From contig OX442314.1 in assembly GCA_949358305.1 (NCBI GenBank), positions 32,235,608 through 32,299,607 on the forward strand: a DNA stretch of 64,000 bases, in the 5' to 3' direction. The DNA is from Strigamia acuminata (Eukaryota; Arthropoda; Chilopoda; Geophilomorpha; Linotaeniidae). The position numbers were made by a program, and so were the translations under genes. Below, piece after piece: positions 1 through 64,000 of this stretch (position 1 is the first letter of the stretch; every line of letters begins with the position of its first letter). The notes beneath the pieces are model-generated. The model saw only the letters and a list, made by a program, of their open reading frames with translations. It was not told where the DNA came from and did no database searches.

Positions 1-1701
1 CTTTCCCGTTCCTAATCACCGCAAAATCGTCGTTTATCCAACACTCCGTCTCATTCGTGAACTCCAACGGCGATTTTACTTCCGGGTGACACTTTACGAT
101 GTTCCGCTTTGCCATCGGCATCGACACCACCGACCAGAGCGTTTTCCTCAGTTCGGAATCGGGCAACTCGGTCGCCAACTGCAAATCCTCGAAGGAAATG
201 CGTCCGTTCGGGCGCTCGTTCCACGCGAACAGCACGGCCATTTGGAATGTCGTCACGTCCAGATCGAACTTTCCCACGGCATTGACAAACGTGATGGTCC
301 CGTTCGACATTTGATGATGCCAAATCAGTTTGCGTCCGCTGTGTTGTTTCTGGTAAAAACATTCCATCTCGCAAACGTAATCTTCCAACTCGACGGGGAT
401 CGAAACGGGAATCTTGTCGTTACTTCGCGACCACGCGGCGGAATTGAGAATTTTAATATTAATCGAATCTCGAGCACCAGCATGTCGGTCTTGGAAAGCT
501 TGATTCAAGTCTCGGCTAACCGTAAGGTCTTGAAACATCTTCGATACTTTGTTCACGTATTCGGCCGGCATTCCCACATCTCTCAACCACCCGACCATAT
601 TCTCTTCCATGTCGTTGTCCGCCGAATTTTCCAAAATCAAACGCCTCGTCAGATGCGACTTGAAGTAAATCATGAAGACATCTTTGTTGTGCACATACTT
701 GAGCAATATGAGCACTCCTTTTAACCTGCTTTCGACGATCTCCGAGGCTAGTTTTTTACTCACATTCGTCTTCCTCAACAACATGTCGCAGAAATTGGCC
801 AGCAACTCGGGACATTTTGATTCCGGCTGAGTTTTCGTCTTCGACGCAAGTTCCAACTTAAAAATCGCAGTGTCGTTCACAATCTTCTTAAACGCTTTAT
901 CTCTCGCCGAAAGAAATCTCGGATCATTCTCAAAAGCTTTCTCGACTAATTCGCTAGATCGATCGAACAGATCGAGTAGTCGTTGCACGTATTTCTCCGA
1001 ATCCTGAACGATCGTTTCGGCCGCCGCAATCATGTCCGCCAAACCAGCTTTGACGATGCATTCCTCCAATTCGACGAGCATCGGTGGAACACATTCGGGC
1101 ACGAGATTCAACAGATGAAACATCCGCAGAAGATTGTCAATATCGTTGCGCTTGATCATCGCCCCGCACTCCGCTAAAATGACTTCCTTAAACGGAAACA
1201 CCAAAACATCGCCGCAGATTTTTGTCAATTCTCCACGTGAACACGCTTCCAAATATTTCTCCGCCCGCTTATTCTCTTCGCCGAGTCGTAGATCGGCGTA
1301 TTTCATGTAATTCTCCACTCCGTTCACCCTCAGATACTCCTGCGCATTCGTCCCATAAAACGCCCGAGTGTCTTCGAAGTACGCTTTCTCAAAAAACTCC
1401 CGATAAAGGGATAAATTGTCGTCGGGAGTAGTGCACAAAGTAACGTAAGACTCGCGGATTCCTATTATTAGCTGCGGATCACACGTCTGGCCGTTTCTCT
1501 CCGCTTCGATTAACTTCATAACGCTTTTGTGGATTTGTTTCTTCTTGTCCGAAAAGATACTCGCATTCCAACTCTGCAGCATGAGATTACGAACGTTGAA
1601 GCTGACACTACCGTCGAGTGCTTTCGATTCCAATCTTGCAAACGGTGAGGGATATTTTTGGCAAAAGTCAAAAAATAATTTCCATTTGGCGGTGTAAGCT
1701 T
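1..1701 (-). pseudogene. CUL5: Cullin-5, main body (3' part runs off the left edge), separated from its 5' part by E1
   Basis: Read on the minus strand from 1701 to 1, one frame stays open with no stop and no intron for about 567 codons. It aligns throughout with animal cullin-5, the scaffold of CRL5 ubiquitin ligases that binds SOCS-box/Elongin BC adaptors at its N-terminus and Rbx2 at its C-terminus. Recognisable stretches include AYTAKWKLFFDF, IIGIRESYV, YMKYADLRL, ILAECGAMIKRN, GLADMIAAAETI, SKCPELLANFCDMLLRK, HLTRRLILENSAD, NIKILNSAAWSRS, HSGRKLIWHHQMSNG and FQMAVLFAWNERP. The frame ends at the window edge around human residue 665, so the winged-helix end and neddylation lysine are outside. 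The upstream codons continue at 14486-14660 beyond E1. The preserved frame suggests very recent interruption, an allelic insertion, or a recent duplicate. Identity is certain; whether this copy still functions is not. Confidence 0.93.
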
Positions 1702-2765
1702 TGCGGCGATCCGGGTTTTTACTTATTAAATTATATAAATTCAATAAGCAATCGTCGTAGAGATGCCGTACAGGACTTCTACTCTGTGGCCAAATGTTTG
1801 TCTAGGGGAATGATTTTACACAGAGTAAAGGAAAAATTAGATAGTTTTAATCGTTCAAAATACAAAGGAGGTATTATTTAAAATGTTTGGGGTTGATCTG
1901 GCTTCTTCTTCAAATGTACACTCACAGTTGACCGTTGACTCCAAGATGGCGTCGATGGCGTCGTGTGAGCGCGGGATTTTAGCGGAGTAAACTCGACGCT
2001 AAAATACGTTGCTAAAATATACTAAAATCCTCGTGGAGCACGCTCGACACGAGAATACGTCTTGCACACAGCGGTTCGATTATTACGGAGCAAGCTCGAC
2101 GTAACAATCGGTCTTTACACAAATCGCTTTGTGGAGTTAAACTCGACACAAAGCCTCCAAACTAACAGAGTAAACTCGATGTTAGTTTCACACAGAAATG
2201 GCTTAAATTACACGTAGTAATTCAAGCTAGAAAGTTGCTATTCCGTACAGTGGGTACAGACCAGCGATGAAACTCAATTCGTCCAAGAATCACAGATCAC
2301 ACTTTGCAGTTTTGGCAGAAGTTTGACACGGTTGTGAACAGTTTGGAGGTGGAATCAAGAGTGCGGGAAGAGTGGGCCAAAACCGTTTGGCTCACTCCTA
2401 AATCTGCTCAGAAAAGCTGCGCAGATGACGAGTTGCACAAAGATCACACACGGCCGCCCTCGGGTCGTGTGCAACAACTGAGCCGGGCACGCGCGAGGGG
2501 AAGGGATGCTCCGCCCAGGCACACGCCTAGCAGCATCATCAAAGCAATGCACGCTGCAGCGCGATTGGTTGACGCTGTTGCTGGGCCAAAACTTGCTGCA
2601 AAACACAATATTATTTGGGTAATATTGTGTCTTGTTTTATATTTTATTAATGTATGTTTTATTTCAATTTACATTGAAACAAAACATATAAGCTTGTTGA
2701 ATATGTTTATAAGACAATTTGGAAATATGGTGCGCACTCAAATAGGAATATTTGAGGTCACCACA
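1702..2765 (-). repeat. E1 3' LTR
   Basis: 1064-bp direct repeat of 13422-14485, bounded by TG...CA. It follows the polypurine tract in the minus-strand direction, which makes it the 3' LTR. Positions 1976-2188 carry five consecutive hairpins, described separately. Confidence 0.95.
1976..2188. repeat. Array of five variable-stem hairpins in the E1 LTR (copy at 13696-13908)
   Basis: Five inverted repeats follow each other, each with a near-constant 12-13-nt loop of the form gagynnrctcga on the plus strand. Stems: attttagcg/cgctaaaat (1976-1984/1997-2005); ctcgtg/cacgag (2030-2035/2048-2053); ttacg/cgtaa (2083-2087/2100-2104, extended by gatt/aatc after one mismatch); ctttgtg/cacaaag (2127-2133/2147-2153); aaactaaca/tgttagttt (2159-2167/2180-2188). 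Stem sequences differ from hairpin to hairpin but always pair, and the loop contains its own small GAG..CTC stem. Such structures would form in the RNA and could serve packaging, dimerisation or protein binding; the role is not known. Confidence 0.85.
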
Positions 2766-2779
2766 CTTCCCCCCCTTTT
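2766..2779 (-). other. E1 polypurine tract
   Basis: On the minus strand a purine run (TTAAAAGGGGGGGAAG) directly precedes the 3' LTR. It is the expected primer site for plus-strand DNA synthesis. E2 has the same GGGGGGAAG core before its LTR. Confidence 0.85.
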
Positions 2780-2938
2780 AAGAAAGAATCTTATTCTTTT
2801 CCAAAAAGAGACAGGTAAGTATGAGAATAAATACACAAGGTTTCAAAGTAAAATGGAACAGGATATATATTTATTCTTTTTTATTACAGTGTAAAAATAA
2901 AAAAGGAATTATTTTTAATGAACGGGCGTGTTCCCTAA

Positions 2939-5141
2939 TTATTTAGGCAACATGTCCGTCGAATGATCATTGGGATCCTTGTGCTCTGTGACGGTGCACA
3001 AAGGTCGGCCGGTGTTTGGTCCTGACCGGAAGCCAGGGTTGATGTGGAGCCACACTTGCTTGATGCGGTCCACACCATCCCTTCGTCCAAAACCCATCTC
3101 GAAATACTCCTGCGGGTCTTGAGGCGTAATTCGAGCGAACACCAGGCGTTGATGTAGGATCCACGGCTGTTGTTCCTTAATGTGGTTTTCCAGCCACGCG
3201 AGGACTCGGTTGCATAAATCCTCGCTGTTCTGGAGAATCGTTTTTGTCGCGCTCGTTATGTAGCAAAAGGCGTATAATGAGCGCAAACGTTGATAGGCGG
3301 TGAGGTAGGTGGCCATTTTTGATCCCCTATCTCTCGGCGGCGAATCCTTTGGAGGAGGCGGTGGTGGCGGCGACTTCTTGCAGATCGAGAGGGATCTGGA
3401 TCTGCGCGAAGCCGGGGTGCGCGTCTTTGGTCTGGCACCGCTGGCCACAGGCACGACGAACTCGCGATCGTCGCTGTCGAGCCACTCCATTGGAGACGAG
3501 ATGTTGCAACTCGGTGCCTCGGTTGCACGGGAAACACTCGACGTTGCCGTGATGGCAGCGTGGAGTGGAGCTGCGGATGACGGTGGTGCGCCAGCGGGAC
3601 GGGCGGTAGCTCGTTCCGCTGCGCGTCGCTGCTTCAGCGTAGCCCATTCCTGCCGTAGTCGAATGGCGGATCCAGCCGGAGTTTCGCCAGTCGCCTCGGC
3701 TTGTTGCGTCAATTCGGCGAGCATCGTTGGAGGATCAGGGCGAACTGACTCCCAGTCGTCCAGCAAGGCTCGTGGAAGCCCTAACGGCACGGTCCACAAT
3801 CGAGTGGCGGCCGCCAGAGCAATCTGTGGGTCGGGAAAGACTCCTTGGAACAGGATTCGAAGAAGTCCCTCCGACAACTTCCTGTTCATCTTCTGCAGCG
3901 TCCGTTGCAGTTGCTTGTCGGACTTGCACAAGCCATTGCCATTCTTTCTCACCTTCGCGGATCTGAGCGAGTTGGTATTCGTCCAGATGCGCGAGGTACA
4001 TCGCTTGGGCTGTCTCGGGAAACGATGAGAATCGCCTCCAGAGATCAGCGCACTCCTGTGCGGGAAATGGTTCTTGAGATACGTATCCCTCAAAACGGAT
4101 GACCGATGTCACTTGTGGCACGGGTACCGATGGGTCTGGTCGCATGTCGCTGGTGACTGGACGGCAAGCGAACGGCAAAGAGGTGTTGACGTCTCCTTGA
4201 CCGGCTTGCAATGCGGCGATGCGTCGATCTTCTTTCGCTATCTCGTCCGACCAGTCAATTCGGCCGGAGGAGGAAGCGCTAAGCTGTGAAGCGTTGGACC
4301 TCTCTTCACGCGACGAGAGTGAACTCCTCGTGGAAGATTGGCGGGATTGCACTCGAGGTCGGCTTCGGGATGTGGGTCTCGACACGGACTTCGAATGTCT
4401 TTTGGGCGGCGTCGACTCGCGTCGGTGATGTGAGCGATGACGAGCCTTCTGGAGTGGAGGTAACCCTCCAATGGCGCCTTCCCCCGACGACTGTGTTGGG
4501 GAGGAGCGACGGCCACTGTAGGGCGACCTCGATGATCGTGACCTCGACGTGGAGCGCGGCGGCACCACATGGATGGTGGAAGCGACCTGTACCCGGGGCT
4601 CAGGCTCTGGATACGGGTTTGGCACGAAATCAGCATGGAAACATCCGCCCATGGCTAGTTGATGCATCTCCGATTGGCATGTCGGCACCTAACGTTTCTT
4701 TCCGTCCGTTGTTACACGGAAAGATTCGTTGTAGAGGCGTACAACCTCGGCTTTGGTTTGATCCAAGCGTTGGAAAACGTCCTCCAAAATCTGTCGACGC
4801 TCCCACGCAGGAGCGTTGAAGTAACGGCGATGGTCTCGCGTTTCTTGAGCGATCACTGTGAAGGCGAAGTCGAGCAACACGTTTCGCAGTGGTCCGAAGG
4901 TGTCGCGCTTCATTGCCCACTCGAGGGCGTTGCAATGACCGAATCCATCGATTAAATAGGCGATCCGAAACTTCGTTCCCCATCGCTTGTTTAAGGCTTT
5001 TGAGAACTTGTGTCGGGCCGCCCAAAACGTCAGTCTTCCTTTAGACTTTATGATCTCCGGTGGCAAAGCGTGTCGCCAGACACCGGGAGCTGTTGGAACA
5101 TCGGGGTGCAGTTTGAGATGCGTCTCCCGAAGCTGGATGAT
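2939..5141 (-). pseudogene. E1 accessory (3') protein, exon 2, with one stop and an apparent frameshift
   Basis: After the acceptor the frame reads IIQLRETHLKLHPDVP and runs to an in-frame TAG at 4691-4689. It resumes immediately in the same frame through an Arg/Ser-rich region (RSTSRSRSSRSPYS) to about 3930. There homology with E2 moves to the neighbouring frame, which continues to the stop at 2939. Shared with the E2 ORF, in order: an EYQ..QI helix followed by a Trp-containing stretch; IALAAATRLWTVP; SGARPKT; a Pro-rich patch; QPWILHQRL; WLHIN; GPNTGRP; and TDM near the end. No TM segments, no enzyme motif. Function unknown. The stop and shift may be decay or recoding. Confidence 0.6.
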
Positions 5142-5492
5142 CTGTAAAATATTCGAAGAAATAATTAAAATCCATTTTTTCGTGTAAAATAATTATTTCC
5201 GAATTTTCAGTGAATAAAATCACGGGTGAGATTTCATTCGACAGTTTAGATTCATTAAATTTTTCAAAATATTTGAAAAATCGTAAGAAACGTTGTTGCC
5301 GACGGCTATGTTTCAATGTTGGAGCGTTACCGTAGCAACGCCTCAAAAATGAGACACAGCGCCATCTGATGATAATAATGGCGGCGCCTTCTTGCGAAGG
5401 CGTTACCAACGAACTTTTCGCTTTTTCTGAGTGAAAATGCACTTTTAATTACTTTTCATGACTGAAAGGTAATTTTATTTTAAATTATTTAC

Positions 5493-5756
5493 CCGGTCGT
5501 GTCTCTGTGCACGAGTTTCGCCGTTTGGATCGGCGAATAGGCCTCCTCGAAGTTGTGGTCGGGGCGGCGTGACTGGCAAACGGGCAGCAGCGTCGGCCAG
5601 AGCGGCTTGAGCTTCGGCGGACGCTTCGGCGGACTCTTCGGTGACATCCACGGATGTATTCGAAGTATTTGCGGAACCGAGCAGCGTCGAATTTGTTTCT
5701 AATTCGAGGCTGTTGGCGCCGGCTTCGCTTCCTTCTTTCGGTTCCTCTCCTTCCAT
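5493..5756 (-). CDS. E1 accessory (3') protein, exon 1
   Basis: Starts MEGEEPKEGSEAGANS. Acidic, Ala-rich, 88 codons up to a GT donor at 5492-5491 (CGG|GTAAAT). Joining to the acceptor ending at 5142 (TTTTACAG) keeps phase 0 and fuses it to the long exon 2 frame. The unspliced reading stops six codons later. The splice is inferred from consensus and frame only. Located where env lies in retroviruses, but the product has no signal peptide. Confidence 0.6.
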
Positions 5757-5965
5757 TTGAACGACTAATCCAAATGGAAAAGAAAAACGAAAATTAATTT
5801 ATTAGTTTTTCCTTGGAAAATTCCAAAGAAAAAGCTACTTACAATTGAAGATTCGGGAGAATTTATCCAACGGTTTCTCTTTTGGTTTTTTGGCGATGAG
5901 CACTTAGCACACGTGTGAGATCGAAGTGAACTCAGACGCGAAGTGATCAGTTCAAATACCGGAAG

Positions 5966-8900
5966 TTACGTTTGGGTAACGTCGCGGTTAGTGACGTCAT
6001 CCAATCTTATTGTTTGATTGGTTTGCGTATGGCTTGGGGAATTGCTCCTTACGTCATACGGCTGATCCCTGGATCTCGAGGTTATCGAGGGGAGAAGACA
6101 CATGTTGTTTTTTCCTCTCGGTTTACGAGTCCGAAGATTATATCTCTTTGTCGGCGAGGGATTTATTGTATTTAAATCGCCGTCTTCATTGTCATCGGAG
6201 ACTGAGTCAGATGAGTCTTTTATTTCAGATGTTTTTTGTTTCTTTTCTAAAAACACCTTTTTATTTAATTTTTTAGCAATTTCAAGTTTTTTGAAACTGT
6301 CACGAAGCTCAACGTCGTTATTCACGAGGTCTGACTCCATTTGTGGTTTGGATAAATTATCGACAGGTATTTTCTTTAATTCATCGTCATCTAACGTATT
6401 AATTATATTTTCAGTCTTTTGACCGACTTCTTCGCCTTCTAACCATACTTCCTGATCGAAACTCGGGAAATACGGAGTTAATTCAGACGAATGGACAGCT
6501 GGAAATATTTCGTTATTTTCTAGCTTTCTCAATTCTACGGATCCTCCCTGTAATACTTTGGTTATTACATATGGTCCTGTTCTTTTATCAGCGATGCCAG
6601 CTGCAATGCCGCGGGCAGCGCTTGACAAAACATGAGAATCTCTCCAAACTAAATCGTTTAATTTAAAATTGGAGAACTTCTCACCTTCTTTTTTAAGATT
6701 TACTCGTCTGCGCAAATCTAACACGTGTGACATCATGTGTTGATATGTTTCGGCGATAACGGCTTTTAATTTTTGCACGTATAAATGTGGGTTTTTTGGA
6801 TCTACGACCAAAATTCCTTCAGGTATTCTTGGATCCCAAGGTACTCTGAGTTCGCGAAAAAAGTTAAGAAATGCGGGAGAGAAGTCTCTTCCTCTCGTCA
6901 CCGTAGTTCTCAAACTAAATGCAAATTCACGCAAATATTCGTCCCATTTGGAATGAACAGATGAATAAATTGCAACCAAATATTTGATGTCACGGTTAAC
7001 CCTTTCAACCGGGTTAGCTTGTGGGTGATATGTTGAAGTTGGTGTTGGAACCATCTTGAACTTTTCACAAAATTTTTTAAAGACTTGGGCACGAAATTGC
7101 GGGCCGTTGTCAGAAATAATTTTACGAGGGAATCCCATGCTCATGGAAAGGTGATAAATGCAATTTGCCACTTTTCCTGCAGTAGGGTTACACATTGGAT
7201 ATAATTCTGGCCAATGAGTTGCCACGTCAAGTATGACTAAAATGTGTGTGTTGTTTTTTCGAGTCCGAGGTTTCGGGCCGGTCAAATCAACACTTAGGCA
7301 GTCAAATGGGCTGTAAGGACCCATTTGCGCTGCTTCAATTTGTCCTTTCGTTCGAGGCTTGCAAGCTTGACAACGCTCGCAATGTCGAATGAATCTTGTA
7401 ATGTCCGATTTCATGCCTTTCCAGGTATAAATTCGGCGTGCTCGATAAAGAGTCCTTGCAATTCCTGAGTGGCCAGAAAGTGGGTGGCCATGCATTAGCC
7501 AAATAATTTTATACTTCAATGTCTGAGGTACAAAAACTTTGAGTGCTCTCCCATCCTCCCCCAATTCATCAGACATTGTGGGATGAAATTGCATTAATAA
7601 GTCATCTTCAATTAAGAAGGTGGTTGCGTGTTTTCTGTATTGTTTCCTCTGGAGTCGCGTTGTGACGTCAGGCAGAAATTGATTACAATTTAAAAAATTA
7701 CGCATCAATTGGCAAACTTTATCTTCTTTTTGGGCCTTGATTATGTCTTCCCTTGTAGGGGGTTCACAATCAAGACGCTCTACAATTTTGGCGACAAATG
7801 CTTTTATTAAAACATTTGACGAAGGAATTTGAAATTTCTTTGAAATTTGCGCTCTTATGACGTCATCTGATTCCTCAGAGGGGTCATAAATTTTAGTCCA
7901 ATAATTGACGAATTCGTGATCTTCCTTTTCCTCCAGCGTGGAGACAGGAAGTTCATGAAATTTTCCCATTTTCCAATTTCGTTGAGGTGATGGACAGTAA
8001 GATAATAATTCGTCATTATCTCCATCATCTTCAGGATTTTCCGGTTTGTCAATCGGTGATCTGGATAAAGCATCCGCTAAAACATTTAGTGGACCTTTAA
8101 TATATTGTATTTCGAAAGAGTAGCGCATCAGCTCCATTTGCCAACGCGCTAATCTTCCGGCAGGTTCGTCTAACTGCATCAACCATTTTAGTGCTTGATG
8201 GTCAGTCCTAACTATGAATGTGGTAAATTCCAAATAATGTCGAAATTTACGTAATGCCCAGATTACCGCAAGGCATTCTAATTCTGTGGCGCTGTAATTT
8301 ATCTCAGCAGGTTGCAAACTTCTGCTGGCATAAACACAAGGCACTTCGATATTTTGATCATCGATTTCCCTCATTTGCATAAGCGCGGCGCCCAGTCCTT
8401 TTCTGCTGGCGTCGGTATGCACAATAAATGGTTCTGTCAAATCAGGCATGGCCATTGTTTCTGCATTCGTTAAAGCATCTTTTATTTGATCAAAAGCTTC
8501 TTGATGAATTCCTGACCAAATAAATTCCACATCCTTTTTGAGTAAAGGACGTAGAGGTTCCGTCATGACTGCTAGATTCTTGAGTAATCTGTGAAAAAAG
8601 TTCACCATTCCCAAAAATCTTTGCAACTCTTTCAAATTTGAAGGAGCTGGCATTTCTTTAATGGCGGCGACTTTTTTAGGGTCGACACTGACTCCTTGAA
8701 CACTTAACTTGTAGCCAAGAAAAGTTAATTCTTTTCTGCCAAATTTTGATTTTCCTGGATGAACATGAAGATTTGCATTTTCAAGTTTACTCAGAATTTC
8801 TTCCAGATGAATCATGTGTTCTTCAAAATTTTTAGATATAATAATTATATCATCGAGGTATGCCCATGCGAATTTTCGATAGGCGTCCCCCAAAATTTTT

Positions 8901-10414
8901 TCTATCAACTTTTGGAAAGTTGACGGCGCATTTACGAGGCCAAAGGGCATGACTCGAAATTGTAGTCGACCCAAAGGGCTCCAAAACGCAGTTTTAGCAC
9001 GGTCGTTCGGATGAACCTCTATTTGCCAATAGCCTTTTGACAAATCTATCGTTGTGACCCATTCAAATCTTCCGAGTTCTCGCAAGATTTCCTCAATGCT
9101 CGGCATTTGAGGAGGATCGTATAATGTATGTGCATTGAGTGGTCTAAAATCAATGCAGAGTCTCGGATCACAATCCGGACGCATCACTAGAACTATTCGC
9201 ATTCCATAGTCTCCAGTGGCTTGTTCAACGTACCCATTATCCAACATATCTTGACAGATCTGACGGATAATTTCACGTTTCTGTGGATTTACGCTTTTAA
9301 ACGGAACTCTAATTGGAACTTTAGTGTCCAGTTTAATTTCATGCCTAACGAGGTGTGTTCTACCTGGTCGGCGTGATAAAATCTTTTCATGTTTCTTTAA
9401 TACTTTTTCAAGCATTAAATTATTTTCCATTGACAAATTAGCGTCGCTAACAAGTCTTTGTACTATATTTTCTTCATTTGCAACTTTAGCTTGACACGCA
9501 GTGGCAGAGCCAGCTTTCATGTAATTTGCTTTAATAAAGTCGCGTCTCATGATTTCTTCGGGTGGATCAAGGAACTCTTGATAACGATCAAGAATCGCTT
9601 GAGGAACAAAAGGTAAATCTTCTTTCAAAGACTTGACAAAATTCCAAGACATGGTCTTAGGATTTGGTTGAATATTGAGTCGATTCATGAAATCACATCC
9701 TAATAAAATAATAGGATATTTATTTCTTAAAATTATGAATGGATGACTTAACATCCCGTGTGTCCACGCAAAAGAAAGTAGGAGAGTTCCTTCAGGGACT
9801 ACATCTTCTGAAGCAGTCGTAACTCTCACATCCGGTCCAATTGGTCGAATTTCATCTTCCAGTTTCAACGAAATTACTACGGAGTAGGCCATGAAGCTTC
9901 GATTAGCTCCAGAGTCTAACATCCCTGTTATCATACCGTTTGCCGTCTGCAATCGAATCGTCGGCAAATCATTGCTGTTTGGTATGTCCGCGTACTTGCA
10001 CTTAAAACGTCGCGGTGGCTTAATTTCTATCGGCGGATCTAATGGTAATTCGTCCAATAAATCATTAGTGACTAGCGTTGCAGCCATTAATTTTTCAATA
10101 CATTCATCAAGACCAGGTAAATCAATTTTATCTGACCTTTCAATGATTTCAGGTGTTGGCCTAGTTTTTTCATCAATTAAAGTAACAGCATCTTTTATTT
10201 TAGATTCCCAATCAATTTTTATTTGTTGAACTTTTTCTTTAAAAAATTCTTCAGTGATGTTCTCATTTTGCAGCACAAGCCTTAAATTGGAAACATCAAT
10301 TTTTGGAAATATTAAATTATTTTCTAATTCTAATTTAATCTGAGTATTTAAAAAATCATCTAAAATTTGAGATGGTGTTAGTTCATTTTCCGAGGCGGTA
10401 GGCGTTGCATCCAC
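5966..10414 (-). CDS. pol: E1 Pol: protease, reverse transcriptase, RNase H, integrase (1482 aa)
   Basis: An intact single ORF. Aspartic protease with DSGA near residue 167. RT with IDFRPLNAHT, FGLVNAPSTFQ and the YLDD catalytic motif near residue 517. RNase H from about residue 650 (VHTDASRKGLG, ending ADALSRSP). Integrase with the HHCC zinc domain near residues 975-1015 (HPLSGHSG...CERCQACK) and the D,D-E core: D at about 1043 (DLTGP), D at about 1101 (SDNGPQF), E at about 1135 (NPVERVN). The C-terminal tail is acidic, then basic. Pol does not overlap gag. A UAG lies in the pol frame at 10420-10418, between the gag stop and the pol AUG, so ordinary frameshifting cannot fuse the two. Reinitiation or a separate message is implied. 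Confidence 0.95.
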   Translation of the reverse strand: MDATPTASENELTPSQILDDFLNTQIKLELENNLIFPKIDVSNLRLVLQNENITEEFFKEKVQQIKIDWESKIKDAVTLIDEKTRPTPEIIERSDKIDLPGLDECIEKLMAATLVTNDLLDELPLDPPIEIKPPRRFKCKYADIPNSNDLPTIRLQTANGMITGMLDSGANRSFMAYSVVISLKLEDEIRPIGPDVRVTTASEDVVPEGTLLLSFAWTHGMLSHPFIILRNKYPIILLGCDFMNRLNIQPNPKTMSWNFVKSLKEDLPFVPQAILDRYQEFLDPPEEIMRRDFIKANYMKAGSATACQAKVANEENIVQRLVSDANLSMENNLMLEKVLKKHEKILSRRPGRTHLVRHEIKLDTKVPIRVPFKSVNPQKREIIRQICQDMLDNGYVEQATGDYGMRIVLVMRPDCDPRLCIDFRPLNAHTLYDPPQMPSIEEILRELGRFEWVTTIDLSKGYWQIEVHPNDRAKTAFWSPLGRLQFRVMPFGLVNAPSTFQKLIEKILGDAYRKFAWAYLDDIIIISKNFEEHMIHLEEILSKLENANLHVHPGKSKFGRKELTFLGYKLSVQGVSVDPKKVAAIKEMPAPSNLKELQRFLGMVNFFHRLLKNLAVMTEPLRPLLKKDVEFIWSGIHQEAFDQIKDALTNAETMAMPDLTEPFIVHTDASRKGLGAALMQMREIDDQNIEVPCVYASRSLQPAEINYSATELECLAVIWALRKFRHYLEFTTFIVRTDHQALKWLMQLDEPAGRLARWQMELMRYSFEIQYIKGPLNVLADALSRSPIDKPENPEDDGDNDELLSYCPSPQRNWKMGKFHELPVSTLEEKEDHEFVNYWTKIYDPSEESDDVIRAQISKKFQIPSSNVLIKAFVAKIVERLDCEPPTREDIIKAQKEDKVCQLMRNFLNCNQFLPDVTTRLQRKQYRKHATTFLIEDDLLMQFHPTMSDELGEDGRALKVFVPQTLKYKIIWLMHGHPLSGHSGIARTLYRARRIYTWKGMKSDITRFIRHCERCQACKPRTKGQIEAAQMGPYSPFDCLSVDLTGPKPRTRKNNTHILVILDVATHWPELYPMCNPTAGKVANCIYHLSMSMGFPRKIISDNGPQFRAQVFKKFCEKFKMVPTPTSTYHPQANPVERVNRDIKYLVAIYSSVHSKWDEYLREFAFSLRTTVTRGRDFSPAFLNFFRELRVPWDPRIPEGILVVDPKNPHLYVQKLKAVIAETYQHMMSHVLDLRRRVNLKKEGEKFSNFKLNDLVWRDSHVLSSAARGIAAGIADKRTGPYVITKVLQGGSVELRKLENNEIFPAVHSSELTPYFPSFDQEVWLEGEEVGQKTENIINTLDDDELKKIPVDNLSKPQMESDLVNNDVELRDSFKKLEIAKKLNKKVFLEKKQKTSEIKDSSDSVSDDNEDGDLNTINPSPTKRYNLRTRKPRGKNNMCLLPSITSRSRDQPYDVRSNSPSHTQTNQTIRLDDVTNRDVTQT

Positions 10415-10434
10415 TAGACCGTCGGGATGCGCGC

Positions 10435-13329
10435 TTACAAGTTTTTTAGAAGTTCGCCGATTGATTTCATCGATTTTTCGAACTCCTCAATAATCTTGTC
10501 TTTGCTCGTTTTCCTATCAGGACATTCTTTAGCCCAATGTCCTAATTTTTTGCAAATGTTACACGGGTCAGTAGCAGGTGATTTTGCGACTTTTGGCGAA
10601 GGCGAACTTGAGCGTTTGGCTTCGTCCTTTTTCGGGGTCGGCGACTTCGATCTACTGAGCGCGTCTGTCTTTGGTAAACCAAAAGTAACGTTTTTAGGCG
10701 CCATCTTTGGTCCAAATTTTCGAGCTACTGCGTTATTACGGGCTAATAAAGCAGCTGCAGCCTCGCTTTCTGGTTCCGAGTCAGATTTCTCTGGTTCAGA
10801 AGCAGCTTCCATATCTGTCACTTCGGCTAAGTGAGCTTTAGGGGTTGGATGTGGATTTTTCCCATCCGATCCCTTTCTAGATTCCTTAGCAGTCTCTGCC
10901 AAAAAATCTCCTCGTTTTGGGGGTTGCAAAAGAGGGGTGTTAGCAAAACGTGTGTCTTTTGCCAACTCCTTTCTCCGTTGCTGTCGCTTAGCGTACGCAA
11001 CTTTTTCATCAGCTGGTAGATAAGCTTTATAATTTTCGTCAATCCTTATCTGATTAGCTCGCATAAATTTGGCTAATTCAGCGAAACCACCCGGATAAGG
11101 TGCTCGTACAGAAAGTAGAACATTTTTTGAGTAATCTGTCAATCCACGACGGAATTGACGATCAATGGCTGCGTCTCCCATCGTATAAGGGAGAGTGACC
11201 AATAAATCCTCAGTCCTTCTTAAATAAGAGCGAAGACTTTCGCCTTTATTTTGAGAAAGATTATCCCACATTTGTAATAAGTCTTCACTTGACTCTCCAT
11301 ACTCAGTCATGAATTCTTCTACAAAGTGGTTCCAGTTTTGAAATTGTTTAGAATAAAACCATTTCTCAGCTCGATCTATAAGAGCTTTTGGTACTACTCT
11401 TTTCAAAGCAGTGTGACATGCAATGCCATTCAACCTTGAAATTCGTAAAACTTCATCTAAAAGAGTGGATCCAGCTTCCCATTCTCCATCGAATAAAGCG
11501 GGTTTGATGTGATCCCATCTAATAGTTCTTTCATCAACTAGATCGTGCGTCCAGTTGTTGGCAGTGTATTGAGCAATTTTCTGTCGTAGTGCAATGTCAG
11601 CATTATCGGCAGTAGCGTCAGATCGATCGGAAGATCGACGATCAGCTAATAATCGATCAATTTCTTCAGCGGTGTAATAATGAGTATTACGCCGAGAAGA
11701 ATGGCCTCGATGTCGACGTCGATGAGATCGATGTCGATTATCGCGTTCTTGTTGCGCATTCACATCAGAATCCGACCTTGAATCAGATTGTGAATTTGAA
11801 GGCGTGTTAAAATGTGGTGTTTCAGGTGGGTCGGGTGGGTCGCCGTCATCGTCTGGCGGTCGACGTCCACCTCCAGGTGGTCCATCTCCGTGTCCATCTG
11901 GATTTCCTCCATTTGGTGGATTTCTTCTATACTGACCCCCACCTGGCGGGCTTTCATGTCCGTCGGGTGGTTCGCGTGCTGGATTCGTGTCTCGTCGACT
12001 TCTTTTCGACGAGTCTTGCTGTTGAGCCAGTGGTATCGTTCGAGTAACATGAATACCAGTTTCATGCCGTCTATTTTGATCATCTACCATTCCCAACAGT
12101 CGGTCACTGTTATGAAAAATAGGATTTCGATTTCCAGGGAGCGGATTGCGATCAGCTCTCCGTTCCTCGGAATCTGAAGGACGTTTTCTTTTTGAGCGAT
12201 GGCGGCGACGCGAACGTTGGTCGTCATCACTCGATAATCCAGATTGGCTACTTAACTCTGAAACAACAGAAATTGTTATTGTTTCGGGAGTCAAAATAGG
12301 AACAGTTGGCGCAGCCATTTCTGGTTGTACCAATTGGTCAGTATAATTTCTTGCTTGCAAACGATCTTTCATTTCTGCAAGCTCCTCTTGAGCGCGCAAC
12401 AAATCAGCTCGGAGAATTTCATTCTCATTTATTTCATTTTGCGATTTTTCTGGTTGTAATCGCTTAGCAGGGTCGCTAGACTTGACTTGTCCGCTCGTAC
12501 TGGGTTGATCCAGCGAGTGGAAAATCTCGTCTTCACGCTTAGCTATTTTGCTTTCGCGAGTACGCTGTGTTTTAGCACGTGTGTCTAATTCAGCAGCATA
12601 TCTCACTAGTTGATTATGATTGCGTTGGTAGTGATCTGCCAAATCAATCAACTCTTTATTTTTCTGCTCTAACTTACTTTTGGTAAGTTCGAGCTGTCTT
12701 CGCGCCTCTTGGTGTGAGCGAATTGAAAGTTCATTTCTAGTATTCATTTTAGAAAGATCTTCCACTTCACCTTTTAATCTGTATTCTCTAGCTTTTTGGG
12801 CTAGAAATTCCTCATTTTGTCGATTGAGTTCCATATGTTGGAGCTCAACCTCCGCTTTTTGTTGTTGAAGCTCAGCTTGTTTTCGCTCCATTTCAAATTG
12901 TAAATTTGAAACGGCGCGGTCAGTGTGAAGTCGTATCATGGCGCGATGAATCTCTTCCACCGTCATGTCGTCCGTTATTTGGGCGCCATCTTGGCGTGCT
13001 TGATTTCTCAAAGCATCCAACATGGTCATGCGAGGAGGTGATTCGTGAGACGATTCACTTTCCATTTCACGTAACGTATTTTCCACTTCCTCCAGTGGAA
13101 GTGGCGGGAGTTCTTGTTCGTTAGAACTCGCACTTGATGCGCTCAGGGCTCGAGCAACCTCATTTTCAGCATCCTTAAGTTGTTTCGGATCTGGAACTGG
13201 TGTTATTTCTTCAGAAATAACTTTTTCCATAAGCATTTCAGGCTCGAGAGCCGGCAAAACCGTCGCTGCTCGTTTCTGAGTGCTTGGTCGACCTCGCTGT
13301 CGTTTTACAATTTGCATTGGCGTCGCCAT
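10435..13329 (-). CDS. gag: E1 Gag (964 aa)
   Basis: Structural protein of E1, starting MATPMQIVKRQRGRPS. An RGRP core near residues 12-16 in a basic context resembles an AT-hook. A long glutamine/glutamate-rich coiled coil covers roughly residues 130-310. Next come an Arg/Ser- and Gly/Pro-rich low-complexity linker, a retrotransposon-gag-like helical domain (around residues 600-780, with DGEWEAGSTLLDE, AEKWFYSKQFQNW and LRSYLRRTEDLL), and one CCHC zinc knuckle near the C-terminus (CNICKKLGHWAKEC). Translation stops at 10437-10435; the pol AUG is 20 nt further on. Long for a gypsy Gag because of the coiled coil and linker. Intact. Confidence 0.93.
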   Translation of the reverse strand: MATPMQIVKRQRGRPSTQKRAATVLPALEPEMLMEKVISEEITPVPDPKQLKDAENEVARALSASSASSNEQELPPLPLEEVENTLREMESESSHESPPRMTMLDALRNQARQDGAQITDDMTVEEIHRAMIRLHTDRAVSNLQFEMERKQAELQQQKAEVELQHMELNRQNEEFLAQKAREYRLKGEVEDLSKMNTRNELSIRSHQEARRQLELTKSKLEQKNKELIDLADHYQRNHNQLVRYAAELDTRAKTQRTRESKIAKREDEIFHSLDQPSTSGQVKSSDPAKRLQPEKSQNEINENEILRADLLRAQEELAEMKDRLQARNYTDQLVQPEMAAPTVPILTPETITISVVSELSSQSGLSSDDDQRSRRRHRSKRKRPSDSEERRADRNPLPGNRNPIFHNSDRLLGMVDDQNRRHETGIHVTRTIPLAQQQDSSKRSRRDTNPAREPPDGHESPPGGGQYRRNPPNGGNPDGHGDGPPGGGRRPPDDDGDPPDPPETPHFNTPSNSQSDSRSDSDVNAQQERDNRHRSHRRRHRGHSSRRNTHYYTAEEIDRLLADRRSSDRSDATADNADIALRQKIAQYTANNWTHDLVDERTIRWDHIKPALFDGEWEAGSTLLDEVLRISRLNGIACHTALKRVVPKALIDRAEKWFYSKQFQNWNHFVEEFMTEYGESSEDLLQMWDNLSQNKGESLRSYLRRTEDLLVTLPYTMGDAAIDRQFRRGLTDYSKNVLLSVRAPYPGGFAELAKFMRANQIRIDENYKAYLPADEKVAYAKRQQRRKELAKDTRFANTPLLQPPKRGDFLAETAKESRKGSDGKNPHPTPKAHLAEVTDMEAASEPEKSDSEPESEAAAALLARNNAVARKFGPKMAPKNVTFGLPKTDALSRSKSPTPKKDEAKRSSSPSPKVAKSPATDPCNICKKLGHWAKECPDRKTSKDKIIEEFEKSMKSIGELLKNL

Positions 13330-13401
13330 TTTGTCAAATTGAAAAAGAACAATGGAAATAAAGGATCTTTTTGCAAAAATCGGATTTTAACAATCAAAAC
13401 T

Positions 13402-13419
13402 ATCCCGGACGGGCCCCCA
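13402..13419 (-). other. E1 primer-binding site, tRNA-Pro type
   Basis: Minus-strand TGGGGGCCCGTCCGGGAT lies 2 nt downstream of the 5' LTR. It is complementary to an animal tRNA-Pro 3' end and differs by one base from the tRNA-Pro PBS known from murine leukaemia virus. Confidence 0.85.
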
Positions 13420-13421
13420 AG

Positions 13422-14485
13422 TGCGGCGATCCGGGTTTTTACTTATTAAATTATATAAATTCAATAAGCAATCGTCGTAGAGATGCCGTACAGGACTTCT
13501 ACTCTGTGGCCAAATGTTTGTCTAGGGGAATGATTTTACACAGAGTAAAGGAAAAATTAGATAGTTTTAATCGTTCAAAATACAAAGGAGGTATTATTTA
13601 AAATGTTTGGGGTCGATCTGGCTTCTTCTTCAAATGTACACTCACAGTTGACCGTTGACTCCAAGATGGCGTCGATGGCGTCGTGTGAGCGCGGGATTTT
13701 AGCGGAGTAAACTCGACGCTAAAATACGTTGCTAAAATATACTAAAATCCTCGTGGAGCACGCTCGACACGAGAATACGTCTTGCACACAGCGGTTCGAT
13801 TATTACGGAGCAAGCTCGACGTAACAATCGGTCTTTACACAAATCGCTTTGTGGAGTTAAACTCGACACAAAGCCTCCAAACTAACAGAGTAAACTCGAT
13901 GTTAGTTTCACACAGAAATGGCTTAAATTACACGTAGTAATTCAAGCTAGAAAGTTGCTATTCCGTACAGTGGGTACAGACCAGCGATGAAACTCAATTC
14001 GTCCAAGAATCACAGATCACACTTTGCAGTTTTGGCAGAAGTTTGACACGGTTGTGAACAGTTTGGAGGTGGAATCAAGAGTGCGGGAAGAGTGGGCCAA
14101 AACCGTTTGGCTCACTCCTAAATCTGCTCAGAAAAGCTGCGCAGATGACGAGTTGCACAAAGATCACACACGGCCGCCCTCGGGTCGTGTGCAACAACTG
14201 AGCCGGGCACGCGCGAGGGGAAGGGATGCTCCGCCCAGGCACACGCCTAGCAGCATCATCAAAGCAATGCACGCTGCAGCGCGATTGGTTGACGCTGTTG
14301 CTGGGCCAAAACTTGCTGCAAAACACAATATTATTTGGGTAATATTGTGTCTTGTTTTATATTTTATTAATGTATGTTTTATTTCAATTTACATTGAAAC
14401 AAAACATATAAGCTTGTTGAATATGTTTATAAGACAATTTGGAAATATGGTGCGCACTCAAATAGGAATATTTGAGGTCACCACA
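13422..14485 (-). repeat. E1 5' LTR
   Basis: 1064 bp, nearly identical to 1702-2765 and bounded by TG...CA, with the PBS directly downstream on the minus strand. It is expected to drive transcription leftwards. The same hairpin array is at 13696-13908. Confidence 0.95.
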
Positions 14486-14660
14486 GCTTTGATGAAGACG
14501 TCCGGCTCGCATTCTGTCGGTAGTTTTGCTTGCACGTCCTTGATGGTCGATAGGATTTGTTTTTGTAGCGCGAGGTAGATCGGTTCTTTTTGATTTTCGT
14601 CCCATATCGTAAGGGAATACACGGTGGAAAATAGACCGTTCCATTCGTTAATGGTAACTC
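14486..14660 (-). pseudogene. CUL5: Cullin-5, N-terminal coding fragment upstream of the E1 insertion
   Basis: On the minus strand this segment encodes VTINEWNGLFSTVYSLTIWD followed by ENQKEPIYLALQKQI and ending in VFIKA. This matches the human cullin-5 stretch beginning VTKQQWFDLFSDV. Dropping E1 and one GCTT duplicate joins VFIKA directly to YTAKW in frame, as in other cullin-5 proteins. Upstream (above 14660) the homology stops abruptly at the conserved valine, where the truncated E2 body begins, so about 30 N-terminal residues are missing. I found no cullin-5 first exon up to 24.5 kb. The Gag frame of the truncated E2 does not fuse with cullin-5: it hits TAA within the cullin sequence. 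Confidence 0.9.
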
Positions 14661-15318
14661 GTTAGTTCCATTTCGAATGCTAATGTCTCTATTCGATAAT
14701 CCATTTCATCGACAAATTGTTCGCTTTCAAAATTGATCGTGGCTAGGCGAATTTTCTCGGCCGCGTCTGGATCTACGAGGAGAACTTCGGCAACGAGCGC
14801 TTCAAACTCTGGTGACCGCTGAGGAAATTCATATCTTTGTCTTGGAGTCGAGGTGCGTGGTTGAGTACGATCATTTACTTTGTCAATACTCCTTTTTGTT
14901 TCAGCATCCATTTCACGATCCGTTGAAACATTTTTGAATTTTTGAAATGAACGTTTTTTCGCATCAAGTGAAATTTCAGCCGATATCTCGGCTTCGGCGA
15001 TTTCCAATCGAGTTTCGGCTGAGCGTTTAGCCGTTACTTCCTTTGGAAAACTAGTGCGCCGAGTTTGGGCACCTTGTGGGCAGTTAGACCCGACTATTGG
15101 ACGACTATACGTCCTTCCCTCAATTGGCGAAGGGACTTCATCATGTAACTTAGGCATGATGGCAAGAATGTTACAAAAAGAGAAGAAAGATGATAGGAAA
15201 GTTAGAAAAATAGGTAAAAAATACTAAAATGGGGAAAAACAAGATTTTTTAATTTTTTAATCTTACTTTAAATTCTAAAAATTCTAAAAATTGGGATAAT
15301 CCCGGCCGGGCCCCCAAG
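14661..15318 (-). mobile_element. Truncated second E2 body: PBS/leader and Gag-like N-terminus
   Basis: Matches 20559-21216 apparently without difference: leader, PBS (15299-15316) and the first about 165 codons of the E2 ORF (15157 down to 14661, starting MPKLHDEVPSP). It breaks at 14661 where cullin-5 begins. With the LTR at 15319-16804 it gives LTR-body-LTR-partial body, as expected from unequal recombination between elements, or from an assembly join. Confidence 0.85.
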
Positions 15319-16804
15319 TGTTGCGTTCCTGGATGTTCCCAAAATATATGATAATAATAATTGCACAGAATATTAATCTAATTCAATGCAAAAGGTCCCG
15401 GTATTCAACCTGTGGAAAGCAGTTGAATGCCGTAAAAGGTCTTCTATCGGGTTTGGCAGTTAAGTTGGTGTCTAGGGGTTTTTTGGCTGTTGGTTTTGTG
15501 TCTAGGGGTTCTTTTGGTAGCAAATGCAATAATAACAAGTAATTTAAAAAAGGATAAACAGTTTTATTAATGTTAAAATTAAGGAGTAATATGAATACAA
15601 GGGATAAATAAATAATTAAGTGAATATTGCTAAAGTTAAACAAAGAAATAAGAGAAAGGCGCGAGAACAATGGAATTGTTCGCGCGCGCGGAAACAATAA
15701 GTTTGGAAAATGGCGGCAACGGATCGCCGTGAAAATTGGTGCAAATGCACACAAACGGGCGCGGAATCGTGAGATTTCGCGATGTGATTCGGCTGTGGAG
15801 CCAGAATCGTGGCCAGCTAGATAGCCAGGCCAAAGTGGAGAATACGAGGTGTGAACCCTCGAGTTGAAACGGGAAATTCTCCGTTGAAAACTCACGAGTC
15901 CAACTGGCGTGGTTCGCACTGTCGAATCCGGTTTTCAGGTCCGTTTCTTCTCGGTAAATTACCGTCGTCAGTAGGTCGAGCGTCGAGGTTTCGTCGGCTT
16001 TCGCGCGTCGTCCCTCGTCAACTCGGCGGCTGGCTGGCGTCGGTCTTCAACGTATATCACTCGAATTACCGTCGTCGGTGGCTAGCGTCGAGGTTTCGTC
16101 GGCTTGGCGCGCGTCGTCCCTCGTCGGCTTGGCGTGATCCGGGCGTCGGTCTACGATGGTGCGTATACGTTTATCTTCGGGCGGCGGCGGAAACAACGGT
16201 TGCTCGGTCCGTTGCACGTCGACTTCGTCGTCCGGGAAGGAGTCACTTGATGCGTATTGGCATCAAGCAAATCAGTTGAAACTTTGCAATATCTCACGGA
16301 TCACGGACAAAACAGTGTTTTTGGTTTGAACAAAGCTGTGTCGGTGTGAACGGTGTGAGGAGGAGGCAAAGAGTGAGTAATAAACGAATTTATTACCCAA
16401 ACTTTGGCCGGAAAATCGGCCGAGTGCGCATGCGTGGCATGCACCTGGCACACTTCGTGCCCAGCAACGGTGCAAATTAGGAGCTGGCCATAGCAACCCC
16501 CCAATTTGGCAGTTAGGTTGCCATGGCAGTCCTAACGGCTTCTGTTTAACAGCCGAAAGCACTTGGCAATTGCAAATAAAATGAGTATTTTATTTGCACA
16601 AGCAAGCAAAAAATATGTAATTATTTTAACAAATAATTCATTAAAAACACTAAAATAAATTGATTCCTTAAATTACCAATTTCTACTATTTCTAAATAAT
16701 TAAAGGGACTGTAAAACAATTTATTTAACACATTAAATAGATTAAATTATTAATTTCTTATACTCCAAATATTCCAAATAAAAGGAACATTTGAGATCAC
16801 AACA
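15319..16804 (-). repeat. E2 3' LTR (also 5' LTR of the truncated copy)
   Basis: 1486 bp, repeated at 21217-22702. Contains an internal tandem duplication of roughly 100 bp: the gtcgaggtttcgtcggct block near 15985 recurs near 16085. Confidence 0.92.
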
Positions 16805-17140
16805 CTTCCCCCCAATTAAAATCAAACATTTTTAATTTAAAAGGATGGAATATAGTGGGTCCTGATCACAAATTGTTCAAATAATTAAATTATTAACAAA
16901 TTTGATAATAATAGGATTTACAAATTTGCAAATAGAGGTTAAAACACGGAATAAAATAATTTAGTAGTGAAGAATTAGTTATTTTCTAGGCTAAAACTGA
17001 ATTTCAACTAAAATTATTGGTAGTCACTACAGTAGTGCATTAAATAATTCGAATAACAATTTGATTTTCAAGAAAAAGTTATGCAAACGATTAAATACGT
17101 AAAAAACAATGATATTAAAAATTTTAACATAAAAAGTTAT
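16805..17140 (-). other. E2 3' untranslated region with polypurine tract
   Basis: AT-rich, no ORF. On the minus strand the segment ends in TTTTAATTGGGGGGAAG directly before the 3' LTR (16805-16821), the same PPT core as E1. Confidence 0.75.
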
Positions 17141-20100
17141 TTAGTGGCATTGAATCCAATAAATGATGCCGATTGGTAACTCTGGGGCTAAAGGAGTCGG
17201 CAATCGAGGTAAGCTCATGTCTGTTGTCTTGTCTCGAAGGTTTTCCCTCTCGAGGACAAGTTCAAACGGACGGCCGGTATACGGCCCAAAAATTAAATCT
17301 GTGTTGTCGTGCAACCACTCACTTCTAATTGAGCAAAAGTTGACGTTATCTTCAAACGTTATTTCGTTATTTTCTCGGGGCATTTTCGGCTTTTTTCTAA
17401 CTTTTGTTAGCCGCTGATAATGAATCCACGGCTGCTTTGCCTCGATGTGGCGTTCTGAGCGCTCTTGATCTTCGTACCCGAGATTAACTGAATTTTCTTG
17501 CAGCATCCTCATGTGTGGTTGCAGCCTTGAGTAGGTTTTTCGTAATTGGCGGTAAATTGTCAATTCTTCTTGATCTTCCAACTGTTTCGAGGGAATTGAA
17601 CAAGGTTTCGCCGGTGACGGCGGTTTTGTCCGTGATGGACGTCTCTTTTTTGTAGACTGTCGAGTCACGGGAGGTGCGAAGGCACATGTTTCACTGATTG
17701 GTCTTGTCGCCAATGCGCCTTGTGCATCATGCACTAGTCGGGTGACCAAGCGATTTTTCCGCTGAAGAAATGTTTTTGGCCTGGCGCCTGAGCTGGCATA
17801 ATCGACAGTCCGTAGGATGGGCCCGCTGGAATTGGGTCTTGACGTTGAAATCGACGAGTTGACGGGCTGTATTGTCGTAAATTGTCCTGAGGTCTTTATA
17901 GCCTTTTTGGTCGCTTTTACAGCAACACCAGCAGCAGGATTCAATGTTGATGAAGATCTCGTTTTCTTCTTGACCAGGGAGACCGGCATTTCTTCTGGTT
18001 GAACTGATTCGAGCTCCGTTTGGTAGGTATCTCCTCGTTCATCTCGTTCATTCAGCAGTTTGACCAACTCGGCCGAATGTTTGGAAATCGAAGCTGGTGG
18101 AGACTTCTTTTTTAGCGTTGGCGAAACTGGTGTCTCTACTGATTGAATCGCTGGGAGTACATGCTTGTGAGCGATCTTCCGTGGCTTCCGCTTCTTGTGA
18201 AGTTGGATGGCCGATTCGGCCAAGTGTTTGTTACTAACAAGTACAAGTTCTTGCTGTATGGTCGACGAATCTAGGAGAATGGACCTCCAGTAGTCTAAAA
18301 AATTATCTTGGTTACCAGTATTCATCGGGGGTGTCCAGAGACATATTGCGTCTGCGAGGGCAATTCGATTGCTTGTGGCGGTGCTCCGAGTTAAAATGCT
18401 GCAAAGTCCTGCGACCAATAATTGTTGTAAAGCGGAGAGTTGAATGTCCAGGGCATTGGTTGGCTCCATGTCGCGCAGATGATTGATTATACGCTGCCAA
18501 TTTTGAATGGTTTTGCTAATTTGAGTCCTTTGATACTCATTCAGGTCTTCCATCAAAATATCTTGTGTGTCACGAGGCAATACTTCAACACTGGACTTCG
18601 TCATGTCATAATTTTGGTCAAACGATCGGCTTTGAGTCAAAGAAACTGTTTCGAATTTCTCAGCCGGAAATTGGGATTTTGTGGTGCTTGTTTTTGGATA
18701 CACAGAGGTCGTGATGGAGTTTCTAACAATAGATACTTCTTGTGCATTCGGATGTGTTAACACTGGGGTCAAATGGGTAATTGGTTTCTCCAAATTTTCA
18801 ATTTGCATTAACACTGGAGTCGAATTGATAATTGACTTTTCCCAATTTTCAACTTGCGTTGCCCAATCCATAGCCGTTTGGTCGGCTGTCTGTGACAATT
18901 CCAAGGGATAATCTTTTTTAATTTTTTCCGCTGTTGGCACAGAATTAATATTTTTCAACAAGGCGATTGATGTTGGAGTGGCGGAGATCGGCGCATCACT
19001 GGTTGAGACATAAATTTCCGTCGGCTGCGATGTGTCGGTCTCTGCGTCCCATCGTTTCTCTGCTTTGCTGAGAGGCTTTTCCCCTGCAATTGTTCCATGT
19101 GGCTCACACACTTCCACGTCTTCATCCCGTTCATCGGAATTTTCATCAGGCTGTGGAACTTGGTGATATGACGTTTCGTATCGTTGTTGTTTAGTGAGCT
19201 CACCGAATTCACAAATTTTCCTTTCAGATTGACACTTGGGATGGTCTTTTTTATCAAGAAAGGTAAATTTTGGTTGCGCACCCTTATTTATTTTAGATGT
19301 ATCAAATGATCTTTTTGTAAAAAGCTTTTTAGGCTTACATTTATCTTCAGCCACGTGTTTAGCTAACACTACACTGGTATTACCAATTGTTGAGCCGGTT
19401 TCTTTTTCGGCTTTCACTTTAGCTTTGAGATCGACTTCATTCATCGAGTCAACAATGGTAAGTCGAGTATGAGAATGAGAAGTTTTTGTAGAACAATGAG
19501 GATTCTGCACTTGATTAATGTTTTTTGCCGGTTTCTCGGCAAATGTAGCTGCACTTGATCTCTCGAAAGTTTGTTCTCGGTATTCAAATGTTTTTTCAAT
19601 CTCTTCAGTTGCATTGTAAATTGGGGTCCAATCTGAGAGCGAAGATGCACATGTTTGAGGACGACTTTGTTGTCCCCCCACCTTAGGTGAACGCGTTGAC
19701 TGTTCACTGCTGAAAGCGGAATTTTCACGTCTTGATTGATATGGCGGAGAACAATCACTACTTTTTTCGCATTCCCTCTTTGGTGGATTAATATATGTTG
19801 GTGAACCGTAATGTGATTGAGAGTCATTGAAATTATTTTCGATATCTGAATTTTTGCAGAAGTTGCTGGATAATTTCGCACTTTGTTCACAATTTTTTGA
19901 GTCTATTATATTCAATAATGCATGGCTATTATTAAATATTTCATCACTTGAAGTGTTCCATTTTTTACAGTCAGAAGCTTCCATCGTTGAACTTCTTTTC
20001 GTTTGAAATTTTCGTTTGTCATTACTGGACGCACAGAACGAACGATTATTGTCAGTAGTTGCAAGATTAACCATTTTAGGTTTGAACGCCGTGACATCCG

Positions 20101-21055
20101 GCGGATTCGGTTGTTGAGTTGTAAACTCGGCTGATCGAATCTTCTTCAAGAGTTCGTCTATCTCTTCCTGAGATTTTTGTATTTCCGCAAATTTTGCCGT
20201 CCATTCGGTTTTGTGAAATTGTCGGCATGGTGATGATGGTGTTTCACGAATTTCATGCGACTTTTTCCATTTTCGATCCGCATCTAACCGTTGTTGTGGT
20301 TGTAAGGTGAAGGATTCGTCCTCACGGTGGGATAAATTCTTTGTACGCACTTGTCGCAGATTGGCTATTTCTTGAAGTTCCAATTCGCGGGCTTTAGTTC
20401 TATTACAAATTTCTTCGTCTAGAGCTTGTTTAGTTTCGTCAAGCTCTCTGCTTGTTCTTTCCAATTCTTCAATTTCGGCACTTTCATTTGCATTTTCCTC
20501 GGCCGCACAATGTTTATTTAAAACGAGTTTGGCTTGTGATAAATTCAATCGGTCACGAGTTAGTTCCATTTCGAATGCTAATGTCTCTATTCGATAATCC
20601 ATTTCATCGACAAATTGTTCGCTTTCAAAATTGATCGTGGCTAGGCGAATTTTCTCGGCCGCGTCTGGATCTACGAGGAGAACTTCGGCAACGAGCGCTT
20701 CAAACTCTGGTGACCGCTGAGGAAATTCATATCTTTGTCTTGGAGTCGAGGTGCGTGGTTGAGTACGATCATTTACTTTGTCAATACTCCTTTTTGTTTC
20801 AGCATCCATTTCACGATCCGTTGAAACATTTTTGAATTTTTGAAATGAACGTTTTTTCGCATCAAGTGAAATTTCAGCCGATATCTCGGCTTCGGCGATT
20901 TCCAATCGAGTTTCGGCTGAGCGTTTAGCCGTTACTTCCTTTGGAAAACTAGTGCGCCGAGTTTGGGCACCTTGTGGGCAGTTAGACCCGACTATTGGAC
21001 GACTATACGTCCTTCCCTCAATTGGCGAAGGGACTTCATCATGTAACTTAGGCAT
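17141..21055 (-). CDS. E2 fusion ORF: Gag-like coiled coil plus accessory module (1304 aa)
   Basis: Single intact ORF starting MPKLHDEVPSPIEGRTYS. Residues about 100-330 are charged, heptad-like coiled coil, comparable in composition to the E1 Gag coil. The middle is Ser/Lys-rich and low in complexity. From about residue 840 it parallels the E1 accessory protein: an LNEYQRTQI helix, IALADAICLWTPP (about 905), SGARPKT (about 1090), QPWIHYQRL (about 1211), WLHDN and GPYTGRP (about 1261), then TTDM (about 1278). It lacks a CCHC knuckle and all Pol domains. It thus looks like a Gag N-terminus joined to the 3' module with pol deleted. Function inferred only by analogy: packaging or trans-mobilisation. 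Confidence 0.8.
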   Translation of the reverse strand: MPKLHDEVPSPIEGRTYSRPIVGSNCPQGAQTRRTSFPKEVTAKRSAETRLEIAEAEISAEISLDAKKRSFQKFKNVSTDREMDAETKRSIDKVNDRTQPRTSTPRQRYEFPQRSPEFEALVAEVLLVDPDAAEKIRLATINFESEQFVDEMDYRIETLAFEMELTRDRLNLSQAKLVLNKHCAAEENANESAEIEELERTSRELDETKQALDEEICNRTKARELELQEIANLRQVRTKNLSHREDESFTLQPQQRLDADRKWKKSHEIRETPSSPCRQFHKTEWTAKFAEIQKSQEEIDELLKKIRSAEFTTQQPNPPDVTAFKPKMVNLATTDNNRSFCASSNDKRKFQTKRSSTMEASDCKKWNTSSDEIFNNSHALLNIIDSKNCEQSAKLSSNFCKNSDIENNFNDSQSHYGSPTYINPPKRECEKSSDCSPPYQSRRENSAFSSEQSTRSPKVGGQQSRPQTCASSLSDWTPIYNATEEIEKTFEYREQTFERSSAATFAEKPAKNINQVQNPHCSTKTSHSHTRLTIVDSMNEVDLKAKVKAEKETGSTIGNTSVVLAKHVAEDKCKPKKLFTKRSFDTSKINKGAQPKFTFLDKKDHPKCQSERKICEFGELTKQQRYETSYHQVPQPDENSDERDEDVEVCEPHGTIAGEKPLSKAEKRWDAETDTSQPTEIYVSTSDAPISATPTSIALLKNINSVPTAEKIKKDYPLELSQTADQTAMDWATQVENWEKSIINSTPVLMQIENLEKPITHLTPVLTHPNAQEVSIVRNSITTSVYPKTSTTKSQFPAEKFETVSLTQSRSFDQNYDMTKSSVEVLPRDTQDILMEDLNEYQRTQISKTIQNWQRIINHLRDMEPTNALDIQLSALQQLLVAGLCSILTRSTATSNRIALADAICLWTPPMNTGNQDNFLDYWRSILLDSSTIQQELVLVSNKHLAESAIQLHKKRKPRKIAHKHVLPAIQSVETPVSPTLKKKSPPASISKHSAELVKLLNERDERGDTYQTELESVQPEEMPVSLVKKKTRSSSTLNPAAGVAVKATKKAIKTSGQFTTIQPVNSSISTSRPNSSGPILRTVDYASSGARPKTFLQRKNRLVTRLVHDAQGALATRPISETCAFAPPVTRQSTKKRRPSRTKPPSPAKPCSIPSKQLEDQEELTIYRQLRKTYSRLQPHMRMLQENSVNLGYEDQERSERHIEAKQPWIHYQRLTKVRKKPKMPRENNEITFEDNVNFCSIRSEWLHDNTDLIFGPYTGRPFELVLERENLRDKTTDMSLPRLPTPLAPELPIGIIYWIQCH

Positions 21056-21196
21056 GATGGCAAGAATGTTACAAAAAGAGAAGAAAGATGATAGGAAAGT
21101 TAGAAAAATAGGTAAAAAATACTAAAATGGGGAAAAACAAGATTTTTTAATTTTTTAATCTTACTTTAAATTCTAAAAATTCTAAAAATTGGGATA

Positions 21197-21214
21197 ATCC
21201 CGGCCGGGCCCCCA
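21197..21214 (-). other. E2 primer-binding site, tRNA-Pro type
   Basis: Minus-strand TGGGGGCCCGGCCGGGAT, 2 nt from the LTR. It differs from the E1 PBS by one base. An identical copy is at 15299-15316. Confidence 0.8.
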
Positions 21215-21216
21215 AG

Positions 21217-22702
21217 TGTTGCGTTCCTGGATGTTCCCAAAATATATGATAATAATAATTGCACAGAATATTAATCTAATTCAATGCAAAAGGTCCCGGT
21301 ATTCAACCTGTGGAAAGCAGTTGAATGCCGTAAAAGGTCTTCTATCGGGTTTGGCAGTTAAGTTGGTGTCTAGGGGTTTTTTGGCTGTTGGTTTTGTGTC
21401 TAGGGGTTCTTTTGGTAGCAAATGCAATAATAACAAGTAATTTAAAAAAGGATAAACAGTTTTATTAATGTTAAAATTAAGGAGTAATATGAATACAAGG
21501 GATAAATAAATAATTAAGTGAATATTGCTAAAGTTAAACAAAGAAATAAGAGAAAGGCGCGAGAACAATGGAATTGTTCGCGCGCGCGGAAACAATAAGT
21601 TTGGAAAATGGCGGCAACGGATCGCCGTGAAAATTGGTGCAAATGCACACAAACGGGCGCGGAATCGTGAGATTTCGCGATGTGATTCGGCTGTGGAGCC
21701 AGAATCGTGGCCAGCTAGATAGCCAGGCCAAAGTGGAGAATACGAGGTGTGAACCCTCGAGTTGAAACGGGAAATTCTCCGTTGAAAACTCACGAGTCCA
21801 ACTGGCGTGGTTCGCACTGTCGAATCCGGTTTTCAGGTCCGTTTCTTCTCGGTAAATTACCGTCGTCAGTAGGTCGAGCGTCGAGGTTTCGTCGGCTTTC
21901 GCGCGTCGTCCCTCGTCAACTCGGCGGCTGGCTGGCGTCGGTCTTCAACGTATATCACTCGAATTACCGTCGTCGGTGGCTAGCGTCGAGGTTTCGTCGG
22001 CTTGGCGCGCGTCGTCCCTCGTCGGCTTGGCGTGATCCGGGCGTCGGTCTACGATGGTGCGTATACGTTTATCTTCGGGCGGCGGCGGAAACAACGGTTG
22101 CTCGGTCCGTTGCACGTCGACTTCGTCGTCCGGGAAGGAGTCACTTGATGCGTATTGGCATCAAGCAAATCAGTTGAAACTTTGCAATATCTCACGGATC
22201 ACGGACAAAACAGTGTTTTTGGTTTGAACAAAGCTGTGTCGGTGTGAACGGTGTGAGGAGGAGGCAAAGAGTGAGTAATAAACGAATTTATTACCCAAAC
22301 TTTGGCCGGAAAATCGGCCGAGTGCGCATGCGTGGCATGCACCTGGCACACTTCGTGCCCAGCAACGGTGCAAATTAGGAGCTGGCCATAGCAACCCCCC
22401 AATTTGGCAGTTAGGTTGCCATGGCAGTCCTAACGGCTTCTGTTTAACAGCCGAAAGCACTTGGCAATTGCAAATAAAATGAGTATTTTATTTGCACAAG
22501 CAAGCAAAAAATATGTAATTATTTTAACAAATAATTCATTAAAAACACTAAAATAAATTGATTCCTTAAATTACCAATTTCTACTATTTCTAAATAATTA
22601 AAGGGACTGTAAAACAATTTATTTAACACATTAAATAGATTAAATTATTAATTTCTTATACTCCAAATATTCCAAATAAAAGGAACATTTGAGATCACAA
22701 CA
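21217..22702 (-). repeat. E2 5' LTR
   Basis: Same 1486-bp sequence as 15319-16804. The PBS follows on the minus strand. The right flank (from 22703) shows no cullin-5 sequence. Confidence 0.92.
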
Positions 22703-24500
22703 ATCATGAATTTATGCTTATTCAGAAACGAAGTAAATGTAAAAGGCATTAAAAATAAAAATTTTGTTTGATTTTGTTTTGGTACGGTACCGTACTGTAC
22801 TGTGCGTTTTGTTATGTTCTAGTTCAAAATTCCATTAAAATTTAGCTTGTTTTATTTATCTGTGTGGTTTATTTTGTTTACGTTCTGTTCCGTACTTAAG
22901 TGAGGAATTTTGTTCCGTACGTACGTGAGAATAGCCCATTGGTTATTCTTACGTACGTACGTAAAAATATACACTTTTTCAGGGGCCAATCCTGGGCTTT
23001 CCTGCGTGAAAGCCTAAACGTATGTCCGTATTCCGTACGTACGTAAGAATAGCCACGGCGTAATTTAATTCTTTTAATTTTTGGTCCAATAATAGACATT
23101 TTAGACCAAAAATCGACAATTTCAGCCTATAAAAAGCCTAATATCGGGCTAAAAAGTTTATTATCGGGCCATAAACATCGATTTTCGGTCTATAAACATC
23201 AATTTTTAAGCTAAAAACATCAATTTTTGAGCTGAAAAGGTTCATTGTAGTCCTAAAATAGTCAACTTCAGTTGTTCAAATCACTGATGATTCATACATT
23301 TGGTGATACTAAAAAAAAATTAGGTTTTTAAATTCAAGTCACTTAATCTATAGGTTCAAATTGGTAGCGCCGATGTCTCCAATTGTGTAAAACCAAAATC
23401 TCATAAGCTACACATTTTTATCAAAAAACCGTGAAAGCAACACATTTTTAATCAAAAAAGCATAAATTTAATACATTTTATCAAAAAAGCATAAATTTTC
23501 CATATTTCTTATAAAAAAAAAACATAAATTTTACATATTTAGGATCAAAACTGAACGGTTCAAACAATATTAAAATTTTTCGATGAAATTCCACCATTTA
23601 AACACAAAAATAAAAGCCCAAAACCCATTTATTTTCAAAATAAAATACCAAAATCCAACCAACACTTGATCGAAACGTTTTCCTGGATTTCCCATAATGC
23701 TTCAGCGGCAATTCAAAATGGAGGTGATCATCTGTGCAAAATATTCATCAGCAGAATATTCGTCCGCGATAATCCCTCATTCGTTCGTGTAAATTTTCCA
23801 AATTTTGGAAAAAAATACGATGGCCCTTCTGGGTCGTTCGCCGCCACAAAATCGAATTTTGCGCCATCTGTTGTCAAAACAGTGGCGCGACGAGATTGGC
23901 CGAATGGAAGAAAAGCGGCAAATGGTGACGTGTCTCTTCCACGGATACAACTCATTTTTAGTCGTCGATTCGGGCGAGTTTTCTAATTGATTTTGCAATT
24001 TGGATGAAATGACGGTGCAAAAATGTGAGAATAGACGCTAATTTAACTCGGGAATCGCGTGAGAGTATGAAACGTCGTATATCCGTACGTTTTAGTGGTT
24101 TTCGTACGGGATTATTTTCTTCAGGGATTCATCCGCGTGGCGAGTGGCGATCGGTTCTTATCGAGGCTTTTTGTCACAAGATCGGATCATCGTGCTTACG
24201 CAAGCCTACTTGAATACTATGCTTTATGGACGACGTCGTCGGTGGATACGTGTTCGGCTGCGATTTCGACTACACATCAACTGGAAATTGGGTAATTTAA
24301 TGAGAAATTTGATTTTTAAGGGATACCGGTAATGAAAAATGTTTACCAATTCAAGTACACTTGTGAATTCAAAACTACATTTGAATATAGAATATTTTTA
24401 CATTTTTGTCCAGCTTTAATCAAATTGGCGAATAAAATATCAAATATGGATACTTTTTTCAGCTACTCCCTATTTTAAAATAATGGGAGAAATATTTTTG
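22703..24500. repeat. Dispersed repeat region, related to 54300-56240; no gene recognised
   Basis: Blocks at 23350-23790 (gcgccgatgtctcc..., aaaatggaggtgatcat...) recur in direct orientation at 55020-55220 and 55990-56240. The block at 23845-23940 recurs at 54945-55020. The aatcgatgttt-type tract at 23100-23240 recurs inverted at 54320-54600. Several tacgtacgta palindromes lie at 22910-23050, including an inverted repeat with arms acgtacgtgagaata and tattcttacgtacgt. Short ORFs here (for example 23805-23990 plus) are open but recognisable as nothing. Confidence 0.6.
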
Positions 24501-24521
24501 AATAATTTGAATTTTTTTATT

Positions 24522-24806
24522 TTATTTTAGAGCTAATTCGAGTTTCATTGTGCGCCGCCATTTTATATTTGCACTGCGTGATATTTTTGTAGCATAAAGA
24601 TGCGCCATTTTTCTCGTGCTTTGCGATTTCGTTTGTGGGGACAGCAAATCCAACTCTCTACCTCCTCGTGGTTGTCCCTGGCCCACTGGTCGTTTGATCT
24701 GTGGTACCGAATGAGAGCTCTGGTTTATACTTGTTTTTGAATCGTCTTTTGAATTTTCAACACATTTTTTCAACATATTTTGGTATTGTAAGACTGCATT
24801 CACCAA
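24522..24806 (-). other. Short ORF (94 codons), unassigned
   Basis: Reads MVNAVLQYQNMLKKCVENSK, then a basic Ser/Gln-rich tail. It could be a further exon or 3' UTR of the candidate gene above. The flank holds an imperfect local duplication (aagactgcattc...gcagcattta at 24790-24890). No homology recognised. Confidence 0.2.
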
Positions 24807-24985
24807 AATGAGTGCAGCATTTATCTAGTGCAATATTCTGCAGACAATATTTGTACTTTAAGACTGCATTCCAAAGTACGATTGCAGCATTTACAAATTG
24901 TGCATTTTAAATCTAAAAATTAGAAGATTCACTATTTCATTTCTTCTGGGTGGTATCTTGTTGAATAACTAGAATAACTTGAAAT

Positions 24986-26049
24986 TCAGGGTGTCCAACC
25001 TGCGCCCCAACTTGGCTGGATGTCCGGCTCTGGTATCCACATCCAGTCGGCTACAAATAGTGGTCCTTCGTAATGACTAAACGAAAAAAATATAATTTTA
25101 AAAAAATTGTTCATGTTTGATAGTTCTAACATATTTAGGATATAGAGTTGTTGGCTTTTATTTGCTCTGCAACTGTCGCACCTAAAACGGTTGTATTTTA
25201 TAAAAATATAAAAATATAAAAAAAATTAAAAAAATAAAATAGTTGAATTATTAGAACTTACTGTATTGTTTCTGGTAATGGAAATGCTCCTAAGATGTAG
25301 ATCTGCATTGTTCATCTTTTCGTGGGAAATACAGTTGCCACTAATAGATAGATGCCCATCTAAAACATAAAATTAAACGCCCGGGCGTTTAAACGGGGCG
25401 GTACGGTAAGTTAGTAGTTAACACCATTAAATCCGTATGAAATCTTGATTTCCTGACTGCTTAACTTTCTACATGAACTATGGTTGCGCTGAATAAATGT
25501 ACCATATTATCGTTTTCTAACTAAAAAGAAAAAAAATTAAAAATAATGTACACTGTACATACCTGAAATACGTACATTTTATAAAATGATTTTATAAAAA
25601 ATGAAATACCTCAAACCTAATTAATTTACGGCATTTTTTTGAGCTGCAATTAACTACGAACGTTCCCGATATAAAAACACAGTGCTCAAAGGTGTAGCCT
25701 TTTGGAACTGCGACATTGCACAAATTACATACGATTAACTTGCCAGGTGGAATGGCCATTTTATAGGTGGTTTCTGTTGTTTTATCCGAAACTGCGTCTG
25801 AATAAACGATTCCAAATAACTTGTTCTCGGAGGTGTTTTCCTCTAGTTTTTTTATGGCCATAGCTGCCAACGAAAATGCATTCGCGGCATCGGCTGAAGT
25901 GGTTGATGCCTCGTAAGCTGCATCCCATGCTGCCGAAGCGGAGTTGTATAATTCACTCCTGGTGTTTATTTTTTCAATTTTTCACTTTCTGTTGAAATCA
26001 CTTTTGAAATGGGCACTAAACTTGGTGGACGAGAATATTTATACGTCAT
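24986..26049 (-). CDS. Candidate multi-exon gene of unknown function
   Basis: Possible exons on the minus strand: 26049-25630 (starts MTYKYSRPPSLVPISK, ends ...FVVNCSSKKC at donor C|GTAAAT); 25359-25262 (acceptor TTTTAG; HGHLSISGNCISHEKM to donor ACA|GTAAGT); 25181-24986 (CDSCRANKSQQLYIL...IQPSWGAGWTP stop). CNLC, HC, NC and CDSC pairs hint at metal binding. Problems: an A-run at about 25970 needs one extra base to keep frame, and the exon 2-3 phase does not fit. It may be a decayed gene. No family recognised. Confidence 0.35.
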
Positions 26050-27143
26050 ATTGATTTGCATAAAATATAAAATAAAATTTTCACATAAGTAATTAAACTA
26101 GTTGTCAACCGTCAATATTGCGTCTAAATATTTTGCAAACAACTTATCCTTTTGCCACCTCACAACGTGCTAAAAGGTTATGATTAAACAACTATAAATG
26201 AAGGGAGTTCTTATTGCTGTGAGGTCAGTGGGAGTGGTCATGACCGGCTCAAATTTAAATTTAGGTGTAAAAATGTTGACTAACAGAATGGGAAAAAAAC
26301 TACACAATAATGCAAAAACAGCACTAAATAAATAAAAACAGGTTCCTGATTTGCTTGATCAGCATTTCCAGTTCACTTTGCTGATTTTTAAATCAAAATA
26401 TCACACTTTAGGTGTTGGTGTTATTTTATAAGTAAATATTGTAAGTAAACTTTAGTAAATACTGAAACAATGAAAATAAATGTAGAAAAATAGTAGTAAA
26501 TATTAGCTAAATTTTGCAGTAAGCCTACATTTGTAAAACGAGACATTGCAGGAAAAATAGCAATGCAGTAAAGTAATTTACAAAAATCAACATAAAACTT
26601 TACAGTAAAAATTAAAATCGACACATTTAATTCAGGCAATATGGAATTGCACAAAATGTAATACTGGCATGTATAGCATTTATTATTTCAAAAATGCAAC
26701 ACTTTTAAATTGTAAATTAAACGGTACAAATTATGTATAATACGTGTAATTACTGTCAATTAGCTTAAAGTTTTAAAGACGTATTGGAAATGTTACAAAG
26801 ACTTGTAAGCAGACAACCTGAAGGCACACAGGGATCTCAACGCAGAAAGAGGAAGGAACTCTTGTTTGTGGATCTTTGTTATAATTGTTGTGACAACATT
26901 CCATTTAATGGCAGCCTTTCTATCTGTAGTAAACTAGTCTATAACTGTCTGAAAAGAAGAAAAATGCAGTGGCAAAATTAAAAAATTAAAAATTCTAAGA
27001 AAATACTTAAAAAAGGTGATTTTTAACTTGATTAAATTTGATTAACAAATAAATTTTCTAACGAATGATAAATTGGAATTACACGGTCTGATCAAGAACT
27101 AATTTAGCGACTTTAGCGTAATCCAAATCCTTCGCAAGTAGGT

Positions 27144-27802
27144 TCATTGTCTCTTGCGGTGAGATTTAGAATACTGTCGTCTATCTTGGCCGGCCCATAC
27201 TGAAATGCGTTCATCTGGACTATCTTCTAATCTACACTATTGTCGTCGATAGCAGCATCAGGAATCGGTCGCATTGGTACACTTGATGCATGCACTAACA
27301 TTCGCAAATTCTTTAGTAATTGCACTATAGGACTCTATCTAAATATCCCGGTTTGTTTTTATTCTTCGTGACGGGGTCACGAGGGATGTAAAGTTTGGAG
27401 TTGGGACCGTAATACTCCATGAATTGATTCGATGGCAATTCATCTGCTAAATCTATTCAAAGGGCGATTCCTGTTTCATAGGCCTAACAGCGAGCAACTT
27501 TGCTCGTGTTATAGCCTCCACCAACCAACACTAACAAAGGCAAATTATACATCTTAACAAACTCCAGACATTTAACATTTACCATGGCCATTAATCGTCA
27601 GATTAAAGCAACCAAGTCAATCTTTGGTTAACGAATCGGCGCCACCTTGCAAAACAATTACGTTAGGCTGGTAATGTTCCATAACTTTCAATTTGACTGA
27701 TTTAAATATTCGTTCAAATGAATCGTCATCAATGTCCTTCGGTAAAGGGAAATTTACAGAATAATGTTTGCCAGTTCCGGGGAAAAAAAATTACAGTCGT
27801 GT
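27144..27802 (-). pseudogene. HDAC1/2-like pseudogene, copy 1 (3' exon)
   Basis: After an acceptor-like CACAG the minus strand reads [36 protein letters not shown] and [14 protein letters not shown]. Stops and frameshifts then follow through the GGGGY region to a C-terminal tail. The family signature is class I histone deacetylase (Zn-dependent lysine deacetylase of nuclear corepressor complexes). There are at least a TGA after GADSLTKD and several indels. The exon has an intron-type acceptor, so it is a DNA-level duplicate rather than a retrocopy. Confidence 0.85.
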
Positions 27803-28780
27803 CTGTGAAATTTAGGTGTAAATATGTTGACTAATAGAATGGGAAAAAAACTACACAATAATGCAAAAACAGCACTAAATAAATAAAAACAGGTGACTAA
27901 AATTTGCTTGATCAGCATTTACAGTTCGTTTTGCTGATTTTTAAATCAATTTTTAAATTATGGTGTTATTTTATAAGTAAATATTGAAAAGTTTTAGTAA
28001 ATACTGAAACAATAAAAATAAATGTAGCAAAAATAGTAGTAAATATTATTCCAAAAAAAGAAAGATAGTTATTAAATTATAATTTCGTTTTCTTTCTTTC
28101 TTTCGCGATATGTGTATAGCGAGATGTTCATTATTTGGATCCCAACGCGAGTCGCTGCTTGTATGTCGTAAGTAATGACGACCAGCTGATTCGGTTTGTT
28201 GTCGTCTTCGGTGGCTGCAAATCCACTTCCATAAACGCTGTAATGTAAAAGACTAAAAAATTGGTTTATTAAATTAATTAAAAATGCCAAAATTAAAAAT
28301 GCTGAAAACAAAATTTAAAAGTACAAAAACGTTGAAACTGAAAACGTCAGAAATATAAAATCGCTGCTATTACTGCGCACCGTAAATATTAGCTATATAT
28401 ATTAGTAAATTTTGCAGTAGGCCTAGATTTGTAAAACGAGACATTGCAGGAAAAATAGCAATGCAGTGAGGTCATTTACAAAACTCAACATACATTAGCT
28501 GGTTTCATTTTATGTCATATCTATCAATATCCATACAGCTTCTTCTTGAATAAATGCACAGGAATTGAAGTTTGGATTAAATTTAATGTGATCGGCGAGC
28601 ATTTGTTGTGATCTTAAAGTTAAAAGAAAAGAAAATGAAGATAATAAAGATTAGTTAGTTATACAAATACTTTAACCTTACAAGTTAGATTAACAAATAA
28701 ATCTTCTATGAAATGATAAATTGGAATTACACGGTCTGATCAAGAACTAATTTAGCGTAATCCTTCTCCTAGTCTCAGGT

Positions 28781-29479
28781 TCATTGGGTCTTGCGGCGAG
28801 ATTTAGAATCCTGTCGTCTATCTCCATCTCCACTGTCTCTATCACATGCGATTCTCTTATCCCCATCCCGTACCGAAACGTGTTCATCTAGACTACGTTC
28901 TGGGCTATCTTCGTCGCTATTATCGTCGATAACAGCATCGGGAATCGGTCAGATGTGTACACTTGGTGCACGTGCTACCATTTGCAAAGTCTTAAATAAT
29001 TGCACTTGGACTACCTAAATATCCCAGCTTGTTTTTATCCCTCATTCCGGGGTTACGAGGGATGTGAAGTTTATAGTTGGGACCGTAATAAATCCATAAA
29101 TTCATTCGATGGCAATTTATCCACTAAATCGACACTGAGGACAACTCCCGTTTCATAGGCCCAACAGCGAGCAACGTTGCTCGTGTTAAATAGCCTCCAC
29201 CAACCAACACTATAAAAGGCAAATTTTAAGTCTTAACAAACTCCAGACATTTACCATGGCCTTTAAACTTTAGTCGTGAGATTAAAGCAGCCAAGTCGAT
29301 CTCTGGTTAACGAATCAGCGCCACTGTGCAAAACAATTACGTTCGGCTGGTAATGTTCCATAACTTTCGATATGACCGATTTAAATATTCGTTCGAATGA
29401 ATGGGCATCAATTCCCTCCTGTAAAGGGAAATTTACAAAATAATGTTTGCCAGTTCCAGGAAAAAAAATCATCGTTGTG
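28781..29479 (-). pseudogene. HDAC1/2-like pseudogene, copy 2 (3' exon)
   Basis: Begins after TTTTACAG with [17 protein letters not shown], then [18 protein letters not shown] and [10 protein letters not shown]. Frameshifts follow in the GGGGY/ARCW region, then YYGPNYKLHIPRNPG and an intact-looking acidic tail (DAVIDDNSDEDSPERS, DGDKRIACDRDSGDGD, stop at 28783-28781) typical of HDAC1/2 C-termini. The GG.AD metal/substrate segment is changed (HSGADS for QCGADS). Less decayed than copy 1. The 5' exons with most of the catalytic domain are absent. Confidence 0.87.
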
Positions 29480-30221
29480 TCTGTAAAACAAAAAAGTCAT
29501 TACTCTGACTGGTATGGTCTTACCCACGGTAGTCTGGAGATTGACTTTCATGGGAGGGATGCATACTCACGTAAAGGATTGAGACAGGGACTCCGGATTG
29601 TTAGGTTTTGGCCTTTAATCGTTGACTAGATGTCTGAGTCTCCCATCTACCCATCTGTGGCAGTGCTGTTGGGCACGCTCCACCAGCAACCTTCCCGTCG
29701 CACACAGGGCTATAACCCCATGGGTGACGTGGTCGGTTACTTCGGACAAACATTCTGCCGTACTTACCCCGTACGACCCATGTAGCCGCTTATGGAGGCA
29801 GCAACGGGCACATCGCCATGTCACTGAGCGTCACAGTGGTGAATGCAGAGAGACGCTGAGTCAGCAACAGGCATGGTTGCCTTTGCTGGCGTTGGGACCT
29901 TAGCAGCACACACTTCTCCCTCTTTACTGCACGTACTTCCTCTCTGCTCTCTCAGCAACGTCTCTCTCAAGGTTGAACGAGTTATTAGGTTTGGCCACTT
30001 GGCCAAAATGACGTCACTTCCTTAAATCAAAAAGGCGGAGCTGTTGGTGCTCTGACGTCAGTGGGCGCCCATTCAAAGTGTAAAAATGCCATAGTGTGCT
30101 TATTGGGCAAAATCATAAAGCAAGAATATACATATATTGACATGTTTTTTATTAAAGATTGTTTTATATGGATTGCATCATATTTATTGTTGCAAATTGT
30201 TTTTGGTTCTAATTGTTTTAC
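29480..30221. other. Intergenic region, nothing recognised
   Basis: Moderate GC, short ORFs on both strands without family signature. Two tgacgtca-type motifs near 30010-30060. It is the left flank of E3. Confidence 0.5.
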
Positions 30222-30225
30222 ACAC

Positions 30226-31235
30226 TGTCACGGCCCGGCATTAACGCGTAATGTAACTTTAACCCATTGTTGTGTTTGTTCGCGTTTTCCGTGAGTTCCT
30301 AGCTATGATTTGTTATCATTGTTTTGTTAAAACTCCCAATAAATCCTAAACCTAATATAATTTGAGTTTTGTCCTACCTTTATTTCCTATTCATGTTTAT
30401 CCTTTGATTTGGTCTGGTGTGGCTCAATTCTGCCACATCAGACTAGTCTAAGTCGTGTATTTCCTACTGTTACCCCTCCTAATTTCGTTTAGTTCATCCT
30501 ATCTAATTTAAATGTTTAGTCACTCGCGACTGACTCATCGCGATGATTATTCACGAGCGCGCCTGATTGGCTTACGCGTGCTTGACTCATGGTTCTCCCC
30601 TCGTTTTCTGTGATGGACTTGGCCCAAGTTCACTTCTGAGCTGTTTCAGCCAAGTCTGATCAGAAGGCGTAAGACCATGAGCTATCGTAAGTGCCTTAAC
30701 TGGCCGTTGTGCATTTGGCGACTTTTCCTGTGTTAATTCGCAGTAACTCCATGCCACGTAATTGTGCATGTTTGAGTATATCCATTATCATATCGCGTGT
30801 CTAAATTCCGCGTGTCATCTTTGATTCCTTTCCTTTCGATGTTCTTTTGTGTTTACACGAAGTTTTATGCCGCTGACGTGCCTCTGGACTAGAAATTAGA
30901 TTCAAGTAGCTAATGAGTTGTTTATTTCGTCTTTTGCGCGCGATTAGTGCGCGCTTGCTCGGTCTGGCCGCTCCGCCATTAGGGGTCCCTGCCAGATTAG
31001 CTTAAGCCACGTTAGCGTTGTTAAGTCCGCACGTGAGCATTACTTCTTCCACTTTTAAGGCTCCAACAAACTCGGTAATAATTCGTAACATGATCGAATA
31101 GGGGGTTAAGCTTGCCGCCACCCTTCAGGCTGCTTAACGTTGCCGGGCCCTTATTCGGGACCAGGCTCTCTTGTATCGTAACTGGCGCGTCTTTCAAACG
31201 CGGTTTCAAAGACCAGAAACAACCGGTTCATGACA
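30226..31235 (+). repeat. E3 5' LTR
   Basis: 1010-bp direct repeat of 41654-42663, bounded by TG...CA and the acac duplication, with the PBS 2 nt downstream. Confidence 0.95.
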
Positions 31236-31237
31236 CG

Positions 31238-31255
31238 TGGTGCCGAAACCCGGGA
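31238..31255 (+). other. E3 primer-binding site, tRNA-Phe type
   Basis: TGGTGCCGAAACCCGGGA, two bases after the LTR. It is complementary to the conserved animal tRNA-Phe 3' end (TCCCGGGTTTCGGCA plus CCA). Confidence 0.85.
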
Positions 31256-31448
31256 CCTTGTTGGAGTTTATTCAGTCTAGCGCATATAAACTAGTTGCTA
31301 TCTAACAAGCATTAGTGGCGTTTTTTAGAGACTATTTTGCCGAAAGGAAGGTTTCAGAGTAACTAACTCTTCATAGTACTTGCGTATCGTTTAATTACGG
31401 TGCGCATCATTTGCAGTGAGCTGTTATTACCCTTATTGTCTCACTAAT

Positions 31449-33437
31449 ATGGCGAATAAGGAAGAAACTCCCGAGAAAAAGAGAGGGATGTTTGCCGACC
31501 TCATAGATCGTTGGGATCCTGTGCGTTTACGCGAGGAGAGACAGCGACGCGAGGGAGCAGAGCGAATGCGCGGTCTGAGACCGGGCGCTCTTCGTGGGAT
31601 GCTGGAGGAAATACCAACAGATTCCACTGACCAGCCTAGCTCTATGGAAGGAGATATAAACCCCATTTTGGAGGGGCCGATAAGCGTGCATACAGTGACT
31701 CCGGCCAGCGCTATTGCTGAGTTGGAAGAACCAGCGCGTTTGCAAAACATTGCTTCGGCTCCAACAAGAAATGAATCAGGAGCGCCACCAGAGGTGCCTG
31801 GTTTGGGGGCTTATCTCCATGATATGGAGGTGGCAATTTCCGCAAGACTGGATCGGGCCATAAATGCACAATTGCATGGTTGGGCCGAGGATACGGTCGA
31901 ACGTGTAAGGAAAGTGGTGGAGGACTGTGCTGCTCAACGACCGCCGTTGGTGGGTGGAATTCCATTAATTCCGCCGCCACAGGAACCTCATATCCTCCTG
32001 GGCGTGTCGGGGCAGACGGTTCCCCAAATTGTACCTCGCTCCACTGTAGACGCGTCTGTAATCCTGACGCCAAGTGAGATAATATTGGGTGGGGCCCGTG
32101 CAGCACCCAGTATGCAGGGGAGAATCTATGTGCAGTCTCGTGAAGTGGATCCAGCCGTTATCCAAATTAACAGCGAAATAATGCGATCAATAATTCGCAG
32201 TAAGGCATCGGTAGTGGGTGCACCGTCATCCATACCGTTGAGCCAGCTGGAGAGAGAGAGAAATTCTCAAAGTGGGCAGCGTCCAAGGCCTAATGTTCCG
32301 CTTCAAACTGGTGCTGTTCCACAAATACCTGTATTTCAACAGACAGGACAATTATCGCAACAGCAATGGCGGCAGCAACCACAACAGTTTGCTCGAACTT
32401 CCGGTATGAGGATGGGGAAGTTACCGGAGTTCGATGTGAGCAAGGGCGCCTATAACGCAGTGGATTTGTTTCTCACTCAACTGCGAGCCCATTTCTTTAC
32501 TTCGGGAATGGCGGAGTCGGTGTATCTTGAGTATTATGTGCCTCAAGCTTTAAAAGGCGAGGCTCTGGACTGGTACATTGATTTGCTTCCGAAGCCTGAG
32601 TTTTGGGATGAGTTCGCGCATCTGTTTAAAGACGCGTTCTCTCTCACCGTTGCTGAGACTACTGTCAATTTGGCGGAAAAGCGACAGGCGATGGGGGAGC
32701 CAACTGCAAAATTTTTGCGCGAGACTAACCGATTCCTACAAAAAACAGGGATAGTTGGGGACAGCCAAAAATGGGATATAGCCCAACGACGACTGCAACC
32801 TGACGTTGCGGAAGTCATGCGTCAAATGGGCGTATTAACCTTGTCGCAAGCCATTGTTAGGGGACAGCAAGCAGATAGCGAGCTGCAACTACGATCTCTC
32901 CATAAAAAAGATTTCGACCTGCACGGGGTTAAGCGAGGCCAAATGCCGGTTCCCCAGCATACAGCTCAGACTAAGCAAGAAGCCGCCGTGAAGAAACCGG
33001 TTGAGGTGGTTAAGAACTCGACTCGACATTTTTTCACGCGCAATAAGGTTGCGGCCGTGATGGAAGTCTTGGGTGAATTAGAGGAAGGTGGCATGTTTGA
33101 TGATGACAATCAAAGCGTAATGGCACAGACAGTCCGTAGTATCATGGCTACGAAAACTGTGCCTATTGTTGGAACAGAGCCACCGGTAGAGACTGGAGAA
33201 CCCCATGTCTGCAGTCAAAACAACTCCTTCGCTCAGGGCTCCGGCCCACCTAAGGACATTAAATTGCCACCCGGAGCGGAGTGGGCCAAAAACAGGCGCG
33301 ATCGGTGGTATATGCGTGACATTAAATTGAACGCTCCGCTATGCCCGCACTGTTACAAACCCTGGGTCGTTCCGGGAAACGAGAGAGGGCCCCCACTGAA
33401 GTCCGACGCCAAAGTGGTGGACCCAAAGAAGAAGTAG
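31449..33437 (+). CDS. gag: E3 Gag (662 aa)
   Basis: Start chosen at ATG 31449 (MANKEETPEKK); the frame is open 11 codons further upstream but without ATG. Residues about 320-500 carry a retrotransposon-gag-like domain (KLPEFDVSKGAYNAVDLFL, YYVPQALKGEALDWYIDLLP, AEKRQAMGEPTAKFLRET). There is no CCHC knuckle; the C-terminus has only APLCPHCYKPW. Long disordered Pro/Gln segments surround the domain. The last 97 nt overlap pol, which is in the -1 frame. Confidence 0.92.
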   Translation: MANKEETPEKKRGMFADLIDRWDPVRLREERQRREGAERMRGLRPGALRGMLEEIPTDSTDQPSSMEGDINPILEGPISVHTVTPASAIAELEEPARLQNIASAPTRNESGAPPEVPGLGAYLHDMEVAISARLDRAINAQLHGWAEDTVERVRKVVEDCAAQRPPLVGGIPLIPPPQEPHILLGVSGQTVPQIVPRSTVDASVILTPSEIILGGARAAPSMQGRIYVQSREVDPAVIQINSEIMRSIIRSKASVVGAPSSIPLSQLERERNSQSGQRPRPNVPLQTGAVPQIPVFQQTGQLSQQQWRQQPQQFARTSGMRMGKLPEFDVSKGAYNAVDLFLTQLRAHFFTSGMAESVYLEYYVPQALKGEALDWYIDLLPKPEFWDEFAHLFKDAFSLTVAETTVNLAEKRQAMGEPTAKFLRETNRFLQKTGIVGDSQKWDIAQRRLQPDVAEVMRQMGVLTLSQAIVRGQQADSELQLRSLHKKDFDLHGVKRGQMPVPQHTAQTKQEAAVKKPVEVVKNSTRHFFTRNKVAAVMEVLGELEEGGMFDDDNQSVMAQTVRSIMATKTVPIVGTEPPVETGEPHVCSQNNSFAQGSGPPKDIKLPPGAEWAKNRRDRWYMRDIKLNAPLCPHCYKPWVVPGNERGPPLKSDAKVVDPKKK

Positions 33438-36400
33438 GTTTAACACCTAAAGCTGTGTCGGAACCACCGGAAGTGAAGCGCGTGTTGCCACCAAAATCTG
33501 TGTTGACCGCGCCTAATACTGACCCAATACTTCCGAAGTTGACTTCGTTCGTGATGATTTCTCCTAAAGAGAAAGATGTGTCCGAGGAGCCAAAAATTGA
33601 AATCGGGATTGGAGAGAGAGTACGACGAGATTCCCAATACGTGAAGATCGTCTGGAATGACATCCAATTTATTGCGCAATTTGACTCTGGTGCTCAGACC
33701 TGCATCATGGCGCAAGATCTGTATGAGAAGCTGCATGAGAAGATGGGGGTGGAGATGGTTGTGTTGCACGAGACCATTCGCGTTGCCAATAATCAGTTAG
33801 TTGAGGTTTTGGGTAGCGTGGAAATAACCGTGCGTGCACCTCAAACTCTGATCTCTTTTGTGTGCTTGGTAATAGAGGACTCATCAGCGGACTTGCTGCT
33901 CGGACGAGATTTCTGTCGAGCGGTTGGGTTATGTACGGACCATGGACTTAATTGCTGGTTCATAAGAGGTTCGGAGGAACGGCATAGTTTCATGACTATG
34001 AGACAGGCGCTGGCCTCCGATCCGGTACTTTTGTTGCCACTAATCCCCGCCGCCCCTAAGATGGCAGTTCCTGCCCCGATTAGTGATGTAAATTGTGTTT
34101 TGTTGAATCATCGCACATTGCCCGCCGAAACTTTTGAGTTACCGCATGACGATGCGCCATTCAGAGTTAAGGTGGTGGTTTCGCGCAAGACCGCGGAAGA
34201 TAGGAGTTGGACATTTCTTTGGTCACCTCCGCGACGCGAAAAGTCGCGCAGAATTCCGCGATACACACGTGTCTACCGGAGGCCCATGTGTTTTAGCCAG
34301 CTCCGACGTTCTAAACGGGTGCGCAGGGCTCGGAAGAGATTGTCGCAGTCTGCAGAGTCGTCCGTTCCGTCAGTTCCTCCCGATTCAGTTATTTCGGATG
34401 TGGAAGGGAAAGTTGGTTCCACTGGTGGACAGTTTTCTCCTACGACCAATTTTGTTGAATATCTGCCTTGTCCTGATCCGACTAAGTTGGACTGGATTTA
34501 TGGGCAGTTATCAAATCAACTATCACCAAAACGCATCACTCATTTGATTGACGCGTTAAAACCCGTTTCGAACATCTTCAGAGAAGAAGTGGGGTTGTGC
34601 AATAACACTCTTTTTGAGGTTGATCTCAAACCTGACTTTAGGCCAATACACGTGCCTGTTAGGCCGGTGAACCCAGCCAAGAAAGCTATAATTGATCAGT
34701 ACATCGATCAAAAGCTGGCGCAGGGTATTATTCGTCGCTCGAAGAGTGATTGTGCCGTGGCCCCTGTTGTCGTGCCTAAGAAAGATGGCAGATGGAGGTG
34801 CGCCATGGACTTTCGCCCTATTAATGCGCAGACGATGCCCGACGTGTATCCCCTCCCAGATATTGATAACATCTTTTCATATTTGGGCGGGGCTAAGTGG
34901 TTCACTATAATAGATGGACGTGAAGCGTTTCATCAGATCGGCGTTAGGCCAGGAGATGAACGTTTTCTCGCTTTTATCACGCATCGCGGACTCTACGAGT
35001 ATGTCCGCATGCCTTTTGGACCAATAAATGGCCCCGCGACACTGCAACGCGCTATGAATCTTACGCTTGCGGAGTTTCTTTACAAATGCGTCTTTGTTTA
35101 CATCGACGACATTATTGTCTTTAGTAAAACATTTGAAGAACATGTTGAACATCTGAAGCAAGTTTTGACACTTCTTGACGCGGCAGGATTCACGATGAAT
35201 GCCGGCAAGACCGAGTTGTGTAAGCGTAGCCTTGAAGTGTTGGGTCATATTGTTGAAGAAGGAAAGATTCGTCCTAATCCGAAAAAGACCAGCGCGATCC
35301 AGTTATTTCCCGCGCCAACTAACGTAAAAGAGTTGCAGCGCTTTAAGGGCATGATTGGTTACTATTCTTCGTTTTTTCCGGGGTACTCGAAGACTTGTGA
35401 AGTTTTCAGGCCCTTGATGAAGAAGAACGCGCCATGGAATTGGACGGATGGCTGTCAAGCAACGTTCGAGTATCTGCGGGACCAAGTTGCAACATCAACT
35501 TTGCAGCGGAGGTTTCCTGACTGGTCGAAGCCGTATATTCTGCAGACAGACGCGAGCTACTCAGGCTTGGGTGCTGCGTTGATGCAGTTGGATAATAACG
35601 GCATTCGTGTGCCAATTGCATTTGCTTCGCGCGCTTTAAATAGTGCGGAAAAGAATTATAACGTTACGGAGATCGAGTGTCTAGCTGCTGTTTGGGCAGT
35701 TAAGCGTTTCCGCAGTTACTTAGAACTTATGGATTTTTACCTTGAGAGCGATCACAAGTGTTTAAAATGGCTTTTTGCTCAGCGCGAACCAAAGGGCAGA
35801 TTGGCTCGATGGATTCTGTCAATGTCAGACTTTCGATTTACATTTCTGCATTGCAGTGGCACAAGTAATCGTGTCGCTGATGCGTTGAGCAGAGCTCCTG
35901 TAGATCCGGCCATTGAAATTGGCGATGATGATTGTCCGCTCGTAGATGATGCGACATATTGTGCGTTCTTTGACGATTTCGCAAGTTGGCCGACCATTGA
36001 AATGGTGGAGCTCGACGAGCATTTCGTGCCAAAACCATCTGGCTCAAAGATCGTTAATGCGGCTAAACTTCGTAAGAAATCGCGTATTCTTCAAAAGAAA
36101 CGTGAATTTGAGGAGTTGGAACCACTTGAGTTGTTTGGGGATTTAAACACCCGACCCCCCAAACCCCCCGGCCCCTCAAGGGGGGGTAGTGTGCCGGCCG
36201 ACATGGAAAATGTCGTGTTCGATGCACACCAGCTCTCCGGTGTAACTACGCCTCCAGCTGCCTTGCCACCAAAGAGGTGTGTTGGGAGGCCGCGTAAGGT
36301 AATAGCGCCGCCGACTGACTTACCATTGAAGAGGCATGTTGGAAGGCCAAGAAAGGTCATTGTGGCTCCTACTGATCCTGTACCAAAAAGGAAAAGAGGG

Positions 36401-36805
36401 AGACCACCAAAACCCAAACGTAAAGTGGGAAGACCTAAAAAGGTTGTATCACCTGCAAGAAGTGAGCATTCGTCTTCACCAGCGTCACCAGTTTCGAATG
36501 GAGGAAAATCTGGTAGCGAGCGATTTTTGAGTGACCATAGTTCCGACGAATATCGGACTACGGTGCCACCTTTGCCGACGCAACCAAATACGCGTTTGAG
36601 GCAGACTCAACAACCTTTGGTGGACGGCCAAGTCTCGCCATACGAATCCGAGGATTTGGATGAGGATCGACCGGCTGAGCATCCGGCTTACGAGCTTTTG
36701 CCAACTCAGAAAAGAATGAGGGAAGTTCAGTTGGCTGACGCTTGGTCAAAAGGCATTATGCTGTATTTAGAATCATTTACGTCGACTACTTTGGAAAAAA
36801 GTTGA
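33341..36805 (+). CDS. pol: E3 Pol part 1: protease, RT, RNase H, AT-hook linker
   Basis: Expressed by -1 frameshift from gag; the effective start is at about 33428. Protease FDSGAQTC near residue 112. RT with MDFRPINAQT, MPFGPINGPATLQ and YIDD near residue 585. RNase H QTDASYSGLG near 735, ending RVADALSRAP. Then an unusual linker of about 250 residues with four GRP-core AT-hooks (VGRPRK twice, RGRPPK, VGRPKK; residues about 980-1035) and acidic/Ser-rich stretches. The ORF ends at 36805 just after LADAWSKGIMLYLES, the lead-in to an integrase zinc domain that is not present. AT-hooks bind the minor groove of AT-rich DNA; a targeting role is inferred. Confidence 0.92.
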   Translation: MPALLQTLGRSGKRERAPTEVRRQSGGPKEEVGLTPKAVSEPPEVKRVLPPKSVLTAPNTDPILPKLTSFVMISPKEKDVSEEPKIEIGIGERVRRDSQYVKIVWNDIQFIAQFDSGAQTCIMAQDLYEKLHEKMGVEMVVLHETIRVANNQLVEVLGSVEITVRAPQTLISFVCLVIEDSSADLLLGRDFCRAVGLCTDHGLNCWFIRGSEERHSFMTMRQALASDPVLLLPLIPAAPKMAVPAPISDVNCVLLNHRTLPAETFELPHDDAPFRVKVVVSRKTAEDRSWTFLWSPPRREKSRRIPRYTRVYRRPMCFSQLRRSKRVRRARKRLSQSAESSVPSVPPDSVISDVEGKVGSTGGQFSPTTNFVEYLPCPDPTKLDWIYGQLSNQLSPKRITHLIDALKPVSNIFREEVGLCNNTLFEVDLKPDFRPIHVPVRPVNPAKKAIIDQYIDQKLAQGIIRRSKSDCAVAPVVVPKKDGRWRCAMDFRPINAQTMPDVYPLPDIDNIFSYLGGAKWFTIIDGREAFHQIGVRPGDERFLAFITHRGLYEYVRMPFGPINGPATLQRAMNLTLAEFLYKCVFVYIDDIIVFSKTFEEHVEHLKQVLTLLDAAGFTMNAGKTELCKRSLEVLGHIVEEGKIRPNPKKTSAIQLFPAPTNVKELQRFKGMIGYYSSFFPGYSKTCEVFRPLMKKNAPWNWTDGCQATFEYLRDQVATSTLQRRFPDWSKPYILQTDASYSGLGAALMQLDNNGIRVPIAFASRALNSAEKNYNVTEIECLAAVWAVKRFRSYLELMDFYLESDHKCLKWLFAQREPKGRLARWILSMSDFRFTFLHCSGTSNRVADALSRAPVDPAIEIGDDDCPLVDDATYCAFFDDFASWPTIEMVELDEHFVPKPSGSKIVNAAKLRKKSRILQKKREFEELEPLELFGDLNTRPPKPPGPSRGGSVPADMENVVFDAHQLSGVTTPPAALPPKRCVGRPRKVIAPPTDLPLKRHVGRPRKVIVAPTDPVPKRKRGRPPKPKRKVGRPKKVVSPARSEHSSSPASPVSNGGKSGSERFLSDHSSDEYRTTVPPLPTQPNTRLRQTQQPLVDGQVSPYESEDLDEDRPAEHPAYELLPTQKRMREVQLADAWSKGIMLYLESFTSTTLEKS
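33422..33428 (+). promoter_or_regulatory. -1 ribosomal frameshift site CCCAAAG
   Basis: In the gag frame the codons read GAC CCA AAG AAG AAG TAG. C CCA AAG is a canonical X XXY YYZ heptamer, two codons before the gag stop. Slipping back one base leads into the pol frame (PKEEVGLTPK). Stimulatory RNA structure downstream was not assessed. Confidence 0.75.
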
Positions 36806-37827
36806 AGTCTAGCCAGGGTAATTGCTACGCGTTCGTAATGGTTGACGCAGCTAGCAGATGGGTTGACGTTCGGCTTACTGAAAATGCGGATGTGCCAACT
36901 ACCATCAGGCAAATTGAGAAATTTGTGCAACGATGGGCCTTTCCAAGGACTTTGATTAGTGACAATGCACCTACTTTTCGTTCTGCGCGTTTTCAAGCGC
37001 ACTGTGCGGGAATGGGCATTGTGAACAAGTACATATCTGTATATCATCCGCAAGGGAACTTGGCGGAGCGCCTAAACCAGTCGCTGAAGACCTGCATTCT
37101 CGCGTACATCGACGAACACGTGAACTGGGACCGTCATATCGGCTACTTCATTTTGGCCATTAACGCCAGCTATCAAACATCTTTGAAGTTTTCGCCGTAT
37201 ATGATGATCGTTGGACAGGAAGCGCGTTACCCAGGCGACCTCGACAGTGATACCGACGACGGAGATCCTCTCCCGCCGGATGAGGCGAGGTATTTACATC
37301 GTTACATGCTACGCGTCGGAGCCGAGGCACGAAAGAACCTGGAGATCGCAAACCTGCGACACAAGCGATGGTACGACCGGAAGCGACGGCCCCACGACTT
37401 CAAACCTGGCGACTGGGTGACACTGAAAAGCAGAATCTTGTCGTCAGCGGACAAGCAGGTCTCGGCAGGGTTTCAGCAGCGGACGGAGGGTATTTATATA
37501 ATACACCGGATCATCGAGCCGAACACCGTGCTGTTAATGAAGGAAGATGGCAGCGTAACGCAGCCATATCACATCGTCGACTTACGACATTGGTACAGCG
37601 AGCCTGATGACAGCGCGAAGACACCAGCGGATGTTTTGGATCCTCCGGAAGTGCTGACCGCCGCTGGAAGTGAGCGCGTCCCCAGTTTCATCTCTAAAGC
37701 GGACATGGATGACATTTATCACCGAGTTGACAAATTTAGCGCGGAATCACGTGAGATTTGCATGAATTTTTATGCCGAGAACAGAGTTCGGCTGGATGAT
37801 TGCGAACACGGGGAAAGTTCGTCATGA
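36742..37827 (+). CDS. E3 Pol part 2: integrase core and C-terminal domain, out of frame
   Basis: Homology begins at about 36770 with IIYVDYFG. The D,D-E core is complete: D in VDYFG (about 36778), D in SDNAPTF (about 36960), E in NLAERLN (about 37060). A C-terminal SH3-like stretch follows (DWVTLKSRILSS, GIYIIHRIIEPNTVLL). The upstream HHCC zinc domain (normally about 130 residues between the YLE segment and VDYFG) is missing, and the frame changes at the junction near 36775. This fits an internal deletion. There is no dependable start codon, so this is the remainder of pol rather than a separate gene. Confidence 0.85.
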   Translation: MVKRHYAVFRIIYVDYFGKKLKSSQGNCYAFVMVDAASRWVDVRLTENADVPTTIRQIEKFVQRWAFPRTLISDNAPTFRSARFQAHCAGMGIVNKYISVYHPQGNLAERLNQSLKTCILAYIDEHVNWDRHIGYFILAINASYQTSLKFSPYMMIVGQEARYPGDLDSDTDDGDPLPPDEARYLHRYMLRVGAEARKNLEIANLRHKRWYDRKRRPHDFKPGDWVTLKSRILSSADKQVSAGFQQRTEGIYIIHRIIEPNTVLLMKEDGSVTQPYHIVDLRHWYSEPDDSAKTPADVLDPPEVLTAAGSERVPSFISKADMDDIYHRVDKFSAESREICMNFYAENRVRLDDCEHGESSS

Positions 37828-38815
37828 ACACCTTCTTTTTCTGCTTTTAAAGTGTTTTTTGTGATTATTAATTTATTTCTTAGCATTGGTTGCATTTTTA
37901 GCTGAGTTTTGGTGTTTGTAGAATTTGTTTACATTGGAATGAGTGTGTTGTTGTGTTTTTTCGTGTATTTTTACTAATCTCTAGTTTTTGACTATTTATT
38001 ACTAATTGCGGTTTTTTCGTCGACATTTCGGAGGGAGATGCGGAGTTAAAACTCTTTTCTTTTCCGTTCGAGATGGAGACGCGACCTGTTGTCGATTTAT
38101 TTTGATTTTTGTGAGCGTTTGGTGTTGGTTTTCATGCTCGTTGTTGGTTGCGCGTGTGTGGTCTAGTTTACGACAGATGGCGCCGGAGTGTCTGGTGTCA
38201 TCTGACCGATGACCTCACTTTTCAATCAGTGTCTGGCGGCCATATTGTATTCGCGGCTTAACACAGTGCGCCTCGTGTCTTCGCGTCTCTGACATTTTCA
38301 ACGCGAGCCAAGCCACAACTGAGCGTGGAAGTCCGCCAAAGCGCGTTTAATACGTTTGTAACATTAACTGTGAGTATTATTGTGGTTTTCACTGAAAAAT
38401 TGTAAATTTTGACCTACTCGAGCAACATGTGTTTTTTCATAAGTGCAAAGTTTTAGGGTTAAATTTTCCCCGAACGCGTACTGAAGTGTTAGAGCTGCTT
38501 TTTTGTTAATCTCTTGTCGGTATATCGCGTTAGTATTGTTTAGAATGCTTCGCTATTAATTGTCAAGGCGTATCTAATTGTTAGGAAAATTTAGTATTTT
38601 TGTTTAGTTTCACTTTTCAAAATGCAAGATGGCGACGCATCGCTTTGAAAATTTTCCATCAGGTCATGTGATGTCCGCCATCTTTGGTGGAGTACCCGTA
38701 TGCGTGTAGATGGACTTAGCCAATTTTTTGAGCTCATGTATTTTGTAGTGATAAGTCTGCACGCGACCGCTATTTCCTGTTCGCGTTTGCTTCCTAATTT
38801 GATACGATAGTTACG
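37828..38815 (+). other. E3 non-coding spacer after integrase
   Basis: About 1 kb, T-rich, with no ORF of note. It contains gacagatggcgccggag near 38170 and possible splice sites for a subgenomic message, which I could not verify. Confidence 0.5.
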
Positions 38816-39073
38816 ATGAATTTTGTACATCTTTGTGAGGATTTTGTGCTGTTGTTAGATGCATTAATTAATATTTTTTCCCCAATATTATATTTTTGTT
38901 TTGGGCTATTACGCGTTTGTATCTCGTTGATTCTCATCGTGATTCCATTTCACGTGATTTGCTTTGCAATCTTTATTACTGCTGTTATTTTTAATTGCGA
39001 ATACCTTTTTTGGTTAAGCTATGAATTGTTATGTGAACTTTATCGAGTAATTTTTTATAATCCGCGTTATTAG
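38816..39073 (+). CDS. E3 small hydrophobic ORF (85 aa)
   Basis: ATG at 38816 (MNFVHLCEDFVLLLDALIN). The ORF is strongly hydrophobic with two or three likely membrane spans (ILYFCFGLLRVCISLILIVI, FAIFITAVIFNCEYLFWL). It sits between integrase and the 624-codon ORF. Short, and in a T-rich region, so hydrophobicity may be compositional. If real, it would be a membrane protein of unknown role. Confidence 0.35.
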   Translation: MNFVHLCEDFVLLLDALINIFSPILYFCFGLLRVCISLILIVIPFHVICFAIFITAVIFNCEYLFWLSYELLCELYRVIFYNPRY

Positions 39074-39198
39074 CCCATGTTTTTATTGTTGTATTTATTT
39101 GCTCTTGCTCGAGTGGTGTATTTTTTGTTGTTTGATTCTTTTATTGATTTTTTGATTTCTGCTTTTGTGACTGAATTTAGAAGTGATTTTCAATCGTC

Positions 39199-41073
39199 AT
39201 GACTGGACGAGGCAACGGAGTACGACCGCCGTGGCGAGGAGGGAAAAACGGAAAGAATAAGACAAATGTTGAGACGCGCCGCCAGCGACAGGCGCGTGAG
39301 CGCTATGTTTGTCCCTACCCTGTGCCGCGATTGTTTGAGACGGGGCCCATCTTGATGCCAAACTATCATCCTGACCACCCTATGTGTCGCGCCTTCCCGA
39401 ATCGCGAGCTTTGCCCTGTGTGTTCGGGGTGGGGTCATCTCCATCGAGGCGTGGACGAGTGCTTCGCGTGCGAGGGATTTGGAAATTTGCGTCGAGCTCA
39501 ATTTAAAATATGGATGCGACGTATGCAGGCCCTTTGTTTAGGAGAAACGATGGCGGATGGGAGAGACATTTCGTTTTATGTCCTGCCCGATACTTTCCAG
39601 CCGCTTTTGGGTGCCGCGTCTGACTGCAATCGCTTCATTATCCAACACGAGGCCCATTGGCGCAATACTATCCAGAGAGCCGCCACCATGGGAGTGCGTC
39701 CGCACAATTGGCAATATCCTCCTTTGGGGTGTTTAGTCATGGCACCAGGCACGGTGACCCCCGAGTTGCCTTCCTATTTTCGTCAGTGGGCCCCTATGGT
39801 CCGAGGGCAGTCCAATCGTGTGCCGCCGATAACATCGCGTCTCCATTCTCAGGCGCATCAGCGGCGGGATAACCCACGAGCTCCTGTTGTGGTTGGGCGT
39901 GCGCGTTTGGCTGCTGAGGACGAACGTTTGCGACGAATTGGCGAGCGAAACGCCCATTTACTGGAGGACATCGTCCAGCTGCAGGGGCTCCAGCGTCAGG
40001 TCCGGGATGGATTTGTAGCCGCAAGAGCGGCGCCTGATTTGCCTGCTGCCGTTGCTGTGTTGTCGGAGCGATTGGCGCCGAGTTCGTCTCAGTTTTTCAA
40101 CGTCGCTTCTGGTGTAATGGTCCCCCAATGTCGACCAGTGCCTACGTTACAACGTGTGCTGGAGGTTCCACCGGCCCAGGTGAGCGAGATAGTGGATGAT
40201 TTGCCAGAGGTTTGCGTAGTTCCACCGCCAATTGATGAAGCGGCCCTATCAACCGCGCTACTGCCGGTTGGGCGACCTACCTGTGACATGGACGAAATAG
40301 CGACCCCTTTTGGTGTGAACTTGCGACGGGATTGGGCTGAGACCGACATGGAGTGGCTAATTCGATGCCACGACGAGGCGACGCGCCGTCGCGAAGCCGC
40401 TTTTCCAGGAGGAATGGTTCCTCGTTCTTCGTCCTCCCAATTGGAGCAGTCGTTGGATTATGTTGGGGAGTTGCCCAATTTGCGCGTTTGCTTGACTGAC
40501 GCCGGACGGGATGTTGAGTGTTTACCGGAGTCGTCGGATGATGAGGAGGACGATAATGCGCGTCCGCGACGACAGCTTCTGCCTGTTTTCACTGGTCGTC
40601 CAGTCCAGCATGACCTGCCGTTTCCAACTCAACCCGAGGACTTGACGGCCGCAATCAAGAAGGTGATTGATTTGCAGCATCGGAAGCGAGATTTTGTTAC
40701 GGTTCGTGAGCTCGAGCTGTATTTTGAAACGATTATGGCGCGTGCGACCTTCGACTCGCTTTTCCCCATGGGTGCCCTTGAATGGGAAGGTCCATCGCGA
40801 TGGCGCACGGACACTTATTTGGAGGCCGATGCTTCGCGTTGGAGAGAGTTTTTCTATTTGGTGGTGAAGAAAGAGCTTGGATTGCCGGAGAACGTCGCGG
40901 CAATAGTTCATTTGCTCGGGGAAGGCCATATTCGCGTGTTGCAGCAATTAATCGCGGACACTTTGACTGAATTCCGCCCGCGTTCCGAGCAGCAGCTGGG
41001 CGATGTTATTACCTACCGCGTTCTTACACTCATGAAGGAGCTTGTGACAGCTGTCACCGGCTATGAGTTTTAA
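39199..41073 (+). CDS. E3 ORF3, unknown family (624 aa)
   Basis: Intact ORF in the env position, starting MTGRGNGVRPPWRGGKN. Its basic N-terminus is followed at residues about 73-98 by CPVCSGWGHLHRGVDECFAC, a CxxC...CxxC pair with GH like a small zinc-binding fold. The middle is Pro/Ala-rich; an acidic cluster (ESSDDEEDDN) lies near residue 440. The C-terminal about 130 residues look helical and globular (FVTVRELELYFETIMARA, NVAAIVHLLGEGHIRVLQQ, VITYRVLTLMKELVTAVTG). No signal peptide or TM segment, so not a recognisable envelope. No clear similarity to the E1/E2 accessory module. Probably expressed from a spliced RNA. Confidence 0.8.
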   Translation: MTGRGNGVRPPWRGGKNGKNKTNVETRRQRQARERYVCPYPVPRLFETGPILMPNYHPDHPMCRAFPNRELCPVCSGWGHLHRGVDECFACEGFGNLRRAQFKIWMRRMQALCLGETMADGRDISFYVLPDTFQPLLGAASDCNRFIIQHEAHWRNTIQRAATMGVRPHNWQYPPLGCLVMAPGTVTPELPSYFRQWAPMVRGQSNRVPPITSRLHSQAHQRRDNPRAPVVVGRARLAAEDERLRRIGERNAHLLEDIVQLQGLQRQVRDGFVAARAAPDLPAAVAVLSERLAPSSSQFFNVASGVMVPQCRPVPTLQRVLEVPPAQVSEIVDDLPEVCVVPPPIDEAALSTALLPVGRPTCDMDEIATPFGVNLRRDWAETDMEWLIRCHDEATRRREAAFPGGMVPRSSSSQLEQSLDYVGELPNLRVCLTDAGRDVECLPESSDDEEDDNARPRRQLLPVFTGRPVQHDLPFPTQPEDLTAAIKKVIDLQHRKRDFVTVRELELYFETIMARATFDSLFPMGALEWEGPSRWRTDTYLEADASRWREFFYLVVKKELGLPENVAAIVHLLGEGHIRVLQQLIADTLTEFRPRSEQQLGDVITYRVLTLMKELVTAVTGYEF

Positions 41074-41653
41074 GGCGCGTCCCGTTAAGTGAAAGTGACT
41101 TTTTTCCGGAATTGACTTTTCTGTGTGATTAACGTGACTTTTTTCCGCGTAATCGAACGCGAAGTTTAGTGCTTTTGATGCGGACATTTTGTTTGAACTT
41201 TTTGCCTGATTGTGAAATTTTTATTTGTGCCTTTTGATCGCGTGTAAATTTTTGAAGTGTGAGATTTGATTCGCTTGTGTTGTTGAGTCCACGCGAAGTT
41301 TCGCGCCTCACCCTTGCGTTTTTGATTTTTGTTTTCCTTCCGCGATCTTAAGATTTTCTTATTATAGTGTATATTTTCTTTTTTGTAGTGTTCCCGAGCG
41401 TCGCGATCTTAGTTAAGTGATTTATGCACCATGTGCATCTGTGCCTGGCGCTTAGGCTAGTAATGTTTTATTTTGTGTTTTCGGCGCTTAACGCCTGTGT
41501 GTATTGTTGAGTCTACGCGACAATCCTCGCGCCTCATAATGTTTGTTTAATTTGATTGATCATTCCAATTGATATTTTGTTTTTGTATCGCTTTTTATTT
41601 TCTTTACTTTTCAGATTTGTTTCGAGAATAAAAACACTCTCGTCCGAGGGGCG
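41074..41653 (+). other. E3 3' untranslated region
   Basis: No ORF. Two related hairpin-forming blocks, ttgttgagtccacgcga (near 41278) and ttgttgagtctacgcga (near 41504), are each followed by a cgcgcctca arm. Confidence 0.55.
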
Positions 41654-42663
41654 TGTCACGGCCCGGCATTAACGCGTAATGTAACTTTAACCCATTGTTG
41701 TGTTTGTTCGCGTTTTCCGTGAGTTCCTAGCTATGATTTGTTATCATTGTTTTGTTAAAACTCCCAATAAATCCTAAACCTAATATAATTTGAGTTTTGT
41801 CCTACCTTTATTTCCTATTCATGTTTATCCTTTGATTTGGTCTGGTGTGGCTCAATTCTGCCACATCAGACTAGTCTAAGTCGTGTATTTCCTACTGTTA
41901 CCCCTCCTAATTTCGTTTAGTTCATCCTATCTAATTTAAATGTTTAGTCACTCGCGACTGACTCATCGCGATGATTATTCACGAGCGCGCCTGATTGGCT
42001 TACGCGTGCTTGACTCATGGTTCTCCCCTCGTTTTCTGTGATGGACTTGGCCCAAGTTCACTTCTGAGCTGTTTCAGCCAAGTCTGATCAGAAGGCGTAA
42101 GACCATGAGCTATCGTAAGTGCCTTAACTGGCCGTTGTGCATTTGGCGACTTTTCCTGTGTTAATTCGCAGTAACTCCATGCCACGTAATTGTGCATGTT
42201 TGAGTATATCCATTATCATATCGCGTGTCTAAATTCCGCGTGTCATCTTTGATTCCTTTCCTTTCGATGTTCTTTTGTGTTTACACGACGTTTTATGCCG
42301 CTGACGTGCCTCTGGACTAGAAATTAGATTCAAGTAGCTAATGAGTTGTTTATTTCGTCTTTTGCGCGCGATTAGTGCGCGCTTGCTCGGTCTGGCCGCT
42401 CCGCCATTAGGGGTCCCTGCCAGATTAGCTTAAGCCACGTTAGCGTTGTTAAGTCCGCACGTGAGCATTACTTCTTCCACTTTTAAGGCTCCAACAAACT
42501 CGGTAATAATTCGTAACATGATCGAATAGGGGGTTAAGCTTGCCGCCACCCTTCAGGCTGCTTAACGTTGCCGGGCCCTTATTCGGGACCAGGCTCTCTT
42601 GTATCGTAACTGGCGCGTCTTTCAAACGCGGTTTCAAAGACCAGAAACAACCGGTTCATGACA
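41654..42663 (+). repeat. E3 3' LTR
   Basis: 1010 bp. It is preceded by a short purine-rich run (ccgaggggcg), a weak polypurine tract, and followed by the acac duplication. Confidence 0.95.
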
Positions 42664-42667
42664 ACAC

Positions 42668-43150
42668 ATATCTTACAAATGATGCACAAATATCTTTAAA
42701 ATTTTGTAATAATTTCACATCTTTGGTTATAATGGATCAGAAATCATTGAAATCACTAGTCTCCAGCCAAAAATCATAAAATCAATAAAAAAAAAACTTT
42801 AAAAAAATTAAAAAATATTGATTAATTTTTTTTTATTCAATTTAGCCAAGAGAAAAAAATCTTGGATTGGGATGCCTTGACAATCAACCATTATTCCAAA
42901 AAGCAATACGTTTTTTAGACGTACCGCGAAAGAGGGGTATGTTTTTGAGAAGTACCGCAATCTTGTGACTGGTCGCTCTTGTGATCAGTCGATCTTATGA
43001 TGTCCCATCTTCAGACCAGTCGCTTTTATAATAAACGCTAATTTGGACCGAAAAAAGAGTGTCGCTAATCTGACATTTTCCGTCTGTGCAAGCTCCATAG
43101 TCTAGGGTTTGTTCCATAGGATTTACACTGCCTAGAATGTAATTATTCTC
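42668..43150. other. Intergenic, nothing recognised
   Basis: AT-rich flank of E3; no supported gene. A gactggtcgctcttgtgatcagtcg segment with local inverted symmetry lies near 42976-43000. Confidence 0.4.
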
Positions 43151-43186
43151 CTACCATGCAAGGAGTGGTTTGGCGTCCACATTGAA

Positions 43187-43776
43187 CTACGCAGCAAGCA
43201 GGAGATAGGCATGTGGAATTTGTCCTGCCAGCAAGAAGGAAAGGGCCGACAACTGTCTTACCTGCATGCGAAAGTCTTCATTGTCCAAGTACTTTGCAGC
43301 CAAACGGTCGTGTTGCACTCTGCGGTAAACGGATTGCGTAAGATGGAAGTAGCAGCCATGCAATTGGGCTTCGGGGAATACTTCTTTTGCTGCGCTCAAT
43401 GTTGTCATTTCGAAATCGCTAATAAAGTATTCGGGATCCCAACAAAACTATTAAAGAACTCCGCTACCAGACTCTTTACTTTATTGAACAGCATCACATA
43501 GGCAGCCTTAGTCTTATGCTCCATTAGCTAGTAGACCACGAACAGAATGCGCTGCGATGCTGCTGATGTACCCACAGTGCAATGGATAGAATACAACTGC
43601 TTGCACAACTTGGGTACAACTTGAAAAGTCCCATTTCCAAGGATGCTCCCTGATTCACTCAAATACCACAAGTTCTGTTCTGTTGTAGGCAGCAGCATTC
43701 TTGAACCGCATTCTGTTGCCAATATATACATGAAGCGGTGACCACTGACCAGACAACGTGTTGCTGAATAGCTCAA
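43187..43776 (-). pseudogene. Mutator-like (MULE) transposase remnant
   Basis: Two minus-strand open pieces in family order. 43776-43528 contains NLWYLSESGSILGNGTFQ and VVPKLCKQLYSIHCTVG, the region around the first catalytic aspartate of MULE transposases; the usual D of the DGTF motif is replaced (NGTF). 43408-43187 contains AKEVFPEAQLHGCYFHLTQS and the following R..ALSFL stretch. A non-coding, frame-broken stretch containing MEHKTKAAYVMLFNKVKSL links them. DDE-type cut-and-paste transposase, inactive. Confidence 0.8.
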
Positions 43777-43874
43777 GTGACTCCCACTTCAATTTCAAGT
43801 TTTAGGTTCTTTGGGCAATTCTCTGGAATTCTCCGGAAACGACACTACAGTTTACCACATTTCAGCAAGACGTC

Positions 43875-44025
43875 CATATAGTTGACAGCACATTGTTTCA
43901 GAATTGGCTGCAACGTTTGTAGTTTGTTAGTCATGGTTTGTATTGTTTGTATGCCAAGTTTGGCAATTTGTATTCTGATAGAACTAGAATAAACAATGGT
44001 TTTCCAATGTGCTGTCAACTATATG
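43875..44025. mobile_element. Short element with 21-bp perfect inverted termini
   Basis: catatagttgacagcacatt(g) at 43875-43895 is the exact reverse complement of 44005-44025. The 151-bp span has no ORF. The end motif tgtcaactatatg also begins the LTR-like sequence at 53613. No target duplication identified. Confidence 0.55.
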
Positions 44026-44029
44026 CCTA

Positions 44030-45558
44030 CAGCACACTTTTCCAAATTTGAACTTTTTTCTGCAGATTCTGTTAGTATTCCGTTAGTATTCATTTGTAAT
44101 GTATAAATTTTCGTTTGTATTGGTTTACAACAAATTCTATGCAGTGTGCTGCCAAATTGATGCTGGAATACACACACCCAATTTGACTTTTCTTTACAGA
44201 TTCCTTTAGTATTTAGTTAGTATTGATTTGTAATGTACAAATTGTCGTTTGTATTGGTCTCTACAAGCCGCAAAATCGATTTGACCGTTTTTGGGCACTC
44301 AGGGAAAAGCGTGTGCTGCCAAATTGATGCTGGAATACACACACCCAATTCCACTTTTCTTTACAGATTCCTTTAGTATTTAGTTAGTATTGATTTGTAA
44401 TGTACAAATTGTCGTTTGTATTGGTCTCTACAAGCCGCAAAATCGATTTGACCGTTTTTGGGCACTCAGGGAAAAGCGTGTGCTGCCAAATTGATGCTGG
44501 AATACACACACCCAATTCCACTTTTCTTCACAGATTCTATTAGTACTCAGTCAGTATAGATTTGTAATGTACAAATTGGCGTTTGTATTGGTCTCTACAA
44601 GCCGCAAAATCGATTTGACCGGTTTCGGGCACTTGGGGTAAAGCGTGTGCTGCCAACTTAATGCTGGAATACACACACCCAATTTCACTTTTCTTTACAG
44701 ATTCCGTTAGTATTTGGTTAGTATTGATTTGTAATGTACAAATTGTCGTTTGTATTGGTCTCTACAAGCCGCAAAATCGATTTGACCGTTTTTGGGCACT
44801 CGGGGAAAAGCGTGTGCTGCCAAATTGATGCTGGAATACACACACCCAATTCCACTTTTCTTCACAGATTCTATTAGTACTCAGTCAGTATAGATTTGTA
44901 ATGTACAAATTGGCGTTTGTATTGGCCTCTACAAGCCGCAAAATCGATTTGACCGGTTTCGGGCACTTGGGGTAAAGCGTGTGCTGCCAACTTAATGCTG
45001 GAATACACACACCCAATTTCACTTTTCTTTACAGATTCCGTTAGTATTTGGTTAGTATTGATTTGTAATGTACAAATTGTCGTTTGTATTGGTCTCTACA
45101 AGCCGCAAAATCGATTTGACCGTTTTTGGGCACTCAGGGAAAAGCGTGTGCTGCCAAATTGATGCTGGAATACACACACCCAATTCCACTTTTCTTAACA
45201 GATTCTATTAGTACTCAGTCAGTATAGATTTGTAATGTACAAATTGGCGTTTGTATTGGTCTCTACAAGCCGCAAAATCGATTTGACCGGTTTCGGGCAC
45301 TTGGGGTAAAGCGTGTGCTGCCAACTTAATGCTGGAATACACACACCCAATTTCACTTTTCTTTACAGATTCCGTTAGTATTTGGTTAGTATTGATTTGT
45401 AATGTACAAATTGTCGTTTGTATTGGTCTCTACAAGCCGCAAAATCGATTTGACCGTTTTTGGGCACTCGGGGAAAAGCGTGTGCTGCCAAATTGATGCT
45501 GGAATACACACACCCAATTCCACTTTTCTTCACAGATTCTATTAGTACTCAGTCAGTA
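44030..45558. repeat. 167-bp tandem satellite with 334-bp dimer organisation
   Basis: The anchor gtgtgctgcc occurs at 44144, 44311, 44478, 44645, 44812, 44979, 45146, 45313 and 45480, exactly 167 bp apart. A diverged partial unit precedes. From 44478 on, two monomer types alternate (aaattgatg with attccac, and aacttaatg with tttcac), so the newer amplification unit is the 334-bp dimer. Non-coding. Confidence 0.95.
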
Positions 45559-45824
45559 TTTGGCTTGGCACACGTCAAATCAGATCATGTGACCAAGGGG
45601 AGTAAACTTCCCTAGGCACATCTCACCCCAGGTTGTCCAGGGTGAAACGGTAATTAACCGTTGTGGTGCAATAATTCCTTTGTTGCACCATATTGAGCTA
45701 ATTGCGCAGATTATCTGCGCAATTTCGGAGCTTGCCAGGCTCGCGCCCGCGCTTCGAACAGGACTCTTGATTTTACCACCAACAACACAACATCACTGCT
45801 TTTTCCTCAGCGTAAAGTATTGAT

Positions 45825-45997
45825 TAAGCTTGTAATCGGATCGGATCGGATCGGATTTCTGGCCAATCCGCATCCGATCCGAAAATAGTGCGGATCGAAA
45901 AATGCGGATCCGCATCCGATCCGCATGCCCAGATCGGCCTATGCGATCCGATCCGATCCGATCCGCAATCAATCCGCGGATTGCGGATCAATTGCGG

Positions 45998-46065
<68 letters not shown>

Positions 46066-46816
46066 TTTTTTTTGGCGCAAACAACACACAGCCATGTTAG
46101 CCACTACTCCCTGCTTGAACAATTAAATTCCCCATTCAAAATTACTTAAAATCGAGAAAATAAACAAAAAAAAGCCCAACCGGCGCACGCAGCCAGCGAT
46201 GAATAAACGTTTATTAAACGATAAAAAAAAGACCGAAACCGAACCGGCGACTAAGCACTCGCCTTTTTCTCGTTCTCCCGTCAACATTACAAACCTGTAT
46301 GTCTTCGCCAGTGCCGTTGGGTGGGGAGAGACGGAGAAACAGGTCGGGCGACGATCGGCGGCGTCGGGCGACGATCGGCGGCGTCGGGCGACGATCGGCG
46401 GCGTCGGGCGACGATCGGCGGCGTCGGGCGACGATCGACGGCGTCGGGCGACGATCGGCGGCGTCGGGCGTCAGGCGAAGGGCGTTGGGCCCTACGCTTA
46501 TGAATTAATCATGACCGGTGAACGAGAAAAAGGCAGGTGTTTAGTCGCCCGGTTCGGTTTTAGGCCTTTTTGATTGTTTGTTAGTCGCTGCGTGCGCCGG
46601 TTGGCTTTTTTTTGTTTATTTTCTCGTTTTTAACAAAGTGAAAAAAATTTGCGGATTGTTCGGATCAATCCGCGGATTGGTTGCGCGGATTAGCCACCCG
46701 TCCGATCCGCAAGCGAATCCGCAGGCGGATCATTTAAAAGAATCCGCATCCGCATCCGATCCGATCCGATCCGATCCGCGGATTTGCGGATCCAATCCGA
46801 TCCGATTACAAGCTTA
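45825..46816. mobile_element. hAT-like non-autonomous foldback element (992 bp)
   Basis: Ends taagcttgtaatcgga and tccgattacaagctta are inverted. The 8-bp duplication gtattgat flanks both sides (45817-45824, 46817-46824), the hAT-typical length. GGATC-rich subterminal repeats and longer imperfect inverted arms (aaccggcgcacgca... at about 46175 versus tgcgtgcgccggtt at about 46590) make it nearly a foldback. It contains a poly-T run of about 60 at 46003-46062 and a minisatellite at its centre. No transposase. Confidence 0.85.
46344..46470. repeat. 18-bp minisatellite (gcgacgatcggcggcgtc)
   Basis: About seven head-to-tail copies with one g/a variant, in the centre of the hAT-like element. Being a multiple of three it leaves frames open on the plus strand, but these ORFs are not genes. 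Confidence 0.9.
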
Positions 46817-47357
46817 GTATTGATAGTGTTAGCGTCGGTAAATTGAGACATCCTGCTTGCTTTGTGCTCGTTGCACAAAGACAGCATCCTTGCGTGAATT
46901 AGCCGCTGCTAATTTACGCCTTCCGAGTACCGTGTGGAGAAGTTCCCGCCGACGTGAACCACCGCCATCGCCGTCATACGCCGAGCAGGAGGAGACTCAC
47001 GTGAACCATCGTCCCGCCCGCGAGGACCATTGTACGTGAGTGTGGAAGAAGACGTCGCCGTTTTATTAACAACATTCTGTTGTTAAGCACGCCACTGCCG
47101 TGCTTTTCGCGTGCAACACTCGTTGCACGCTCTTCCATTGTTTCCCTTCCCATTACATCCAGTATTATTCGCCTATCAATGTAGAATTCATTTAATAAAA
47201 GATTGTGCTTTGTTTTATTGATAAAAACTGTGTTTTTATTTCCTAACTTTACCCTAGACATTTCAGGCCGCATTGATTGTAAGTCTCTCGTAGCTTTCAC
47301 CTGTGGTAACTTGGTCTCTTTATTAGAAAGTAACCAAGTAAAACCCGGATCGCAGCA

Positions 47358-47880
47358 ACCTCGCGCAATAAGGCAAAAGAAATATAGAAACTTAAATTTG
47401 TTTTTGTGTGTTTTCAACTAATGTGTAAATTTACGATAATCGAAATGATTCATTGTAAAAGCAATAAAGCATAGGTGGCGCTGCTAAACGACAAATTAGC
47501 ATATTGTGAAATGCAGGGAAGTGAACATACAAGTATAAGTAATAGTTTATGACATTTTATTTATTTAAGCAACATACAGTTCATGAATTTTCTTTTTCTT
47601 GCAGATTTAATTAGGACAAATCTGAAACGGAATTATAAAAATTGAATAAATAAAATAGAACAGAATAAAGTAAAATAGAATGAAATAAAAATAATTTTCT
47701 CAAGCAATTCGGCGTTGTCAAGACAGTAGAAAATCCCGCACACTACGATACCTGGCAATTTCGTTTCACTTTTCGAAACATTTATTGAAACCCCACTTCC
47801 GCCCGGTCGGAATCGCTCCGACTCCCGCCTATATCAAGTCACATTTCCAAAACATTTGCTTGGCGATATTTTTACTTACT
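47358..47880. other. Intergenic, AT-rich, nothing recognised
   Basis: Short AT-rich sequence left of the solo LTR with a gaataaaataaaatagaa microsatellite-like stretch near 47640-47690. No ORF of note. Confidence 0.4.
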
Positions 47881-47884
47881 TCCT

Positions 47885-48958
47885 TGTGGTGACCTCAAAT
47901 ATTCCTATTTGAGTGCGCACCATATTTCCAGATTGTCTTATAAACATATTCAACAAGCTTATATGTTTTGTTTCAATGTAAATTGAAATAAAATATATAT
48001 TAATTAAATATAAAACAAGACACAATATTACCCAAATAATATTGCGTTTTGCAGCAAGTTTTGGCCCAGCAACAGCGTCAACCAATCACGTTGCAGCATG
48101 CATTGCTTTGATGATGCTGCTAGGCGTGTGCCTGGGCGGAGCATCCCTTCCCCTCGCGCGTGCCCGGCTCAATTGTTGCACACGACCCGAAGGCGGCCGT
48201 GTGTGATCTTTGTGCAACTCGTCATCTGCGCAGCTTTTCTGAGCAGATTTAGGAGTGAGCCAAACGGTTTTGGCCCACTCTTCCCGCATTCTTGATCCTG
48301 CTTCCAAACCTTTCACAACCGTGTCAAACTTATGCCCAAACTCGCTAAGTGTGATCTGTGATATTGGAAGAATCGAGATTCATTGCTGGTCCGTGCCAAC
48401 TGTACGGAATAGCGCCTTTCTAGCTTGAATTACTACGCGTAATTTAAGCAATTTCTGTGTGTAAATTGACATTGAGCTTGCTCTGTCAATTTGAAGGCTT
48501 TGTGTTGAGTTTAACTCCACAAGGCGAACTGTGTTAAGACGGATTGTTACGTCGAGCTTGCTCCGTAATAATCAAACCGCTGTGTGCCAGACGTATTCTC
48601 GTGTTGAGCTTGCTCCGCGAGGATTTTAGAATATTTAGAGGCGTATTTTAGCGTTGAGTTTACTCCGCTAAAATCCCGCGCTCATACGACGCCGTCGACG
48701 CCATCTTGGAGCCAACGGTCAACTGTGAGTGTAGGTTTGAAGAAGAAGCCAGATCGACCCCAAACATTATCTTTTTGAATAATACCTCCTTTGTATTTTG
48801 AACAATTAAAGCTATCTAATTTTTCCTTTTACTCTCTGTGTAAAAATCATTCCCCTAGACAACCATTTGGTCACAGAGTAGAAGTCCTGTACGGCATCTC
48901 ACCGACGATTGCTTGTTAAATTTGTATAATTTAATAAGTAAAAACCCGGATCGCCGCA
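47885..48958 (+). mobile_element. Solo LTR of the E1 family, diverged
   Basis: 1074 bp, inverted relative to E1, from TGTGGTGACC to GGATCGCCGCA. Flanked by the 4-bp duplication tcct (47881-47884, 48959-48962). It retains the five-hairpin array (about 48463-48670) with stem changes that preserve pairing. There is no internal sequence, so it arose by LTR-LTR recombination. Confidence 0.93.
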
Positions 48959-48962
48959 TCCT

Positions 48963-50480
48963 TTGCAACGCACTCGAGGAAAGCATTTTCATTTTGTGTC
49001 ACCTATTTAAAAAGTATAACATAATTAGTATTTTGAAGAATGTATAATTATTGAAGAGAATAAACCACGTACACTATGTTTTGGAAATTAAATAACAACT
49101 ACATTTTATATTGTTTTATATCGATTGTATAGTTTAAATGCATTTTCGAGTAATATCGCTAGCAATATCAATTAATATCACCTCAATGTTTATAATATCG
49201 AAAAACGAATTCCTGTACTCAGAAATAAACTCATTAGTTGTTTCATCCTCATAAGTCTCAGTGCTCGCACCGCGCAGTCGACGCAGCAGTGGAAGAAATG
49301 AACGTTTAATTTAACCTTCTCACAGCCATGGTGGGGTCAGAAAAATAACAAAAGTAGCAAAATAACTCTAACTCTTTTATTCCTAAAAATTAATTTAGGG
49401 GACCAGCTTTAATTCCTCCAACTGTGAGCGAAAATCGTGAGTACACGTTGTTGTGTTTTTTTTGGACTGAAATTTTAACTCAACGAGGTACGACGACGAC
49501 TATTTGTACAGATTATTTGTAAAGTTGGTTACGCTCTCACCACAGAAAAAAAATGTATTAAAGTAAAAATATAATACATAATAGGAACAGTTCTAACTTA
49601 TGACCGCCAGACAGCACTACTATGTTATTAGGCAGGAGACCACATCTACAGTACCTCTTAACTGAACGCTATTTCAACCAAGACACATTACTCGCTCAAA
49701 TATTGGAGGTGTTAAAAGATCAACATTCCAAAAATTTCATTGACTTTGGTGTATACATCATGTAAATATTGGGAGTTATATTGTAAACTGGTTCATTCTC
49801 TCCAATTACTCATTTTTCATAATGTGCGGATAACGCAGACAAAGATATAATTAAAATTTTTATGAAATTAGAGATTCAATCGACAGGGTATTTGAGAATT
49901 GGCTACATTGACATTCTTTGGTTGTTTTTTGCCATGCACTGAATATTCTCTAACATAGTCACAATCAGATTGGCCAAAAAATTGACTGCTCAAGTCTCAA
50001 TAAGACATCTTCACAGGAGGCAGCAGAAATTATTACATGCAAAAAAAAATAAAGAATCTCAATTTTTTTTTTCTTCTGAGACATGTTTAAAAATTCTGTT
50101 GGCAGATTGCACCATTCTGGGAAAATTTTTCAAGTAATATCTGCACATTGTTTCATGTTACTGCTTTTATAATGCTATTGAACTAACAAATGTTGCCACA
50201 ACATTACAATTATTAGTGCTTTAACACCGTTTTACACGTCTTATTTTTAGCACTGTAGATCTTGTACTACAATTTTGAATACTGAATCGGATGATTTCGT
50301 AAAAATCTTAATAGTGATATCTTTGTATGCCTGGTCCTGTAAAACGTATTAATAAAACTAAAAACTCTATACCAAATATGCACATGCTGTTAAAGCAGCT
50401 ACAACCGGAATTTTATCCTGAAAAACAGAGTTTATTTTGAAACACATGAAGATACTTTTGAATAGTCTACAGGTATAAAC
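48963..50480. other. Intergenic, nothing recognised
   Basis: AT-rich. No ORF with family resemblance, no terminal repeats found by eye. Confidence 0.4.
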
Positions 50481-50486
50481 GAGTAT

Positions 50487-50723
50487 TTAATTTGCGAGAC
50501 CCACTTTGTTTTCACTAAAGAACATCTCAACCTGGAGTAGATTTCTAGGTTCTCGTAGTTCTCGACATATGACAACGGGGCCCTCCCAATGCCGAGAGTT
50601 AGAATTTCGATAAAAAATAAAAATTTGAAAAAAATAATTTAGAATTATATTTTTAAATAGGACCCTTAACCTAAGGCGTCTATAAAAGGGCCACACAAAC
50701 CATAAATCTGCAACTAGAGTCAA
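50487..50723 (-). other. Possible terminal exon, unassigned
   Basis: The last part of this minus-strand ORF (RHWEGPVVICRELREPRNLL, then QVEMFFSENKVGLAN, stop) has protein-like composition, unlike the T-rich upstream part. It may be a decayed exon. No family recognised. Confidence 0.2.
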
Positions 50724-50869
50724 CTCCTAAATGAAATTAATTGAGGCATCACCAGCTCACTGTAGGAGGAATCAGACATTTAAGTAAGCAAAGACGGAGT
50801 CTTTTGATGTTGTTGCGACCCCGGACAAGTCAACGGTACTTGCAAAGGTCGGCAGTGAGCGGGCGTAGC

Positions 50870-51000
50870 ACGACACCACCGCCAATGCACTACTGCCAAG
50901 GCTTTAACCGCCAAGTCAAAACCGCCAAAACAATACCGCCAAACAATTACCGCCAAAACAATACCGCCAAACCCATTACCGCCAAACCATTACCGCCAAA
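50870..51000. repeat. Short tandem repeat (accgccaaaacaat type)
   Basis: About ten imperfect copies of a unit containing accgccaaa with 2-6 variable bases. It directly precedes the hairpin-rich block. Confidence 0.75.
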
Positions 51001-51009
51001 ACAAAAAGA

Positions 51010-51232
51010 GGGTAAAGTGTGCCTGGACACACTTCGGTTCTGCGCACCAAATGTGCGCCGTCAGCTTAATTCGGTGCAAAAGTGGGGCAATCCTGCACAC
51101 TTCAGATAGGCGCAGTAAATCTGCGCAATTAGCTTGTTTTGGTGCAACAAAGGATTTGTTGCACCAACAAAGAACGGCTTCACCCTGGGTGGATATAAAA
51201 GGATACCGGGTCTTTAGCTTAGTTTGAGTTAA
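51010..51232. repeat. Hairpin-rich block, inverted relative of 45660-45730
   Basis: Consecutive hairpins gtgtg/cacac, gcgca/tgcgc, gcgcag/ctgcgc and ggtgcaacaaa/ttgttgcacc. The reverse complement of 51100-51165 matches 45665-45730 (gtgcaa...ttgcacca, attgcgcag...). Likely part of an LTR family dispersed here. Confidence 0.6.
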
Positions 51233-51534
51233 TTAAATGAGGGCGCGAGATAATCGTTTATACACTGTGAGTAAGAAAAAAGTTACTTCTTTTGGTAACA
51301 GCTTAATCATAGTGGCGACAGCAGGTGAGCTTAATGTTTTAGTACGTAAAACCCCATCAACAATTTTCTAAAAAGTAGCAAACAATTATTTCACTGTAAC
51401 TATAAATCAATAGCTTAAAATCTTACAAGTACGTTTTCCATTGCCGTACAAACAGGTGTAGGTTCCTCCTCCTCCTCTTCCTGTGCAACAACCATGACAA
51501 CAAACGACACCAAAATAATGGCAATAATCTTCAT
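51233..51534 (-). CDS. Candidate two-exon small secreted protein (80 aa)
   Basis: Exon 1 51534-51427 (36 codons) begins MKIIAIILVSFVVMVVAQ, a textbook signal peptide with likely cleavage after VVA or VVAQ, then an acidic run and PTPVCTAMENVL. Donor CTT|GTAAGA, intron 51426-51368 (59 bp), acceptor CTACTTTTTAG. Exon 2 51367-51233 (45 codons with stop) reads KIVDGVLRTKTLSSPAVATM onward to SRALI. Phase 0 and both exon lengths fit. Exon 2's end touches repeat-derived sequence, so the 3' half is less certain. No family recognised; a role outside the cell is inferred from the signal peptide only. Confidence 0.45.
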
Positions 51535-52732
51535 AGTGATGACTTCAATTCTTTTCAAACTCTATGGAATCTCTAACACAATTTGACATGATTGAATCTT
51601 TACATTATTTTGATCATCGTGTATTATTTTCGCACACAGATGGCGGGTCAAGGTTGGGGGCGGGGGTGTCATGTGATTTGTGAACCATATGGCCGTCACC
51701 TTGAGTGATGGACGAACTAAAAAAATATTGGTGAAACATAAAACCAAAAAACGGCTTTTCCGTGAAAAGAAAAATTATTCTCGGCGCCAAGCATTCATTT
51801 TTGGCTAAAAAAAAATTTATTTTATTGACACCATCAAAGAGTTTCAATAATCTTCCTGGTTACTCTATTCTTATTATTTCAATGGATGGGGATTGTAAAT
51901 GGAAGATATAACGCTCGATTATAATTATCTCGTTCATTTTGTCTATAGAACGTCTCTTCACCACTCCACTTTTTGCATTCATTTAGGAAAACCCCCAAAA
52001 CAAAAATTCGCATATTTAGATTTAAAAATTAAGTCGGTTAGGAAATACTTGCCTGGAATTGTAGATTCAATGCTGACACGAGAATGGCATGTGGAAATCC
52101 AATGCTTGAGCAGAGCATTTATATACACAAATTTTTAATAGAAATTTTTTTATTACGGACCCATTCGACTGATAAGAATAATTGACATCTGGTTTCAGAA
52201 AGAACGACCTTTTGTGTTTTACGATTTTGCTGCATCGACGGCTGTAGTAAAACGTAAAACGTTCTTTGTTAAACCAAAAGTTTATTCGCATGAATTTTAA
52301 ACTACGTAAAAACATATAAATATAAAAATATAAATATAAAAGAAAATATAAAAATAAAAAAATATATATAAAAAATACTGTGTTGGCTTCCGTATACCTA
52401 ACACGACCTTGATCATTCTCAAAACAGTCTTAAGTTACGGTACATCGAGAGTAATCGGCCATATTGACGATCTCAGATTTGTCAGCGAACTTCAAACCTT
52501 TTCTTGTCTGTGATAACGTCGTCCATGATTGGTACAAGTGGAATTGTAAGCTTGTACTTCTGCTCAACTTTAAATTTTAAAACTTTTAATTTAATTTTAA
52601 AACTTGTTGAAGAAGTGTTCGTAAAAAAGTGCCCCAAAATGAAATTTCCATGATGTTTTACGCATTTCATCAAAATATTAAATTAAAATGTCAAATTGTC
52701 AAATAATTAATGAGTTTTACATTTTCGTGAAT
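51535..52732. other. Intergenic, nothing recognised
   Basis: AT-rich. The ORF 51899-52138 (plus) is open but unlike any family I know. A TA-rich simple run lies at 52315-52375. Confidence 0.4.
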
Positions 52733-52736
52733 TTAA

Positions 52737-53479
52737 AGGAGTTGCGACATGAAAATTTTTTTTGTAATAATTGTAAAAAATGATTAAGTATTTGTTAAAC
52801 GAAATGTTTCTCAATTTTTCATAATTTTAAGTGTTATAGTTGAACTACAAAACTAGAATTAAAAATGCTAAGCCCCGACCCCTCTGAAAAACTCCAAGAA
52901 ACCGGAAATGACGTCACAGGCAGAACAAATTTCAATAGCTGCATACAGAAAAAACCAAAACAATCGATATTGCGGCTAAAAAATGGAAAGGAATCGTATA
53001 ATTTTTTGTGTGATTGATGAAGTGGGGCTTCTGTAATCTTCAGAAAATTTTATACTCTATAATAGATGATTTTATATTTTTTAAATAGACTTTTTTTAAA
53101 AAAAAATTGACTTTTTTTTTTTCAATTTGTTGGTTTTATATACGGAGTATTTAATTTTCTTCAAATTAATCACAAAATGTACTTCCAAGTTTTAGGTTTT
53201 ATGTACATTTTTTCAACAATTGTGTGTTTTTATTTCTGTGTGACATCATACTGATGTCGTTCCAAACACTGTCATTGGTGGATACACCTTAAATGACGTC
53301 ATCTGCAGAATTTTGTTGTTTCCCTAATTTTGAATCAAGGCAGTGAAGCGCAAAGGGCAATCCCTTAAAATCAGCGAAATTGTTATACGTAGTTATCAAA
53401 TTTTTGACCGAAAATTTGATAACTACGTATAAAAATACATCATATAAAGTCCTGTTGTATTTTTCATGTCGCAACTCCT
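52737..53479. mobile_element. piggyBac-like MITE (TTAA target)
   Basis: Inverted ends aggagttgcgacatgaaaa (52737-52755) and its exact reverse complement at 53461-53479, each flanked by TTAA (52733-52736, 53480-53483). 743 bp without transposase. Inside, 53385-53432 forms a perfect hairpin with 20-bp arms atacgtagttatcaaatttt and its complement around tgaccg. TTAA duplication is the piggyBac hallmark; superfamily assignment rests on that alone. Confidence 0.75.
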
Positions 53480-53612
53480 TTAAATATTTTCCTTAGCACG
53501 TTTTGCTCGTTTTATTGTGTAAAAATAATCAATGAAAAGTCTTTTATTCCATGTATGATTTCAGACACCTTTTTTAAACATGGTGGAAGCGTGTTGAGTT
53601 GGGCCCATAACC

Positions 53613-54039
53613 TGTCAACTATATGCACGTTTCAGCAAGAGCACCATTTACCTCACCTTTCAGGCCGTTTTACGGATTGATCGAGGACCGGTGCCCGCTG
53701 ATTATTCAACCGTACAACAAGCCACATTTGTTTAACGTAGTCAATCTACGTTAGAACGAATATTCAAACGATCTATCGTTTAATTCGCACGAAGCGAATT
53801 CCCACGTGCTTAGCGAAGCACGCGTTACCCTAGACAACGAGACAACAGACCACGCGTAGGCCTAAATCGATTTAGGCATAATCGTTTTAGCAGCGAATCG
53901 TGTTCGCACAGGAACCCGAAGACCATTACTTTTACAATTGTATTTTAATCGTAAGTGTTAATAAATAAAGGAATTATTTCCATCTAAACTTGTGTCCCGA
54001 ATCAATTGTATTATTCTACCGCAAAGTCGAATCACGACA
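53613..54039 (+). mobile_element. LTR-like sequence with hairpin array
   Basis: Begins tgtcaactatatg and ends atcacgaca (TG...CA). It has a polyadenylation-type aataaataaa near 53960. Consecutive hairpins: taacgta/tacgtta (53733-53753), aaacgat/atcgttt (53766-53781), ttcgc/gcgaa, gtgct/agcac, cctaaa/tttagg (53861-53876), gcgaa/ttcgc. No target duplication found, so boundaries are tentative. Confidence 0.4.
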
Positions 54040-54324
54040 GTTGTTTCTGGAAGATGGTTGTGCATTGTAGGTTCAATCAGTATTCTCGGCAGTCGTAGTT
54101 AGTCTGCCTCCACACTTCTTGATCCATTGGTCCAGTAAATCTGGTCTAGCCGCTTCTTCTCAATCACATATGCGTAGCCCTTTAAATAAAGCTTGGGTTT
54201 TCTCCTAATCGTTTGAGTCATTTCGATGGTCATGTGTGTCATTGATGTTACAACTAACACGAGAATGATTGTTGTGAGCAAACAAGTTCGTCAACAAAAT
54301 GTTCACACATACCGATACAATGAA

Positions 54325-54520
54325 CCATTTCAGCTCAAAAATCGATGTTTTTAGCTCAAAAATCGATGTTTTTTGCTCAAAAATCAATGTTTTTAGTTCA
54401 AAAATCAATGTTTTTAGCTCAAAAATCGATGTGTTTAGCTCAAAAATCGATGTTTTTAGCCTGAAAATTGATGTTTATAGCCCGAAAATCGATGTTTACA
54501 GCCGATAATAGACTTTTTAG
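54325..54520. repeat. 19-21-bp minisatellite (agctcaaaaatcgatgtttt)
   Basis: About nine copies. It leaves an ORF of SSKIDVF repeats (54299-54508 plus) that is not a gene. Related to the inverted tract at 23100-23240. Confidence 0.85.
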
Positions 54521-55370
54521 CCCGATATTAGACTTTTTACAGGCCAAAAATGCCAATTTTTGGTCTAAAATCTAAAATGTCTCTTTATTGGGTCAAAAAG
54601 ACGATTTTTAAGCGAAAAACATCTATTTTCAGCGAAATAAAGTTTATTTTGTTTTTCATAGTAGTCAACAAAAAATGTTTATTCTACAGAATGCACATAG
54701 GTACACATCTCGAACGTTAATTCGACGTTCAAAAAAAGAAAAAAAGTTTATATTGTTTTAAAATGTGCTGTATTTTTATTTCTCGATAAAATTAGCAATC
54801 AAATTTGATCAAATTTCGATAAAAGTTGAGTTTTTTTAAAAAAAAGTTCATGATCCAACCTTGAATAGTCTATTATAGTTCTATTTCAATCACTAGCTCA
54901 GCGATAAAAAACATGCAGAAAAAACAAATAACAAAATTGAATTTCGCGCCATCTAATGGTCGGGTGTAAAAATAGATGGAGCGGCAGGATTGGCTGAATG
55001 GGAGGAGAGCGGTGATCGGTGGCGCCGATGTCTCCCATTGCGTAGAACTAAAATCGCATCAGCTATACACATTTTTTATCAAAAAACCGTAAAACCAACA
55101 CATTTTTAATCTAAAACCATAAACTGTATACATTTTTATCAAAAAGCATAAATTTTACATATTTCTTACCAAAAAAAACAAAAATTTTACATATTTTGGA
55201 TCAAAAACTATAAAATTAAAGTCCAAAACAAACCGACTTTTTAACTATTTGAATTCGGTGTAACACAAAATTTCGCAGTCCCGCAGCTGATCGTCTGCGT
55301 GCTCGAAATTTTTTAAATAAAATTAATAACTGTCCAAAAATATTTTTTTTAATAACTCCAATAACCAAAT
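54521..55370. repeat. Dispersed repeat region related to 23100-23950
   Basis: 54945-55020 matches 23845-23940 and 55020-55220 matches 23350-23540. No gene. Confidence 0.55.
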
Positions 55371-55379
55371 TCATTTATT

Positions 55380-55922
55380 CTTTTGAATATTGCTATCCAT
55401 CCTCGCCGAAGCCACCAGCAAATCGCCATTTTCCACATAAATCGCGTCGGCTGTCGTCACCGAAGCGAATGCCCACTTAACACGTGACCAACTCCAAACT
55501 CGTGTCGTTTCCCGGCGCAATCTCGCCACACGATCGCCGTCTCGTCCGCACACGCCAAAACTTATTCATTTTCCAGCACTAAAAACAAAAGGAAACGTTA
55601 ATTTATATATTTTTAAACAATCAAGTCGATTTATCGCCACTTATTACATCCATGCTTTGGTATCCACCTGACACAAGTAACCGCAAGGTTGAACGATGTT
55701 CAGCCTTGAGTCCTAAACACGCGACCAACAGCGCACGAAAACTGCAATTTAATGCGATTAAAGCCTTTTCTACCGTACAAACACCCATATTTTTACCTTT
55801 GGATCGTGCAACGCTATTGAATTACACGTTGCGTAGCAAATCAAGTCGTTAAAGCCCCAATCGAGCACGTGCGGGCCTTTATTGCACCCCGAGCTCAGGT
55901 AAACCAGACCTACGTCGTCCAT
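55380..55922 (-). pseudogene. ELP2 (Elongator subunit 2) 5' fragment, degenerate
   Basis: Exon 1 (55922-55797) reads MDDVGLVYLSSGCNKGPHVL, DWGFNDLICYATCNSIALHD and PK, then a donor AAG|GTAAAA. It matches the first WD40 blade of Elp2, the beta-propeller scaffold of the tRNA-modifying Elongator complex. Further left are out-of-frame pieces: RLLVSGGYQ (about 55700), ADETAIVWRDCAGKRHEFGV (about 55540) and DAIYVENGDLLVASARMDSN (about 55420). A stop and frame changes separate them, and the remaining propellers are absent. Embedded in the dispersed repeat, so likely a duplicated fragment. Confidence 0.65.
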
Positions 55923-55989
55923 GTTGGAAAATGGCGTCGTACAAACTGTCACCAGAACAACACACTCTTAATATTCAATTGTTAATAAA

Positions 55990-56767
55990 AATCGATCTAC
56001 AAATTGAACGGTTCAACCGATGTTGAAATTTTTAAAATAAATCCGACCGTTTTAACCCAAAAATAAACGCCCTAAACCCATTCATTTTAAAAATAAAAAA
56101 ACAAAATCCACCAACACTCGATCGAAACTTCCTCCTGGATTTCCCACAATGCTTCAGCGGCAACTCAAAATGGAGGTGATCATCGGTGCGGAATATTGAT
56201 CAGCAGAATATTCGTCCGCGATATTCCCTCATTCACCCCAAGCAGCCACCGGTCGTAATAACGAGCCGACGAGCATCGAACCCACCCGTCACCACCGAAA
56301 ATGACCTAACCAAACGCCGTATGACCAACCACTAATCCACCTCGGTGCACTTTGTTCGAGTCATCAGATGCGAGGTATTCACTCTAAGCCTAAAAAAAAC
56401 CCACAAATCACACTCGCACCTTTCCAAAAACCCATCAAATATGCACAACCAACTCCCACACCTTAATCCCTCCTAAAACCACCCACCCAGCACCCAAATA
56501 CATAGAAAAAACCAAAAAAATCGTCCAATAATCACGAAAAATGACGAAAAAACACCAAAAAACGTAAAAAAATGTGTCAAAAATATCAAAAATTTGTCAA
56601 AATCATCAAAAATTTGTCAAAAACATCAAACACACGTCAAAAAATGGAAAAATAACGTCGGAAACGGCAAAAAATAACGAAAAATGACGTAAAATGACAA
56701 AAAAACGACTAAAAAACATCGAAAAACGACGAAAATAGTGAAAATAATATTTAAATGTTTATTTCAG
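55990..56767. other. Repeat copy and upstream region / first intron of the HECW gene
   Basis: 55990-56240 repeats 23560-23790. The stretch 56380-56760 is A-rich with aaaaatgtcaaaaa-type simple repeats and ends in the acceptor TTTATTTCAG before the first recognised HECW exon. The promoter and any non-coding first exon are not identifiable. Confidence 0.5.
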
Positions 56768-56778
56768 GGCCTTAAAGC

Positions 56779-56841
56779 ATGGATTCCATGAAACTACGAG
56801 GTGTCGGCTTGAAGATCACCGCCAGGTGTCATGTTGGCTGA
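56779..56841 (+). promoter_or_regulatory. Overlapping upstream ORF of the HECW gene (20 codons)
   Basis: ATG 56779 reads [20 protein letters not shown] and stops at 56839-56841, eleven bases past the chosen HECW start codon (56831) in another frame. If this exon is transcribed as read, ribosomes starting here would bypass the main ATG. Confidence 0.4.
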
Positions 56842-59800
56842 GCGGCGTGCTCTGCCTCGACGGGACCCGAGTCTGAGGTCGAGCGCCGGCCCCGATCTGA
56901 GCACGCCATGCGCCGCAGCGGCGAACGACGGCAACACCAACAACTTAGCCGTCGCGCGTGCTCCAGGTTCGACGTCTTTCGTCCATTAAATCCAATTTCT
57001 AATATTTTTTTCCAGACTCGCCGAGTGTTCGTCACCGCCTGCTGTCGCCGCGGCTGGGCCCGACTCGCACCGGAAGCGACCCGGCGCTCGTGGCGCACGA
57101 TTCGCGGCACTCGGTGTCGGTTCTGTCCGCGAGTTGCAACTCGCACGTTTTGCCGAGTTCGACGCCTCTGGTCGTCACGTGGGACATCGTGGAGGATGTC
57201 AGCACGAGCGATTGGATAGGGCTGTATAAATTAGGTGATTATCACGTGGTTGGTTGGGTGCGGATATCCTGTTGGAGGCCGAAAACGGTTGATTTCCTTC
57301 GCGAACCCGGAACCGGTCACGATGATCGTTTGCGCCCTCGGGCTGGAGGATGTGGAGAAGTGGTCTTGAGTGATGTGGAGACGTCGGTGGAGTTTTGCGC
57401 GTCGAAATGCATTTAATTGTCGATGTTTTCGGCGGTTTGGAGCGAGATGGAACGTGTTTTTGTTGTTGTTTGTGTAAATTTTGTCTAAAAAAAATTTTTT
57501 TTTTTATAATTTTTTTTTATAATTTTTTTTTATAATTTTTTTTTTTTGTTTTTTTAGATGAGACGAATCCGTTTCACTATTTGGAGTATAAAAACCAAGG
57601 TGTTGGAGGGTTCCATAAGGGGCAGATTATGTGGATGATCGACTGCGATTATCATTTTACTGAAGGTTTTGATTTTGTGGATTTTTTGAATAAATTTTGA
57701 TTTTTTTGGTTAATTTTTTGTTTTTTTTGTTTTTTTGTTTTAGATATCACGAATATTTGTTTCAAATATTATCACGGAACAAGTGGTGCCTTGCGAGCTG
57801 TTACACCGCCCATTCGAGTGCTGAAAAGCACGGTGGAGTCGCCCGAGCAGGCCGAAAGCCAAAGTGTGATTGACACGTCGCTGATGGGATATTCAGCATG
57901 GCCGGATCTTGCAGAAATCCTGAAATTCAAAGTTTTTGGTAAAAAATAAGAAAAATAGAAAAATATAACAAACTCTAGTGAAAAACTAGTAAAAAACATC
58001 ATTTAAAACAAGAAATTATTAAGGAATGTCATAGATATCGACATAAAGTGAAAGGAAATTGTTAAAATCATCAAAAAATTGAAAGGAGATCGTAAAAATC
58101 AAGAAAGAATGAAAGGAAATCGTAAAACCAACCGAGAAAAATGTTTTAAAAGAATGAAAAAGCGAAGCAATAATTAAAGAATTTGATTTTGACAGGTTTA
58201 CACGCATGGTCGTTGAAGAAAGGCATGTTTTTTAACCCCGATCCGTACGTAAAAATGAGCATTCAGCCCGGCAAAGCACCCAACTCGCTGCCAATGCCGC
58301 ACCACGGCCAGGAAGTGCGCACGCGCATCGCCGAAAACACTATCAACCCCAGCTGGAAACACCAAGTAACAAAACAATCCACAAAACACAAAAATAAAAA
58401 AAATAAAAAAAATTTCAGGAATTTTCGTTCATCGCTTACTCATCGGACGCCATTGAATTCGAGGTCAAGGATAAATTTGCCAAGAGCCGTCCAATCATCA
58501 GTAGGTTTCTTGGCAAACTCACTGTATCTGTCCACACATTATTTAACCAAGCTAATAGGTAACAAAATTCAAAAATAATTCAAAAATAATTCAAAATAAA
58601 TTCAAAAAAACCTTTTTTAGAGGAACCACCGAGTTCCAGTTTAGTTTATCGAGTAAAACGCCTTCAGATCACGTGACGGGTCAACTCAGCTTCTGCATAA
58701 CCATTTTAAAACGCCCAGGTACCGAAAAAAAACCAAAAAACCCAAAAAAACTAACAAAAACCTCAATTCCAGACGCGTGGCCCACGAACCAGACGCACCC
58801 GATGCCTTATCTGCACGACATCGACGACGGCGGCCAAGCAAGCTCGAACCCCAGCACCCCCCGACGCCACAAGTCGGCCCTCCGCGCCGCCTCGCTCCCC
58901 AACGGCTCCACCAACGGCTCCGCCAACCCCGACGCGCCGACCCCGGACGACCAAACCCCGTGCTGCAGCAACTCCATCTCCCTCTCGGAGCCCATCGGCG
59001 GCCCCGACTGCGAAAACCTGCGCAACGGCTGCTGCTTCGACCACGACGACTCCCCGATCTGGAAAAGACGCACCCCGGAAGTGATGAACCCGACGTACTT
59101 CGAGCTGAGCGCCACGCCGAACGGTCGCTGCCCGTCGGACGACGACCTCCCGCCGCCGCTGCCGCCGAAAACGAAGAAGAAAGCCGTGCACAAGCCCCTC
59201 GAACGGACCAAGGGGCTCTACTACAACAACCCGGGCCCGTTCGGGGCCCCCAAGGGCGGCGCGGCCAAGCCGGAAGACAGTTTCATCCTCGAGATAGTGG
59301 ACACGGACGAGCTGGAGCGCGGACGGCACCGCAGGGTGCATCGTGAAGTGGGCAAATGTGCTGCCACGGCGTTTCCCGAATTCACGGACGAGCAGAACAA
59401 ATCCATCCAGGCGCGCGCGACCGACGGCGACCCGTGCCCCGCCAGCCCCGCCAGCCCCGCGCCCCTCATCGACAACCGCGACTTGAATCGCGTTCACGTG
59501 GCACCGCTAGCAACGCCCGAACACGATTCATTGCAGGAGGGGTGTCCGTCCATCGAGAATCTGACCGACCCCGAACCCGAACCCGACGAGGTGGTCGAAA
59601 TCGAGGAAATTCGGACCGAAAACGAAGAAATTCGGACGGAAAGCGACGAAATTCGGACCGAAAACGACGAAATTCCGTCGGAAAACGTTGAAATTCCGTC
59701 GGAAAACGTTGAAATTCCGTCGGAAAACGCGGAAAACGATGAAATTCGGACCGAAAACGAGGAAATTCGGGCGGAAAACGCGGAAAACGATGAAATTCGG

Positions 59801-62800
59801 GCGGAAAACGTTGAAATTCGGACGGAAAACGTTGAAATTCGGACGGAAAACGTTGAAATTCGGACGGAAAACGTGGAGATAGCGCAGGAGGGCGACGCGT
59901 ACCTTCTTAACGAGGAGACGATTCCGGCCATCATGACGGAATCGAGCAGCACATCGTCGCTGGGGTCGCAAGCGGCGCACGCGGTGGATCTGAACTCGCT
60001 TTCGTGCACCCCCAGCCCGAGTTCTTCGCTCGTGGTGCCGTCGCTGGACACGCCGACGTGCACGCCGTCGCCGACGACGCCGGACTCGAGCCGGGCGATG
60101 GGTTCGACGAGCAATCGGAGCAGCGCCATCACGATGTCGAGCTCGGGCAGCTCGGGGTCGACGAGTCCGACCGAGTCGGTGCATCGCGACGACTCGTCGC
60201 TCGCGTTGGGCGAGGAGACGGTGCAGGAGGCGCTGCCCGAGTGTCCGCCGACGCCGACGCACCGCGCGCGGCCGCACACGAACCAGGCGCTGCTGGCGGA
60301 CTCGGTTTGGGAGGCGCGGGCGTTCGGGGCGGGCGGCGGCGGGGGCGAGGAGTGGTTCGAGAGGCCGGGGCACGCGCACACGACGCGCTTGCCGTCCATT
60401 CCCGAGCGGACGATGAAGTTTCAGAGGGTGGAGGTGCCGCCGGGGGAGGAGCCGCTGCCGACGCGTGAGTTTTGTACGCGATTTGAGGTCGGATGGGGGT
60501 TTTTTGATGGTCTGTTGGTTTTGGTTTTGTTAGATTGGGAGGCGAGGATTGATAGTCATGGGAGGATTTTCTATATTGATCATTTGAATCGGACGACGAC
60601 GTGGCAGAGGCCGACGTTGCACGGAGGAGCGCAGAGGCAGCCGGCGAGTAATGAGTTGCAGCGCCAGCAGTTGGATCGCAGGTTCGTTGGGGGCGGGGGC
60701 GGGCATGGGGGTTTTGGGGGGGGGTATTTCGTGGTTTTTTTTTTTTTTTTTGAGGGTTTTTTGTGATTTTTGAGAATTTTTTGGGATTTTTGAGATTAAT
60801 TATGAATTTTTTGAGATTTTTGAGAATTTTTTAGTATTTTTGAGATTTATTTTGAATATTTTGCAATTTCTGAGAATTTTTTGGGATTTTTGAGAATTTT
60901 TTGGGATTTTTGAGAATTTTTTGGGATTTTTGAGATTAATTTTGAATATTTTGGGATTTTTGAGAATTTTTTGAGATTTTTGAGATTTATTTTGAATATT
61001 TTGGGATTTTTGAGAATTTTTTGAGATTTTTGAGATTTATTTTGAATATTTTGGGATTTTTGAGAATTTTTTAGTATTTTTGAGATTTATTTTGAATATT
61101 TTGGGATTTTTGAGAATTTTTTGGGATTTTTGAGAATTTTTTGGGATTTTTGAGAATTTTTTGGGATTTTTGAGAATTTTTTGGGATTTTTGAGAATTTT
61201 TTGGGATTTTTTGATAATTTTTTGGGATTTTTGAGAATTTTTTGGTATTTTTGAGATTTATTTTGATGTTTTTGATGTTTTGTAGGTATCAGAGTATTCG
61301 GAGGACTATTACGTCGCGGCCGAGTAAGCCGGAGGATGGCGGTGCGACGGCGAGTGTTTCGGCGATTCCGTCGACGAGTCAGGAACAGCAGAGGGAGATT
61401 TTGAATCGGTCGCCGGCGGTTCGGTTTATCACGAGATCGGATTTTTTTTCGACGCTTCATCTCAACGAGGTGAAAATTTTGTTTTTTTGGATTTTTTCGA
61501 AAATTTGATTTTTGTTTCTAAAATCCGATTTTTGTTTCTAAAATCCGATTTTTGTTTCTAAAATCCGATTTTTGTTGATAAAATAAAACCTGCCCGACAA
61601 TGCAATGAGGGTTATTATTGTAGTTGGGCCGATTTTATTTGGGCCACCTGGTATAATATAGATTTCTTTTAGGAAATATGATTTTTTTTCTATCTAAATT
61701 TTAATCTCATTTCAATTCTGTATGTGCATTCAATCTTAAATGGATTTCCGAAATGTTTTTGATTTTCAGAAATCAAGGAAATCTGATTTCAGCTTTGAAC
61801 GGCCTTAAAATTTCCTAAAATCCAACTGTTGCACATGCGCAATTTCAACCGTTATATCAACTTCCTCTTTTGACATTTAAATATGATCGGCCGCATTCGA
61901 GATCTCAAACGCGACTGAAATGTGACGATTTTTGCATAAAATACTACGGCAGGATATTTAAACACAGCCGGCCGCATTTGAGAGCTATAACGCGATTCAA
62001 GAGAGCTGAAATCAACTTTGAAATCCACTTTTAAATCAAGAAAAGCGACCCTAGACGTGGATTTTCTAAAATCTGATTTTCTGAAATCTGATTTTGTTTT
62101 TATGACATAAAAATCGTCACTTCCGGTCTCCCGAAATCAAGAAATCAAAGAAATCCATTTAAGATTGAACGCACCTAATGAGTTTATACTCGGTTTATTA
62201 CATCCGATATTTTTATTGAAATCAGATTTCTTTATCAGTAAAATCCAATTTTTTTATACGAAAATCCGATTTTTCAAGTATATAAAAATCCGATTTTTCA
62301 AGTACTGGTATATAAAAATCCGATTTTTCAAGTATATAAAAATCCGATTTTTCAAATATCCAACTTTTCAAAATATACAAAAATCCGATTTTTAATCATT
62401 AAAATCCGATTTTTCATCATCAAAATACGATTTTTCATCATCAAAATACGATTTTTCACCATTAAAATCCGATTTTTCACCATTAAAATCCGATTTTTCA
62501 CCATTAAAATCCGATTTTTCACCATTAAAATCCGATTTTTCACCATTAAAATCCGATTTTTCACCATTAAAATCCGATTTTTCACCATTAAAATCCGATT
62601 TTTTATCACTAAAATCCGATATTGCAGGATGCTGTGATAATGTACAATAGTAATTCCTCACTAAAACACATGATCACCAAGATCCGACGCGACTCGCACG
62701 CATTCGAGAGGTACAAAAACAAAAAAATAAAAACCAGCAAATAAGCCTAACCACAATTTCCCTTCGCCAGATACCAACACAACCGTGATCTCGTTGCAAT

Positions 62801-63498
62801 GCTCAACTTGTTCGCAGACACGGGCAGAGACCTGCCCAGGGGCTGGGAGACTAAATACGACCGGTCGGGGAAGGTGAGTCATTCCAGACCCACGTGAGTT
62901 AGATCGTTACGCTTTTTTAATTGCTTTCATTTCACTCGTATCTCATTCGCCGAACCCGATTTGCTTACAAACAACCGAATTAACATCAAATCTCGCCTTT
63001 TTTCTCCGCTTTTCAGCAATTCTTCATCGACCACACGTCGCGCAGCACGACTTTTATCGATCCCCGACTTCCGGTCGAAGCGCCTTATATCAATTTGAAC
63101 CGGCTGGTCGTGCCCGGCGCGCGCCGGCGCAGTCGCAGCACCGGAGAGGAAAGTATTCGCGCCGAAATCGCGCGGGTAAAGCGATTGTTCGCGGAAATGG
63201 TCGTAAAAAATGGGAATTTGTTTTAATTTTTTTGTTTTTAGGGTCCGATTCCACCGCCGCGACCCCCGGCGAGCAACTCTTCGGTCGTGCCGCACATCGT
63301 TCCAAACGTACCGACCGCGTATAACGATAAAGTGGTCGCTTTCCTGCGCCAACCGAACATCATGGATATTCTACGCGAACGACACGCGGGCGTCAGCTCG
63401 AATTCGGGCCTCAAGGAGACGATTGGCGCCATCAGGAACGAGGGATCGGCCGCACTCGAACGATTGTCGGACGACATCGATCTCATTATCTTGTTAAG
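56831..63498 (+). CDS. HECW: HECW-type E3 ubiquitin ligase, 5' part (14 exons; HECT domain outside the window)
   Basis: Exons, all GT-AG and phase-consistent: 56831-56966, 57016-57234, 57558-57665, 57744-57938, 58196-58365, 58419-58558, 58621-58718, 58773-60464, 60534-60681, 61286-61469, 62628-62710, 62771-62873, 63017-63175, 63242-63498. Domains: HECW N-terminal domain ([19 protein letters not shown]...[18 protein letters not shown]); C2 domain ([39 protein letters not shown]); a long low-complexity exon 8 with an acidic heptapeptide repeat; WW1 ([20 protein letters not shown]...TTTWQRP); the helical RYQSIRR segment; WW2 ([33 protein letters not shown]); and the pre-HECT stretch [20 protein letters not shown]. 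Vertebrate HECW1/HECW2 share this order. Start chosen at 56831 because it precedes the conserved exon in phase; further 5' coding exons cannot be excluded. The exons look much GC-richer than the introns. Confidence 0.93.
59604..59880 (+). repeat. 21-bp coding minisatellite in HECW exon 8
   Basis: About 13 units encoding an EIRTENx / EIPSENV heptapeptide, in frame and intact, giving a long acidic, probably helical spacer between C2 and WW1. Some units are cut to AENDEI. Confidence 0.9.
60750..61260. repeat. Intronic tandem repeat (tttgagaattttttgggatt)
   Basis: Fills most of HECW intron 9 (60682-61285) with variants of a 20-22-bp unit, some replaced by tttgagatttattttgaata. Confidence 0.9.
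61724..62174. mobile_element. MITE in HECW intron 10
   Basis: gtgcattcaatcttaaatgg at 61724 is the inverse of ccatttaagattgaacgcac ending at 62174 (one mismatch). The span has no ORF and holds two direct gccgcatt(c/t)gaga blocks (61892, 61972). No clear target duplication. Confidence 0.6.
62240..62615. repeat. Intronic minisatellite (aaaatccgatttttcaccatt, 21 bp)
   Basis: About 15 copies with variants (caagtatat, catcatc). Related short copies (tttttgtttctaaaatccga) lie at 61505-61580 in the same intron. It ends just before the exon at 62628. Confidence 0.9.
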
Positions 63499-63569
63499 GT
63501 CAGTTTGACCGTCGGAGGTTTGGTTATCAAAATTTGACGTTTTTCGTTGATTTTTTGGTGATTAAATGA

Positions 63570-63950
63570 TGGAAAATCGTGAAGTATCGATAAAATCGTT
63601 TAAAATTCATGAAATATCGATAAAATTGTTTAAAATTTATGAAATATCGTTTAAAATTCATGAAATATCGATAAAATCGTTTAAAATTCATGAAATATCG
63701 ATAAAATCGTTAAAAATTCATGAAATATCGATAAAATCGTTAAAAATTCATGAAATATCGATAAAATCGTTAAAATTTCATGAAATATCGATAAAATCGT
63801 TTAAAATTTATGAAATATCGATAAAATCGTTTAAAATTCATGAAATATCGATAAAATCGTTTAAAATTCATGAAATATCGATAAAATCGTTAAAAATTCA
63901 TGAAATATCGATAAAATCGTTTAGGAAAATGTGAAATATCTTTGTAAATT
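63570..63950. repeat. Intronic 30-bp tandem repeat after the last visible HECW exon
   Basis: About 12 units of aaaattcatgaaatatcgat plus aaaatcgttt. It leaves an ORF of KSFKIHEISI repeats that is not a gene. Confidence 0.9.
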
Positions 63951-64000
63951 GTTACGAAAGTTATGAAATAGCGATTAAATCGTGAAATATCGATATAATT

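Follow-up and report, generated by a model that had tools for sequence, protein, structure and literature searches.

The window, that is, the whole 64-kb stretch of DNA analysed here, carries on its minus strand a retrotransposon that we call E1. Its 3' LTR (1702..2768) and 5' LTR (13422..14489) have their ends set by a direct repeat of 99.8% identity. Between them lie gag (10441..13329; 963 amino acids with a Retrotrans_gag domain and a CCHC zinc knuckle) and the pol open frame (5966..10486), which encodes reverse transcriptase (RT), RNase H and integrase. Since these domains occur in that order, in an element whose gag and pol are flanked by direct LTRs, E1 is assigned to the Ty3-type LTR retrotransposons, with which it shares gag, RT, RNase H and integrase between LTRs. 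A protein search with the RT region of E1 gave relatives of 34-44% identity from mixed taxa (best 120 of 934), and the protein search with Gag gave no relative. After pol, three separate open frames follow on the minus strand (5192-4689, 4688-3735 and 4108-2939, in the region 2939-5192), none of which matched a Pfam family. The upstream part of the E1 LTR contains a palindrome (14350-14323, minus strand; ACACAATATT...AATATTGTGT), present with one change in a diverged solo LTR (47885..48958, plus strand) that is about 92% identical to the E1 LTR.

Other repeats are found in the same window. About 170 bases beyond the E1 5' LTR, two direct repeats of 2144 bp, 100% identical (14661-16804 and 20559-22702), lie around and overlap a 1326-amino-acid frame within 17144-21121 (minus strand) that has no Pfam match; these repeats could be the long LTRs of a young element. 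The frame has a C-terminal region in common with the E1 frame at 4108-2939 (28% identity over 286 aligned columns, E 4e-18). A second Ty3-type element has LTR-like repeats at 30226-31235 and 41654-42663 (99.9%) and frames for RT and integrase at 33326-37827, and a tandem array with a repeat offset of about 167 bases occupies 44144-45560.

The feature that we followed is an array of hairpins in the E1 LTR. The original prediction had placed five adjacent inverted repeats at 1976-2188 of the 3' LTR, and they lie exactly there, on the minus strand, which is the transcript strand. All of these hairpins have the same shape, in which a lower stem of 8-11 bp leads to a bulge of two bases on the 5' side, then to three pairs, G-C, A-U and G-C, and finally to a small loop with a Y-R pair at its base. 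H1 (2159..2188) has a 9-bp stem, the bulge UC and the apex GAG-UUUA-CUC; H2 (2126..2154) has a stem of 8 bp, H3 (2078..2109) of 10-11 bp, and H4 (2027..2056) and H5 (1976..2005) of 9 bp each. The same five hairpins occur in the 5' LTR (13696..13908, minus strand) and in the solo LTR (48463..48674, plus strand), which was rightly said to keep the array. The comparison of the two H1 stems was also accurate, since two stem pairs and the apical Y-R pair are altered on both sides between E1 and the solo LTR. A sixth hairpin, H0, lies 5' of the array (2201..2227, minus strand); it has an 11-bp stem and another loop, and its apex is not of the TAR-like kind described below.

What had to be revised is the description of the apex as a constant loop, TCGAGYNNRCTC. 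The apex is indeed shared, but most of this 12-mer is paired: TC is the 5' bulge, GAG pairs with CTC, and the loop proper is YNNR, so the 12-mer as a single loop was rejected. Its form is present in four of the five E1 hairpins, but not in H2, whose loop has 5 nt (TTTAA) in E1 and 4 nt in other subfamilies. Moreover, the second base of the bulge, taken as a constant part of the apex, varies.

We assessed how specific this hairpin type is to the LTRs. Fifteen hairpins that combine the array apex with a stem of 8 bp or more are present in the 64-kb window, and all 15 are inside the three LTRs. Sixty first-order Markov windows of the same length gave none, and the window outside the arrays contained no further hairpin with this apex even when stems of at least 6 bp were accepted. 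All five hairpins are present in the fold predicted for the E1 array, whose stability exceeds that of dinucleotide shuffles (z -3.6; 1 of 200 shuffles was as good). Rfam gave 0 matches at the gathering score in the 64-kb window.

In order to examine the pairing over many copies, we aligned 102 arrays of the close family (68 of them distinct) from the host genome; one match of 73% (in L039) was not included in this step and was recognised afterwards as a diverged relative. Standard pairs make up 4342 of the 4348 pair cells. Pairing was kept in 12 of 12 variants present in at least two of the 68 distinct arrays (7 as G-U, 5 by two-sided change) and in only 6 of 12 singleton variants (Fisher p 0.014). 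The singletons are largely younger than the insertion, and the contrast is what one expects of purifying selection while copies are active and neutral decay thereafter.

Further LTR stretches were found through their match of about 70-88% to the L039 relative or to L125, another relative, and 40 of these diverged stretches were taken. The joint alignment draws on 138 arrays with 111 distinct sequences among them, which, together with an E1 reference row that repeats L002, make 112 rows from several subfamilies, with a median identity to E1 of 0.92, a minimum of 0.66 and 17 rows below 0.85. Some of the most diverged arrays are absent from the counts, because 134 of the 140 loci gave an alignment row; the matches in L122, L125, L126 and L139 were shorter than 150 bases, and L124 and L137 had no match. 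As a null model, the substitutions of each column were redistributed over the tree in 300 simulations. Across the 65 pairs of H1-H5, 99.2% of the cells are paired on the transcript strand (null 90.2±2.6%), two-sided changes recur in two or more arrays at 18 of the 65 pairs (null 4.98±1.97) and are found in 225 cells (null 32.6±16.5); none of the 300 simulations reached any of these values, every one of which is weakened by recombination between subfamilies, as chimeric arrays break the assumption of a tree. The number of further pair types, on the other hand, was not above the tree-based null (42 vs 37.9±3.1; reached in 38 of 300 simulations).

The two-sided changes are spread over the whole array. 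They are seen in at least two arrays at 4 of 13 pairs in H1, 4 of 12 in H2, 4 of 14 in H3 (10 cells), 3 of 13 in H4 (14 cells) and 3 of 13 in H5 (61 cells). Taken singly, H4 and H0 are the weakest, with three pairs each, a number that was reached in 20 of 300 simulations for either hairpin; in H0, 97.4% of the cells are paired. A covariation test over all pairs of columns, modelled on R-scape and of low power here, gave a single pair out of 56,616 at E≤0.05, namely pair 4 of H1; pair 6 of H1 had an E of 0.78, so that the outcome agrees with the other counts but is a weak one. Variants found in at least three arrays keep pairing in 29 of 31 cases, rare ones in 31 of 74 (p 3e-7). The selection on structure that had been read from one pair of copies is thus supported: the check by covariation over many LTR copies turned up the compensatory excess whose absence would have spoken against it. 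We regard it as nearly certain that the RNA structure is under selection.

Two-sided changes may also be produced with no selection at all, if reverse transcriptase switches templates and perfects a hairpin by copying one arm from the other, as one such event could yield both changes at once. However, this process would wipe out the G-U pairs and the bulge, and it leaves unexplained why the stems are slow, why one U and one A are invariant while the second bulge base is fast, and why pairing is kept in 12 of 12 shared but 6 of 12 single variants. We consider it highly improbable that template switching accounts for the pattern.

The diverged copies show to what extent a stem can be exchanged. 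Many of their hairpins stand on other stems, for example GATTAACA/TGTTAATC, TTCTTTGTG/CACAAAGAA or CTAATTTCCGTG/CGCGGAAATTAG, and the apex is unchanged. When hairpins with an intact GAG/CTC and at least four of the five pairs next to the bulge were counted in 41 diverged stretches, 20 stretches had five of them, 13 had four, 5 had three, 1 had two and 2 had one. The finding is stronger and more specific than its first reading: what is conserved is a recognition site repeated on replaceable stems.

Next to be considered is the place of the array in the transcript. The sense strand of E1 has an ATG at LTR position 234, and the next one downstream is that of gag, at position 1161. The resulting ATG-free stretch of 924 nt (13330..14253, minus strand), a putative 5' leader, begins about 345 nt upstream of H1 and contains the array. 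In the part tested (positions 251-1160), 12.4 sense ATGs are expected and 0 of 2000 Markov sequences had as few as E1, while the antisense strand of the same part has 13 ATGs against 11.8 expected. The depletion holds for the family: 95 of the 112 rows have no sense ATG in the 340-nt array region (mean 0.24, against a mean of 4.1 for CAT), and the 53 full-length LTRs have on average 0.85 ATG and 13.6 CAT after position 250. The rule is not a strict one: a single ATG occurs in 35 of these 53 LTRs and two or more in 5, so that 13 are free of it and 40 are not, and the solo LTR carries an ATG at 448. This depletion of sense-strand ATGs before gag places the array most likely in the leader of the gag-pol mRNA. 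The array is probably part of the 5' leader RNA of E1. A putative CCAAT box near LTR position 200 and an Inr-like TCAGTT near position 290 were read by eye.

The same strand asymmetry bears on the question of whether the inverted repeats act as DNA, either as cruciforms or as protein sites on the duplex. The apex GAGYNNRCTC does come close to a DNA palindrome, and the rare one-sided variants are without significant strand asymmetry (22 G-U and 16 A-C on the transcript strand, p 0.21). However, the frequent one-sided variants, those in at least three arrays, comprise 12 G-U and 2 A-C (p 0.006), the 2-nt bulge is on one strand only, and the loss of ATG is confined to the sense strand (0, against 13 antisense). 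Sites on duplex DNA would, moreover, need no compensated stems. The DNA cruciform is disfavoured by this asymmetry, and we give hardly any credence to DNA-level palindromes as the explanation.

A leader with hairpins may, alternatively, govern scanning, internal initiation or nuclear export by means of a host RNA-binding protein. The position of the array, directly before gag in an ATG-poor stretch, is as expected if ribosomes traverse the leader. However, roles of this kind alone do not demand an identical bulge-and-stem core in every hairpin, and we think it unlikely that the array is primarily a translation or export element.

The core itself was counted in the 553 gap-free hairpins out of 560 (7 have gaps), with positions numbered as in TAR. 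The full core R-U-N-GAG/CUC-Y is present in 536 of the 553, which are non-independent instances owing to shared ancestry and were found via array-like queries, so that the spacers in the same alignment are their fair control. Position 22, directly before the bulge, is a purine in 552 hairpins and in a standard pair in 551. The first bulge base, position 23, is U in 552, whereas position 24, the second, is C in 317, T in 228, A in 7 and G in 1. Above the bulge, pair 26-39 is G-C in 541 of 553, pair 27-38 is A-U in 552 (A27 itself is present in all 553) and pair 28-37 is G-C in 550, followed by C-G (325) or U-A (224) at pair 29-36. In HIV TAR, a C-G pair comes after G-C, A-U and G-C. Parsimony changes per site are 0.2 for the first bulge base, 0.6 for GAG/CTC, 1.6 each for the apical Y-R pair and the inner stem, 2.4 for the outer stem, 2.45 for the loop, 4.42 for the spacer and 10.8 for the second bulge base, the fastest class of all. 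A C at this base forms a CpG with the G that follows in 312 of 553 hairpins, and this may supply part of the speed of its C/U turnover. With TG at the site in 228 hairpins and CA in only 5, the change on one strand is kept, and the one that would disrupt the G-C pair is scarce.

This core corresponds to published requirements for arginine recognition by RNA. In HIV-1 TAR, according to the available text of PMC11885821, Tat binding is abolished by U23C and U23A, position 24 tolerates any base, U25 is dispensable (the HIV-2 bulge is UU), G26-C39 and G28-C37 enclose the U23-A27-U38 triple from both sides, a swap of either of these two pairs abolishes binding, and G21 is contacted by an arginine. 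The accessible parts of PMC6189040 define the arginine sandwich motif by a bulge pyrimidine, held in a triple, as the cap and the paired nucleotide before the bulge as the base, and describe the TAR apical loop as a hexaloop. In the same source, the U40U41 bulge of 7SK stem-loop 1 with A43-U66 (motif 3) has the same secondary structure as the TAR bulge, and several motifs are packed into about one helical turn of one stem. The E1-family hairpins have, by sequence, each element of the TAR rule set (U23, a free position 24, G26-C39, A27-U38 and G28-C37) as well as those of the arginine sandwich (a U cap with its A-U partner and a paired base before the bulge). As judged from the sequences and from those parts of the two papers, the variation among hairpins follows the Tat-TAR rules position by position, with the exception of the G21 contact, whose equivalent position is nearly always a pyrimidine. 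It is likely that the hairpins are read by an arginine in the TAR manner.

The likeness to HIV TAR includes the 5' pyrimidine bulge starting with U, of 2 nt as in HIV-2, the G-C, A-U and G-C pairs that follow, the pair with a 5' purine below the bulge, and the location in an LTR. In contrast to TAR, the E1 family has five to seven hairpins of one kind, in another type of element; its loops, as counted in the 68 distinct arrays, are of 4 or 5 nt and not of six; a Tat was not recognised by Pfam in the three small frames of E1; and the array is seemingly far from the transcript start. Since its loop, the number of hairpins and probably the position in the transcript set it apart from TAR, the array would be a TAR-type site by sequence logic and not a member of the TAR family. 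With 7SK stem-loop 1, as far as the partial source describes it, the hairpins share the U-containing bulge with an A-U triple partner and the presence of several motifs in one RNA; 7SK, however, is a small RNA of the host with its motifs in one stem, whereas E1 is a retrotransposon whose leader has one motif per hairpin. The other Ty3-type element of the window (30226-42663) has no such array and no TAR-like hairpins.

One alternative is control of transcription as in TAR or 7SK, in which the nascent leader would capture an arginine-rich protein of the host or of the element (HEXIM-like or Tat-like) together with P-TEFb, and elongation from the LTR would rise. HIV TAR and 7SK stem-loop 1 share the arginine sandwich motif, whose core is the one conserved here, and the 7SK bulge is reported to have the same secondary structure as that of TAR (available parts of PMC6189040 and PMC11885821). 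However, the TAR hexaloop is replaced by YNNR or a 5-nt loop, no small frame after pol matches Pfam, and the array seems to lie some hundreds of bases past the putative start and not at +1. Transcriptional control as the main role is a doubtful proposition. Also tentative is the idea that regulation like that of Tat and TAR, or a mimic of 7SK, arose outside lentiviruses: five to seven arginine sandwich sites in the leader of a Ty3-type element would capture an arginine-rich protein, with stems that diversify and a site that stays fixed. The captured protein could then be HEXIM of the host, along with P-TEFb, or else Gag of the element itself with a function in the nucleus.

We favour the reading that an arginine-rich protein, most probably the Gag of the element itself, docks on the array in a multivalent manner and that this serves packaging or a translation switch; we put the probability of this reading at about one half. 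The functional roles listed in the original prediction stay putative, and the data as such favour docking of a protein and do not single out which one. Each hairpin displays on its own stem the same core, made of an R-Y pair, the U+N bulge, G-C, A-U and G-C pairs, the Y-R pair and a 2-nt loop (3 nt in some H2). The bulged U would form a U-A-U triple above the pair below the bulge, and arginines would read the two guanines of the core. Five to seven such sites in a row would permit multivalent docking, and hairpins with different stems would not pair among themselves. Gag may bind through either of two long arginine-rich stretches, the candidate ligand at residues 368-391 (12157..12228, minus strand) and that at residues 528-547 (11689..11748, minus strand); a shorter basic stretch spans residues 781-794. 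Binding would mark the RNA for packaging and could also shut off translation of the same RNA. As a single role for the array, this Gag-mediated packaging or translation switch is the best candidate, at even odds overall.

Both long stretches are also present in four of five further elements with LTRs of other subfamilies (L159, L160, L161 and L163; the fifth, L162, gave no Gag match). Their conservation says little, because Gag is 89-98% identical in these four. In sequence terms, the stretches are compatible with a ligand role and no proof of it. For Ty1 and Ty3, the available text of PMC4974528 has translation and packaging compete for the same RNA and calls the packaging sequences undefined. 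A leader array that is bound by Gag would fit this description.

The packaging signals of LTR retrotransposons are poorly defined, and the natural variation seen here acts as a mutagenesis experiment. It points to a base-by-base recognition rule that is testable with a peptide and a 30-nt RNA. If true, TAR-type recognition extends beyond lentiviruses and 7SK, and an ordinary retrotransposon uses it in multivalent copies. In the coronavirus SL5 hairpins and the gammaretroviral tetraloop hairpins, too, a packaged RNA repeats one apex on several different stems close to its 5' end. Those packaging hairpins repeat a loop, whereas the E1 array, with its putative packaging role, repeats a bulge and an apical stem. 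A term search of the text of PMC5035971 gave neither a tetraloop nor GACG. A survey of titles and abstract openings, its scope leaving aside preprints and most subscription papers, gave no precedent for a TAR-like or arginine-sandwich array in an LTR retrotransposon.

The array has grown in some copies. Two of them (L164, G000:C1:8968000-8968420, and L165, C1:57689400-57689820) have seven hairpins, with an extra H1-H2 pair before the usual five that resembles the H1-H2 of another subfamily. In their minimum free energy folds other pairings take the place of several hairpins, among them H4 and H5 in either copy, and this speaks against independent folding when seven hairpins are present. A scan of the genome with a three-motif Y-R pattern, limited to the form that begins with TTGAG, gave 59 matches, with 0 and 0 in the controls. 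By the matched letters, 58 of them belong to the E1 LTR family, some overlapping within one array, and 26 begin like the seven-hairpin form; the match at C1:50046853 was discarded as a simple tandem repeat. A looser pattern gave 218 matches, and a TTGAGAAATCTC satellite is among the matches listed. At G000:C1:60777927-60794872 the loose pattern matched a satellite with TTGAGAAATCTCGAGAAAAT-type units in both orientations. Two pattern scans of viral contigs yielded 18 loci (L101-L118), 17 of which were without an E1-type bulge on a stem of at least 6 bp. One locus from IMG/VR, L112, has three matches to the E1-type bulge with a 6-bp stem, spaced 36 bases apart.
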